Of a stretch of 64,000 nt of DNA, positions 1 through 64,000 are shown piece after piece. Numbering within the stretch: the first letter of the stretch is position 1; the number at the start of each line of letters is the position of its first letter. The stretch is from Entophlyctis helioformis (lineage: Eukaryota > Chytridiomycota > Chytridiomycetes > Chytridiales > Chytriomycetaceae). The stretch lies in assembly GCA_025526915.1 (NCBI GenBank), contig JAHLKH010000101.1, positions 31,226 to 95,225 of the forward strand. Reading direction: 5' to 3'. A program made the position numbers and the translations under genes. The notes beneath the pieces are model-generated. The model was not told where the DNA came from. It saw nothing but the letters and a program-made list of their open reading frames with translations, and made no database searches.

Positions 1-395
1 GCTCAACTCTGCAACCGGACCGACAAATGCATCGACGCCAACTGCAACAACCCAACCCGCATGCTTGCCGACGGCGTGGCGCATATCAATGGAACCCATG
101 CGGTGTGATATTCTGCAAACGCACCATGCAGGCGCCTGAGATCGTCGACATGTACAAGCTCGACATCACACCCAGAGCCGTGCGGTACCGCATCCGCCAG
201 GAGTTTGAGAAGAACCGTTTCGTTCGCAACCTGTCCATCATTGATATCCTGCTCTTCAAGGGCCGCACCGAGTTCGAGGAGACGCTTAACTTCTGGAAGC
301 AGAAGACGCACGTCATGCGTTTCTTCGCCAACGAGGCCGCCCACGAACGCAAGGCCGACGACTTCCTCGGAAAGTTCTACGAGGGCCGCCAGTAA
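1..395 (+). CDS. NDUFA6: NADH dehydrogenase 1 alpha subcomplex subunit 6 (complex I B14, LYR family), 3' part
   Basis: Accessory subunit of mitochondrial complex I, seated on the matrix arm and binding acyl-carrier protein. The terminal coding exon runs from about 132 (after a CAG acceptor) to the TAA at 393-395. It reads APEIVDMYKLDIT, then a stretch with EETLNFWKQKTHVMRFF and a DFLGKFYEG ending, which follows the human NDUFA6 C-terminal half closely (EETIKVWKQRTHVMRFF, DFLSKFYVG). The N-terminal LYR motif is not in this exon. It must lie in exons upstream of the window, and bases 1-131 look like the tail of an intron, because no homologous residues precede the acceptor. The family identity is strong; the exact acceptor is inferred. 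A complex I subunit argues against a Saccharomyces-type yeast. Confidence 0.88.
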   Translation, partial: STLQPDRQMHRRQLQQPNPHACRRRGAYQWNPCGVIFCKRTMQAPEIVDMYKLDITPRAVRYRIRQEFEKNRFVRNLSIIDILLFKGRTEFEETLNFWKQKTHVMRFFANEAAHERKADDFLGKFYEGRQ

Positions 396-583
396 TGAAT
401 CGGTGGCTGATCTGTCCAGCAACGCCATTTCACATCACCCTCTTGCAATTCAGTGGCAGACCAGATCTCCCGACAGATCTAGAGATGGAGTGCGGCAGAG
501 CCTGGATCAGTCTCGTCCAGGCGGGTTTTCGCCAGATCTTGAGAAACACATTTTTGGCACACACCGCGATGCACCACGCCTGA

Positions 584-3500
584 ATGGCGAACGACGGCCT
601 CCAGGATAAAGAACATCGACAACGCCAACAGAAGCAGCAACAGCAACACCAGCAACACCAGCAGCAACAGCAGTGCATACCCACCAGCCAAGCAACCTCT
701 CAGTACGGGCGATTGGGCAGTGATCACCGCCCCTCGCACTCTCAGCCCTCACTATCTCCTCTCCTATCGACTCTTCGGCTGTTGCAGACACCGCAATCTC
801 AGCACTCTTCTCCAGCACCGCAGCAGCAGCAGCAACCGGCCCATCGCACACTCAAGCGTCTGCACCTGCCCCGTCTGCCCGTCCCTGCTGCATCAGACGC
901 TGGGCTGGCAGAAACCCTGAGCATTCGTCGCGCTCTCTCGTTCGATCTCCTTGGTGGACGCTCCAACAGCACCAGCCAGCCATCAGACACGCAATCACTA
1001 CGCAGCGCTCTTCAGCGGCGCCATTCCGAGACAGTCAAGCATCACTCTAACCGTGACCTCGATCACGCACGTCCGTCTCCAGTCTCTCGCAGACCCAGCT
1101 TTCCTCTGCGCCTCGTTCCCGTGCAATCACCAACCTCGTCATCAGCGTCGCCGAGAACCATCAAGCCAACAAACTCTAACAGCACCGATCAGGATACCTC
1201 GGTGATCGAACAGCCCGCAACAGACGATCCAGACCGTACCGTCGCCGAATCGAGTGTCCAGCATCCATCAAACCTAAAATCGTGCTCGGCAACGCACGCT
1301 CTCGAGATCAGCTTTGAGTACATCACTGACGAACGCGTGCATAGAAAGACCGCGTCGACACGAAAGCCTTTGCCAAGGATCGGCGGACCGACCCTCGCGC
1401 CTGCGTCAATTTTCCCAGCCAGCAACAGCGCAATCTCGAGCACGAGTAGCTTGCTGCCACCGCCGCCGCTGCTGCCACTGTCGGCATTGCTCGTGTGCCC
1501 ACCACATCTGCGACCGCTGTTGCCTGTCGGCCCTGTTTCGTCCTCTGTCCACCCAGCGTTCCTGCAGCGAGCGCTGATCCTTGCTGCCCGTGCTGCTCAG
1601 TCGCAAGAACACAAGCAGGAGCTAGCGACCGCGTTGCAGCCACACGGCACACGCCCCCACCAGACACACACGACCGCTTCGCCAGTCGCAGCAGTAGCGT
1701 GCTCCGACATTGACCTGCGGCCACGGTCTTGTGATCGCGAGAGCGCAACAACAGCATCGGGCAGTCGTCCGGGATCGAGCGAGAGCACGGCAGCGAGCAT
1801 GTCGTTTCCGAACCGGTATAGCCAGCGACCGTCGAATGCAGGCGTGGGAGTTGGTACGTCGATGCGGTCACCAGGGTCGATTGCCAATCAGGCTGCGTTG
1901 CTGGCATCAAGCAGTCTCGGACCGAGATCCATCTCTCGCATGTCGTACCGATCCGACCGGTCGGACTCGACACATCTTGGTGGCGGCGGAGGCGGCGGTG
2001 CGCCGTCGTACATCAGCATCACATCATCGAGCCTGCTGGGAGCGCAAGACACGCTGTCGCCGTCGCCGGTGTTGGTGTGGTCGGGTCGCTCGACATGATG
2101 GCAGCAGGGATGAGAGTGGCAGAGGAAGCGGGATGAGCGGCGTGGCAAGCAAACGGGGATCGGTTGTTGCGACACCCATGGCATCGAGCGGACAGACGCC
2201 GAGCAGCGGTCCAGGCATTGCGCGATTCATTCCTGCACATGTACGGCGTAAGCGGTTTGCAGAGGCTGTGGCGACACGCAGTGATACGTCGCATGGTAAG
2301 CGGCCCATTGCTGTCAACCGGGCGAGCGTGGCTACGGTTGCGGCTTCGAACGCCAAAGGACAGCTGATGGCGTCGCAGGGCACCTCTGTGCACAAAGCGG
2401 AGCTGCTGGAGGCGGCAATGCTCCTCCGAGTGCATCTGCCAATCCCAGTGCATATCGACAACATATCCGCCTGGCAGCGACGCATTCATTTCACGGGCCA
2501 TCAATGCGCTGCAAGACTCCAACCATGATGCGCTGAGGCGCGGATCGCAGGTCAGTGGCCATCCATGTGTGCGCTTCATGCTTGATCGTGCAGCTCAACA
2601 TTGGCTGGCATCAACTGTTAAGTCGGTTGGAATCCCCTCGCGGCCACAGTCGGCGAGCTTTGCTCCGGCACGCGGCTCAAAGATGCATATGGCAGCCATG
2701 GCCAAGCACGGTGCAGATCCAGCAGTCATCCAGCGTATCTACAGCTCATACGGCGCATCGCTTGGTCCAGATGAGTTTCGGGTGTCGCAGACCGCCATGG
2801 CGGCATCCAATGCAGCAAAAGTCGCAGCCGTTCAAGCAGCCGTCTCGGCCATGCACGGGCACGCGGCTGGCATCACAAACTATGGTTGCATTGCACAGGC
2901 TATGACGCGCCACACGCCAAGTCGTCAGCACCAGCAGCAGCCGGCAACAACAGCGACGGCAACGACCGCAGTTTCAATGCCCACCGCACCAGGTGGCCAA
3001 CCGACCACACGCAGCTCGGTCAACACACGTCGTGCATCAAGCGCATCAACCGTCCAGTCGCGGCACAAGTCGAACCTGCTCACACGCACCAAACTCGAAG
3101 AGCTGTTCTTTACTGCCATGCGATCGTCGACGTCATCGACCTCCTCGTCACGACTGCCCAGCTATGTCGTCGAGTGGATCAAGACACAAACCACGCGCGA
3201 GCTGATGGTGCAGTCGGGTCTGGCCCCCACTGCGGCTGACGGCCAGCCGACCGAGGCTGCAGAAGCCGGGCCGTGTGTATCTTCGGGAGTTGAAGGCGAC
3301 AGCGCAGCCAGTCGAACGAGAGCCGGCCAAGCACGGCTGGCACGCATGCGCCACTGCACAAGACCAAGTGGGAGCTCGACCGAGAGCGGCGACTCCGGGA
3401 GATTGATCGGCTCCGACGCCACCGCGGGTTCCAGACGTCAGGCTTAGATGGTGACGCTGAAAGCATCCCTGCATGCACCAACACGCAAGACGCGCCAGTG

Positions 3501-5813
3501 CTGAGCAGCGAGTCAGCGCCAGGCGACCACGGCGTGATCCGGAGGTTCAAGGCGGCCGCGGAGATGGGCGATGTCGATGGATGGCGGGTGGGCGATCTAG
3601 ACATGGAGGGGCTGGCGCTCGCGGGCGAGGAGGACAGCATCGAGGATACTCGGATGGCGTGGATGCGCGCCATCACGACCGCACCTGCACGGCTAGATGA
3701 CAGTCTGGCGACATCGCTCATTGACCTGAACACGCAGCATGAACCGGATCAGGAGCAGAGAGATGGCCAAGGACTGGGGTCGCTCCTCCAGCCGCAGCAG
3801 CAACAGCAGCAACAGCAGGACGATGACGGGAGCGATGACGGCGCGTTTCTCATGATTCGCAATAACCGCGGTCCAGGTGCAGGTGTGCCTGTACGACCTG
3901 ATAGTGCCAGCACAACAAGCTCGGCAACACGGAGCAGTACGCAGGTGTACAAAAGGTCGATGCCAGGCGTTGCTTGCCGCGGCCCTGGTGCGGTGCTGGT
4001 GTTGGTGTCGGTGCTGCTGGAATGCGGAATGTAACCATCACAGGAAAGCGATGGGCAGGCGATACCGCCGGTCCTGGCGTCAATCCTGGCATCAACACCA
4101 GATCGGGCATGCAAGGATCACGGCAGCCGATACAGTCGGGTCCGGTGCACAGCCATCTGTCTGTATCGGGCATGAATGGACAGGCTGGCGGCCAGATGCG
4201 CTGATGGGCCAGTTCAGCGATATCGGGCCAGACGACGACGTGTTCGAGATGCCTGATCTCGAGATATCCTGGGAAGCCATCGAGCAGCCGTTCATTGGAT
4301 CTGCGTCTGGCTCGTGGCACGCGGGTAGCAGCCAACATCCTTCATCCAAGCAGCTGCTCGCTAAGAACGCCCATCACCAGCAGAGCACAATCAGCCAGCC
4401 TCACCAACTCGCCGCGTTGGCCAAACACACCGAATCTCAACACCACTGGACTCTCAGCATTGTGGATACAAGGGCGGCCATGACGCAGAGGATACTGCCA
4501 GTGATGGGGACGCGTCCGAAGACAGCTTCCTGGTTCCTGATACAGCAGACGAGAGTGGCGACATGGAGTCTGCATCGTCGAGGCCAGCATCATCGTCCAT
4601 CAACAGCAGGAGATTGCAGCAAGCCAAGAACGCAGGGGATCTCATCTCGCAGTCACAGTCCAGTCGCAGTCACAGCTCCATACAGGACACCCGACCGTGC
4701 CAAGCCTGTCGCCAACACGTGCGCGCCGAAGGTATGCAAGCCATGGTCCAGCACCAGCGGCATTGCTCGGTCGGACGATTGGCAGAGCAAAGCCGAAACC
4801 GGCTGCCACTGGCGCCGGCCAACATCGGGAGCTTTGCCGCAGACGGGAATGGCGAGTGTCCAGACGCCAGAGGCTGATCCGAGTCGGCTATACAGAAAGA
4901 GCAGCCACAGCCACACACCACACTCACATCCATCACTGGCGACCGAGCCAACGTCTCGCACAAGCAGCCTACAGAAACCAGATCCCAAGTCAAAGAAGGG
5001 CAAGACAAGCAGCATTGGCGGTGGCGGCCAGAAGCAGCCGAAGCCGGCAGTCAAGACTGACGCGATCGGGTCAGCAGCACTGTCGGATGGCGCACAGTCT
5101 GGCCGTCCATCGTCGCGTCCATCAACAGCCAGCAAATCGCCCAAGAAGAAGACCAAGAAGAAGCGAGTCTCGGACACGAGCCGGCTGAGCTCACGCACGT
5201 CAGTCACTGCGCCTTCTCCCGCTATTCGGCCACCTCGCTTGCATCTGCATCAACATCGACATTGTCAGCTGCGGCGGCGTCAACATCTTTGCATTCAGGC
5301 AGACAGGCGGCCGATACGAGCAGGCCGCAGGTCTCGCGTCCAAGCACGGCGTCGTCTGTGTCCATACGGTCAGCACTGAAGCAGCAGCCATCACTGTCAT
5401 CATCTGCGCTCCACGCCCATCGCACGGCAGGCGGCTCGCAGCCCGCTGAATCCTTTGTATCGCGATCCGTCATCATTGGTCCGAAGCGAGCCATGTCGCA
5501 CGCCGGCATCGCACCAGCCGACACGACGGCCGCAGCGCACACGGACAGCAGTGCCGGCCAGCGGGTGCACCAGGGCATGAGCCAGGACGTGCACGCGGAG
5601 CAGCGGCCGCAGAGATTGTACCGGTCAATGGACCCTGCGTTGACGGGCAGCAGCTCGTCGATCGCTTCGTCGGCACGGCTGTCGGTGGCTCTGCGCAAGA
5701 CGGTCGGGCCGCAGCTGTCACCGCAAGCAGGGCCGCGCGGACGGACGGCCGTGCCGCAGAGTGGAGGTGCCGGACATGTCGGACAGCGTGGTCCGAATGC
5801 GGCCGATCGGTGA
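584..5813 (+). CDS. Large Q/S/T-rich low-complexity protein region, broken by at least seven frame switches
   Basis: No family was recognised. An ATG at 584 opens a 504-codon frame rich in Gln, Ser, Pro and Thr, with a Q/H-rich start. Protein-like sequence then continues to 5813, but the plausible frame changes near 2050-2098, 2480-2570, 3250-3360, 3990-4040, 4480-4560, 4680-4800 and 5210-5262. Segments that look genuinely coding include TRTKLEELFFTAM and PSYVVEWIKTQ around 3090-3180, a charged helix KTKWELDRERRLREIDRLR near 3355, and DDDVFEMPDLEISWEAIEQ near 4230. A basic KKKTKKKR stretch lies near 5150. I see no GT-AG pairs that reconcile all the switches, so this is either one gene of about 1700 codons damaged by indels (a pseudogene or assembly errors) or two or more adjacent genes. 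Extent and start are provisional. Confidence 0.4.
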
Positions 5814-5876
5814 TCCAATGAAACGCAGATGGATTGTGGTTGGCGGCCGTTCGGACAACACAGCACAGACAACACA

Positions 5877-8800
5877 ATGGTGAGCGAGGCGAGCCGATGA
5901 GGCGGGGAGAGTGACGAGAGAGAGCAGAGGATGGACAGAGAACGTCTGTGTGTGTCGAAGAGGCTTCTGTCTGCCTCTGCTGCTCTGCTGTTGGACAGTG
6001 CACCGCACAGCGACACAGCGACACAGCGACACAGCGACTGACACTTGGACGTTGCACTCTGCCTGATCTGCCGGTCGGACACTGCCGAGCAGCCAGACAC
6101 CACCAACCCTGCCAACCAGGCCAGCCAACGCAAGCGAGGCAGAGACGGCGACGGCGACAACAGCGGAGCGAGCGGTGCCGGCGGTGCCTCGGGCTCGGGA
6201 TACGCTGGCGGCTTTATGCCGACATCGCCGCTAGCGTCGTCGTTGCCGGCGTTTTCCGAGGCGGATGTCGACGACCGACTCGAGGACGACGGCGGCGATG
6301 AGGTTGTGGGCGACTTCCTGGACGACGTCGACGAGGGCGACGACGAGGGCGAGGATCTCTTTGGCGACAACCTGAACAAGTGAGTACCTGATGTGGCCTG
6401 CTGGACTGTGCTGAGCAGCGTTGGACAGCGTTGAGGTGAAGCAGAGACTGACGCTGGTATGCCTGGTTCGGACACGGTGATGCAGCGACTACCGAGAGAA
6501 CGTCCATCTGGACAACTACGACATCGAGTCGGTGGACGACGAGGACTATGAGGCCATGGACCGAGAGCAGCGGCTGGTGGCGGAAGCCAAGATGCGCAGC
6601 CGCGACCGTGCCGAGGCCCGGCTCTCTGGCCGTCTGCCGCAGGCGTTCCTTGACGATGGTGCGTCTCCAGCACTCGGCGTTTGTCCTGGACGGTGTGCGT
6701 TGGTGCCTGGATGTGCTGACACGATCCGGCCTGTTCGATGCGACGGATCTTGCTGCCTGCAGAAGAGGAAGAGGCGGAAGAGCCGATACGTGCCCGTCGC
6801 CGTCGCCGTGATGGACTGGACATGGACATGGATCTCGACGATGCGCAGATTGTGAGTCTGTCCCAGTCTGTTCCATTGTGCTCTGCGATGCCGCGCATGC
6901 GATCGTCGGCTGACCCACGCATCCTTGCACAGCCTGCTCTGGATCCCGAGAGTCTGCGTGACGTCAAGGGCCCACTGAACGAGTTTGTGATGATGGAGGG
7001 TCCGCGCAGGGCGATCAAGAAGGCATTCCATAGTTTCCTGACGTCCTATGTCAACGAGAAGGGCGAGTCCGTCTACGGCGAGCGTCTCAAGGCCATGTGT
7101 GAAGGTGAGGCGGCCAGTATGCAGCTTGCAGCTTGCACCAGCCACGCACATGGGCTGACTTTGCTGTGTCGATCCGAATGGCAACCCGCCAGCCGAGGGC
7201 CAGAGTCTTGAGATTGACTTTAACCATCTGCACAACACGGATGCGACGCTCGCGTACTTTGTGGTCAACACGCCTGCCGAGCTGCTCAAGATCTTTGATG
7301 CGGTGGCAATGGAGGTGGTGCTCACGGGATTTGAGGACTATGACAAGATCTGCAGCGAGATCCACGTTCGCGTGGCCAACCTGCCCGTGGTCGAGACCCT
7401 GCGCGATCTGCGGTCAGTACTGTGCTTTGGGCGGATGTCTGTGTATGCCTGCTGGACGTCTCGAGGCTGACCCGCCATGGCTATGCGCTGCTGCTGGGGG
7501 TTTCCAGTCAATCGCATCTCAACACGCTGGTGCGTGTCAGCGGCGTCATCACGCGCCGCACAGGCGTGTTCCCGCAACTCAAGTACGTCAAGTACAACTG
7601 TCTCAAGTGCGATGCGCTCATTGGGCCGTACTTTCAAGACGCGCTTGCCGAGATCCGCGTCCGTCTCTGCCCCAACTGCCAGGGCAAGAACTGCTTTGTC
7701 ATCAACTCGGAGGAGACTGTGTACCGCAACTACCAGCGCATCACGCTGCAGGAGAGTCCCGGCACGGTGCCCGCCGGCCGTCTCCCGCGCCACCGTGAAG
7801 TGATCCTGCTGTGGGACCTCGTTGACTGCGCGCGGCCTGGCGAGATGGTCGACATCACGGGTGTCTACCGCAACAACTTTGACGTGTCGCTCAACATGCG
7901 CAACGGATTCCCTGTGTTTGCGACTGTCATTGAGGCCAACCATGTGTTGCGACGAGAAGACGAGTTTGCCAGCTCGCGGCTGACCGAGACGGATCTGCGC
8001 GAGATTATGCGTCTCAAGGACGACAGTCGCATCCGCCAGCGCGTGAGTGCGACGGCCCGTTTGCCCCCTCGTTGGCCGCTTGTGTGGACTGACACTTTGC
8101 GTCATGCTCTGACATTGGCCCACCAGATCATCAAGAGCATCGCACCGTCCATTTACGGCCACGAAGACATCAAGACCGCCATTGCACTTGCCATGTTTGG
8201 CGGCGTGTTCAAGAACCCGCAGGGCAAACACAGACTGCGTGGCGACATCAACGTCCTGCTGCTCGGCGATCCTGGTACGGCCAAGTCCCAGTTCCTCAAG
8301 TATGTCGAGAAGACGGCGCCGCGTGCAGTGTACACGACTGGCCAAGGCGCGTCAGCTGTTGGTCTGACGGCGGCCGTACACAAGGACACGGTGACGCGCG
8401 AGTGGACGCTTGAGGGCGGCGCGCTTGTCATGGCCGACAAGGGCGTGTGTCTGATTGACGAGTTTGACAAGATGACTGACCAGGACCGGTGAGTCGTTGT
8501 GCGTGGGCCTGGCCGACTCTGGGCGATGCTTCCGACTGGCACGATGCTGACACGCGCTTTGCAGGACATCGATCCACGAAGCCATGGAGCAGCAGTCCAT
8601 CTCCATCTCCAAGGCCGGCATTATCGCGTCGCTGCAGGCACGCTGCGCCATCATTGCGGCAGCCAACCCCATCTTCGGCAAATACAACCCGCAGGTGCCG
8701 TTCTCGCAGAACGTTGAGCTCACGGAGCCCATTCTGTCGCGCTTTGACGTGCTGTGCGTTGTCAAGGACGTTGCGGACCCGCTTGTGGATGAGCAGCTTG

Positions 8801-9648
8801 CGCGGTTTGTTGTCAACAGCCACATCCGCAGCCATCCGCTGTCGGACAAGATGGCACACACGGCGCCAGAGGTGGATGCCGATGTGAGTCTGACGTGCTT
8901 TGTGGCTGTTGTTCCTTGACGTGCACGGTCTGATGTCTCTTGACGGCATTGCGCAGATCATCCCGCAGGAACTGCTGCGCAAGTACATCATGTACGCGCG
9001 CGACCACGTGCGGCCCTCGCTGGTCAATGTGGACACACCCAAGCTCGAGAACCTGTACTCTGAGCTGCGCCGTGAATCCATGGTGAGTTGCGCACGTGCG
9101 GGGTTTTGGATCACGGTGATGTGGCCCGTCTGGTGTTCTCACGCAGCACCGCTCTGATGTGATGCATTGCGTCTCTGTTGCGCTGTGCGGCGCTGCAGGC
9201 TGTGGGCGGCGGCATCCCCATCACGGTGCGCTACCTCGAGTCGATCATCCGCATGTCGGAGGCGTTTGCGCGCATGCACCTGCGGTCCGAGGTGCGCCAA
9301 GACGACGTGGACCACGCCATTTCGGTCACGATCCGGTCGTTCCTGTCTGCGCAAAAGTTCTCGGTCAAGAAGTCGCTCTCCAAGGTGTTTGACAAGTACA
9401 TCCGCAAGGACCGCGACACGTTTGAGCTGCTCAACCACCTGCTGTCGGACATGCAGCGCGAGCACATCCGCTTCAACTACTACCGCCATGACGCCATGTC
9501 GACGCATGTGGAGATGGACGTGGAGGAGTTTGTGCAGCGCGCGCGCGAGCACCAGGTGTACGACCTTGTGCCGTTCTACGAGAGCCGGCTGTTCCAGACG
9601 TCGTTTACGCTCGACAGGCAACGCAAGAAGATTGTGTCCCGTGCGTGA
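5877..9648 (+). CDS. MCM2: DNA replication licensing factor MCM2
   Basis: Subunit of the MCM2-7 replicative helicase, acting at origins in the nucleus. Ten introns can be placed, and every later junction keeps frame: 6380-6485, 6659-6762, 6852-6932, 7105-7192, 7413-7507, 8043-8126, 8489-8564, 8884-8956 and 9083-9198, plus a proposed first intron at 5880-6092. The N-terminal part is acidic. A zinc finger follows (CLKC then CPNC, near 7605-7680). The AAA+ core carries Walker [10 protein letters not shown], Walker B LIDEFDKM and the LSRFD arginine finger. The C-terminal winged-helix region ends at TGA 9646-9648. Within the clear exon the first in-frame Met is at 6216. I prefer an ATG at 5877-5879 split off by intron 5880-6092, which joins in phase to PDTTNPANQ, but this start is inferred. 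The 84-bp intron 8043-8126 contains no stop and could be read through. Confidence 0.95.
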
Positions 9649-9939
9649 TCGCCCCCCATCTGTCGCTCTCCCTTGTCACCACCCTCTCCCTCTCTCTTTC
9701 TTTTCCTCTTTCCGCACTATCCGTCTGTTGATGTCTCTTGAACGATACTTGAATCTCTGCAGTGTTTCTAGCAGACATGGGATGGCAGCAGGCTGAAGGG
9801 GAGGAGAAAGCAAAGGGACCGTTGCAAGACGACAAAGGATATGGAACGCGCTGCATTTGTGGATTGGTCATTGGGGGTGTGTGTCGCAGAGATGCCTGGG
9901 CATCAGCATCAACATGATCAAGGTGGGGCAGCAGAACGA
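9649..9939. other. Convergent intergenic spacer between MCM2 and ATP synthase delta
   Basis: This spacer is short and pyrimidine-rich, carrying the 3' ends of two convergent genes. A run of CTCTCCCTCTCTCTTTC lies just after the MCM2 stop. No additional gene, RNA or clear terminator was seen. Confidence 0.5.
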
Positions 9940-11276
9940 TTACTGCTTGGCAGCAGCAACGACCGCCTCAAAGAGCTCGGCCTGGATTCTGGCGGTGATC
10001 TTGTCCTCCTCGGATCCGGTCGCGAGCTTCTTGTTGACCTCGCCCAGAGCGCGCTTTGCAGCCTGTTTCCATGCATGCGTGCATCCATCCATCCATCCAT
10101 CCATGATCGTGGTTGCGTTCAAGGTGAGTTGAGAGGGGTCTCGGGTGCGCCAATGGACACTCGTGAGCCGATGGTTACCTCAATGTCGAGCTCGGCAATG
10201 GGGTAGGCCTCGACGGCGTTGATGTTGAGGGTCGAGTCGGGGTTGACAATGGCAAAGCCGCCAGAGACTGTCGAGGCGCAAGCACGGACGGTCAGACACC
10301 ACCACCACCACATGGACAGGCAGAGACAGGCAGGGCTGACAGAGACAGCGACGAGAGCACAGGAAACACACCAAAGAACTTCTCCGTCTTGTCGTTGCCA
10401 ATGACCTCAATGACGCCGGGCTTGAGCTGGGCAATGGTGGGCACGTGGTTGGCAAGGATACCCATGGAGCCGTCGGTCGAGGCCAGGTTGACCTGCTTGA
10501 CCTCGACGGCGCGGTGGATGGCCTGGCGGGGGGGCAGACGGGCGGCACAGGGTCAGTTTACGAGGTGATCTTGCAGCAGCATCAGCAGCAGGGCATGCAC
10601 CAAGCCTGTGCAGCAGGTGGCTGGCCAGCGTTACCTGGTGGGGCACGGCAAAGTTGAGGACGAGCTTGGATCCGCCCTTGGCCTCTGTGGCGTAGGAGCG
10701 GCGGGCTGTTGACGTTTGGTGGTGGTGGCCGTGGTGGTGGTGTTCATGGGAGAGGCGGCGGCAGCAGCAGAAGGGCAGTCGGTCAGTCAGTCGGTCAGTC
10801 AGCCAGTCGGTCAGTCAGTCAGACGTTGGTGATTTTGGCAAGACCAGCGGCAGGCGTGGATCCCGTTGGCTGGCGCTGGCTGGTCGAGTGCGGCTCAGGG
10901 GTTGGTGTGCTGTCTGCCTGCCGTGGCCGTCCTGTCTGTGTGCCTTGGCCAGTCCAGTCCAGTCCAGTCCAGTCCAGCCTGCTCACTCGCTCGCTCGCTC
11001 GTCGAGCCAGCCAGCCCAGCCAGCCAGCCCAGAGACGATGACAAAACGGCCTCTGCTGCTGCTGCTGCTGCTGCTGTTGAAGCGAGAGCGCTGCTGCTTG
11101 GGGCTGCTGGCCGGTACGAGCGCTGCCCAGAAAGAACGGGACGGGGCGGGGCGGGACAGGGCACAACTACACCGACACACCAGCACACCCACACACTCGC
11201 ACACCCGCACACCCGCACACACTTGGCGAGACTCACCCAGCGAGGCCGAGGCAAGACGCAGGGATCTGAACATCAT
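9940..11276 (-). CDS. ATP16: ATP synthase F1 subunit delta, mitochondrial (bacterial epsilon homologue)
   Basis: Central-stalk subunit of mitochondrial F1Fo-ATP synthase. Five exons join in perfect phase to 158 codons: 11276-11237, 10705-10635, 10522-10372, 10267-10179 and 10062-9940. The product starts MMFRSLRLASASLARRSYA, a typical arginine- and serine-rich mitochondrial presequence. The beta-sandwich follows (LVLNFAVPHQ, STDGSMGILANHVPTIAQL, VSGGFAIVNPDSTLNINAVE), then the C-terminal helical hairpin (AAKRALGEVNKKL). The length matches the family (about 160 aa). Intron 1 is long (531 bp) and repeat-rich, and it separates most of the presequence from the mature protein. Intron 4 holds a CATC tetranucleotide run. 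The gene lies head to head with ATP2, so two subunits of the same complex are transcribed divergently from one small region. Confidence 0.93.
10081..10104. repeat. CATC tetranucleotide repeat in ATP16 intron 4
   Basis: Simple tandem run of CATC units inside the last intron of the delta-subunit gene. Similar CCATC runs occur at 23614-23665 and 26845-26870, so this motif is a recurrent simple repeat of the genome. Confidence 0.7.
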
Positions 11277-11343
11277 CTTCGTTGAGCGGTGCGGAACAAA
11301 CCAGAGGTGGGCCGCTGTGCCCGGGTTTCCCTCACTTCCAAAG
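11277..11343. promoter_or_regulatory. 67-bp bidirectional start region between ATP16 and ATP2
   Basis: Only 67 bp separate the start codons of the divergent ATP synthase delta (minus) and beta (plus) genes. Core promoter and both 5' leaders must fit here or overlap the first exons and introns. No TATA box is visible. Shared control of two F1 subunits is inferred from the arrangement. Confidence 0.6.
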
Positions 11344-13986
<2,643 letters not shown>

Positions 13987-14556
13987 TCGCCCTCTGTCGT
14001 TCAATGCACACCCCCCCTTCCATTCACTCCCTGCCGCATTTTCCTGAATGACAGCGTCTCTCCATATCTCCCTTGTTGGTCTCTGTTGCTCAATCGTGTG
14101 GAGCGCGAGCTTGGTCTTGGCCAGAGTCGCTGTCTCTGCCCACATCCCTCTGTGCTCAGCTCTGTGCACCTTCGCCAGCGTCTTGCTCTCTGCCCGATGC
14201 TTGTCGTGATCGGCCAAATCTGTAGTCGATGCATTGATCTCTGCCCATCGTGCGCGTCTCGTCAACATCAGCCTTGCACACATCGCCTTTGCCGATGGCC
14301 ACGTGTGTCCATGTGCACAGTGTCGCGTGATGGTCGGAGCGGATTTGTTGTCCGGGTGTCGTTCGCCACCATCCAATACAGCCGCGTCACGAGACCAAGC
14401 GACTCCTGATCGTGCCCCGATGGTCTTGTACGGGCACAGGCAACTCAAAAGGTCGTCGCTCCCCCTTGCCCATCATAATTGCATCAACCGGCTCGCCTCG
14501 ACCAACCTCTCCTTGCCCAGATCCCGTCTCAAGAGCTCGTGTGCACCACCACCACC
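13987..14556. other. Intergenic region downstream of ATP2, no gene seen
   Basis: About 570 bp between the ATP2 stop and the next start. It is moderately CT-rich. A long antisense reading frame runs in from ATP2, but I see no family resemblance in it. The last bases before 14557 form a good initiation context (ACCACCATGA). Confidence 0.5.
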
Positions 14557-16161
14557 ATGACCTCGACAACATCCAGCAATGCAGCCGCACCCGTCTTCGC
14601 CGCTCGGCCTGCGCAGACTGGCGGCAATCTGTACAAAGCGTCCAATTCGCAGCCGTACTCGCCACTGTTCTCGCAGCAGACCAAGCGATACGTCGACCAG
14701 CAGCAGCAGCAGCAGCACCATCAACATCGCAATGCAGGGGCAGTCCCTCCCGTGTGGATTGCTCCCGACCGCTTGTATCACTCCCAGCCCGTTGCCTACC
14801 AGCAGCAGCAGCAGCAGCAGCAGCAGTTCCGCAACCAGCCCCCGCCGGCCGATCAGATGAACAATCAGCAGCTGCTCCACTTGACGCATCAAAATGCGTC
14901 GCTCCACAAGCAGATCCAGCACCAGGAGCAACTCAAACAGTTCAACTTTGGTGCACAGCAGCAGGCCCTGAAGGAGCAGCTGCTGCAGCTGCAGCTGCTT
15001 CGCCAGGCACAAACCGAACGCCAATCACTGCCGTTCATCGCCCCTCAGCACGCCTTGCCCGCGTCGACAGCCACCACAACCTCGCCACTGTCGCCACCGC
15101 CTCCGTCAAAGACATCCGCCTCCCTCGAGACAGCCCACTTTGTCTTTGTCGTGCCGTACCTCGTCACCACAAGCCGCTTCCTCGAGTCCTACCCTCCCTT
15201 GCTCGCACGCATCGGCTCGCCCATCGTCTCGGAAAAGAGCTTCAGATCCACGCTCGTCCGCCTCAACTACCAGGTCGTCAGCAACATCCGCCCGTTCGCC
15301 ACCATGTCCACCGACCGCGTGCTGCAGGCGTCGTACATGGGCCTCGCCCTCAGTCTCATGTTCGGCGGCACAGCCGTATACACAACCGGCGCGTCCATCG
15401 CAAATGCCAACCTCGTCGACTGGCTGTTCATCGGCACCGCCATGGTGTCGTTTGCCTTGTTCGTCGTGCTGCTCATCGCTGGCCTGTTCCTCAAGCACCG
15501 GCGTGACTCGGCCCAGTCGTCGATCCTTGCTCTTCTTGACGAGGTCAACGGCTCGGCCACTGCCGCCACACTCACCCGCAGAAAGTTTATGCGTCGCAAG
15601 AGTGGTGCTCGCGATCCCGCCCCCTCCAAGCCATTCAGCCGACCCGGCCCCAACGACTACTTCTCACCGCCGTCGCTCCAGGACTCGCGTCTTTACCCCG
15701 CTGCCAGCGCCGACCGATCCTCGTCTGGCCACGACTCCACGTCCTCCACAACACCTTTGCACTCGGTGTCCGCGCCTCCCCACTCCTACCAACCGTCTTC
15801 ACCCTCATCCCCGACCTCGTCGCCCCTCGTCCCCTTGCAGACGATCGCGCCAGTGCAGGTCAAATGGACGCTCAAGGGCGACATTGGCAAGGCCGCCTGC
15901 GTCGTCGACAGAAAGGTCGACAAGCCCTTTACCAATACCGCCAGCGATCTAGAGGCCGGCACCTGGCACAACCGCAGGCTATTCTACCGCGTCACGGCGC
16001 CATCCACGTGGATCACCACCACCAACACCAGCGGCAACGGCAGCCAAAGCCGCCCAACGTCCGCCGCCGCCGAGTTTGACGCCGATGAGGCGTTCCTCGA
16101 GATCCACGTGTGGATGCAGCTCGATGCCGCCGAGCGGCTTCTCCCTGAACTGTTCGAGTGA
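14557..16161 (+). CDS. Unknown Q-rich protein with two membrane segments
   Basis: Single-exon protein of 534 aa, not recognised. The start was chosen at 14557 because of the ACCACC context and because the upstream sequence is not protein-like. Residues 1-190 are Gln-, Pro- and Ser-rich with CAG/CAA runs. A globular stretch follows (TAHFVFVVPYLVTTSRFLE), then two hydrophobic segments at about residues 260-310: YMGLALSLMFGGTAVYTTGA, and after a short loop WLFIGTAMVSFALFVVLLIA. The second is followed by positive charges (FLKHRRD), suggesting a cytosolic C-terminal side. The remaining 220 residues are Ser/Pro-rich and then form a possible beta-rich region (VQVKWTLKGDIGKAACVVD, RLFYRVTAPSTW). It could be a fungal plasma-membrane or ER protein; no function is proposed. 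Confidence 0.65.
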   Translation: MTSTTSSNAAAPVFAARPAQTGGNLYKASNSQPYSPLFSQQTKRYVDQQQQQQHHQHRNAGAVPPVWIAPDRLYHSQPVAYQQQQQQQQQFRNQPPPADQMNNQQLLHLTHQNASLHKQIQHQEQLKQFNFGAQQQALKEQLLQLQLLRQAQTERQSLPFIAPQHALPASTATTTSPLSPPPPSKTSASLETAHFVFVVPYLVTTSRFLESYPPLLARIGSPIVSEKSFRSTLVRLNYQVVSNIRPFATMSTDRVLQASYMGLALSLMFGGTAVYTTGASIANANLVDWLFIGTAMVSFALFVVLLIAGLFLKHRRDSAQSSILALLDEVNGSATAATLTRRKFMRRKSGARDPAPSKPFSRPGPNDYFSPPSLQDSRLYPAASADRSSSGHDSTSSTTPLHSVSAPPHSYQPSSPSSPTSSPLVPLQTIAPVQVKWTLKGDIGKAACVVDRKVDKPFTNTASDLEAGTWHNRRLFYRVTAPSTWITTTNTSGNGSQSRPTSAAAEFDADEAFLEIHVWMQLDAAERLLPELFE

Positions 16162-16399
16162 CCACCACGGCTGTGCATTATCCTGTTTGTTTTTGTCCCT
16201 TCTATACTTGAATACAGCCTGTGATATGTTGTACGCCTCATCGGCAATGGCAAAGACACAAGAGCGCCGGGAGAGGCAAGAAAAGAGAAGGTTTTTTTTA
16301 GGTGATGCCAAAGTTCATTCCAAGAAGATTCCCAGTCCCCAAGACACTAGATGCCATACCCTTTCGAGCTTTAGGCCGTGCGTAGATCCCTCAGTTATG

Positions 16400-18652
16400 T
16401 CATCCCCCTGGTCCGACACGTCCACGGTGATGTATCCATAAAGTACGCTGGAACACACCATGGGCCGCCTGAAGAAATGCGCACATTCGCGAGGCGAGTG
16501 GACGCACGTCTCCAGGTGCATTGACTTGTTGCCGGTCACCACAGAGCCAAGACTCTGTGATGTCCGCAACACCGGATAGAACTCCTCCGCCGAGGAGCGT
16601 TATGTACACTTGGTCGATTCTTGTAGATACTCGGATGGTCCTAAACGTAGCCAGAAGATCGTCGTCATAGCCGAGAGCGGCGAGAGCGGCGGGATCGTTG
16701 GATTCGGGGAGTTTGTGTTCGATGGCTTCCGAGATCTGGGCAATGAATGGGGCGAGGTTGGCGTTGTCGCGTTGGATGGCGAGGCCGGTGCAGCTGACGA
16801 CAAAGTGAGCCCACTCGTGGGTGCCGTTCAGGCTCTGGTTGCAGAGGATGCAGCAGCCGTCGGTGAAGGGGTGGTTGGCGGCGAGGAGGTTGAGGCGGAG
16901 GGCGAACTTGAGCGTCCACAGGCCGTCGATCCGGGCGAGCAGCAGAGTGCGGACGCCATCGGCAAGGTCGTAGCCGAAGCAAGGGGAGTTGGCGAAGCTG
17001 ATGTCTGTGAACTGGCGGGCAAAGAAGGCGGTGGCAAGATCGGACTTGGGGGAGAGCAGACTGGTACGGGCAATACGGAGGTTGGTGCGGTCGAGGATGG
17101 AGAAGGTGGGGAGGGGGTCGTTACGGGCAACAGGAGGAGCAAAGTCGGAGAGGTGGAGACGGTTGAACAGGAGGCGAGAAACACGAGTCCAGTAATGGCG
17201 ACGGGCGGTGAATTCGGTGTTGTGGTGCTGGGAGAGGAGGGCGAGCGGGGTGCGGAGCGAGCGGGCCTTGCGGGACAGACGGAGACGAGCATCGACGGCG
17301 CGGGCATCGACACTGAAGACGCTTGTTTCGATGAGCAGCGGGGCGACGGGAACCGAGCGAGGAGCCTTGCAGATCAGACGGACGCCGTTGTTGATGATGG
17401 TTTGCAGCGGGTTGAGGAGCGTGCGCTTGGAGCCGACAGCCTCGAGGCCGTAGCCGGCGACGCCGAGGGCCGATGCCTTGAAGACACGCAGCCGGACGTG
17501 GATGGGCAGCTTGGTGTTGGTGATGACCGGGTGCAGCGAGGCGACCGCGTTGCGGAGCGACTTGGCCTTGGCGTTGATCCACGGCTTGAACGTGAGCTTG
17601 TCGTCGATGGTGACGCCGAGGTAGACGTACTCGTGCTTGATCGGCACCTGGATGCCGTCAATGGTGAAGAGCGGGGCTGGAGGGGCAGGATGGGCAGGGA
17701 GGGGACGGCCACGGCACGGGCACGGGGAGGGCGAGGGCGAGGGGCATCGGGGTCGGGAGGGTCATCGGGGTCAAGAGGGTCATCAGGGCGATCATCATCA
17801 AAGGCAAAGCGGAGGATGGCGCACTTGGACACGCCAAAGGACATCTCCCATCTCTTGGCCCAGTCGACGACCAAGGTGAGGGCAGCGGTGAGAGCAGCGG
17901 GCGACTCGCACAGCAGGACAAGGTCGTCTGCAAAGAGCAAGCCGCGGATCATCTTGTTTCGGCCGTTGCCAGCTTGGTCGACGCCTGGGATGTGGATCTC
18001 GGGGACGCCGTCGAGGATGTCGTTGATGAAGAGGTTGAACAGGATCGGGCTGAGAGGGCAGCCTTGGCGGACGCCGCGCTCGACCGGGAAGGACTCTGAG
18101 AGCGACGCGCCCGCGCGAGCACGGGCTGTGGGGTTGGTGTAGAGAGCACGCAGGTAAGCAAGCATGCGCGGAGGGATCTGCAGCCGTTCCAGCTTCCAGA
18201 GCAGGGCCTCGAAGGGCACAGTGTCAAACGCCTTGCGCAGGTCAACAAAGGCAGCATAGGTGGGCAGGCCCACTGCACGGCGACGCTGGATGATGTCGAT
18301 GAGCGCACAGATCTGAGCGGGGCACTCCTCGCGGCGGCGGAAACCTGCTTGTTCGTGCACCAGCAGGTCGTTGGCTTCGACGAGATCGTTGAGGCGAGCA
18401 GCGACGATCTTGGACACGATCTTGAGGCCGTGTTGATCAGCGAGATGCCGCGGTGGTCATTGGGGTCGAGTGGGTCGCCCTTCTTGGGAATGGAGACGAT
18501 GGTGGACGAGGTCCAGCGGTCGGGGATCTTTGCCTGCAGGAAGATGGCATTGCACACACGGAGCAAGGCGGCGGCAGCAGGATTGGGGGGAGGGTCAGCT
18601 GGTGGTGGTGGCTGCTGCAGGTACTCTTGGAGAGTCGGGAGAGGCTGGGGCG

Positions 18653-18703
<51 letters not shown>

Positions 18704-20414
18704 GAGGCGGCTCGTACAGCATGGTCTTGAAGAACGCTGCTGGCAGGCTGTCGTCGCCTGGCGCCTTGCGGGCCTGCATCTTGCGCAGAGTCGCGCTGAT
18801 CTCGTCCCAGTCGAGCGGGGCATCAGCCTCCTCGGCGTGGCGTCTGACCACGCGGGACGGAGGCTGCAGGGTCGCACCCAGCCGCTCCCAGTGGTCGCGG
18901 TTGAGGCTGTTGGATTGGGCAGCGCTGGCAAGGTCTCTGTAGTGGTCATGCCACACAGCGCAGATGTCGTCAGGCTCGTAGCTGATCAGATCGGTGCCTG
19001 ACCGGCGGATGGGCGACGTGATGGCAGACGAGCGAGCGCCGCCCTTGGCCATGAAGCGGATCCTGGCCCAGGCCGCCCCCACGCGAGAGTCGGCAAACAT
19101 CTCGGAGAGGTTAGCCGTGTGCTTGCGCCAGGCAGCAGTGTCGTCCTGCCTGGAGAGCGTCCTGGCTGCCCGCTTGGCATCGCGAAAGGCGTCGAGTGCC
19201 GTGGCGACGGCCGCAGGGTCAGCGTGGCGATCCTCGGCGAGCGCACGCCAGGTGTTGTAGGCGACATGGCGAGCTTGCAGGGCTCGGACGGTGGCCGGCC
19301 TGAGCTTGCGGTGGAAGGCAGGTGCGTTAGCTGGCTGGCGGACCTGAGTGTCGTCGGCGACTCTCTGGGCCGTCTCGACAAAGGCGTTGGTGAGCGTGTT
19401 GATGTCGGTGTCCTCGGGCAGATCCGCCAGGGGCTGCCAGTAGTTGTGCGTCGCGATGGCAACCTCGCGCGCCTTGCAGAGAGCTGGGTGGATGCGGGCG
19501 GGCGCCTCGGAACGGCAGAGGAGCAGCACGGAGGCGGGTGCGGATCGGCCAGTGGTCGGAGCAGTCGTGGTTCCTGTCCACACGGGTGCTGCAGAGCAGG
19601 GCAAGGGCAGCATCGTTAACCACAAAGTGATCAATGGAGGACCATCTGGCGCCTTGTCTGAAGCCATGGCGCGTGGCAGGGCTGCCAGAGAACTGCATGA
19701 CGCGCAGCCCAGGCCCCAGCCTGCGATGCGGCGACGGAGCATCTGCTTGGTCGTGTTCCAGTCACCACCGATGATGACTGGGCGGTCGTGCTGCATGGCG
19801 TGATTGAGGGCATCGCGGATGGCGTTGAACGTGGCGGGACGCTCAGAGTGACCGACGTAGACCGAGCCGACGAGCCAGACACAGCCAGGTGTCAGGTTGG
19901 GGGCACGAGCAAGGATGAGCGATCCGGGGACGCCTCTGACTTCCGAAGCAGCCAGATGCGAGGGGAAGCCGAGCGCGAGGCCGCGGATGTTGGGGCCGGT
20001 GGCGGGGTGGTGCAGCACGTGGTAACCAGGGACCGTGAAGGGAAACGCGCCCGTCACAAAGTTGGTTTCCTGTAGAGCAAAGATCATGGGGTTGACAGAG
20101 CGGAGGATGGAACGCAGCTCAGGCCTCTTCCCAAGGCCACCATTGATGTTCCAAGAGAAGATCAGGCGGGACGCGCCAGCGGCAGGCATCGCGGCACCAA
20201 CCGCAGCAGCAGCAGGGGCAGCGCGAGGAGGAACAGCAAGGTGCACACGACGGAAACGACCAGCGCATGCGGGAAGAGGCTTGCCGCATGTACTTGAAGA
20301 TCTCATCGAGGTGGAGGACGGGGCGTACGCGGTAGATGCTGCGGAATGGCTTGCAGTGGAACTTGACTTGGATGGCGTTTCCAGTGCGCAGACGCTCGGG
20401 GAGGATCTGGGCAA
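16400..20414 (-). pseudogene. LINE ORF2: endonuclease-reverse transcriptase, frameshifted
   Basis: On the minus strand, the endonuclease domain begins with LIFSWNINGGLG and has the catalytic LQETNF and GGDWNTTK motifs. Its C-terminal part (SSIDHFVV, SDHWPI) lies in another frame (about 19698-19460), so there are two frameshifts within the endonuclease. The reverse transcriptase has KAPGDDSLPAAFFKTML, AFVDLRKAFDTVPFEALLWK, RGVRQGCPLSPILFNLFIND and the catalytic GLLFADDLVLL. Frame changes occur near 18430 and near 17650. The C-terminal region has a Cys/His cluster, CCILCNQSLNGTHEWAHFVV, followed by SC. The stop is at 16400-16402. A polyglutamine tract sits between endonuclease and reverse transcriptase. 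The domain order and the C-terminal knuckle fit the Tad/I-like LINEs of fungi; the clade was not tested. Confidence 0.88.
18654..18702. repeat. CTG/CAG triplet run in LINE ORF2
   Basis: About 16 CTG triplets on the plus strand encode polyglutamine in the minus-strand LINE ORF2, just before the proline-rich PPQPLPTLQEYLQQPPPP stretch and the RT palm region. The tract is in frame. Confidence 0.85.
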
Positions 20415-20881
20415 GGATGGCGTGGAAGTTGGCGACGGTCATGGGCGAGCAGTTGCTGACGATGATGGCGTACTCGGGAGCGTCGAGGGGAGGCGGTTGA
20501 TGTGTTGGGGTGGTGCGGCTGGTGTTGCGGCTGGTGTTGCGGCGGGAGGTAGTGCGGTTGGTGGGGAGGGTGGTGAGGAGGAGGGGAGGGCGATGGGGAC
20601 GGGTCGGGGAAGATCGGCGTAGGGGGCAGGTTGGCGGCGTCTATGGGGCTGGGTAGAGCCGAGTGCTGAGAGGCCGGTCCCTCACTCAGCACGTCGGACA
20701 GGTTATCAAGGTCGCTACTTAACATGACTGTGGGTCGACAGTCATGTCAGCGCACGGCGTGTTGTACATCTCGTCGAGCGAGTGCACATCATCATCCGAG
20801 TCAGCGGCAGCAGGAGCAGGGGCAGCAGGGGCAGCAGGGGCAGCAGGGGCAGCAGGGGCAGGAGCAGAAGCGGCGGGGGCC

Positions 20882-21205
20882 TCCACTCGAGGCATGCGCT
20901 GGCTGGCCACAAGAAGCAAAAAGGAGCAAAAATGTCGAGCGGAGTGGTGCATGCGGTGGGGTTCGAACCCACGCAGGCTTTCGCCTATAACGTCTTAAGC
21001 GTCACGCCTTAGACCACTCGGCCACACATGCGCAAAACCTCCAGTCGAAATTCCCGCACATTGTCTGTTTGAACGCTACCTCTGAAAACAGCCTCAGCGT
21101 GAGACACGTGAGACATGAGACATCTGCAACGAGCAGCACAGCTGGTGGTGGTTGTGCAAGAGCAGCCCAAGACTGCGAGGCAAAGAGGGACGTGAGACAG
21201 ACGTG
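20882..21205 (-). repeat. tRNA-Leu cassette, copy 1
   Basis: This block of about 320 bp holds 170 bp of upstream sequence, the tRNA-Leu(UAA) gene and about 50 bp downstream. It is closely matched by plus-strand 30455-30773. Shared landmarks include CCCTCTTTGCCTCGCAG, the upstream GTTCAAACAGACAATGTGCG, the tRNA, T-runs, and GCCAGCCAGCGCATGCCTC. In both places LINE sequence starts at or just after the right end of the cassette. Confidence 0.8.
20948..21031 (-). tRNA. tRNA-Leu (anticodon UAA)
   Basis: This is a class II tRNA of 84 nt without an intron. The acceptor stem GCATGTG pairs with CGCATGC. The D arm is GCC..GGC. The anticodon stem TGACG/CGTTA carries the loop CTTAAGA with anticodon TAA. 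The variable arm is AGGC-GAAA-GCCT, and the T arm is GTGGG-TTCGAAC-CCCAC. The discriminator is A. Runs of T downstream (ATTTTTGC, CTTTTTGC) suit Pol III termination. The gene appears intact. An identical gene sits at 30623-30706. Confidence 0.95.
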
Positions 21206-21267
21206 AGACAGATGTGCCAGTGACGATCCACAGTGCCACCGGCAGATCTTCGCCTTGAACTCGCACG

Positions 21268-23613
21268 ATGGATCCCCTGTCGGCATCCGCCTATGGTGGC
21301 GGCCACAGCAGCCACGACGCAGCAGCAGGAACAGGAACAGGCGCAGGCGCCCACGACCACGAGCACGGCGGCGACCCGTGGGGCTCCAGCAGCTACGCCT
21401 CGGGGGCAGGCGGCGGCGGGTCCAGCTCAAGCAGCAGCGATGTGGACGACCACCCGCTGGCTTCCGGCGGCCATGGCCAGCTCGGCGCGACGGCCGCGGG
21501 CGGTGGCAGCGGTGGCAGCGGCGTAGGCATGTTTGGGCTTGCAGGCCACGGCCAGCAGCCTGGACTGCACCCTGGACAGCCTCCAGCGCAGGGGCAGGCG
21601 CAGGCGCAGGGGCAGGCACACGCACCGGCCCTTGGACAGCCGCAGCACGAGTCGACGGTCACGTCGGCCGTGTTCTCGTTAGGCAGCTATCCTGACGCCG
21701 AGCAGCAGCTGGCCTCCCGCCCGCCCCGCGAAAAGGTACGTGCTGTGTGCCTGCCTGCTGCCTGCTGCCTGCTGCCCGCTGTGTGTGTGTATGTGTGTGT
21801 GTGTGTGCATGGCTCTGCGTATGCCTGCCTGCCGCCCAGCTGCACAGCTGCTCAACCCTGGCGGATGCAGACACGCTCGCATGCTTTCCACTTGCTCGCG
21901 CTGTGCAACCTCGGCTGCTTGGCTGACACGACCGCCTGCCCGACCGCCTGCCCGCCCTCCAACAGACCAACTTCTGCTGCGAGCTCGACAAAGTCTTTGC
22001 GAGCGTCTCGAGCCATGCGTTTGTGCCGCCGATCCGCGCAGACATTGACATGCGCGACCAGGCCAAGCCGGCCATCACCATCGCCGATGCCACCAAGGCG
22101 CACGACATGTCCGGCAGCACGTACATTGCGTATGCGATCCGCACCGATCTCCCGCAGCAGGCCGTCGAGCTCGAAGCCAAGCACCGGTACTCGGAGTTTG
22201 AGGCTCTGCGCAAGCTGCTGACCAAGGCGTATCCGACGGTCGTTGTGCCGCCCATTCCCGAAAAACACTCGGTCGCTGCCTATGCCGCCAAGCCCGGCAA
22301 GGCCAAGGAAGATCCACGCATCATTCTGCACCGCAAGCGCATGCTGCAGACGTTTTTGAACCGTGTCGCTGCGCACCCGGTGCTGAGGTCGGCACACATC
22401 TTTCATCGCTTTGTCAAGGGCGATGCGCCGTGGAGCGAGATCCTGAGCTCGTCTGGCCTGTCGCACTTGCTCAAGCGCAGCGACACGATTGTCAAGGTCA
22501 GCGACAAGAGCGTGCTCAAGAAGCCAGGTGGGTGTGATGGGCGGCGCCAGTGCATTGCAGATGGGGCATGTAGGATGCCGATGCTAATGGCCGTGACCAT
22601 GACGTGGCCTGACAGATGCCCACTTTATTGCTGCCGAGGACTATACTGCGCGGTTCATGGCGCAGATGCTCTACATTGAACGCATCTACAAGCGCATTGC
22701 GAGCCACTACTCGGAAATGGCATCAACATACACGGATCTGGGCGGCAGCTACAACGGCTGGTCGCTCACCGAAACGACGCTCTCCGAGGCCATCGAGCAG
22801 ACGGGACAGGCGATCGACTCGACAGTGACAGCGACCAACACGCTGCACGCACAGCTCGAGGAGCGCTTTGGCGAGTCGCTGCACGAGTATGCGCAGTTTG
22901 GCAAGGCGATTGACAAGCTGCTGCGATGGCGCCACAAGAAACATGCCGAGTTTGAAGCCATCTCCGAAACGCTGATCCAGAAGCAGGCACTGCTGCAGAA
23001 GCTTGAGCAGACCGAGCATGAGTCGCAGCGGCTGGCGGCAGCGCTCAACTCGGAGGGCATTCCTAGTGCCAGCCAGCCGTACGCTTATGCAGGCACTGGA
23101 GCCGCCGCAAGCAGCGGCGCATTGGCTGGATCTGACGGTACTGGAATAGGCGGCAGCGGGGCAGCGGGCGAGGCGTTTGGGCAGGGGATCAACTCGCCAC
23201 CAGGTGCGACATCTCCACCATCCACGCAGCCCCCACAGGGCCAGGCCTATCCATCCGCCAGCGCCAAACTGCCATATGCCAACCCGCCGATCCCAGCCTC
23301 GAGGCCCGTTGGAATCTTTGCGACGCTCAACTCGCTCATGGACAACGACCCCGAGCTCACGCGCCGCAACAACATCTCCAAGACCAAAGAAGCGATTGTG
23401 ACGCTCGAGGACCAGCGCGAGACGACCCGGCAAGAGCTGCTTGCGGCCAATGCCGAGATCCAGCGCGACCTCGACCGGTTCCAGCGACAAAAGATTGCCG
23501 ACCTGCGAGACATGCTCGTGGGATACTCGCTCGCGCAGCGCGAGTACCACCGCAAGGCGCTAGCGGCGTGGCAGATTGCACGCAGCGCAATCGACCGCAT
23601 TCCTGCCGCCTGA
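21268..23613 (+). CDS. PX-BAR sorting nexin (SNX4/SNX41/ATG20-like)
   Basis: Endosomal membrane-binding and membrane-bending protein. Exons are 21268-21735, 21966-22527 and 22616-23613, all in phase. The first 155 residues are Gly/Ser/Gln-rich. The PX domain starts near DIDMRDQAKPAITIADATK and has the phosphoinositide-binding core KHRYSEFEALRKLL, then VVVPPIPEKH and RKRMLQTFLNRV. The remainder is helical and BAR-like (YIERIYKRIASHYSEMAS, YAQFGKAIDKLLRWRHKKH), interrupted by a glycine/proline-rich insertion of about 90 residues, and it ends LAAWQIARSAIDRIPAA. In yeast, such an insertion splitting the BAR region is a feature of Atg20/Snx41-type proteins, hence the suggestion. Family membership is firm; orthology is not. 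Its start faces the tRNA-Leu gene. Confidence 0.85.
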
Positions 23614-23860
23614 TCCATCCATCCATCCATTCAACCATCCATCGATTCAACCATCCATCCATCCAGCCTTCCATTTGCTTGCTTGCTTGCTCTGTTCGTC
23701 TTGTTGCCCCCCTGTGTCTGCAGCCTGTCTGCGATTGCATCAGCAAATGAACGCTGCCTTGCTACGATTGCTGCCCATGGACAGCTGGGCCACAGGATTG
23801 TGGCGCGCTCTGTGACTCGCCCGGTTGTGTGGCGCGTCGTCCGATTGAAGCAAGGCCGCC

Positions 23861-25160
23861 ATGGATGAATGTCCCTTCAACGGCTCGAGCCCCTCTTGTT
23901 TGCCGACTCGCACTTGCCCCCAGTGTACAGAAGCCAGCACAAACAGACGCATGTCGCACACAGCAGCAGCAGCAAGGGCAGCAGCCGACTCGAGCGACGA
24001 CTACGACTTTTGCACGGCATCGTCGCCCGTGCGGCCGCCGCTCGACCTCGACAGCTTGCTGTCCGTGTGGGAAGCGCAAGGTGCGTCGCTTGCCGTGTCG
24101 GGCTGTGCTCGCTCCCCTCGTGCTGCCCCGTGTGCACAGACGCAGCAACGATGACCAGCCTGGTGCATACGGTGGCACCGCTGCTCTGATCAGTTGGTGC
24201 TGCTCCGGCTACCATTGCTGCCATCGCTGCTATCGCTGCTGCGTCTGTGCCGACGTTGGCATGCCATCCACCTGCCAACACACTGACATGAACATCCTGC
24301 ATTGTTCTTTAGCCGACACGCTCACCCACCAGGACGTTGCCCAGTTTCGCATGGACAACCGCAAACGCAATCTCCGAGCCATCGAGTCGCCCCGCGTGCA
24401 GTCGCCTGCCCTTGGCCCGGCTGTGGCAATCGCTGCGCTCGGCACCACACTTGCAGCATCGCACATGCCGCCCCTCTCATTGACGTCGGCGTCCAAGGCT
24501 GGCATCTCCATGCCAAACGGGCATCAACTCGCTTCATCCATGATGTTCGGCAGAGGATCGCCGACTTTGGCTCGGCCATCCAAACGACTCGCTCTTGGCG
24601 CGCTCGCATCTCCACCCTACTGGACCCAGTCGGCACCCCATTCGCCGTCTCATCATGCGCAGACTGGCGGCCATGTCCAAAGCTACCACGAGGGCATCAT
24701 GGGCAGTGATGATGTGGACGCCAGTATGGACGACATTATCTGTGCACCGGCCGTGGCCCCCAACATCAGCAGCAGCAGTAGCAGCAGCAACATGTACCAT
24801 ACGAGCTACCCCCAACAGCAACACTTGTATCAAAGTCAGCATCAGCACTCATACAACAACCAAAACAGCCACAATCACAACAGCCATAATACGGCATCGA
24901 TGTCCATGTCTGTGCAACACCCGCCCACATTGCTCTATGCATCGACCTCCATGGCCGGCCACCACCCAGCAACCATTGCCACATCGGCCGTGTACTTGGC
25001 GGGCGGTCTCATGCAGACCATGGAGTATCTGCCTCCGACGCCGCTGTCGTCTCAGCCGCCACCGCCACTGCCCATGCCAGATGCCATCATGTCTGTAAAG
25101 TCGTACTGGGCAAACGAATCTGTACACGTGTATGACCACGACCTGCGCATGTTACCGTGA
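23861..25160 (+). CDS. Unknown low-complexity protein, two exons
   Basis: Not recognised. Exon 1 (23861-24080) encodes MDECPFNGSSPSCLPTRTCP and an Ala-rich stretch ending LDLDSLLSVWEAQ. Intron 24081-24312 (232 bp) joins in phase to ADTLTHQDVAQFRMDNRKR. The rest is rich in Ser, His, Gln and Met, with QQQHLYQSQHQHSYNN and NHNSHNTASMSMSV, and ends VYDHDLRMLP. The product is about 355 aa with no membrane segment. The regions LDLDSLLSVWEAQADTLTHQ and FRMDNRKRNLRAIESPR look like short conserved motifs; Ser/Thr-Pro-rich flanks would suit a regulatory protein. An alternative start lies at 23951. The acceptor at 24312 follows TTCTTTAG. Confidence 0.6.
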
Positions 25161-25346
25161 CCGCCAGATGCGAATCTCGAATGAATTATTGCGTTTTTTT
25201 TTGTTGGCGAGCTTGCCTTGGCCGTTCAAACAACGCAAGGTCGTGCTTGCTGCCCCGCCTCTGGCCGACAGACAGACAGACAGGCGGACAGACAGACAGA
25301 AGACTGACGATGATCCATGCACGACAGGCAGACAGGCACCCACACA

Positions 25347-26690
25347 ATGGCGCGGAAAACAAGAAGCAGCACCAAGGCGGCTGCAGAGGCGGCTGCTCAG
25401 GCATCGACGGCCGTTGCAACGGCAGCACCGACCATTGCAGCCAAGGCGTCCAAAAAGTCTGCTGCTGGCAAGGCGGCCAAGACGGCCAAGACGGCCAAGG
25501 CGACGTCGCCCGTCCCCGAGACGGTCCCAGCCGACACAGCCGACGCTGCAGATGCCAACGACGCTGCCACAGAACAAGAGACGGCACCGGAGCCCAAGGT
25601 GGCCAAAAAGTACCTCAAGCACCGCAAGTTTGACGACGACGATGAGGAGGACGAGGATGAGGACGAGGATGCTGGCATGGCAGATGCAACTGGTGCTGCA
25701 CAAGACAACGAAGAAGAAGAGGATGAGGACGACGATGAGGACGAGGACGACGAGGCTGCGCCTGAAGCCATCTCGACCCGTGATACCAAGGCGGTGGCGA
25801 TCGAGTCTCAGCGTGCCCGCGCCGACCGCGAGAAGCGGTAAGACGGATCGTGTCGATACCATGTGGCCGATCTCCTTATTAGCTGGCTGACACGCATGCG
25901 GTATGGGATGCCCACGACCACCACCCACGACCACCACCTACCAGTGAGCGGGAGTCGCTCAAGGAAAAGAGACGGAAACGTGACGAGGCTGGCAAGCAGC
26001 AGCAGCAGGAACGCCGCGCCAAGATCGCCGAGAAGGCGCGTCTCATGCCTGTCGAGGTCCTCGAGGCTGCGTCCAAGGCGTACGTTGTCTCTCCATCTGT
26101 CTGCACTGATTGTGGCGGCTGCGCTTGCTCGGGACTTACTCGTTTGCTCGTGTTTGATACTGCGGCGTGTGTGTGTGGGGATGGCAGCAAGGAAGAGGCT
26201 GATCGGCTCAAGGAGGCCAAGGCAAAGGCGCAGGTCAAGAACGTGCATCTGCGTGCAAAGTCCGAGGCGAGCAAGGCCAAGAAAAAGTCTGCGTTTGGAC
26301 CCGAGGGCGGTGTGCGCGTTGGGTGCGTTTCTCTGTCTGATGCGGTCGGCATTGCTGGGCTTGGCACAACGCACACGATCGTTGCTGACGACACGTGTGG
26401 TGTAGAAAAAAGATGCTTGTGGTGCCGCTCAACAAAAAGGCGACGGGCGGTCCGGGCGGCAAGATCGACCCTGCTGTTCTGGCGTTCAAGGAGAGCCAGC
26501 TGTTCCGCGCCAAGACCAAGCGCATTTCTGGTAGGGTTTTTGCCACGCCCGTGTCGCTTGTTCAGCTGATGCTCGGGGGGCGATGAACGTCATAACCAAC
26601 ACTGTGCTTGGCTGGACAGCTGTCACGGCCATGTCGTCTGCACGATCGAGCCGGAACAACGGCACGCCTGCACCCTTCTTTGCCAAGTAA
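25347..26690 (+). CDS. Acidic/basic nucleolar-type protein, possibly UTP16/BUD21-like
   Basis: Five exons join in phase: 25347-25837, 25945-26079, 26188-26322, 26406-26530 and 26620-26690. The N-terminal half has Lys/Ala-rich histone-tail-like sequence (MARKTRSSTKAAAEAAAQA), then KYLKHRKFDDDDEEDEDEDE and a second acidic run. The C-terminal half is a charged helix (SLKEKRRKRDEAGKQQQQER, EEADRLKEAKAKAQVKN) followed by KKMLVVPLNKK and AFKESQLFRAKTKRISG. Acidic blocks, long basic helices and a short conserved basic C-terminus resemble the small-subunit processome protein UTP16/BUD21, but this is a resemblance of layout, not a proven homology. A different nucleolar or chromatin protein is equally possible. 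The gene model itself is solid. Confidence 0.7.
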
Positions 26691-27038
26691 GGGATCACGG
26701 CAAGGAACAGCACATCCGGCGATCCAGCCAATAAAGCCATGTTTGGTATTTATCCCACCCGCGACAGGAAATGACGCACATGGCTGCGCGTCTCTTTATT
26801 GCTCTCCCGGCTTCCTCGGACAGCCAATGCGTCGACCATCCTTCCATCCATCCATCCATTCATCGATCCGGATCCATCTGCCCGTCCAACGGCCAGCCCA
26901 CGAGCCAACAATTAGAGCCATTTCAGACGCGCAAGGACAGCAACAAACAGTCTCGTAGTCGGCCGACGAGCAGTAAAACCGCCACACACTGCAGCCAGCG
27001 GCCAAAAACGGTTCCGATCCCGACACCACACGCCGCCA
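26691..27038. other. Convergent spacer between the UTP16-like gene and RPB4
   Basis: About 350 bp containing CCATC repeats near 26845-26870 and nothing else recognisable. It holds the 3' ends of two convergent genes. Confidence 0.5.
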
Positions 27039-27881
27039 TCAGCCCTGGTACTTGCGCAGGTTCTGCAGATCGTTGAGGAGGTTCTGCAGCTCGTCATCCG
27101 TCCGGACCTCGCGCGCCAGACTGCCCACCACAGCGCGCATGTCAGCCATCAACAACACGCCAACAGCAGTAACAACACACCAACACGGACACGCGATCGC
27201 CGGGCTGGTTGGCGCGACGCCAACACGCACCTTGGAATAAGGATCTTGGCTTCTTCGGCAGTCTCGCAGCACAGGTTGGCGAGCTGCGCCATCTCAAACT
27301 GGTGGAACTGCTCGTCGGGGAACAACCTGGACAGGCAGATCGATCGGCCAGTCAGTCAGTCCAGTCAGTCGAGCCAGTCGAACCAGTCGAGTCCAGACAC
27401 AAAGAGACTCACGATCGGATCTCCTTGACCGTCTGCTTGTTGGTGAACCGAGAAAACTGCTGGCAGTAGTCAATCGTCTTTTGCATGACGCTGCCGTCGC
27501 CCACACCCCGCCACACGAGTTGAAGCGTCAGTCTGTGCCAGGTCTGCCCCTCGTCTCCAGCAGGCGGGGGCATCGGACTCACTCGGAGATGCTGCCGTCG
27601 CCCGACTCTTTGCGCTTGCGGTCCTTGGCGACTTCGAGCAGCACTCGCACCTCTGAGATGAGCAGGCACTGGACATCCTGGAACTCTGTGGGCGATGCCG
27701 TTCAAGTTGTGTCGTCAGCGTCGTCGTCGGCGTCATCGGCGTCGTCGTTGTCTGCGTCGTCTTGGCTGGCATGCCCAGTTGTGGTGAGACAGCCAACTGG
27801 CCGGCACTTGCCTGTGCCAAACTTGACCTGGTTGGCGTCCTCCTCTTCCAGCGCCTGCCTCCGTCGTCGTGTGGTTGCCAT
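27039..27881 (-). CDS. RPB4: DNA-directed RNA polymerase II subunit RPB4
   Basis: Stalk subunit of RNA polymerase II, partnering RPB7 in the nucleus. Exons 27881-27812, 27685-27583, 27490-27413, 27326-27231 and 27120-27039 total 429 nt, that is 142 aa, the same length as human POLR2D. Diagnostic stretches are CLLISEVRVLLE, TIDYCQQFSRFTNKQTVKE, FHQFEMAQLANLCCETAEEA and DDELQNLLNDLQNLRKYQG. The start was chosen as MATTRRRRQALEEEDANQ. Intron 1 begins with GC (CACAG|GCAAGT) rather than GT. The reading phase only works with this GC-AG intron, so it is well supported. The start lies 138 bp from a divergent small gene at 28019. Confidence 0.95.
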
Positions 27882-28018
27882 GGCTCTCCGTCCGTCCTTC
27901 TGTCGGTCCGTCTGTCTGTCGGTCGGTCGCTGGGTGCTGCCTGTGGCCTCACGTCCTCAACGAGATTGCCAACAACCAGACAAACTCAAGTGGCCCACGC
28001 CAGAGCGAGCCGACCGCC

Positions 28019-28180
28019 ATGAGCGTGTTTCCCAACTTCCGCCGCATCTTCCAGGACTCCCGGTCCGAGGCCGAGGAGAAGACCATCACCAACGAGGCCG
28101 TGTTCAAGCTGCTGTCGTTCCTGGCCGTCGCCGTCTGCATGGCCGCCGCCCGCCGTGCCTCGTTCCCGCACGCCGCATAG
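28019..28180 (+). CDS. Small single-pass membrane protein, 53 aa
   Basis: A short reading frame starts MSVFPNFRRIFQDSRSEAEE and ends ARRASFPHAA at a TAG. One hydrophobic segment, KLLSFLAVAVCMAA, lies near the C-terminus after a charged N-terminal half. This is the layout of tail-anchored small mitochondrial outer-membrane proteins such as the TOM5/TOM6 class, but no diagnostic residues allow a name. It lies divergently 138 bp from RPB4. Codon composition (GCC, ATC, AAG, TTC) fits the highly expressed genes here, supporting reality. It could also be the first exon of a longer gene. Confidence 0.5.
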   Translation: MSVFPNFRRIFQDSRSEAEEKTITNEAVFKLLSFLAVAVCMAAARRASFPHAA

Positions 28181-28431
28181 CATCGGCGCATAGCATCGCT
28201 GAACAGCATCGTCGCATCGAACAGCCGTCGCTTGGCACCATGGATCGCACATCTGCCACTCTCCTCTCGCAGACAGGCACCAGTGGGCAGACAGGCACTG
28301 GAAGGCACGCAGACCGGCAGGTAGACAGACTGACAGGCACTGGAAGGCACTAGCAGGCGATCCATAATAAACCTGGTTACCCACAAAGCGCAAATCTCGC
28401 TTCGAGGCCGCTGCTACTGCTGCCGCCGCCA

Positions 28432-30427
28432 ATGCCCGACCACAAGCCAGACTCGGTCGTCCAGAACTGGGCGCCTCCGCTGCCGCACCAGGCATCGTCG
28501 GGCTCGTCGCTGCTCCTTGGCTCGTCCACATTCTCGTCGTCCTCGGCGCCCGTGTCGGCGTCGGCCGCGAACGCTGCCCATGTCGGCCCGCACAGCAAGG
28601 AGCGCATCGCCTACCTGCACTGCAACGAAGTCGGCAACTTTCACTACGGGTGTGTCCATGCCTGCATCTCCGCTCCGTGCATCCATCCGCTCACCGGGCT
28701 CTTTGCTCTCCGGCTCACACGCTGCATGGCACCGCTGCCAGTGACGGCCACCCCATGAAGCCGGCTCGTCTGGCGCTCACCCACAACTTGGTCATCGGAT
28801 ACAACCTCCATAAGAAGATGCAGGTGTACTCGCCGCGACGTGCGACGGACGAAGACATGGCCGAATTCCACTCGGAGGACTACATCGAGTTCATCAAGCG
28901 GTACGCACTCTGCTGTCTCGCCCGCAGCTGCCCTCTGGACGCTACTGCCACTGCCGTGGCCGATCTGACCTGCTGTGCCATGCAACAGAGTCACGCCAGA
29001 GAACATCCACAACTTTACAAAGTTCCTGTCGCGCTTCAACATTGGTGTCGAAGACTGCCCGGTCTTTGACGGCCTCTACGACTTTTGCCGCATCACGTCC
29101 GGTGCATCCATCGAGGGTGCCCGCAAACTCAACTCGGGCGATGCAGACATTGCCATCAACTGGAGCGGCGGCCTCCATCACGCCAAAAAGTTTGAGGCGT
29201 CTGGGTTCTGCTACGTCAACGATATTGTGCTGGCGATCCTCGAGCTGCTGCGGTACCATCCGCGTGTTCTGTACATTGACATTGACGTGCATCACGGCGA
29301 TGGTGTCCAAGAAGCCTTTTACCACGTACGACCGCGCGGCTGTCTGATTGTCGTGTGTTGCCATTCAGTGATGCTGACCCCGCGTGCACCGCGTTGTGTC
29401 TTCTCTGGCATGCTCTGCCCTGTCCATCTCCTCCGCGCTGACACATGGCAATGACGGCTCCATGACGACTAGTCCAACCGCGTCATGACCGTCTCGTTCC
29501 ACAGATATGACGGCCAGTTCTTCCCAGGCACAGGTAGCAAAGAAGAGACTGGTGCTCGCGATGGAAAGCACTATTCCATCAACGTGCCTCTGCACGAATT
29601 CATTGACGACGCATCCTACGCGTACATCTTCAAGCATGTCATGACCAACGTCATGGAGACATTCCGGCCATCGGTCATCATCCTGCAGTGCGGCGCCGAC
29701 TCGCTCGCCAGCGACCGGCTGGGCTGCTTCAATCTGTCCATCAAGGGCCACGGCGAGTGCGTGCGGTTCATGAAGAGCTTCCGCGTGCCCATGCTCGTGC
29801 TAGGTGGCGGCGGCTACACGATCCGCAACGTCGCGCGCTGCTGGACGTACGAGACGGCGGTGCTCACTGACACGGCCCTCTCGAACGATCTGCCGTACAA
29901 CGAGTACCTGTCCCACTACGGCCCCGACTTTAAGCTGCACCCGCCCATCATCGACAACCACTCGGAGAATGCAAACTCGCTTGCGTATCTGGATGGCCTC
30001 CGCCAGAGCATTGCCGAGACGCTGCGGTATCTGGATGCCGCGCCGAGCGTGCACATGAGCGCCATCCCGCCGCCCATTGCCACGTTTCTGGAATCCGAGC
30101 AGGCTGCGGTAAGCGACGCGCAGTGGGGCTCTGTGTGCATTCGCGCCGCCTTCTCACGCTTGTGCATCCCCCCTTCCCTCCCTCTTACAGGCCGACAAGG
30201 CAGAGGATCGGTTCCCGGACGAGCGCCGCGGTGCAGGCGGTCAGATGGAGCGGCCGACGCTGCACGACGGCGAGCACGGCTACGACGACAAGGGCCACGG
30301 CCACGACCATGACCACGACACCCCGGCCGCTGGACGGACAGGGTCGGCAGGTGCAGTGCGTGGCAAGGGACAGCCGCAGTCCAAGGCAGGCGAAGAGGAC
30401 ATGGACGTGGAGGTCGAAGTCGCCTGA
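28432..30427 (+). CDS. HOS2: Class I histone deacetylase, HOS2/HDAC3 type
   Basis: Zn-dependent lysine deacetylase of the Set3/SMRT-type complexes in the nucleus. Exons are 28432-28649, 28742-28900, 28989-29325, 29473-30108 and 30191-30427. The N-terminal 55 residues are Ser-rich. The catalytic domain follows: [42 protein letters not shown], the metal-binding [44 protein letters not shown] and [20 protein letters not shown]. All active-site His and Asp residues expected are present. The tail [12 protein letters not shown] corresponds to the EFYDGDHDND tail of human HDAC3, which favours HDAC3/HOS2 over RPD3. A His/Asp-rich segment ([10 protein letters not shown]) follows. Intron 29326-29472 is the longest. 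Confidence 0.95.
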
Positions 30428-30454
30428 GATGCATGTCTACTCGAATACAGCCTC

Positions 30455-30773
30455 TGTCCCACGTCCCTCTTTGCCTCGCAGCTTTGGGCAGCTCCTGCAC
30501 AACCACCACCAGCTGTGCTGCTCGTCGCAGATGTCTCATGTCTCACGTGTCTCACCCTGAGGCAGTTTGCAGAGGTAGCGTTCAAACAGACAATGTGCGG
30601 GAATTTCGACTGGAGGTTTTGTGCATGTGTGGCCGAGTGGTCTAAGGCGTGACGCTTAAGACGTTATAGGCGAAAGCCTGCGTGGGTTCGAACCCCACCG
30701 CATGCACCACTCCGCTCGTCATTTTTGCCCTTTTTTTGCTCCTTGTGGCCAGCCAGCGCATGCCTCATATGGA
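30455..30773 (+). repeat. tRNA-Leu cassette, copy 2
   Basis: Plus-strand counterpart of 20882-21205. Upstream flank, tRNA and downstream T-runs match closely, with a few substitutions. The homology fades upstream of about 30455, just beyond the HDAC stop, and at the right end after GCATGCCTC. A truncated LINE is inserted at its right edge. Confidence 0.8.
30623..30706 (+). tRNA. tRNA-Leu (anticodon UAA), second copy
   Basis: Identical in structure to the gene at 20948-21031, including the acceptor stem, anticodon TAA (30657-30659), four-pair variable arm and T arm. It is followed by ATTTTTGCCC and a longer T run, suitable for Pol III termination. It lies 196 bp past the HDAC stop codon. Confidence 0.95.
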
Positions 30774-31568
30774 CCGCACCAAGCTCCGTATTGCCCGTAC
30801 CAGCCTGCTTTCCCCCAAGTCCGATCTCGCCACCGCCTTCTTCGCCCGCCAGTTCACAGACATCAGCTTCGCCAACTCCCCTTGCTTCGGCTACGACCTT
30901 GCCGATGGCGTCCGCACCCTGCTGCTCGCCCGGATCGACGGCCTGTGGACGCTCAAGTTCGCCCTCCGCCTCAACCTCCTCGCCGCCAACCACCCCTTCA
31001 CCGACGGCTGCTGCATCCTCTGCAACCAGAGCCTGAACGGCACCCACGAGTGGGCTCACTTTGTTGTCAGCTGCACCGGCCTCGCCATCCAACGCGACGA
31101 CGCCAATCTCGCCCCATTCATTGCCCAGATCTCGGAAGCCATCGAACACAAACTCCCCGAATCCAACGATCCCGCCGCTCTCGCCGCGCTCGGCTTCGAC
31201 GACGATCTTCTGGCTACGTTTAGGACCATCCGAGTATCTACAAGAATCGACCAAGTGTACATAACGCTCCTCGGCGGAGGAGTTCTATCCGGTGTTGCGG
31301 ACATTACAGAGTCTTGGCTCTGTGGTGACCAGCAACAAGTCAATGCACCTGGAGACGTGCGTCCACTCGCCTCGCAAATGTGCGCATTTCTTCAGGCGGC
31401 CCATGGTGTGTTCCAGCGAACTTTATGGATACATCACCATGGACGTGTCGGACCAGGGGGATGACATAACTGAGGGATCTACGCACGGCCTAAAGCTCGA
31501 AAGGGTATGGCATCTAGTGTCTTGGGGACTGGGAATCTTCTTGGAATGAACTTTGGCATCACCTAAAA
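30774..31568 (+). mobile_element. 5'-truncated LINE copy with target-site duplication
   Basis: It corresponds to the last about 800 bp of the LINE at 16292-20897, in opposite orientation. It begins inside ORF2 (RTKLRIARTSLLSPKSDLAT) and keeps an open frame through the CCILCNQSLNGTHEWAHFVV knuckle to the TGA at 31462-31464. It ends in CACCTAAAA. The 15-bp sequence CATGCCTCATATGGA flanks it at 30759-30773 and 31569-31583, the hallmark of target-primed insertion. The frame is intact, so the copy may be younger than the long one. Confidence 0.92.
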
Positions 31569-31717
31569 CATGCCTCATATGGATGCCGCTGCTGGCTGCC
31601 TCTTGTTTTGCATCGCCCCTCTCTCTGTCCCGTTGCGCTGCACAGCTCGCTCGCTGTCTGGCTGCCAACTCGAGTGTGCTCTCTGGTCACACATGCAGCG
31701 CGCTGCAGAGCAGAAGG

Positions 31718-32105
31718 GATCCTGCGAGATTTGTTGTCTGCGAGCCAATGCCATGGCTGGTGTGGACGTGCCATCCTGGCGACACTCTCATGGCGCACCA
31801 GGACCGCAGCGAGATCGACATGGACAGCCTGCTCGTCAGTGTCTCTGTGGGGCTGGGCTGTGTGCTGCTGTTTGGACGCGAGATGAGCGATGAGGTGCCT
31901 GTGGGACTGCTACTGCAGAGCGGCAATGTGCTCGTGATGGCTGGGCTTGTGTGACAGGCATTCCACGGCGTGCTGCTTGTGGTGGATAGGACAGCGCCTG
32001 CATATCTGGCTGACGACGCAGGAGCAGATGGCGATGAATGGGCCGAGTGCGGGCGGTTCATGGCACACACGCGGCTGCATGTGGATGTGCGGCAGGTGCT
32101 TCCCG
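31718..32105 (+). pseudogene. ALKBH1-type dioxygenase remnant (AlkB family)
   Basis: A C-terminal part of an Fe(II)/2-oxoglutarate dioxygenase is readable: HPGDTLMAHQDRSEID contains the HxD iron-binding motif, then LLVSVSVGLGCVLLFG, VPVGLLLQSGNVLVMAG, AFHGV with the second iron-binding His, and the 2-oxoglutarate-binding LHVDVRQVLP strand. The order matches human ALKBH1 and fungal Abh1 (DRSELD, HSGDIMIMSG, NHAV). An in-frame TGA at 31952-31954 falls where the family has Arg (SGxSR), consistent with CGA to TGA. No convincing N-terminal half is present upstream, where the truncated LINE lies. The residues just before the HxD motif are also eroded. The frame then runs without a stop into the next gene. 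Confidence 0.7.
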
Positions 32106-32263
32106 TGGCTGCTCAGTCTGCTGTCTGCTGCTCCGTTTGCCAGCCGTGCCACAACGACCGCGGTGCACTCGCACGCGTGCCTGCTGCAGCCAACGCGACT
32201 GATCTTGCCAAGATCACAGCGACAACAACCAACAACAACAGCAACACAAGCAGCCGCAGCAGC

Positions 32264-34544
32264 ATGAGCACACTCGGCAGCACGCCTGCGCAGAAAGCAA
32301 CCACACGCAGCAGCATCCACGCCCTGCTTGCTGCTCGCCAGGCGGCTCCTCCATCGTCGTCTGTGCCTGCAGTCTTCCAGCGGGCTGTGGCCGACTCGCG
32401 GGCCATGCTCGCCGCCATGACGCTCTCGCAGGTGCTGCCTGCCCACACCGGCTGCGTCAACTCGCTCGCCTGGTCCGAGGACGGCAACCTGCTGCTGACT
32501 GGCTCGGACGACCTGCACCTCGCCATCTGGCGCTACGTCCCTGGCGGCAGCAACCCCGCCTTCAACCCGCCGCCATCGACACACTCGCCCCATGGTGCGT
32601 CACCGTCAAGACCCTTGCGTCGAGCAGCCCGCGACAGCACTCTCCCGCCACAGACCACCGGCTGCCCGTCCAGGCTCGTGTCCAGGTTCCCCACCGGCCA
32701 CAGCGCCAACATCTTCTCGGCCATGTTCATGCCGTCGACCGCCAACTCGGTCATCGCTTCAGCAGCAGGTGATGGCCGTGTCCGCATCTTTGACGTGCAC
32801 TGGTCTCTCGGATCTGCCAGCCCCAAGCCCCGCTCAACATTCACCTGCTTCACCGATCGTGCCAAACGACTCGCACTTGAGCCAGGCAACCCGCATCTGC
32901 TATTGGCATGCTCCGAAGACGGCACCGTGCATCAATACGACCTGCGTCAGCGGCATGACTGCACTCGCGACGGATCATGCACGCCGTTTATCCGGTTTGG
33001 ACAGTCGCTCAACTGCGTCACCATGAGCCAGGCGTTTCCTGCTCACATTGCTGTTGCGGGCGATCATCCAGACGCTGTGCTGTTTGATCGGCGCTTCGTG
33101 ACCAGGGCTGTTGCACGGTTCAGACCCAGCGATCCGAGCGTCACCGACACGGGCCATGTCACGGGTCTGGCCTTCAGTCGCGATGGGACGGAGCTGGCTG
33201 GCAGCTGGTCCAACTCGTACGTGTACCTGTTTGGCACGAGCGGCGAGGATGGGCCAGAGTTTGTGCGGCGCGGTGACGATGCCAGTGATGGCAGCGGCAA
33301 GCGTCGTCGGTCATTTCAGTCGCAGTACACGTCAGCTGCCTCGAGTGATCGCAAGGGTCGTGGTCGTGGGACTGTGTCGCATGCCAGCAATGCAATGCAG
33401 CGCACCGAGAGCCCATCCAAACATCGCCGGTTGGAGGAGCATGACGAGGATGGCGAGGGTCGTGTCAGCGATGACGATGACGATGGCGAGGAACAGCCCT
33501 CCTCAAAGCACGACAGCACCGAGCACGGGGATCATGCCGACACGGATCATTTGTTCATGGACGCTCCCGTGCATGATGCCAAAGCCGTGTTTCGTGGACA
33601 CTGCAATGTGCAGGCGAGTCTTGTGTCTCCAACTTGCAATGTATGCAGCACTGAGTTCTGATCTCTCGACTGACTGCATGCGCAACCAGACGGTCAAGGA
33701 TGTGTTCTTTGTTGGCGGCAATGACTCGTATGTGGCGTCTGGGTCGGATGACGGATCGGCATACATCTGGAACAAGAAGACTGGCAGGATTGTGCAGCTC
33801 CTGCATGGCGACTCGGACGTCGTCAACGTAATCGCACAACACCCGACACTGCCTGTCATTGCAGTCTCTGGCATTGACGACACGGTCAAGCTGTTTGAGC
33901 CTCTTCGGCCGCTTGAAGGCCAGGATCTGCCAGTCGAGTCTGAGCACTGGGACGCTCGGCTCGGGTTTGACAGCGACGCAGTTGTTGCAGATGTTGCAAG
34001 GCGGCGAGATGCACGGATTGCTGCTCTGCGACGCGAGCATGCACGTCGATCTGCTCGGCAAGCTGGACGGCATGGCCCTGTTCAGTCAACATCAAACTGG
34101 CATGTCGAGGATCGCGAGGATGAGCCAGACACGTTTGCTGAGGCCAGCACAGACGCGCATGACGGCAATGCGGCAGACCAAGCGGATGACCAGGAAGACT
34201 CTGACAGTGACAGGGACGAGAGCGGCGATGCCGAGTCAAGCCGCCACTATCCCGACATGGGCAACACGCGCTCATTCACGCCGTCCTTCACAACGCCATT
34301 CCCGTCCTTCTTCTCCATCATTCCACCCACTGCACACCCTGCTCGTCGCACATCCATCCTCAGCACTACGCCAATCTTTGACAGCCTGCCGCCATCCACA
34401 AGTGTCCTGCAACACGCACCAGCCATTGTGGCCGAGAACGAGACACGGCGACGGCGCGGTATCATGAGCCGGTTCATCTCACGCAATATGTTTCTGTCGC
34501 TTGTGGAGCATGGGTTTACTGCCGACAACTGTCATGTGCAGTGA
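32264..34544 (+). CDS. DCAF6/DCAF8-like WD40 protein (probable CUL4-DDB1 substrate receptor)
   Basis: Exons are 32264-33613 and 33690-34544. WD40 units include LSQVLPAHTGCVNSLAWSED with TGSDDLHLAIW, then HSANIFSAMFMP with GRVRIFDVHW, CSEDGTVHQYDLR, GHVTGLAFSRDGTELAGSWS, and after the intron TVKDVFFVGGNDSYVASGSD, IVQLLHGDSDVVNVIAQHP and AVSGIDDTVKLFEP. The long acidic/basic insertion between early and late blades, and the phrase ASGSDDGSAYIWNKKTG, are typical of DCAF6, DCAF8 and WDTC1. The intron has a GC donor (GTGCAG|GCGAGT), needed for the phase-0 join. The start ATG at 32264 was chosen because upstream codons belong to the ALKBH1 remnant. The C-terminal tail is Ser/Thr-rich and ends RFISRNMFLSLVEHGF. 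Confidence 0.85.
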
Positions 34545-34698
34545 TTCAGGCTGCATTTCCATTCACATCTGCAGACTTGCTTCTTGCATTGCTTGCAATG
34601 AACCATATGTACGTAGGCTTGGTGGACGACAGGTTGTGTATTTCAAATTATCAAAGCTGAAGAGCAACAAGCAAGTTGGAAACAAGACATAGAAAGCA

Positions 34699-36590
34699 TC
34701 ACGAGAACTTGACCGACAGGTTTTTGTTGATGGGCGAGTCGTTCGGCATGGACACGGACACGGATCCCGGTGCTGCAACACCTGTCACGCTGGCTTGTCC
34801 GCCAGTTCCCGCATACTGACTCGCTGGCCGCGACGGTAACGGGCTCTCCGTTGACGTTCTTGGCACGGCAGATGACGGTCGCGCACTGCTGCCACCGCCG
34901 CCACTACCACCAAGAACACTCTTGTACAGCATCTGTGCAATCACTGGCAGCAGCTTGTCGCCTTGTCCGAGCTTGACGTCGCCCTCGCGGACGCGCTTCA
35001 GCAGCTTTGGGAACGTGTTGAGGAACAGCATCTCAAGCACGTGCTTGCGCGTATCGTCAAACACGCCGATCGTGACGGCTTTGGAGTCGAACAGCTTGCG
35101 CACATTGGCCCTGATCTTCTGAGGGATATTGAGCTGTGTGCAGCATCGTGTCAGTGTCAGTGTCAGTCTGCAACAGAGTGAGCAGTGAGAGGATGCTGAC
35201 CTCCATGCGCGCACTGGACCGCAGGTACCGATTGAAAATGCTCTGATACAGATGCTCGACCTCTGTTGGCACCATGGCTGCGCGATCAAGACCCTTGACC
35301 CACATGTTCAGCTCGCGCATCTCGAGCTCGAACAGAGTGTTCTCGGTCTCGTAGTCGGATGCCGCCTGCTCTTGCATCTTCTTGAATAGGGCAGGTGTTG
35401 TCATGGCACGCTCGAAATGGTCCTTTGAGCTTGACACGGCGGTCGAGAGGAAGGCTTCGTCTCTGAGCGTCGTGTACAGCGGGTAGAGGATGGTGGCAGT
35501 GTGTGTGATGACTGGGATGCCAATCAGCCAGAGACCTGCTGGGAATGATGCCTGTGCATGCGTCAGTGTATGAGGATGCCAGTCAATGCAGGATGCTGGT
35601 GATGAGGAGAGAGAGACATACCTCGCGCGCACTGCCTGGCATGTAGGTCCATACGAGAAACACAGTAAACACGGGGATGCCGCCAAAAGCGATCGGGTAC
35701 AGCATGGGCAGCACCTCGTAGTCGTTGGGCAGCTGCTTGACACGCCACAATGAGGTTGGCACGAGCACGTAAAAGAACGACCCGACGAGCACCCACAGCG
35801 GCACATACTCCCACCCGTCGCGGCATCCATTCACATCTGCCACTGGCAGCACGCGCGTTACGCTCGAAAAGTATGTGATGCTGAGCGTGATGGCTGTGAT
35901 CATGGCCAGACCGAGGATGATCACAGACGCGAGGACCTTGTCGTAGAGATCGAGACGGATACGCAGCTGCATGGCTGTGCCACTCAGTCCCTTTTCCATG
36001 TCAGCGTCCCTGTTGTCCTCGCCGTTGGGGTCATAGAATCCAGCCGAGTCGACCTCCTTCTTGTCCGACTCTTTCTGGTTGTCGCCGCCACCTGGTGCTT
36101 GACTGACGGCATTGCTGGGGCGAGTGCTGCGCATGTTGCGACGGAACGCTTCCGTGAGACCCTCCTCGTCTGCTGCTTTGGTCAGCCGGGCGATCTTGGC
36201 GCGCAGAGCGAGCAGCAGGATGGTGAAGCCGATGCTGAGTGCCCACAGGTCCACACCACAGAGCACGTACTTGCTCGCGGTGTCTTTCCGCCTGCATGTC
36301 AGTCTCTCTCTCTCTCTCTTGGCTAATGCACAACCACACTGCGCAGCACACGGCCGCTGCTTACAGTAGATCTGAGACACGAGCACAATGAGACCGCCCC
36401 CAGCTGCGATGAGCGTGAGCCGCACTGATGTTATCTCAACAGAGTAGTATGTGGAGCGTCTGGCGTAGATCATGGTCGTGCCAATATAGAATAGCAGGTA
36501 CAGCGATCCGACGATGCCGATGCCCAGTGTGTATGCTGGCGACCATGCATTCGTTGTTCGCCAGTCTGGACGCACATACAGCGACGACAT
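34699..36590 (-). CDS. Seven-transmembrane receptor with C-terminal RGS domain
   Basis: Probable G-protein-coupled receptor that also accelerates G-alpha GTP hydrolysis. Four exons are joined by in-phase introns; intron 1 is 36292-36351 (GTGTGC donor). From the N-terminus, MSSLYVRPDW is followed by hydrophobic segments such as LGIGIVGSLYLLFYIGTTMI, LTLIAAGGGLIVLVSQIYC, LWALSIGFTILLLALRA, VLASVIILGLAMITAITLSI, YVPLWVLVGSFFYVLVP, MLYPIAFGGIPVFTVFLVW and LWLIGIPVITHTATILYPLY, giving seven. The RGS domain follows: TPALFKKMQEQAASDYETEN, HLYQSIFNRYLRSSARMELN, then HVLEMLFLNTFPKLLKRV. The tail is Ser/Pro-rich. A charged loop (KESDKKEVDSAGFYDPNGED) lies between segments 3 and 4. This 7TM-RGS layout is known in fungi and in plant RGS1. 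The ATG at 36590 was chosen as the first in frame before TM1. Confidence 0.85.
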
Positions 36591-36940
36591 GCTTGCTGTG
36601 TTGGTGACTCTCTGGCCAAGTGCATGTTTGGCCACGTCATCGCTTTCCGTCACGTCCAGATGTGTTTGTGGTGGCTAGCAGCCGTTGATACACGTCTGCT
36701 GATTGGTTCATAGTCACGTGATGCGACCAGTTTCGCCTCGATTGTTTCGAATGTCAACTGTTCCCACTTGTGCACATCACGCAAGCTGGCCGACTCCGTC
36801 GTCACATACACAGACGCAAGCTCCGCCTGCCAACAGCATCAACAGCCAACCCGTCTCTTGCTCTTCAAGTAAGCGCTCTCTTCTCCCGCTCATGCCGCCT
36901 CCCACTCTTGACTCTTTGACAAACCACTTTGTCTGCAGCA
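36591..36940. promoter_or_regulatory. Divergent promoter region of the 7TM-RGS and Crinkler-like genes
   Basis: It contains ATTGG (inverted CCAAT) near 36701 and a palindromic TCACGTGA E-box at 36714-36721. A likely 5'UTR intron precedes the Crinkler-like start: donor GTAAGC at 36869, acceptor CTGCAG ending 36938, two bases before the ATG. Element function is inferred from sequence only. Confidence 0.5.
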
Positions 36941-38446
36941 ATGGCATCACCAAACGAGCTGTGGGTCAAGTTTGGCCGCTCGACCGAGAGTGTCCCAATC
37001 GCCGACTGCCAGTATGTCTCCGACTTCATCGAGGCGGTCAAGCAGTGGTACTTTTCAGACTTTGATGCCATCGGCATCAGCCATATCAGGCTTCACGCCG
37101 ACTTGAGCGCCAAAGCCCTGCCCAGCAGTGCTCCTCTCGCCTCACTTCCTCCCGGGATGGGAACAAGCGACCGTCCGATCATTGTAAAAGCCAGCCAAGT
37201 CGAACGCCAGACAATCACACCGGACGAGTACCTGGAATACAAACCGCCGGCTGCCGTATTCTCTGATGTGATCACCAACAAGCGAGCAAAGACCACAGGC
37301 TCGACGTCAAGGCCACATGCGAAGAACCCCGAGATCCTCGCAGACTGGCCCGGCTTTATCGAAGCGGCTCGGTCGTTCAGTCTCACGGACACGTCCCGCA
37401 TCGAGCCTCCCGTCTTTCAGTTCTGCAAAGTCGTTGACTCTGAAAGGTCCCTCGAGACGGTCATTAGCGTCAACGTTCTCTACAAGCTAAGAGCCCTGCT
37501 GCGCCACTGTCGTTCGTCACTCATCTTCTCGGACGCCATCCTTATCAAGGATGGGATGAAGGGTCGACCAGATCACGTCCTCCATAGTAGCGGCACTCTT
37601 ATGTCATTCCTCGAGGTCAAGACTGTGTGGGATGTTCCCACTCCTTCTGACAAAGAGAGCATCGTGAGATGGTGGCGAAAGGAAGAGCCAGTACCCAGTC
37701 GCAAGGAAACAAGCATTGTGAACTCCATCGTGCAAGTCTACGGCTACTTGGCGCACAACAGGCTCAGGTACGGGATGCTTACCAACGGCGAGGTGTTCTG
37801 GTTCTTCCATCGACCCAATGATCCCTATGCGCCGACTCAGCTTCTCGTGTCGCCCGCCATCTCAGTTACTGGCAACAACCCGACGCTGTTTCGCGCGATG
37901 TTCTACTTTATCAGTCTGGTAGAGGCGGGCCACTTATCAGGCATCTCGCCAACGGCAGGCGAGCTTCCGCAGGATGTTGCTCGAGCGTCTAGCAGCGACG
38001 GTGGTCCATATGCACTTCCAAGCGGTTTCGACCTGAGCCTGTACACCACTTTTCTGGGCTATGGGTCTTCTGGTGATGTTTTCGAGTACTGCACCAACTC
38101 TGGACAAGCGCTCGCTCTGAAATGTTGTGACATGGACAACAACGAGGACGGGTATGAGATGGCCCAGAAGGAGATCAAGGCTTACCACCGCTTGTCTCCC
38201 CTGCAAGGTGTCTGCATCCCCAAACTGCACTTTTATGGCGAGTGCAATCGCATGTTTGTGATTGCAACCACCAAGATCCCTGGAAAAGCAACCGATCCCC
38301 TTCCGGATGAGATTGTTCAGGAGTTCAAGGCCAAGCTTGCGCAGTATGGCGTTGAGCACGGGGACTACCGGCCAGAAAATGTGCTGGTTGATGAGGATGG
38401 AAAGCATTGGCTGATTGACTTTGGCATGTCAACCTTGACTGGTTGA
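36941..38446 (+). CDS. Crinkler (CRN)-like protein: ubiquitin-like header, nuclease-like and kinase-like domains
   Basis: Intact single coding exon of 501 aa. Residues 1-80 (NELWVKFGRSTESVPIADC ... RPIIVKA) resemble the ubiquitin-like header of Crinklers. The middle (about 140-320) looks like a PD-(D/E)xK nuclease fold: SDAILIKDG followed by FLEVKTVWDV, with the E-x-K at residues 225-227, and a helix SIVNSIVQVYGYLAHNRLRY as in restriction-like nucleases. The C-terminal part is kinase-like: FLGYGSSGDVFEY, ALALKCCD, EHGDYRPENVLVDEDG (HGD at 473-475) and IDFGMS (DFG at 493-495), but it stops shortly after DFG. The architecture matches CR effectors with nuclease plus kinase domains described in chytrids, oomycetes and other eukaryotes. 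Whether it is secreted or intracellular is unknown; no signal peptide is visible. Confidence 0.8.
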   Translation: MASPNELWVKFGRSTESVPIADCQYVSDFIEAVKQWYFSDFDAIGISHIRLHADLSAKALPSSAPLASLPPGMGTSDRPIIVKASQVERQTITPDEYLEYKPPAAVFSDVITNKRAKTTGSTSRPHAKNPEILADWPGFIEAARSFSLTDTSRIEPPVFQFCKVVDSERSLETVISVNVLYKLRALLRHCRSSLIFSDAILIKDGMKGRPDHVLHSSGTLMSFLEVKTVWDVPTPSDKESIVRWWRKEEPVPSRKETSIVNSIVQVYGYLAHNRLRYGMLTNGEVFWFFHRPNDPYAPTQLLVSPAISVTGNNPTLFRAMFYFISLVEAGHLSGISPTAGELPQDVARASSSDGGPYALPSGFDLSLYTTFLGYGSSGDVFEYCTNSGQALALKCCDMDNNEDGYEMAQKEIKAYHRLSPLQGVCIPKLHFYGECNRMFVIATTKIPGKATDPLPDEIVQEFKAKLAQYGVEHGDYRPENVLVDEDGKHWLIDFGMSTLTG

Positions 38447-38554
38447 TGGACTCTGGCAAGCCGACTGCTGCCGTTGCTGTTTCTCTCAATGAATTCTACA
38501 TCGCACACCACTTTAGCATGTGAGATTCAGACGATCGATGGTCGGTGCCACTCG

Positions 38555-39862
38555 TTACAGCCCCCCTTGACGAGAGATCCCCATGAGGCGGTTCCTCGGC
38601 ACAAGAAAGAGAGGCAGCATGAGCATTGCCAAGCTGAACACCTGCAATACGATTGCTACGACGCAGGGGAACAGAGGCGTTGCGATCCACTGGAGCAGGC
38701 ATGCGGTGAGTCGGTTGAGGTGCAGGTGGGCGGGTGTCCAATAAGCAGACAGGTACTGATCCAGCAGCTCAGGTGCAGTCTCGCGCAGCTCGGCCTCTGA
38801 GCGGTACTCGTTGTGTTGCGGGCCGTAACCGAGGTACGAGACCACAAAGGAGCGGTGGCCGTTGCGAGCGACCTTGTGTCCAACAATCGCGTCAATCTCC
38901 CATTCAACTGCTGCATGATCATCAGCAAAGGCGACTGCAGGCGGCTGAGCAGGCAGTGGCCGGCCTGGGAAAGCGGCGGCCGGATCGCGGTACGGCTTCA
39001 GCAGACGGATGTGGAACCACGGATGCAGACGATGCATGGTCGGATGCAGAGCCAGCTTGCAGTTGAGACCATCCAGTGCAGCGTTGACTTCTGTGATCGG
39101 GAATGGACACAGCCAGTTGGGCAGGAACGCATTGGGGCGGTGTGTGTCGGTGGGCCACACAATGCCAGCGGCTTGCAGCATGACCATGTCGCCAACAGCA
39201 TAGGCAGGAGCATCCCGACGGTGGCGATCGGCGTTGCGCTTCTGTCGTTCTTGAGCCTTGGTCAGGTTGGCTGTGGCATCCACGCGAGCCTTGTCAACGG
39301 CAGCAAGCAGGTCGCGGACAGCAGGCGGTGACGATGCTGCAGGCTCGTGTGGCAGCGTGCGAGGCTCGAGGCTCAAGGCGAGGAAGTACGGAGCATAGCC
39401 AGTCGATGCGCTTGGAGCAGAGTTGAGGGCGTGGACAGCCGCATCGAGTATGTGCTCCCAGTTGCTGCCGCGGTGGTTGGCGTACTTGGACAGCAGGTCC
39501 TTGAGCGTGCGGATGGTGCGTTCGGACTGGCCGTCGGTCTCCTGGTGGCGGGCCGTTGCCATGACTTGCTCAATGTCCAGCGCCGCACAGAGCGCCGTCC
39601 AGAAGGCAGACAGGAAGCGAGCGTCGTGGTCCGAGACGATAGACGACGGCAGGCCGTGGCCAGCAAGCACCCATCGGTTGAGGAACAGCGCGGCAAGATC
39701 CTCGGCAGTCGCATCGCGTCGCGTCGGCACGCACTTGACAAGCTTTGTCAGGCGATCCACAATCACAAACACAGCGTTGTTGCCCTCATCTGACATGGGC
39801 AGCAAGGCAATGTCGCACGCCACAGACTGGAAGCGGTCGGCAGGGATGGGCAGCAGGTCCAG
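38555..39862 (-). mobile_element. Truncated Ty3-type chromovirus fragment A (integrase core to chromodomain)
   Basis: The minus-strand frame starts at PADRFQSVACDIALLP and carries the integrase D-D-E core (VVDRLTKLVK region, VSDHDARFLSAFW, QETDGQSERTIRTLKDLL). A chromodomain follows, with WEIDAIVGHKVARNG and SYLGYGPQHNEYRSEAELRE. RT, RNase H and the integrase zinc finger are absent. The 3' end reaches a polypurine tract (GTCAAGGGGGGC) and the TGTAAC that begins the LTR, then loses homology. Unlike the copy at 60284-62941, the C-terminus continues into a hydrophobic tail (CVVAIVLQVFSLAMLMLPLF). The frame is open throughout. The upstream junction is shared with fragment B. Confidence 0.88.
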
Positions 39863-39865
39863 CGC

Positions 39866-39972
39866 ACGTTCATAGACACCGAGACGTTCAACAAGCACGC
39901 GCTCAAGACCGCCACCGAGTCGCCGTTCCAGATCCTGCTTGCGTCGGGCGAGATCAGCAAGGCCGACGACGA
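39866..39972 (+). repeat. Exon-like segment duplicated at the Ty3 fragment junction, copy A
   Basis: Plus-strand sequence encoding KTATESPFQILLASGEISKA directly abuts the truncated integrase. The same segment abuts the same truncation point at 49668-49780. Identity ends at GACGACGA(A/G)GTGCG. I do not recognise the protein; its coding-like codon usage suggests an exon of a host gene. Confidence 0.7.
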
Positions 39973-40954
39973 AGTGCGGCCACTGCATGTGTCTCGGTCC
40001 ATGTACAACCGTCTGTGCACTCGCTTTCCAGACCAAGCCAGTGCAGACGGCGACGACTTTGGCGCCTTTCTCAACCGCTACGCGACCGACACCTATAGCT
40101 CAGGCGATCTCCTCAAATTCGCTCGCCTCCGCCACGTTCCCATGCGCAACTGCTGGTAAAATCTTGTCGACTTCTCGTATCCGATCGCTCTTGGCTGGAA
40201 GGCGATCAAGTTTGGTTTCACAAGACTCCTCAAGCACCTTGTTGCGCACCATGGCGTTGATCTCTGCAAGTTCAAGAGTTATGGTGGATCCATGGCGATG
40301 GATATAGCTGCTTCGTTTGGCCACTTTGACATTCTCAAGATGCTGCACTATGCCGGCAACACATCGTGCTCGTATCGTGCGATGGACGTGGCGGCAATGC
40401 AAGGGGCTCTGAATATCGTGCCGTTTTTGCATGTCAACCGCACAGAAGGATGCACAGCAAGGGCGATGGATAGCGCAGCCATGAAAGACCACTTTGACAT
40501 TGTGCAGTTTCTGCATGCCAACCGCACCGAAGGGTGCACGGTCCGCGCGATGAACTATGCTGCGTTGTCTGGCTGCTTTGAGATTGTCCAGTGGTTCCAT
40601 GCCAATCGCCGCGAGGGATGCACAACCGAGGCGATGGATTTCGCGGCAGATGGCGGCCATATCGACATTGTGCAGTGGCTGCATGCCAACCGCACCGAAG
40701 GATGCACTGTAAAGGCTATCAACATTGCAGCCAATAGGAGCCACCTCGAGGTCGTGCGGTTCCTGGTCGACCGCGGCTATCCGTTCACCTTTGATGCACT
40801 CCGTTATGCGGCGACTGCCGCGATTCTTGGTGTTCTGGTTGACAGCCTGTCCCTTGCGCGTGCCAACGAGATGCTGCAGATCGCTAGACGCACAGGCGGA
40901 CTCACGAATCTTGTTGCTCGTCTTGAGCGGGCGGTTGCTGAGAAGCAGGCGTGA
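39973..40954 (+). pseudogene. Ankyrin-repeat protein gene, 5'-truncated and with an internal stop
   Basis: In a single frame, VSRSMYNRLCTRFPDQ, GDLLKFARLRHVPMRNCW, then TAA (40157-40159), NLVDFSYPIALGWKAIKFGF, and after GGSMAMDIAASFGHFDILK five ankyrin-type units of the form LHANRTEGCTxxAMDxAA. The neighbouring gene at 41433-42930 has VSSRSIFHRLWERFP and MIPMRHMW at equivalent places and reads through there, so the TAA is probably a lesion. The N-terminal (F-box side) portion is missing at the junction with the duplicated exon-like segment. The part from 40292 (ATG) onward could still be expressed as a shorter ankyrin protein of 220 aa. Related repeat proteins are expanded in chytrids. Confidence 0.75.
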
Positions 40955-41432
40955 TATGTTGCCCAATAAAGTGCCATTGTTCAAGTGTGAGGCGTCGTCA
41001 GGCAGTCGCAGGACAGATGAAGCCTTGAGAAGGGCAGACTGTCAGGGCATTGCATGCGAGATGCTCATGTCGATGAGCTGGGTGTGGCAGACAGTTGAGA
41101 CAAGCAAAACAGAAGCGACCAAAAGAGAAGGCGAATGTCGAGACAGGGGATGTTGAATTCGTTGGTGATAACCCTGTCTCTTCGGCCCTCGATATGCAGA
41201 GTGTGCCAGAGATGGCTTTCAAGGGCGAGTTATCACAGCAGCAGCTGGTTGTGGGATGGATGTGATGGATGCATCGCCGACTTGCATGACGTGGATGATG
41301 GCTGTGGAAGGATCGCGTTGCTGATCGCGTTCTGATCCGCTTGTTGCGCACACTGACGATCGCACAGGCAGCCATGCCTCTCAAGCATGGACATCGAAGC
41401 TCAGCACAACAGCAGATCAACCCATTCATTCA
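40955..41432. other. Spacer between two convergent ankyrin genes
   Basis: About 480 bp with no recognisable gene. An AATAAA lies at the left edge (near 40966), just past the stop codon of the first gene and suitable as its polyadenylation signal. Confidence 0.5.
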
Positions 41433-42930
41433 TCAGACTCGCCCAACAGACAGGCAAGAGACGCTTAAAGTACGGCTTGTTTCTGCGTCTGGAATATTTG
41501 GCCATTTCAGCCGCTGCTCTGCTGTCAGTGATCGGGCGAGAAGCCGTGCAATGTCGTCATTCGCAGCATCTGCAATGGCCTTAAACGTGAAACCCTCGGT
41601 GCGGTTGGCAAGCAGCCACTGCACAACGTTGAGATGCCCATACGTGGCTGCGTTATCCATCGCCTTGGTCGTGCATCCCTCGCGTCGGTTGGCATGCAGC
41701 CACTGCACCACCTCCAAATGCCCTCGTTGTGAAGCCCCGTTCATCGCCGAAGTCGTACATCCTTCTGTCCGATGCTCGTGCAACCACTTGACCGTGTCCA
41801 AATGACCATTCGCTGCAGCATTGTCCATCGCCTGAGTCGTGCATCCCTCCGTCCGATGCTCGTGCAGCCACTTGACCGTCTCTAAATGACCATTCCTTGC
41901 TGCATCGTCCATGGCATCTACTGTCGCATTCGCGCCTCTGGCCGAAAGCATCTTGATGACACCGAGAGACCCATCAAATGCAGCATGGTCAATGCGGCTG
42001 GTTGAAGCAATGAGGCCGAATTCCTCGGCCGCCTCCAAAGAGACGAGCTTCTTGTCCAGCATGTACTCGAGGAACGCCGCGTGATCGCCATGGATCGCAA
42101 TCATAGCGAGGTCTTCGTGTGGCATGAGCGGAAGGCAGTCGAGCCACATGTGCCGCATCGGGATCATGCACTGCCCAACGCGAATGCCGCCGTATTGGTC
42201 GTCGTCTCCGTCATGTTGAGTGTTGTAGTAGGGAAAGCGTTCCCACAGCCGATGGAATATGCTGCGGCTGCTGACATGTGCAAAGTCCTCGGAAGCAGAT
42301 CGGCGTCCGGAGAAGAGCAATGTCGCCCTGCCAGTCCTGCTTGAAGGCATCGACCCACAGCGCTCTCTTGGCATGCGGTCCATCTCTTCGACATCGAGAT
42401 GGCCGCACAGCAGCTGAGTGAGCGGGCCAGCATGCAGCAGGATCTTGGCTTGCAGCTCGTGCGGATACAGCGTCCACCAGTCGGTTGCCTTGACGGCACG
42501 GCCAGCCTGCAGCCGGGCAGCCTCGGTGTAGCGGCTGCTGGGAGGGTGGCTGTGACAGCGGCATCCACAGGGCACGGCTGTGGCTGTTGCTGCGGCTGCT
42601 CGAAGGCGGCTGTTGGTGCAGGTGCAGTGGCAGGAGACGCACAAGAGCAGCGAAGCGAGGCACGAGGTCTGTGCGGCCAGCAGCCACAAGAGCGTCGTTC
42701 ACAGCAGCCACAGTGTCGTGCAGAGTCTGGCTGTCCACGATGTCGCTGCTGCTGCTGCTGCCCAGTCGCCGTTGTCTGCGTCGTCGCTCGCTGGCATCAC
42801 TTGGCTCATTGTGGCTGATCTGGATGCGATGCGATGCCGAGATGTGCGACAAGCGAGCATCGTTCAGCGTGTCTGATGGTGATGCTGCAGCACAGTGCAC
42901 TTGCTGCCTTGACGAGTTGCACATTGCCAT
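41433..42930 (-). CDS. F-box-like/ankyrin-repeat protein, with an apparent local frame disturbance
   Basis: From the C-terminal side, five ankyrin-type units are clear (DAARNGHLETVKWLHEHRTE, NAAANGHLDTVKWLHEH, GHLEVVQWLHANRREG), preceded by HVSSRSIFHRLWERFPYYN and MRHMWLDCLPLMPHEDLAMI. The N-terminal part has TDWWTLYPHELQAKILLHAG, which looks like an F-box helix. Between about 42370 and 42290 the family-like reading (RALWVDAFKQDWQGDIALL) sits in a different frame from the flanks, so two compensating indels, or an unrecognised intron, are needed. The most N-terminal sequence (TLHDTVAAVNDALVAAGRTD, LVPRFAALVRLLPLH) is in the second frame too. Probable role: substrate adaptor of an SCF-type ligase; inferred only. 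Confidence 0.65.
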
Positions 42931-42999
42931 GCATGCTGCAGTGTCTCACAGCCCGCCTTCAGTGAAGTGGCGAGTGCCACAGCCGAGCTTGACTTACAG

Positions 43000-43436
43000 A
43001 TGCGCGGCATTCGTGGCCGTCCATGTTCCGAGTCGCTCCACTCGACGCTTCTGGTTGCTGGACAGGACGTGGTTGGCATGCCCTACGTGGCCCGCGAGCA
43101 CCCCGACGGCATGAAGCTGCAGTCGCTTCCCTTTGGTTTTGATGCTGGTGAGCTGCATTTACTGGGATGTCGGATGGCATCTCGGATGGGATCGCTGTCC
43201 TGTTTGGATGTGGACTGACACGGTGGGCTCCTTTGGCAGACGACCGTGTGTTGCAAGAGACGCTTGGAGACAAGTATGCGGCGGCTGCGGCCGAGGCAAC
43301 GCCGGGCAAGTCCAAGTCGGGCAAGAAGCGATCGGCCCATGACGACGACAACGAGCAGCCTGCATCGCCCACCAAGAAGAGCGCCTCGGCGTCAGACAGC
43401 AAAAAGGCAGGCAAGCCCAAGACCAAGAAGAAGTAG
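43000..43436 (+). CDS. Unknown small lysine-rich-tailed protein, 3' exons
   Basis: Exon 43000-43147 follows a good acceptor (CTTGACTTACAG). It reads MRGIRGRPCSESLHSTLLVA then GMPYVAREHPDGMKLQSLPF. Intron 43148-43239 joins in phase to DDRVLQETLGDKYAAAAAEA and a basic/acidic tail ending KKAGKPKTKKK. The tail looks like a nuclear or nucleolar localisation region. The ATG at the exon start may be genuine or internal: if an upstream exon exists it should lie between 42850 and 42999. I do not recognise the family. Confidence 0.55.
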
Positions 43437-43692
43437 ATGGCTGGTCGCCCGCCACGCAGGCCTTGAATGAAGAGCGATGGTTCCCACTTGCCCCAGAACG
43501 CGGAATGCACAACGCCGAGATTCCAGACTCGACCAAGAAGGTGCGGCACCAACAGCCAGCCAGCCAGCCAGCCAGCCAGCCATCTTTGTCCGTCCACGAC
43601 ACAGACCAGGAGGGCTGGCGGCTGCTCGGCTGTTGCAACGAGACTTGAGCAGCCTGGGCAGCGCATGTCCGTCCACTCACATTCATCTGCCC

Positions 43693-45067
43693 ATGGCGTC
43701 CCGCTCAACACGACAGATTCTGCTCGAGCCGTACGAGTACTTGCTGCAGTACCCCGGCAAGGAGATTCGGTCCAAGCTCATTGAAGGCTTCCAGCTGTGG
43801 CTGGATGTGCCAAAGGACAAGCTGGAGACCATCAAGCACATTGTGGAGATGCTGCACACGGCCAGTCTCTTGTACGTTGCCGCTGCGCCTTCGTTGGGCT
43901 GTTGCCGAGACTGCGGCGCCACAGTTGATCGTTGCTGGCTTGAGCGAGCACTGACGGGGCTGCGCAGGGTTGACGACGTGGAGGACGGATCCGACCTTCG
44001 CCGGGTGTTCCAGGTGCGCCATCCGTGTCCCTCTGCACACACACAGCGACCACCACCACCACCAGCACACGCTAATCGTCGCTATCCAGTCGCACACAAG
44101 ATCTATGGCGTGGCCAGCACCATCAACACGGCCAACTACGTGTACTTTCTGGGTCTGGAAAAGGTGCTGACGCTGCACGACGAGCGGGCTGTGCGGGTGT
44201 TTACGGAAGAGCTGCTGCAGCTGCACGTTGGGCAGGGCATGGAGATCCATTGGCGAGATAGCGTGCAGTGTCCCAGCGAGGACGAGTACCTCACGATGGT
44301 CAAGAACAGTGAGTGTTGGCGTGGCCGTGAGACGTGCCGGGGAAGACGGGGGAGACTCACGGCAGTCTGTGCATGCATGTGTGTGTGTGCAGAGACGGGC
44401 GGGCTGCTGCGGCTAGGCGTCAAACTCATGCAGCTGTTTTCCACCGCGACGGTGTGAGTGGGGCACTCGGCTGCTGTTGGATGGCATGCCTGGCGTGAAG
44501 CGAAGGGGCGGGACAGCGACTGACGGCGTGCCTGGTGCCGCATGCAACGAGCAGCGACTATGTGCCCATTGTCAACCTGCTGGGCATCCATTTCCAAGTG
44601 CGCGACGACTACATCAACCTCAAGTCGACCACGTACCAGGAGGGCAAGGGGTTCGCCGAGGATCTGACCGAGGGCAAGTTCTCGTACCCGATCGTGCGAT
44701 GCATCCACAGCGACCCATCGACCAAGTCACAGCTCAACCGTGAGTGCGGCGTGGGATGAGCAGCAGGATGACAATGACGATGACGATGCCGATGCCTGTG
44801 CAAGTGGGAGTGGAGTTTGCGGTAGTGGTAGTGGTGGCTGACACGGCGTGTGATGCCGCCACAGACATCCTGCGACAGCGCACGCACGACGTTGATCTCA
44901 AGCGGTATGCGATCCAGGTGCTGGAGGGGGCCGGTGCGTTTCGGCAGACGCAGGCGTTTCTCGAGGGCATGGAGCGCGAGGCTCGGAGCGAGATCCAGCG
45001 GCTGGGCGGCAACGTTGTGCTCGAGGGGATCCTTGAGCGGCTGTCGGCCGGCTGGCACTCGGAATGA
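43693..45067 (+). CDS. BTS1: Geranylgeranyl diphosphate synthase
   Basis: It condenses isopentenyl diphosphate with farnesyl diphosphate to give GGPP for protein prenylation and carotenoid or quinone synthesis; cytosolic. Exons start at 43693, 43968, about 44046, 44393, 44555 and 44865. The protein begins [20 protein letters not shown]. It has the first aspartate-rich motif [12 protein letters not shown], then [20 protein letters not shown], the [13 protein letters not shown] region, and the second motif [10 protein letters not shown], where Asn replaces the last Asp as in human GGPS1. It ends [20 protein letters not shown]. The splice after RRVFQ (44013) is uncertain because all options are in frame; read-through would insert a Pro/His-rich loop before PVAHK. 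Length and order match GGPS1. Confidence 0.93.
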
Positions 45068-45302
45068 ACGGGAAGGGCCGGGAATGGCCGCGAATGTTCT
45101 TGTTGACGCCAGACTGAACGGCGGCCGCGGCCGCTCTGTTTTTGCTCCGCCGCTTGTCGCCAGTCGTCCGCGTCACCCGACTCGCAGCGGTGCGTGTTGC
45201 TTGCAGCCGGAAAGTCTCGCAGCCAGACCTTGCCTGCGATCACACATCTGGCATCTGGCAGCACACACACACATCCCATATCCAGCACACATATCGCACC
45301 CG

Positions 45303-48196
45303 ATGGACGACTACTTTGACCTGAACGACTACCTGTTCCTCAGCAACGACGCTGCCAGCCAGCAGCCCGCTCCCGCACTCGCGCTGTCCGAGTCGCAGGC
45401 GCCTGCCGCCGGCTCGCCGCTCGACGACTACCTGCTGTTCAACAGCAACAGCACCACTGGCAGCAGCACCTTCACCACAACCACTGGCAGCAGCAGCAGT
45501 CCAACGATGACGATGCCGATGACGATGCCGCAGGGCCACGACTCGCTGCTGGCCGCTGCCGACCCGTATGCCGGCCTGTACGCGGCCATGCCTGCGCTGC
45601 TCTCGGCCGAGCTGCCGACCACGCAGCACACGCAGCACGCAGCCAGCAGCCAGCACACGGCTGGTCGGCGGGCAACGCAGGCACAGGCACAGACCGCCCT
45701 TAAGCAGCAGCAGCAGCAGCAGCAGGCGCTGCTCTTGCACCTCGGCCTGTCTGTCCACCAGCCCGCCCACCAGCCCGTGTCCGCGGCCACTTCATCCGCG
45801 TCACCAACATCCGCACCCGCACCCGCATCGGCGTCAACAGCCACAAGAGCAGCAGCAGCAGCAGCAGCACCGCCTTCCGTGACCTTCTGGGACGTGCTGC
45901 CGCCGCTGTGGCCGCCTGCGACCCGCTGCTGCCCCACGCACACGCCCACTGAGACACCCGCCCACGGCGCCTGCCCGCACACGCCCGATGCTCCCCTCCA
46001 CGCTCCTGGTTCCTCCGCCGTCCTCCGACACCAGCGCTGCTGCCCGAGATGCTCCGCCTGCCACGCTCGCCGAGCTTGTGCTCCTGCAGCAACAGCAAAC
46101 TCAGCTCGGCCATGCGCCACCACCACCACGTGGACTCGTGGCACAGCAGCAACCAGCACCACAACCACGGCCGCACAGCGCCATTCCCCGCATCCTCCTC
46201 TCGTCCATGGCCGCCCCGTCCGCACCCTTGTCGGCTGCCGCCGCCGCCTTTGCCACTGCCAGCCAGGCCCAGGCTGTCCAAGCCGTCCAAGCGGCGCACG
46301 CCATGAACGCGCAGATCGCCGCCCAGATCGCCTCGTCGCCGCTCATGGCCATCAAGTCGCCCATCCCGTCCATCTCCGTGTCCGTGTCTCCGCGCTTCAT
46401 CGAGCCCGAGCCGGCCGCCCTGCATCGCATGCTGCACGCCGACACGGCCCTCGCCGTCCACCACCACCACCAGTTGAACCAACAGCAGCAACAGCACAGC
46501 AGTCGCAGGCTCTGAGCCACTTCCAGCAGCACCAGCTGCCGCTGACCCCCGCGCCTCTGCTCGATGCCGAGAGCGACATGTCGTCGTCGGACACGGACGG
46601 CGCCGACTCGTCCGATGCCTGTGGATCCACGCGTCGCTACCGCAGCTCGGACCGCTCCTACCACCGTCGTCGCGAAGGCGAAGACAGCGACGACGAGGAC
46701 GAGTACATGCAGGACGTTGTCGACACTTCGGGCGACGCCAAGCTCGACGCCGACGGACGATGACCGATGACGAGGACGCCTCGGACGACGCCTCGGATGA
46801 CGATGACGACGACGACGACGAGGATGCCGACATGTCGTCTCGCGGTGTCTCGCGCCAGACGTCGGCAGCCGCGTCTCCCATGAGCGCCAAGCCGCGCTCG
46901 CTCAAGGGCTCCCACACGCCGTCGCCTGCCCGCGCCGGTGCATCAGCGGCTGCGACAGCAACCGCCGCGCCATCCGCCGCACAGCAGCCGGCTCGCCTGC
47001 ACCCAGACTGGGACCGCCTCTCGCTCGAGGACTCGCTGCTGCTGGCCGACACGTCGCTGACCGCCAAGGAGCGTCGTCTCATCCGCCGGTCCATCACCAT
47101 CCGCAACCGGCGTCTGCGCTCGGGCTTGGGCTTGGGTCTCTCGCTCGGCAGCGGCGCTGCCTCTGTCGCCGCTCCCATGCCACCAGCACCGTCTGCTGGC
47201 GTGCCTGCTGGATCTGCTGCCGTTGCGGTGCCACGCGTTCCGCCCATTGTGATCGCCGCACCGCCCTCTGCCCCCGTCGCGCCGTCCAACTCGCGCTCGC
47301 TGGCTGCATCGCGCCGTCGCTCGTCGGCTGCCACCACCAAGGCACTTGCCGCTGCCGCTGCTGCTTCGGCTGCATTCGCGGCCGCCAATGCCGCCCCGCC
47401 CACCGACGAGATCAAGACCGAGTCGGAAACTGCACCTGCACAGCCCACTCCACGCCACATGGTCATCCCCATCCCTCCTCACACCGCACACAGACGGCCG
47501 ACCAATTTCCGTGCAGCCATCGAGCAGCGTCGCAACAACCTGCAAGCCTTTTTGCGCCGCATCTCCACGCCAACAGCACCAGGCGACACCGCGATGCTGA
47601 CCGTCAGCCAACAGCAGCAACAGCAGCAACAGCAAGATGAACAGATTCGCACCGATCCACTGGTTGCCAACACGCTCTCTGCCGCTGCCGTCATGGTGCC
47701 CGACCTGTCCACTATGTGGTCGGCACACTGCGCGTCCATGACACCGACTGTCAAGGTGCACACGGTATGGACGCCTCCCACACTGCTGCCTCTGTCCAAG
47801 CTGTCGCTGTCCCACTCGCTCGAGCGCTTTGGGTCGTCTGGAAATGTGTCCATGGAGCGTGTCTCGTCCACCGCAACAGACTCTGGCTTGCCTCACCCGC
47901 TGCTCTCCAAGGACATGATGGACGACTCTGGCGGTCGTGGCGACGAGAACGGATTCGCGACTCCCACTGACGCATGGATGGCGTCCAGACGACTTCTCGA
48001 AGACGCAACGGGTGCCGCGTCCAGTGGCGACGCTGCAGTGTCTGTGGAGACAACTACCGAGGAGCGCGAGCTTGCACACCAGCTGCTCGTCTACTACATG
48101 TTGATGAATACTGCTGCTGCGGCTGTTGCTGATGCGGCTGCCGATGCTGCTGCAGTTGCTCGTACAAGCACACCACCACCTCCCTCTTGTCTGTGA
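45303..48196 (+). CDS. Low-complexity, acidic/Ala-rich putative regulatory protein with frame switches
   Basis: No family was recognised. It begins MDDYFDLNDYLFLSNDAASQ, with a second DDYLLFNSN motif and poly-Q. Plausible sequence continues to 48196 but changes frame near 45900-46000, near 46480-46520 and near 46750. Credible pieces are PPATLAELVLLQQQQTQLG, RILLSSMAAPSAPLSAAAAA, then DMSSSDTDGADSSDACGSTR, EDSDDEDEYMQDVVD, the acidic DDEDASDDASDDDDDDDDED, and a helical block HPDWDRLSLEDSLLLADTSL followed by TAKERRLIRRSITIRNRRLR. The 478-codon frame from 46760 to 48196 is intact and Ala-rich. The acidic Asp/Phe/Leu N-terminus and the basic helix would suit a transcriptional regulator, but that is only an impression. 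Confidence 0.45.
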
Positions 48197-48244
48197 TGCC
48201 GCCTCTCTTTTATTCCCTACTTTTTACTACATGTATACTTCATT

Positions 48245-49664
48245 TCAAGATGTTTTATTGGCTTTGAGGGCGACGGTCTGGCAGTTGTAGTACACAGGAT
48301 GACAGATAGTGATGAAGGCGTGTGTGCTGGCTGCCAGGGCAATGATGGACGCGATGGCATCAGACAGCTGGAAACACATTGAGCAGCATTGCAGCCCACT
48401 GACAAGAGATCCTCCAAGGAGCGACCACCACAAAGTAGACTCGCAATGTGTGTTAAACGTTGGTGGCAGCCAGGCGACTGCCAAGACAAAGATCAGAAGG
48501 AGCCGGCATGCGGCGAGTCGGTTGAGGTGCTGGTTGGCGGGGTCCAATAAAGCAGCGAGTACTGGTCCAGCAGATCAGGTGCAGTCTCGCGCATCTCGGC
48601 CTCGGAGTGGTACTCATTGTGTTGCGGGCCGTAACGAGGTACGAGACCACAAAGGAACGGTGGCCGTTGCGAGCGACCTTGTGTCCAACAATCGCGTCAA
48701 TCTCCCATTCAGCTGCTGCAGGGTCATCAGCAAAGGCGACTGCAGGCGGCTGAGCAGGCAGTGGCCGGCCAGGGAAAGCAGCGGCCGGATCGCGGTACGG
48801 CTTCAGCAGACGGACGTGGAACCACGGATGCAGACGGTGCATGGTCGGATGCAGAGCCAGCTTGCAGTTGAGACCATCCAGTGCGGCGTTGACCTCTGTG
48901 ATCGGGAATGGACCCAGCCAGTTGGGCAGGAACGCATTGGGGCGATGCGTGTCGGTGGGCCACACAATGCCGGCGGCTTGCAGCATGACCATGTCGCCGA
49001 CAGCATAGGCAGGAGCATCCGGCGGTGGCGATCGGCGTTGCGCTTCTGCTGTTCTTGAGCCTTGGCCAGGTTGGCTGTGGCATCCACGCGAGCCTTGTCA
49101 ATGGCAGCGAGCAGGTCGCGGACAGCAGGCGGCGACGATGCTGCCGGCTCGTGTGGCAGCGTGCGAGGCTCAAGGCCAAAGGCGAGAAGTACGGAGCATA
49201 GCCAGTCGATGCACTTGGAGCAGAGTTGAGGGCGTGGACAGCCGCATCGAGCATGTGCTCCCAGTTGCTGCCGCGGTGGTTGGCGTACTTGGACAGCAGG
49301 TCCTTGAGCGTGCGGATGGTGCGTTCGGACTGGCCGTCGGTCTCCTGGTGGCGAGCCGTTGCCATGACCTGCTCAATGTCCAGCGCCGCACAGAGCGCCG
49401 TCCAGAAGGCAGACAGGAAGCGAGCGTCGTGGTCCGAGACGATAGACGACGGCAGGCCGTGGCCAGCAAGCACCCATCGGTTGAGGAACAGCGCGGCAAG
49501 ATCCTCGGCAGTCGCGTCGCGTCGCGTCGGCACGCACTTGACAAGCTTTGTCAGGCGATCCACAATCACAAACACAGCGTCGTTGCCCTCGGCCGACATG
49601 GGCATGAATGCAACGTCGCAGGCCACAGACTGGAAGCGGTCGGCAGGGATGGGCAACAGGTGCA
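48245..49664 (-). mobile_element. Truncated Ty3-type chromovirus fragment B
   Basis: Same piece as fragment A: integrase core from ADRFQSVACDVAFMPM through VSDHDARFLSAFW and GQSERTIRTLKDLL to the chromodomain WEIDAIVGHKVARNG. One frameshift near 49018 (in the GACGGTGGCG region, one base missing relative to the other copies) and another near 48640 break the frame. Past the chromodomain a hydrophobic tail is encoded (LLLIFVLAVAWLPP, IASIIALAASTHAFITI) that differs from the 60-62 kb copy. The upstream junction at about 49664 is the same as in fragment A. Confidence 0.85.
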
Positions 49665-49667
49665 GCG

Positions 49668-49780
49668 CACATTCATTTAGACCGAGACGTTCAACAAGCG
49701 CGCACTCAAGACCGCCACCGAGTCGCCGTTCCAGATCCTGCTTGCGTCGGGCGAGATCAGCAAGGCCGACGACGAGGTGC
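49668..49780 (+). repeat. Exon-like segment at the Ty3 fragment junction, copy B
   Basis: It matches 39866-39972 and continues further: after GEISKADDEVREP it reads VLKDTAIVQVPLWMAATVPK before a GTCT microsatellite at 49859. The longer readable extension suggests this locus is the source exon and copy A the derivative, or that both came from an unseen source gene. Confidence 0.65.
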
Positions 49781-49856
49781 GCGAGCCTGTGCTCAAGGAC
49801 ACTGCGATCGTGCAGGTGCCGCTGTGGATGGCTGCCACGGTGCCCAAGATGCCTGC

Positions 49857-49915
<59 letters not shown>

Positions 49916-50293
49916 CATGGGTCTGTCTGTGCACGCATGTCGCGCTTGCAATAAACTGCCGCCTCGTGCCTGCACTTGCCCGCACTTGCTGCTCTCTGCC
50001 CGTCGCCCGTCTCGTCCGGACTCTTGCTCGCGCACACACACACACACACACAGACACACACAGCATGGCTGCTCAACGGCCACCGACACAGCCAGCCACG
50101 CAGCGTGCTGGGCCTGCCCGCCACAGGGGCTCAGTGCCCAGCAACCCGCAGCCGCAGCCTCGTTCAGCAATGCCCCGCCCACAGCGCACCCGCTCGACTC
50201 GGCTGGTGCTGCAACCAGCACACTGCTGGCACGGCGGCCTCACACAGACACTTCACCACCAAGCACAACGACGACGACGACAACCACTGCTAG
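49781..50293. other. Spacer with GTCT and CACA microsatellites upstream of the Notchless gene
   Basis: A perfect GTCT (CTGT) tetranucleotide array spans about 49859-49916, and a CA run lies at 50033-50062. An ATG at 50065 opens a short Pro/Gln-rich frame that could be a 5' exon of the Notchless gene, but I cannot connect it. Confidence 0.6.
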
Positions 50294-51912
50294 GATGACC
50301 CAATGCCGTACTCGTTCTCGGTCGAGAACACAGACACCACCAACAGCCTCTTCCGCACGGCGACCCGCTGCACAGCATCGCTGTCTGGTAAGCTCCACTT
50401 CCGCCTGCCCATCTCTCGTGGCATGCTCTGCAAGAGTGCGTGCTGACTGCTCTGCTGCGTGGACAACCAACAGGCCACACTGAGGCGATCCTGTCCGTGT
50501 GCTTCAGTCCCGACGGCAAGTCGCTGGCGACGGGGTCGGGCGACACGACGGTGCGAGTGTGGGATCTGAACACAGAGACGCCGCGCCACACGCTCGCTGG
50601 CCACACCAACTGGGTCCAGATTGTTGCGTGGTCGCCCGACTGCGAGTGGATCGCATCAGGCAGCATGGACTCGACCGTGAGTTGGTTGTGCGCTTCCTGC
50701 TGTTGGGAGGCTGGCACTGACGCTAGCTGGCTGGATGGCATGCATGCGTGTGCACTTGTGCATACAGATCCGGTTGTGGAATGCGAAAAAGGGTGTGGCG
50801 TACGGCGAGCCGCTGCGTGGACACACCAACTGGCATCACCAGTATCGCTTGGGAGCCCATGCACAGGTGCGCCATGGCTGCCGCGATATTGCTGGCGAAC
50901 GGCACAACATGGCATGGCATGGACTGACAGGTATGTTTGCTTGCTCGACAGAAACATGGAATGCAACAGGTTTGCCAGTGCGGCCAAGGACAACACGGTC
51001 CGCATCTGGGACGCCACATCGCGCCGCGTGCTCTTCTCGCTTGCACAGCACACGGCACCGATCATGTGCGTCAAGTGGGGCGGCGAGGGTCTCATCTACA
51101 CAGCATCGCGCGACAAGTCGATCCGTGTCTGGGACAGCAAGGATGTACGTCCCAGCCCTTGTTGCTCTGCCCCTTGTCTCCAAACTCACACGAACCTGCC
51201 GACCAACCAGGGCAAGCTTGTGCGAATCCTCGAGGGCCATGCACACTGGGTCAACCACCTTGCACTCTCTACCGACTTTTTCCTGCGCACGGGTCCGTAC
51301 AACCACACAGACCAAGTGTTTTCCACCAAGGAGGCGGCGTTCGAGGCAGCCAAGAAGCGCTACGATGCTGGCCTCGCTGCACAGGGCGGCATTGAGCGTC
51401 TTGCGTCGGGATCGGACGACTTTACCATGTTCCTGTGGGAGCCGACCAAGGCCAAGAAGCCCATCGCGCGCATGACTGGCCACCAGCAACTCGTCAACCA
51501 CCTCTCGTTCTCGCCCGACGGCCGGCTGCTTGCAAGCGCCAGTTTCGACAAGAGCGTCAACCTCTGGGAAGCCAACAGTGGAAAGTGAGTTGCTTTGTCT
51601 GTGCATGCACGCACATGCATTCACTCGCATGTATGCATGGTTTGTGCACGAGGCTGGATCTGACGCGTGGCGTGCAGGTTCATCACAACGCTCCGCGGAC
51701 ATGTCGGGCCGTTGTACCAGGTGTGCTGGTCGTCAGACTCGCGACAGGTGCTGTCGGGATCGCGCGACTCGACGCTCAAGGTGTGGGACCTCAAGACCAA
51801 GAAGATGAAGATGGAGCTGCCTGGACACGCTGACAAGGTCTTTTCGGTCGACTGGTCGCCTGGCAGCGATCGTGTTGCCTCGGGCGGCAAGGACCGCATC
51901 CTCAAAATGTGA
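50294..51912 (+). CDS. RSA4: Notchless/RSA4 ribosome-assembly WD40 protein, damaged
   Basis: Pre-60S assembly factor contacted by the AAA ATPase Rea1. Exons are 50294-50387, 50474-50676, 50768 to about 50872, 50952-51144, 51211-51584 and 51677-51912. WD40 hallmarks match human NLE1 closely: FSPDGKSLATGSGDTTVRVW, VKWGGEGLIYTASRDKSIRV, ALSTDFFLRTGPYNHTDQVF, LASGSDDFTMFLWEP and LSGSRDSTLKVWDLKTKKMK. Three oddities are present. The NLE domain lacks about 25-30 residues: DDPMPYSFSVENTDTTNSLF runs straight into RTATRCTASLSG, without the usual IIYQPQAIF segment. One extra base near 50834 shifts the frame between GHTNW and ITSIAWEPMH. The protein ends RILKM at a TGA where the family has a Trp-containing end. 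It is either a pseudogene or carries assembly errors. Confidence 0.82.
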
Positions 51913-52151
51913 GTTGTCTGGATGGGGCGATGCGATGTGGCTCAGACTGACATGCTGCCGGTCCACTGATGGAGACATTAGACTGCTGTTGGAGCTGTGC
52001 CACTTGGCGCAATAAACCGTTCTGCTTCCAGGCACTTGTGTGGATGCATGCATTGTCGGTATCCGCCTGTGTTTGATTGCCATGCCGACATGCTGCTTTG
52101 CACCAGATCGAGAATCTGACTGACAGTGAGCCCACGGTCTCAACCTGCCGG

Positions 52152-55100
52152 ATGGTGGCGTCTGCAAGTACTGACGCTGTTGCTGCAGCACCACCGAGCA
52201 ACAAGCGACAAGCGACGACCAACGACCATGACCCTCAACGACAAGGAACCCCCCTCGACAGGCCGCCACCACCAGCGGTTGCCGCCCCTGCTGCTGAGCA
52301 CGCTGTGCACCAACGCGGAAACGCCACCTCCTTTGACGCCCCCTCCATTGACGCCTCTTCGACGGCCATCACCAAGCCTCCTCGAGCCATCGCTGCTCCA
52401 AGTGTGGCCGCCATCAGCACCAAGAGCAAGCCGAGCAAGTGGTACGACCGTCTCATCTGTGGCAGCGTGCCCGACATCGGCCAGCAGGCAACTCCTGCCA
52501 AGAGTGCCTCGCCCTCTGTCTCGACCGTCGAGGATGACGAGCAGCGATCCGCTCCTCCAAACGCTGTGCCAATCAGCATCGATGTGGCTGAAGTCAATGC
52601 CAACAAGGTGTGGCCGTGCACACTGCCGCTGCTACCGCTGCTTCTGCTGCTGCCGCTGCTGCCATTGACTGACACACACACAGCTCCGCTCTGAGCTCGT
52701 GGTGATGCTCGAAGAGGAGACGGCTCGCATCAAGACTGCCAATCCATCCAAGCATGACGATCTCGTCAATGCCATCGACGGGCATGTCGACAGGATGCTC
52801 GAGCTGCGGAGCCAGATCCTCGAGGAAGCCCGTTCTGCTGCCGCCGTCACTAAAGAGGACTCGCTGGCCCAGGCTGCTCGAGTAGAACAGACCAAGAAAG
52901 TGGACAAGGCGTTCGACAAGCTCAAGAGCGTTCTCGGTTCGGCACTTGAGAACCATGAGATGCTCACGACCGCCTGCGACTTGTTCCTCAAGGAAGTTGG
53001 CGAGGACGGGGTTGACATTGACACGGCCACCGTCTCCAACATCGCCACGCTCAGCAGCACTGTCGTCGAGTTTGTCGACAGGATCCGCGAGGCTCCCAAG
53101 AAGACCGACGGTAGCAGGGTCAAGGCCGTCACGCGTTTCCTCGCCACCAACGGTCTCGAAGTCGTCTCGACCGTCATCTCTGCTGCCAAGGCTGCATCGC
53201 ACTTTGTGCCGATCCCAGGCATTGCCGACGCCATTGGCATCATCGACAACATCCTCACGAATGTCAAGGACGGCGTTGACAGCATTGCCAATCTGAAGGA
53301 CTTCCTGGACGACCTCAAGGAGCTCAAGGCGATCCTTGCACCGATGGCCAACCAGTGGTTCTCTGCCGATGTGCGCGGCAAGTGCGCCGAGCTGGTGGAT
53401 CTGCTCAACGAGGTTCAGGCATCCATCAAGGCTGGCACCAGGATGACTAGCAGATGGTTCATGCTTGTCATTGGAGCCAAGAAGGCCGAGGTTGAAGCCC
53501 AGATGGCTGGATACAGAAGCCGTCTTGCCAAGATCAAGGAGGTGCGTGACGATCGCTTTGCTCTCATGGATCTGTGCACTTGGCTGACTGACACTCCTCC
53601 CGCCAGCTGATCTCGCTCGCCATGCAAGTGGACTCTGCTGTCATGCTTATGCACACGGCCAAGAAACTCAACCTGATCGACACCAAGACAGACAGGATCC
53701 TGCAGTGCGTGTTGCTGCCAGTGGCTGCCACCGCGGCACCATGTCCATCCACTGACATGCGACGCTGCACAGATTCCTGCGCCCGCGTACTCTCCACCTT
53801 CGCCATGACGACTTTCTCATCTCCGCCGTCCCTGAAGACTCCAAGGGCACATTCGCGGTGTACAAGGCCAAGATGGATGGCAGCGAGATCATCGTCAAGG
53901 AGTTCAAGCGCAGCCTGGACGATGCTTTGTGTACCACTATCAAGAACGAGGCACGCCAGTGGTTCAAGCTCAGTCACGCCAACCTGCTGCCCATCACAGG
54001 CATCTGTCTCGAGGGCAAGGACAGCCGGAAGCCATTCATTGCCATGCCGTACATGGACTACGATCTCGAGTCATACTTGGCCAAACACTCAAAATCAACC
54101 ACAAAACAGAGTCTACGCATTCTGGCTTGTATTGCGCGTGGCCTCAAGTACCTGCACGTGTATGCACCTGGCGCACCAGTCGTCCATGGCAGTCTCTCCA
54201 TGAGCCGCATTCATCTCGGTCAGTTGACCATCTTGTTGTTGCTGCTGATGCCAACAGGCGGGCACTCACACAGACAACTTGATGACAGACTCCAAGGGCA
54301 GCAAGGTCAAGATCAGTGTCGGCATGCAGTCTATTCGCGCCTTGGCAGGATCCACCCACAGCACCAGTGATGCCAAGTACATGGCGCCTGAAGCCAAAAC
54401 AAGAGGAATTGGACAAGTCAGCATCGGCAACCCTCAAGACCAGTCAATGGACAAGGCGGATGAACAGCAGAGGCTTCAGCCACCTGTTGATGTCTATGCA
54501 TTTGGCGTCCTTGCTCAGGATGTCTTGGCACAGGCAGCCGACCAACTCCAGCGACCAGACAACATCAGTGGCGATGTGTGGCAAAGTCTGCAGGCTACTC
54601 TCAAGACCTGCCTCAACATCAAGCCTGATGATCGCCCCAACTTTTCCTCAATTGTCAAGGCATTGGCCATGGCAACCAGGCCAGTTGATGGTGTGTCATT
54701 GCTTGTGTTCTGTTCATCCACTAGCAGTCTGCTTACCACATTGTGTTCAAATGATAGCTGCTGTTGTCAAGGTGCAAGACGGTGCCTCTGATCTCGAAAT
54801 CTTGTGCTCCATCTTCCCAGAGTGGGCCAAGGACAGCGAGATCACAGTCAACTCTGAGCGTCCAACAGGCGAGCTGATGAATCTCTATGACGATTCTGCC
54901 AAACGCATCAATCCAAAGTGGCAGCTGGAGTGGGATGAGCAGCACAACTTGACTGCCCTGTAAGTATTGCTGTCTGCATGCTGGTTGACAAGCAACTGAT
55001 GCACCAAACATTGCTATGAGCAAACAGGCGGTTGACTGGTTGCAGTCTGTCTGGCAACATTCCCAAGGATATTGGTCGCCTGAAGATGCTCAAGGAGCTG

Positions 55101-58100
55101 TGGCTTGACCAGAATGAGCTTGATGGTGAAATCCCACCAGGCATCTGCCAGCTGACCAAGTTGACATCATTGTGAGCATGCATCTTGATGGCCAGCTGGA
55201 TATGGCATTCTGGCTGACATTGAGCAACAGGCGGCTTGGACAAAACAACCTGCAGGGATCAGTTCCAAACTTTATCTTCAAGCTGACTCATCTTGATGAG
55301 CTGTGAGTTGTGTGTGCCTGGTGGCTGCTGTAGTGAAGTTGGCTGACATTGAGTGCAATCCAAAGCGACATTGCTGATAATCAGATCACACAGTTGCCAG
55401 CATCCATTGGCAAGCTCACTCAACTCAAAACACTGTGAGTACCATGCCTTGTCTGGCTTGACCTGGCAATCACTCACACACCCAAAGCAATGTGCACAAC
55501 AACCTGATCACAGAGCTCCCAGATACCATTGCCAATCTAACCAATCTGACAAAGCTGTAAGGACTGTGCTGCTCTGCCTTGATTGAACATGGCTGACCTT
55601 TATTGGACAGGCTGGTTGGAGGCAAGGCAATCAGTGACATCTCTGTCATTGGCAAGATGATCAGTCTGGCAGAGCTGTATGTAGACTTTCATCTACTGCA
55701 GATGATTGTGGCAGCTGATAGACAGTGACTTCCAGGAAGATTTCCAAGTGTGGACTTCAAGTGCTTCCTGAAACCATTGGTGATCTGGAAAACTTGGAGA
55801 TGCTGTGAGTTAGTTTTGCCTTGTAGCATGTGGTTGATTCTGATGCTTGACATGATGGAACAAAGGGACATTTCAGGAAATGAGCTGAAGGAGGTGCCAA
55901 GTTGCATTTACAAGCTGAAAAATCTAGCTGAACTGTAAGCATGGCTATGTCTCATGTATTTGGTTGCAGATGGGCTGACTTGATGGTCACAGGAACATTT
56001 CCAACAACAGCCTGGAAGGCAGCATCCCACCTGTGTTGGGCAATCTGGTCAATCTGACTGGGCTGTAAGGATTGCATTGTCTTGTGTGCCTGTTTGCAGA
56101 TGGACTGACATGGTGAGTGTAGGGGTCTGTGGAAAAACAAGCTGGAAGGAAGCATTCCAAGTGAACTGGGCAATCTGGTCAATCTGACTCAGCTGTAAGC
56201 ATTGCATTGTCTTGTGTGCCTGATTGCAGATGAACTGACATGGTTATTGCAGGCGTCTTGACAAGAACCAGCTGTCAGGAACCATCCCAGCTGAACTGGG
56301 CAATCTGAGAAATCTGACTCAGCTGTAAGCATTGTATAGCCCATGTGCATGTATGCAGATAGACTGACATGGTGAATGTAGTGATCTTTCAGCAAACCAG
56401 CTGTTAGGCAACATTCCAAGAGAACTGGGCAAACTGGTCAATCTGACTTGGCTGTAAGCATTGCATTGTCTCATGTGCCTGTTTGCAGATGGACTGACAT
56501 GGTGAGTGCAGGTATCTACATGAAAACCAGCTGTCAGACAATATTCCAACTGAGCTGGGCAATCTGGTCAATCTGACTGCACTGTAAGCATTGCATTGTC
56601 TCATATGTCTGCTTGCAGATGGACTGACATGGTGAGTGTAGGGGTCTGTGGAAAAACAAGCTGGAAGGAAGCATCCCACCTGTGTTGGGCAATCTGGTCA
56701 ATCTGACTCAGCTGTAAGCATTGCATTGTCTTGTGTGCCTGATTGCAGATGAACTGACATGGTTATTGCAGGCGTCTTGACAAGAACCAGCTGTCAGGAA
56801 CCATCCCAGCTGAACTGGGCAATCTGAGAAATCTGACTCAGCTGTAAGTATTGCATAGCCCCATGTGCATGTATGCAGATAGACTGACATGGTGAATGTA
56901 GTGATCTTTCAGCAAACCAGCTGTCAGGCAACATTCCAAGAGAACTGGGCAAACTGGTCAATCTGACTTGGCTGTAAGCATTGCATTGTCTCATGTGCCT
57001 GTTTGCAGATGGACTGACATGGTGAGTGCAGGTATCTACATGAAAACCAGCTGTCAGACAATATTCCAACTGAGCTGGGCAATCTGGTCAATCTGACTGC
57101 ACTGTAAGCATTGCATTGTCTCATATGTCTGCTTGCAGATGGACTGACATGGTGAGTGTAGGGGTCTGTGGAAAAACAAGCTGGAAGGAAGCATCCCACC
57201 TGTGTTGGGCAATCTGGTCAATCTGACTCAGCTGTAAGCATTGCATTGTCTTGTGTGCCTGATTGCAGATGAACTGACATGGTTATTGCAGGCGTCTTGA
57301 CAAGAACCAGCTGTCAGGAACCATCCCAGCTGAACTGGGCAATCTGAGAAATCTGACTCAGCTGTAAGTATTGCATAGCCCCATGTGCATGTATGCAGAT
57401 AGACTGACATGGTGAATGTAGTGATCTTTCAGCAAACCAGCTGTCAGGCAACATTCCAAGAGAACTGGGCAAACTGGTCAATCTGACTTGGCTGTAAGCA
57501 TTGCATTGTCTCATGTGCCTGTTTGCAGATGGACTGACATGGTGAGTGCAGGTATCTACATGAAAACCAGCTGTCAGACAATATTCCAACTGAGCTGGGC
57601 AATCTGATCAATCTGACTGCACTGTAAGCATTGCATTGTCTTGTGTGCCTGTTTGCAGATGGACTGACATGGTGAGTGTAGGGGTCTGTGGAAAAACAAG
57701 CTGGAAGGAAGCATCCCAGCTGTGTTGGGCAATCTGGTCAATCTGACTCAGCTGTAAGCATTGCATTGTCTTGTGTGCCTGATTGCAGATGAACTGACAT
57801 GGTTATTGCAGGCGTCTTGACAAGAACCAGCTGTCAGGAACCATCCCAGCTGAACTGGGCAATCTGAGAAATCTGACTCAGCTGTAAGTATTGCATAGCC
57901 CCATGTGCATGTATGCAGATGGACTGACTTGTTGAGTGCAGGGGTCTTCACCAAAACCAGTTGTCAGGAGTCATCCCAAGGGAACTGGGAAAGCTTGTCA
58001 AGCTGAAGTTACTGTAAGCATTGCATTGTCTCATGTGCCTGTTTGCAGATGGACTGACATGATGAGTGTAGGGGTCTCAACAACAACAAGCTGTCTGGAA

Positions 58101-58111
58101 GCGATCAATGA
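52152..58111 (+). CDS. Helical-domain / pseudokinase / LRR receptor-like protein, 30 exons
   Basis: The coding exons 52152-52607, 52684-53541, 53607-53704, 53773-54218, 54274-54690 and 54758-54959, plus 24 LRR exons, sum to 4209 nt, exactly 1403 codons with the stop. The N-terminus is Pro/Ala-rich. A long alpha-helical domain follows (about residues 150-480), including LVVMLEEETARIKTANPSKH and a hydrophobic patch VVSTVISAAKAASHFVPIPG. The kinase-like domain keeps the ATP-binding Lys (EIIVKEFKR) and YMAPEA. It has HGSLSMSRIHL instead of the HRD loop and KISVG instead of DFG, so it should be catalytically dead. The LRR tail comprises about 25 repeats of type LxxNxLxGxIPxELGNLxNL. Helical bundle plus pseudokinase recalls MLKL-like executioners, and the LRRs recall recognition receptors; this combination is my inference. 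No signal peptide or TM is visible. Confidence 0.85.
54960..58111 (+). repeat. Modular LRR exon-intron array
   Basis: LRR exons: 55046-55171 (two repeats), then 55231-55302, 55366-55434, 55488-55556, 55611-55676, 55736-55804, 55866-55934, 55993-56064, 56123-56194, and fourteen spaced about 130 bp from 56253 to 58013, with a truncated last exon at 58072-58111. Exons are 66, 69 or 72 nt, all bounded by phase-2 introns (CT|GT donors, next exon supplying the third base). From 55993 on, introns are 57-58 bp and nearly identical, with GACTGACATGGTGAGTG(C/T)AG at the 3' end. The first seven single-repeat exons are diverged; the later ones are near copies. Confidence 0.95.
56253..57883 (+). repeat. 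520-bp four-exon tandem block within the LRR array
   Basis: Blocks start at 56253, 56772, 57292 and 57812 (period 519-520 bp). Each block has four exons: RLDKNQLSGTIPAELGNL, DLSANQLSGNIPRELGKL, YLHENQLSDNIPTELGNL and GLWKNKLEGSIPPVLGNL. Three blocks are complete and the fourth has only the first exon. Copies differ at only a few bases in exons and introns, showing recent unequal crossing-over or gene conversion. Confidence 0.95.
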
Positions 58112-58518
58112 TCTTAGCTCAGGTGGAGAGGTGTTAGCCTTGTTCCTGCCTGTACTGCTGGCTGCCGGCCAATCACAGGCCATGCAGCACCAAGTATAAA
58201 TAGTTGGATCTGGCAATCTGCAGTTGCCCTTGTGGTTCTAGTTGAACTCAAGCACTGCTGCAGGTTTGTCAGACATGCCTTTGGATGCTTGCTATGGAAT
58301 GAACCACAGTTGAACTCAAGTGCTGCTGCAGTCCTGCCTCACGGCTGGCTTCGCATTGGAGCGGCCATCACAAGAACCACCCAACGCAAACCCCAGTGGC
58401 TGTGTTGCAAGGCATCCAGATCGTTCATCATTTTGGCAATCATTTGGCCATCAGTTGGACTGGCCAGGCTGCCTCTCAGCAAACAGCCCTTAATGAAAGT
58501 ACGAGAACGAGGGCTGGT
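58112..58518. other. Region after the LRR gene, with promoter-like motifs and a short direct repeat
   Basis: It contains GGCCAATCAC (CCAAT-type, near 58167) and TATAAATA (near 58193). The sequence GTTGAACTCAAG followed by CTGCTGCAG occurs twice (about 58240 and 58311). No coding gene is recognised, and the downstream sequence runs into an LTR. Confidence 0.5.
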
Positions 58519-58644
58519 TGTAACAGTCAGCCGCGATCACGTGACACGCGTGCAACCGGTCGCATGTCCCACTTGAATCCTGACAGACCGAAGGCAACTT
58601 GCCCCAGTCATCGCCTTGTGTACTGAAACCCGCTGTCTGTCCAG
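58519..58644 (+). mobile_element. Solo LTR related to the Ty3 element, plus orientation
   Basis: It starts TGTAACAGTCAGCCGCGATC and shares about 125 bp with the minus-strand LTR at 60216-60341, including CACGTGACACGCGTGCAACC and CTTGTGTACTGAAACCCGC. No internal sequence follows. The right boundary (near CTGTCCA) is estimated from where homology stops. Confidence 0.7.
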
Positions 58645-59729
58645 GTCATCTGTACTCCTGAATGATAATAATAGTCTGTGGATTGCACCTGTTTCGCATG
58701 AGAAAATCATGTCGCGTCCAACAAGCAAATGCTTCAGATTGAGGGGGTGATTTTAATATGCCTCTGTGCCAGCAGAGCATGATAATACCATCGTGCCTGC
58801 AGGACGACCAGGGTTCTGTAACTCTGGCTACAGGCTGCTTACCGGGACAAATGTGGGGTCCAAAGGTAGCCACAAGCCACCTCAACACACTACACATAGT
58901 CTTCTTCATTCCCACTCCCGTTTGTTGCTCCTACAGCCTCCGCCGTTTTGGCTGGGCGAGCGGCCAATTTGGCTGGGCTGCAGGCTGGCTCGCGACGGCA
59001 TGATATTAATATGGTGACGGCATGACAATAGCATGCCATCCCGTCCCATTCAAACCAGCTGCTGTTCTGGCCGCTGTGCTGGCTTCTGCAGCCTGCAACC
59101 ACCACACACACAACCACCAGTCCCGTGCCATCCCTCCTACATCCCTTGAACCACTCCAGATCGCTGCATCCTTGCCCACATCCACAGCTGATCCTGCTCG
59201 CAGTGCTGGCTTGCGACGGCATGATATTAATATGGCGACGGCATATCATTAACATGCCTGCTTGGTTGCCGAGCGATTCTGCTTCAAAAATGGTGCGATG
59301 CCGTTGCAGATGCTGCGCTGGCTTCCACCGTCGCACCCTCCAGCCATTGCTGTCTCTTTCTGCTTATCCCCGCGCACTCTTACAGCCTGGCCGCACACCC
59401 ACAGCTGCCTCGCCAGTGCGTCCCATGTGCCGCGCGGTTTGTCACGCTCATCTGTTTTGCCTGGCTGATCTCACACGTTGCCCAACATCGTTCAAGTCTG
59501 TCCGACCCTGGTCGCCGCCTCTGCCTCTGCTGCCGCCGCCCCTGCCCTGCACACTGCCCAACTGTCCAGCATCAACTGTCGTTCGCTCTTCTCGCACCTC
59601 CTCGCCACTGCCCATCTACCTTCGCCCACTGCCCTCGTCCACAACCGCCAGCCACTGCGCTGTCGCTGCTGCCAACCCTGGCCGACACCACACACTGCCA
59701 CTCGTGCTATCACAAAGTCAACCGAGTGC
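58645..59729. other. Repeat-derived region without recognisable gene
   Basis: About 1.1 kb of AT-richer, then CT-rich sequence. The motif GACGGCATGATATTAATATG is present at 58994 and again at 59214, each followed by a second GACGGCAT. Several short Pro/Ala/His-rich frames exist, but none resembles a protein. It is probably decayed repeat DNA. Confidence 0.45.
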
Positions 59730-60001
59730 TGTTCTCGTTCAGGTCTAACTGAAGAGCTGAAAGGTTATGACGCGATAGGGGGTTGATGATCTTGAGTGCC
59801 GCTATCATGAGCGTGTGCACTCCGACCCTTTTATTGTAGTCTGTGTGGCGCTCTACGCGCCCTTAGTGCGGGCTCTCCGCCCTTCAACCCTTGCGCCACT
59901 TAATGAAGCTTTGCTTGTTTCTTCTAGTTTGGTGGCGCACATGCCATGTGTATTGTCTCACTTTGAGCATGTGTCATCGCGTGCGTCATCGCACGCCAAC
60001 A
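59730..60001 (-). mobile_element. Ty1/copia-type LTR
   Basis: On the minus strand a 272-bp segment starts TGTTGGCGTGCGATGACGCA directly after a purine-rich GAGGAGGAG. It has a TATA-like AATAAAAGG and ends GAACGAGAACA. It follows a copia pol C-terminus with its stop codon, so it is read as the 3' LTR of a copia element. Boundaries are by TG...CA and context. Confidence 0.65.
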
Positions 60002-60017
60002 CTCCTCCTCGATGAGC

Positions 60018-60135
60018 ACACTATGCACGCGATCTCACACCGAGCTTCTCGATCAGTTTCTTGATGGTTGCTTCCGGTGTGGCCTTCGTGAGGATGTCTG
60101 CAACAGGACAATGTGCAACGAGACGATGGGCGGTC
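60018..60135 (-). pseudogene. Copia polyprotein C-terminal remnant (RNase H end)
   Basis: Minus-strand codons HCPVADILTKATPEATIKKL followed by IEKLGVRSRA and TAG. The ADILTKAL-type motif is diagnostic of the extreme C-terminus of Ty1/copia polyproteins. The upstream portion has been lost at the junction with Ty3 LTR-like sequence at 60136. Confidence 0.8.
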
Positions 60136-60341
60136 TGACAGACGGCGGGTTTCAGTACACAAGGTTATTCATTGATATAGCTTCGTAGTAATAAAGGCAT
60201 ATGCACGGGCAATACCTGACAGACGGCGGGTTTCAGTACACAAGGCGACGACTGGGGCAAGTCGCCTTGTGGTCTGTCAGGATTCAAGTGGGACGCGCGA
60301 CCGGTTGCACGCGTGTCACGTGATCGCGGCTGACTGTTACA
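60136..60341 (-). mobile_element. Ty3-type 3' LTR with a duplicated terminal segment
   Basis: On the minus strand TGTAACAGTCAGCC (starting 60341) follows a polypurine tract TCAAGGGGGGC. Homology to the solo LTR at 58519 runs to about 60216. A sequence of about 28 bp, TGTACTGAAACCCGCCGTCTG with flanks, occurs at 60217-60245 and again at 60136-60164, so a second LTR end abuts the copia remnant. Confidence 0.7.
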
Positions 60342-62941
60342 GCCCCCCTTGACGAGGGATCCTCTGGAGAACAATCGGCACAGACAAAGAAGGAAGCCAC
60401 ATTCACGTCCAATGCATCCCCAGCGTGGCGGCGGCTGCGACGGACCGGCGGCTGTGCTGGGAGGGCGGCGAGGTACTGGTCCAGCAGATCAGGTGCAGTC
60501 TCATGCAACTCGGCCTCCGATCGGTACTCGTTGTGTTGCGGGCCATAGCCGAGGTACGAGACCACAAAGGAGCGGTGGCCATTGCGAGCGACCTTGTGTC
60601 CAACAATCGCGTCAATCTCCCATTCAGCTGCTGCAGGGTCATCAGCAAAGGCGACTGCAGGCGGCTGAGCAGGCAGTGGCCGGCCAGGGAAAGCAGCGGC
60701 CGGATCGCGGTACGGCTTCAGCAGACGTACGTGGAACCACGGATGCAGACGATGCATGGTCGGATGCAGAGCCAGCTTGCAGTTGAGACCATCCAATGCG
60801 GCGTTGACCTCTGTGATCGGGAATGGGCCCAGCCAGTTGGGCAGGAACGCATTGGGGCGATGCGTGTCGGTGGGCCACACAATGCCGGCGGCTTGCAGCA
60901 TGACCATGTCGCCGACCGCGTAGGCAGGAGCATCCCGGCGGTGGCGATCGGCGTTGCGCTTCTGTCGTTCTTGAGCCTTGGTCAGGTTGGCTGTGGCATC
61001 CACGCGAGCCTTGTCAATGGCGTCGAGCAGGTCGCGGACAGCAGGCGGCGATGATGCTGCCGGCTCGTGTGGCAGCGTGCGAGGCTCGAGGCCAAAGGCG
61101 AGGAAGTACGGAGCATAGCCAGTCGATGCGCTTGGAGCAGAGTTGAGGGCATGGACAGCCGCATCGAGCATGTGCTCCCAGTTGCTGCCGCGGTGGTTGG
61201 CGTACTTGGACAGCAGGTCCTTGAGCGTGCGGATGGTGCGTTCGGACTGGCCGTCGGTCTCCTGGTGGCGGGCCGTTGCCATGACCTGCTCAATGTCCAG
61301 CGCCGCACAGAGCGCCGTCCAGAAGGCAGACAGGAAGCGAGCGTCGCGGTCCGAGACGATAGACGACGGCAGGCCGTGGCCAGCGAACACCCATCGGTTG
61401 AGGAACAGTGCGGCAAGATCCTCGGCAGTCGCATCGCGTCGCGTCGGCACGCACTTGACAAGCTTTGTCAGGCGATCCACAATCACAAATGCAGCATCGT
61501 TGCCCTCGGCCGACATGGGCATGAAAGCAATGTCGCAGGCCACAGACTGGAAGCGGTCGGCAGGGATGGGCAGCGGGTGCAGCAGACCGGCAGGAGCCTG
61601 CGTCGACGAGTTGAACCGCTGGCAGGCGTCGCACGAGCCAACAAAGCGGCCGACCGACGCAGCCATGTCCGGCCAGTAGTAGTGCGCACGCAGACGGCCG
61701 TATGTTTGTTCGCGGCCCTGGTGGCCAGCATGAGGCGGCTCGTGGTACGAGGTGAGCAGGTCTGTGCGCACTTGACCCTCTGGGATGTACATGCGGCCCT
61801 CGTAGAACCACAGGCCGTCGACCAGCTCGAGCTTGGCTGCCAACTGACGCTCGTGCAGAGCAGCATCAGCAGGATCGGCCTTCCAGCGGGCAACGTCCAG
61901 CAGGAACGGATCGGCATCGAGCAGCGGGCGAACGCGGTCGGCAATGTCGGGTGTTGCGGTGGTCAAGGCATCCACTTCAACCTTTGCACGGCATCGAGCG
62001 CAGTGCGGGGCAACAGTCACATGGCGCGACAGCATGTCGGCAAGGTTGTTGTCGCCCCCCTGGATGTACTGGACCACAGCATCAAACTCTTGCAGCTCCA
62101 TGATCCAGCGAGCCTGGCGGTACGACAGCTTGGGCTGCGTCGAGATCCAGCGCAGCGATGCATGGTCGGTGTGGATGGTGAAGTGCACGCTGAGCAGGTA
62201 GTGCCGGTACTTGTCGCAGGTGTCCACAATCGCCAGCATCTCGCGCTCGTGGGTCGGGTAGTTGCGTTCCGCATCGTTGAGCTTGCGCGAGTATAACGAG
62301 ACCGGATGGATCTTGGCCGTGCCGTCTGCATCGACATGCCTCTGGCCAATCCAGCCACCAATGGCAAACTCGGATGCGTCCGTGTACACGTGTGTCTCCA
62401 GCGACGGGTCAAAGTACTTGAGCACCGGAGCGTTTGTGATGGCGTCCAGAATAAAGTCCACAATCGCCCACTTGGCCTCGTCCATCACAAAGGGCACGTC
62501 CTTGTGCAGCATGTCCGTGAGCGGCACACAGATGTCGGCGTAGTCCTTGATGAAATCCTTGACCCACACGACCTGCCCAATGAAGTGTCGCAGATCGCCA
62601 ACAGACCCAATGATCGGCCGAGTCTTCAGTGCCAGCCGATGCTTGTCCTGGATCGAGTAGCCGTCACCCAGCAACAGATGACCGCAGAACTCGAGCCGTG
62701 ACGAGAAGAACTCGCACTTGGACATCTTCAGGCGGAGCGATTCGGCGCGCAGACGACGGAACACTTCCTCCAGGTGCCACAGGTGGTCTGCCTCGGTCTC
62801 CGAGTAGATCAGGATGTCGTCCATGTAGGCGACAACGCAGACGTCCAGCAGGTCGTGGAAGATGCGGTTCATCATGGCGTTGAAGGTGGCAGGAGCGTTG
62901 CAGAGCCCAAAGGGCATCACCTTGAACTGAAACCAATGCAC
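60284..62941 (-). CDS. Ty3-type chromovirus pol (RT to chromodomain), 5'-truncated
   Basis: 885 open codons on the minus strand. RT begins inside the palm (FKVMPFGLCNAPATFNAMMN) and keeps the catalytic CVVAYMDDILIYSE. RNase H shows VYTDASEFAIGGWIG. The integrase has the HHCC finger (HEPPHAGHQG ... GSCDACQRF) and the D-D-E core (ACDIAFMPM, VSDRDARFLSAFW, GQSERTIRTLKDLL). A chromodomain follows (WEIDAIVGHKVARNG, SYLGYGPQHNEYRSEAEL), and the stop lies within the LTR. Gag, protease and the start of RT are missing because the element is cut at 62941 by satellite DNA. The intact frame suggests recent insertion before truncation. Confidence 0.92.
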   Translation of the reverse strand: MHWFQFKVMPFGLCNAPATFNAMMNRIFHDLLDVCVVAYMDDILIYSETEADHLWHLEEVFRRLRAESLRLKMSKCEFFSSRLEFCGHLLLGDGYSIQDKHRLALKTRPIIGSVGDLRHFIGQVVWVKDFIKDYADICVPLTDMLHKDVPFVMDEAKWAIVDFILDAITNAPVLKYFDPSLETHVYTDASEFAIGGWIGQRHVDADGTAKIHPVSLYSRKLNDAERNYPTHEREMLAIVDTCDKYRHYLLSVHFTIHTDHASLRWISTQPKLSYRQARWIMELQEFDAVVQYIQGGDNNLADMLSRHVTVAPHCARCRAKVEVDALTTATPDIADRVRPLLDADPFLLDVARWKADPADAALHERQLAAKLELVDGLWFYEGRMYIPEGQVRTDLLTSYHEPPHAGHQGREQTYGRLRAHYYWPDMAASVGRFVGSCDACQRFNSSTQAPAGLLHPLPIPADRFQSVACDIAFMPMSAEGNDAAFVIVDRLTKLVKCVPTRRDATAEDLAALFLNRWVFAGHGLPSSIVSDRDARFLSAFWTALCAALDIEQVMATARHQETDGQSERTIRTLKDLLSKYANHRGSNWEHMLDAAVHALNSAPSASTGYAPYFLAFGLEPRTLPHEPAASSPPAVRDLLDAIDKARVDATANLTKAQERQKRNADRHRRDAPAYAVGDMVMLQAAGIVWPTDTHRPNAFLPNWLGPFPITEVNAALDGLNCKLALHPTMHRLHPWFHVRLLKPYRDPAAAFPGRPLPAQPPAVAFADDPAAAEWEIDAIVGHKVARNGHRSFVVSYLGYGPQHNEYRSEAELHETAPDLLDQYLAALPAQPPVRRSRRHAGDALDVNVASFFVCADCSPEDPSSRGAVTVSRDHVTRVQPVARPT

Positions 62942-64000
62942 TCAGTGACGCCCCCAAATCCAAATCATGTCCTTCGTCCTTCGTCCCTCGTCCTTCGTCC
63001 TTCGTCCTTCGTCCTTCGTCCCTCGTCCCGCGTCCTTCGTCCTGTGAGGATTTGCATCGAAAACTGGTCGCCGAAATCGTTGATTCATCGAAGACAGAGT
63101 GCCGTTAGGGCAGTCGACTGTGGGAATAAACAGCACCTGGTTAGGGAGAAAGCCCTGCCAATGCTCTTTCCAAAGCACCAAACCTCATGTCTCTACCATG
63201 CCTGCAGCCCCCACAATCCTTGAACAGAGCGAGGGGGTCCAATTTCGCTCGCCACTCGTCACTCGTCCTTCGTCCTTCGTCCTTCGTCCTTCGTCCTTCG
63301 TCCCGCGTCCTTCGTCCTTCGTCCTTCGTCCCGCGTCCCTCGTCCTTCGTCCCTCGTCCCGCGTCCTTCGTCCCTCGTCCTTCGTCCCGCGTCCTTCGTC
63401 CCTCGTCCTTCGTCCCTCGTCCTTCGTCCTGTGAGGATTTGCATCGAAAACTGGTCGCCGAAATCGTTGATTCATCGAAGACAGAGTGCCGTTAGGGCAG
63501 TCGACTGTGGGAATAAACAGCACCTGGCTAGGGAGAAAGCCCTGCCAATGCTCTTTCCAAAGCACCAAACCTCATGTCTCTACCATGCCTGCAGCCCCCA
63601 CAATCCTTGAACAGAGCGAGGGGGTCCAATTTCGCTCGCCACTCGTCACTCGTCCTTCGTCCTTCGTCCTTCGTCCTTCGTCCTTCGTCCCGCGTCCTTC
63701 GTCCTTCGTCCTTCGTCCCGCGTCCCTCGTCCTTCGTCCCTCGTCCCGCGTCCTTCGTCCTCGTCCTTCGTCCCGCGTCCTTCGTCCCTCGTCCTTCGTC
63801 CCTCGTCCTTCGTCCTGTGAGGATTTGCATCGAAAACTGGTCGCCGAAATCGTTGATTCATCGAAGACAGAGTGCCGTTAGGGCAGTCGACTGTGGGAAT
63901 AAACAGCACCTGGCTAGGGAGAAAGCCCTGCCAATGCTCTTTCCAAAGCACCAAACCTCATGTCTCTACCATGCCTGCAGCCCCCACAATCCTTGAACAG
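62942..64000. repeat. Satellite of about 386 bp with degenerate TCCTTCG heptamer arrays
   Basis: Three heptamer tracts (about 62966-63043, 63262-63430 and 63655-63816) are built from TCCTTCG, TCCCTCG and TCCCGCG. They alternate with a conserved unit of about 220 bp starting GTGAGGATTTGCATCG at 63044, 63431 and 63817 (spacing 387 and 386). The unit includes GGGAATAAACAGCACCTGG and CCACAATCCTTGAACAG. The array continues beyond the window. Confidence 0.93.

Follow-up and report, generated by a model that had tools for sequence, protein, structure and literature searches.

Gene structure at the locus

The window, a stretch of 64,000 nucleotides of the chytrid Entophlyctis helioformis (C101:31226-95225, from an assembly of 29.57 Mb in 482 contigs), carries at 52152-58111 on the plus strand a gene that we predict from the sequence to have 30 exons and to encode 1408 amino acids. 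P0010, a public protein of 1438 aa from the same contig, can be set beside this gene model. The protein consists of a helical domain, a TKL pseudokinase and a series of leucine-rich repeats (LRRs), laid out as follows:

52152..52607 (+): exon 1, low-complexity N-terminus with no signal-peptide-like start and an uncertain start codon (gene model, different start in P0010, hydropathy)
52684..53704 (+): exons 2-3, with the intron 53542-53606 between them, helical N-terminal domain at residues about 152-470 (helices from low-confidence models)
53773..54690 (+): exons 4-5, a pseudokinase domain of the TKL type
54758..54959 (+): exon 6, conserved linker FPEWAKDSEIT... (gene model)
55028..55171 (+): exon 7, two LRRs (gene model, comparison with L012, L016 and L025)
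55231..55934 (+): exons 8-13, the fixed part of six exons with one LRR each, matched position by position in paralogs
55993..58013 (+): exons 14-29, an array of sixteen 72-nt single-LRR exons with introns of 57-58 nt
58072..58111 (+): exon 30, truncated LRR GLNNNKLSGSDQ and stop; P0010 takes an internal acceptor instead

The LRR exons of P0010 are identical to those of the model, with agreement over 571 consecutive residues across exons 7-29, and in the non-LRR part 816 of 822 aligned positions agree. P0010 is without five residues at the exon 4/5 junction (alternative acceptor), and the first and last exons differ between the two, so that both ends of the protein are uncertain. An earlier note on this DNA had counted 30 exons, as we do, but its total of 1403 codons does not hold, since the model gives 1408 plus a stop; the five-residue acceptor difference would account for the discrepancy.

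All 29 introns of the gene model are GT-AG and measure 53-76 nt. Exon 7 (144 nt) holds two LRRs and has the 3' end TT, not CT, and it is followed at 55231-58013 by 22 exons that carry one LRR apiece (one of 66 nt, four of 69 nt and 17 of 72 nt), every one of which starts in phase 2 and ends in CT before GT, splitting a Leu codon. This is the layout that the earlier note had described, a two-repeat exon and then 22 one-LRR exons of 66-72 nt with phase 2 and CT ends, and gene model and P0010 agree on it; the modularity claimed for these exons also stands, all 22 being in phase 2 and multiples of 3. Before the intron at the entry to the LRRs come five others, with phases 0, 0, 2, 1 and 1, so that the uniform phase is a property of the LRR part. 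The two-repeat exon 7 probably arose by intron loss, since in the more distant members L012, L016 and L025 its two LRRs lie in separate exons.

A family in chytrid genomes

Exon 2 has matches on at least 20 contigs of its own genome, some of them only fragments, and some of the contigs may carry alternative haplotypes of a single locus (C165/C68). We applied a chain finder to 21 sequences, those of the window gene and of 20 loci; the program imposes frame and an exon length divisible by 3, and the meaningful evidence in its output is therefore contiguity and intron lengths. It returned 19 chains with 304 candidate exons, on the gene strand only, in 15 of the 21 sequences. Ten candidates are first halves of the unsplit two-repeat exon, and among the 294 that remain 289 end in CT or TT. 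By size, 184 of the 304 measure 72 nt and 104 measure 69 nt; neighbouring exons of the chains are separated by 285 gaps, and 111 of these measure exactly 58 nt. No chain of at least three LRR exons was found by the program in L009, L019, L020, L022, L024 or L026. The divergent member C10 and the cousin C153 have in places several LRRs per open stretch, which makes the one-LRR exon a rule with exceptions in this genome. Outside E. helioformis, protein searches found relatives with the full architecture only in the chytrid Polyrhizophydium stewartii; the other eight matches of one such search cover at most 26% of the query (two come without a coverage figure), and no Tetrahymena-named protein was among the matches of the relative searches.

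Many members are damaged or partial. The N-terminal exon contains stop codons at C328, C96, C68 and C111, C242 ends after the kinase, C460 has no array in the 9 kb read of its 11.2 kb, and C286 and C382 are without an LRR match in the stretches read. C27 and C318 are without kinase exons, and we rejected them as functional kinase-less variants because their linker is out of frame from the 98-nt exon 3.

The family also has a characteristic position, a contig end being no more than 7 kb away from 16 of 20 loci; such zones make up at most 22.8% of the genome, although assembly breaks at repeats may contribute to the pattern. Three of the six contigs with telomere repeats of at least 72 bp (C29, C286 and C382) carry a family locus (hypergeometric 0.0011), of which only that on C29 is a full gene with an array; in the stretches read, C286 has an N-terminal fragment, and the copy on C382 shows no LRR match. 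The window gene has its contig end 5.9 kb downstream, and the last 1.1 kb of that contig is satellite-like, with no telomere sequence.

Growth of the array by duplication of exon and intron units

Along the window array, exons one to three places apart are 73-76% identical and exons four places apart 96.5% identical, and a four-exon unit recurs in tandem:

56123..56641 (+): four-exon unit, copy 1, 519 bp, 98.1% identical to copy 2 and 96.9% to copy 3
56642..57161 (+): four-exon unit, copy 2, 520 bp, 98.9% identical to copy 3
57162..57681 (+): four-exon unit, copy 3, 520 bp
57682..57941 (+): partial fourth copy of the unit, two exons with their introns

The uniform phase exceeds what chance would give, but because exon and intron were duplicated together as units, the 22 equal phases are not independent events; they are one property copied with those units, not 22 coincidences. 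The same kind of growth is seen across nine genes, where the nearest relative of an array exon lies in its own gene for 74 of 136 exons, against 14.8 expected with random labels (73 of 108 once the near-identical pair C165/C68 is left out), and each gene has its own characteristic lag to that relative, mainly 4 in the window gene and 2 in C328. The fixed exons have a same-gene nearest relative in 0 of 48 cases, as expected for position-specific exons. The anatomy of the gene, its family and duplication within genes are direct observations.

The earlier note had seen in this design a means of generating diversity in repeat number, which is borne out within the gene by the duplicated four-exon unit (97-99% identity), but not by a change between C165 and C68: the two are about 95% identical overall, with patchy divergence, and the arrays of this closest pair show no exon-sized gap that would mark gain or loss. 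A chimera in C165 versus C68 was considered and rejected, the difference in the N-terminal exon being patchy divergence in near-identical copies with no breakpoint. We also rejected an exon loss in the comparison of C184 with C96, where the C96 array is interrupted by an insertion; read by eye, this contains a repeat and, on the opposite strand, a chromodomain-like reading.

The introns of the window array are 85-86% identical at a lag of one to three exons, with K of 0.14 against a dS of 0.37. Special conservation of the array introns was rejected, given that the fixed part, used as a control, behaves similarly (Ki/dS 0.64, versus 0.45 in the array). The consensus shared from donor to acceptor by 98 introns of 58 nt includes an internal TTTGCAG, which was rejected as an in-frame alternative acceptor, since, with the AG at intron bases 34-35, splicing there would lengthen the exon by 23 nt and break the frame.

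Domains and probable location of the protein

The kinase-like domain lies N-terminal to the LRRs. The HRD Asp is absent in all 14 rows that cover the stretch and no DFG is seen by eye, and the fold listing for P0003, made for its kinase region only, gives a kinase fold; judged by these motifs, the domain is predicted to be a catalytically dead kinase in the sense used for MLKL. No 19-residue stretch of the window protein exceeds a mean hydropathy of 1.38, so that no transmembrane-like segment was found, and the start is hydrophilic; the protein is probably cytoplasmic. The Pfam matches include no NACHT, NB-ARC or other nucleotide-binding STAND domain, those of P0010 no ROC-COR GTPase at E up to 5, and those of the LRR part no LRRNT or LRRCT cap family at E up to 1.

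For the helical N-terminus there is a suggestive lead towards MLKL. Pfam MLKL_N matches below threshold in five of 11 full-length relatives (P0008, P0009, P0015, P0006 and P0014), in each case adjoining the pseudokinase on its N-terminal side, and when N-terminal pieces were cut out the family matched four of eight, with a best E of 6.1e-5. Among the cousins, C153 matches at E 0.04 and C36 does not match. A Pfam scan of P0010, the product of the window gene, gave no MLKL_N match, and a PDB profile search with the N-terminal domain returned no relative, MLKL included; the structure models are weak here, with a mean pLDDT of 56.9 for P0003 and 52.0 for exon 2. As far as its available text goes, a published survey places MLKL-family homologs of early-diverging fungi only in Glomeromycotina (PMC8778642), which either speaks against an MLKL-like N-terminus or means that this chytrid family was not covered there. 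An MLKL-like N-terminus and output are suggested by these matches as a lead, not as a result.

Diversity on the concave face of the repeats

We computed dN/dS from Nei-Gojobori counts within genes, with dS taken over all codons. The main set comprised 133 array exons, of 72 nt only, from eight genes; C165 was dropped as near-identical to C68, and among those retained C27, C68 and C328 are probably not intact. The concave positions 24, 2, 4 and 5 were assigned as the x of xLxLxx, which we assume from what is generally known of LRRs. At these four positions, which are what was left of an original set 2, 4, 5, 7 and 24 after position 7 had been removed post hoc on seeing its low variation, dN/dS was 1.69 (bootstrap 1.52-1.91), compared with 0.06 for the framework and 0.58 for other positions, and the set ranks 3 among 1365 four-position sets. 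The five-position set gives per-gene ratios to dS from 0.90 to 2.03, above 1 in seven of nine genes. When dS is taken from the concave codons alone (72-nt arrays, uncorrected pS 0.50) the ratio falls to about 1, and with dS restricted in this way only C36 remains extreme. Position 14, non-concave by our assignment, varies as much as positions 2 and 5.

The controls behave differently, since in the six fixed LRR exons the concave positions give 0.54 versus 0.59 for the rest, and dN/dS is 0.51 in the N-terminal exon and 0.42 and 0.58 in the kinase exons (6-7 sequences each). Arrays of 69-nt exons point in the same direction, with 1.29 to 8.04 in the four scored of five tried, one of the four having only five exons and the fifth array too few to score. 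In the array of the cousin C36 (14 exons) concave dN reaches 0.70, with a dS of 0.109 for the exons as a whole and 0.010 for their concave codons, a median concave/dS of 6.4 (4.2-10.7), and variation mostly in codons 2, 4, 5, 20 and 23. The kinase of C36, read by eye, has HGD and DFG and appears active.

Amino-acid change in the arrays concentrates at concave positions, the side expected to face a ligand, and the fixed LRRs are without such an excess; this adds a line of support for the earlier note's interpretation that the note itself did not have. Repeats within one gene are not alleles, and functional specialisation of the repeats could produce such a concave pattern too.

A possible recognition receptor

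We lean towards reading these genes as a family, seen to date in two chytrids only, of LRR pseudokinases that act as intracellular recognition receptors diversifying in the germline. From the features above we infer the recognition function, the output mechanism and the timing of repeat turnover. The long LRR array would be the sensor, the helical N-terminus with the pseudokinase the output part, and the targets could be parasites or other individuals. Duplication or unequal crossing-over would make the array grow and turn over in 130-bp exon and intron units, or in multiples of these (520 bp), and selection would retain variants of the concave surface. As every unit starts and ends in phase 2 inside a Leu codon, such events preserve both the frame and the LRR solenoid.

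A passive growth of the repeats by unequal crossing-over near chromosome ends, with no recognition role and with the concave positions simply the least constrained, is unlikely but is the most serious competitor: unit duplication alone would yield the uniform phase, the 72-nt arrays also have a high dS at their concave codons, and many members are damaged or partial. It sits poorly, however, with the missing concave excess in fixed LRRs of the very same genes, with a concave dN of 0.70 against a dS of 0.01 at the same codons of C36, and with dN/dS of 0.06 in the framework and 0.42-0.58 in the N-terminal and kinase exons, which indicate that the proteins are kept.

We consider it distinctly less probable that the family serves intracellular signalling or scaffolding with no non-self role, perhaps in development or in the sensing of nutrients, even though many signalling proteins combine a kinase-like domain with LRRs and fungal adenylate cyclases carry LRRs for signalling (PMC2939053). 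The expansion in the genome, the contig-end position and the hypervariable concave face would all be unusual for such a role.

Very short introns with a shared consensus favour constitutive intron-defined splicing. The array introns are of this kind (98 of 58 nt with one consensus), which makes it improbable that the locus is a generator of isoforms, in which alternative splicing would skip or combine LRR exons and give many receptors per locus; each of the 22 exons could nevertheless be skipped in frame, and splicing variants are reported for the brown algal analogue (PMC11378527). Finally, a wrong number of units in the assembly or a dead gene can be practically dismissed, despite the satellite-like contig end 5.9 kb downstream, the difficulty of assembling near-identical repeats and the many damaged paralogs, since all 30 exons form one open frame and their splice sites are intact, the N-terminal and kinase exons are under purifying selection among paralogs, and unit copies 1-3 are not identical to each other.

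The recognition-receptor reading can be carried one step further, to a fungal form of LRR recognition in which intracellular receptors, often encoded near chromosome ends, would gain new concave surfaces by recombination of their exon arrays and act on an MLKL/HeLo-like killer domain via the pseudokinase, with the active-kinase cousins C36 and C153 as possible upstream partners; this we regard as speculative and doubtful, if slightly more credible than passive growth. If true, it would be a system of immunity or allorecognition with sensor and executioner fused in one chain. A chytrid family whose modular LRR exons come with a hypervariable concave face would be a further case, beside brown algae and Tetrahymena, in which equal LRR exons with phase-2 introns are the solution to repeat turnover, and the evolution of non-self recognition in early-branching fungi would become testable in a genome-sequenced organism.

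Comparison with known systems

The exon design is already known from brown algae, where ROCO genes have one LRR per exon, of 72 bp and in phase 2, and where four positively selected concave sites and exon shuffling accompany a proposed role as immune receptors (PMC11378527, in the text available, which cites the LRR-ROCO study of Zambounis et al. 2012). The likeness extends to phase 2 in 22 of 22 chytrid exons and to 72 nt in 17 of 22, the rest being of 66 or 69 nt. The brown algal system, however, is an LRR-ROC-COR GTPase, whereas the chytrid gene joins a helical domain and a pseudokinase to C-terminal LRRs. Tetrahymena has thousands of genes with LRR exon arrays of 90 bp and phase-2 introns, a lineage-specific expansion whose youngest members are described as enriched near telomeres and centromeres, in subtelomeric and pericentromeric regions (PMC6564038). 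It shares with the chytrid family equal LRR exons with phase-2 introns and lineage-specific expansion, while the chytrid exons measure 66-72 nt, not 90 bp, and occupy 20 contigs rather than thousands of genes. With 72-bp and 90-bp precedents described in these two sources (PMC11378527, PMC6564038), the earlier view of the design as unusually clean is not upheld. What is new is the fungal host and the domain architecture: our literature searches, in which most subscription papers lay outside the scope, found no published account of this chytrid gene family and no fungal precedent for a family that combines this architecture with a hypervariable face.

Fungal NLR allorecognition receptors are intracellular, as the chytrid protein probably is, with repeat sensors and in many cases MLKL-related N-terminal helical domains (PMC10197012, PMC12881547, as far as available). 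They have a NACHT or NB-ARC core and repeats that are predominantly WD40 and TPR, not LRR (PMC10197012). The repeat sensor and helical N-terminus are alike, but the Pfam matches of the chytrid protein include no nucleotide-binding domain. According to the available part of PMC2939053, LRR pattern-recognition receptors are almost entirely absent in fungi, and Batrachochytrium has four genes that combine LRRs and a kinase with no transmembrane region; this too is a chytrid with the same two domains, compared here by description only.

The earlier note had likened the locus to plant LRR receptors and to variable lymphocyte receptors (VLRs), which holds in principle and fails in the parts. Plant LRR receptor-like kinases have extracellular LRRs, a transmembrane helix and then a kinase, an order that is reversed in the chytrid protein, where no transmembrane-like segment was found; lamprey-type VLRs have LRRNT and LRRCT caps, of which the chytrid LRR part showed none, and we saw no sign of somatic assembly. 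Human LRR genes share the exonic modularity, with skipping of LRR exons described for NLRP3 (PMC6642158), in different domains and organisms and likened here by description, not by sequence. In the gonadotropin receptors, as told in PMC11378527, every intron is in phase 2.

Family arrays

We found an internal TTTGCAG conserved in 98 array introns of 58 nt from nine family genes, lying 23 nt upstream of the true acceptor. In the public model of the window gene (P0010), this internal motif appears to have been used as the acceptor of the last exon.

The cousin gene on another contig of the same genome is an LRR gene with an intact-looking kinase:

C36:114500-123500 (locus L027), array on the minus strand

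Its array consists of fifteen 69-nt exons followed by 72-nt exons of the window-gene type, and most of the variation of the 69-nt exon array is held by ligand-facing codons. The LRR array of another family member (L016, C96:88500-96500) is broken at about 5221, after the tenth detected exon, by a sequence in which a direct repeat and, on the opposite strand, a chromodomain-like reading were recognised by eye; this interruption is probably a gypsy element.

Repeats and element-like stretches in the window

Three stretches were read by eye as Ty3/gypsy-like reverse transcriptase and/or integrase:

38555-40036, minus
48453-50124, minus
60284-62941, minus

Two further reverse-transcriptase stretches are LINE-like, a label that comes from ORF reading and not from a domain search, and each has a tRNA-Leu(TAA) gene upstream on the same strand:

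16400-20414, minus, LINE-like stretch
20945-21031, minus, tRNA-Leu(TAA)
30682-31464, plus, LINE-like stretch
30623-30709, plus, tRNA-Leu(TAA)

These pairs may represent a tRNA-linked non-LTR retrotransposon.

Similar tandem repeats (HANRTEGCT... and alike) are common to two ankyrin-repeat ORFs:

40292-40954, plus
41433-42689, minus

The contig end is occupied by a satellite-like repeat with many CCTTCGT words:

62900-64000
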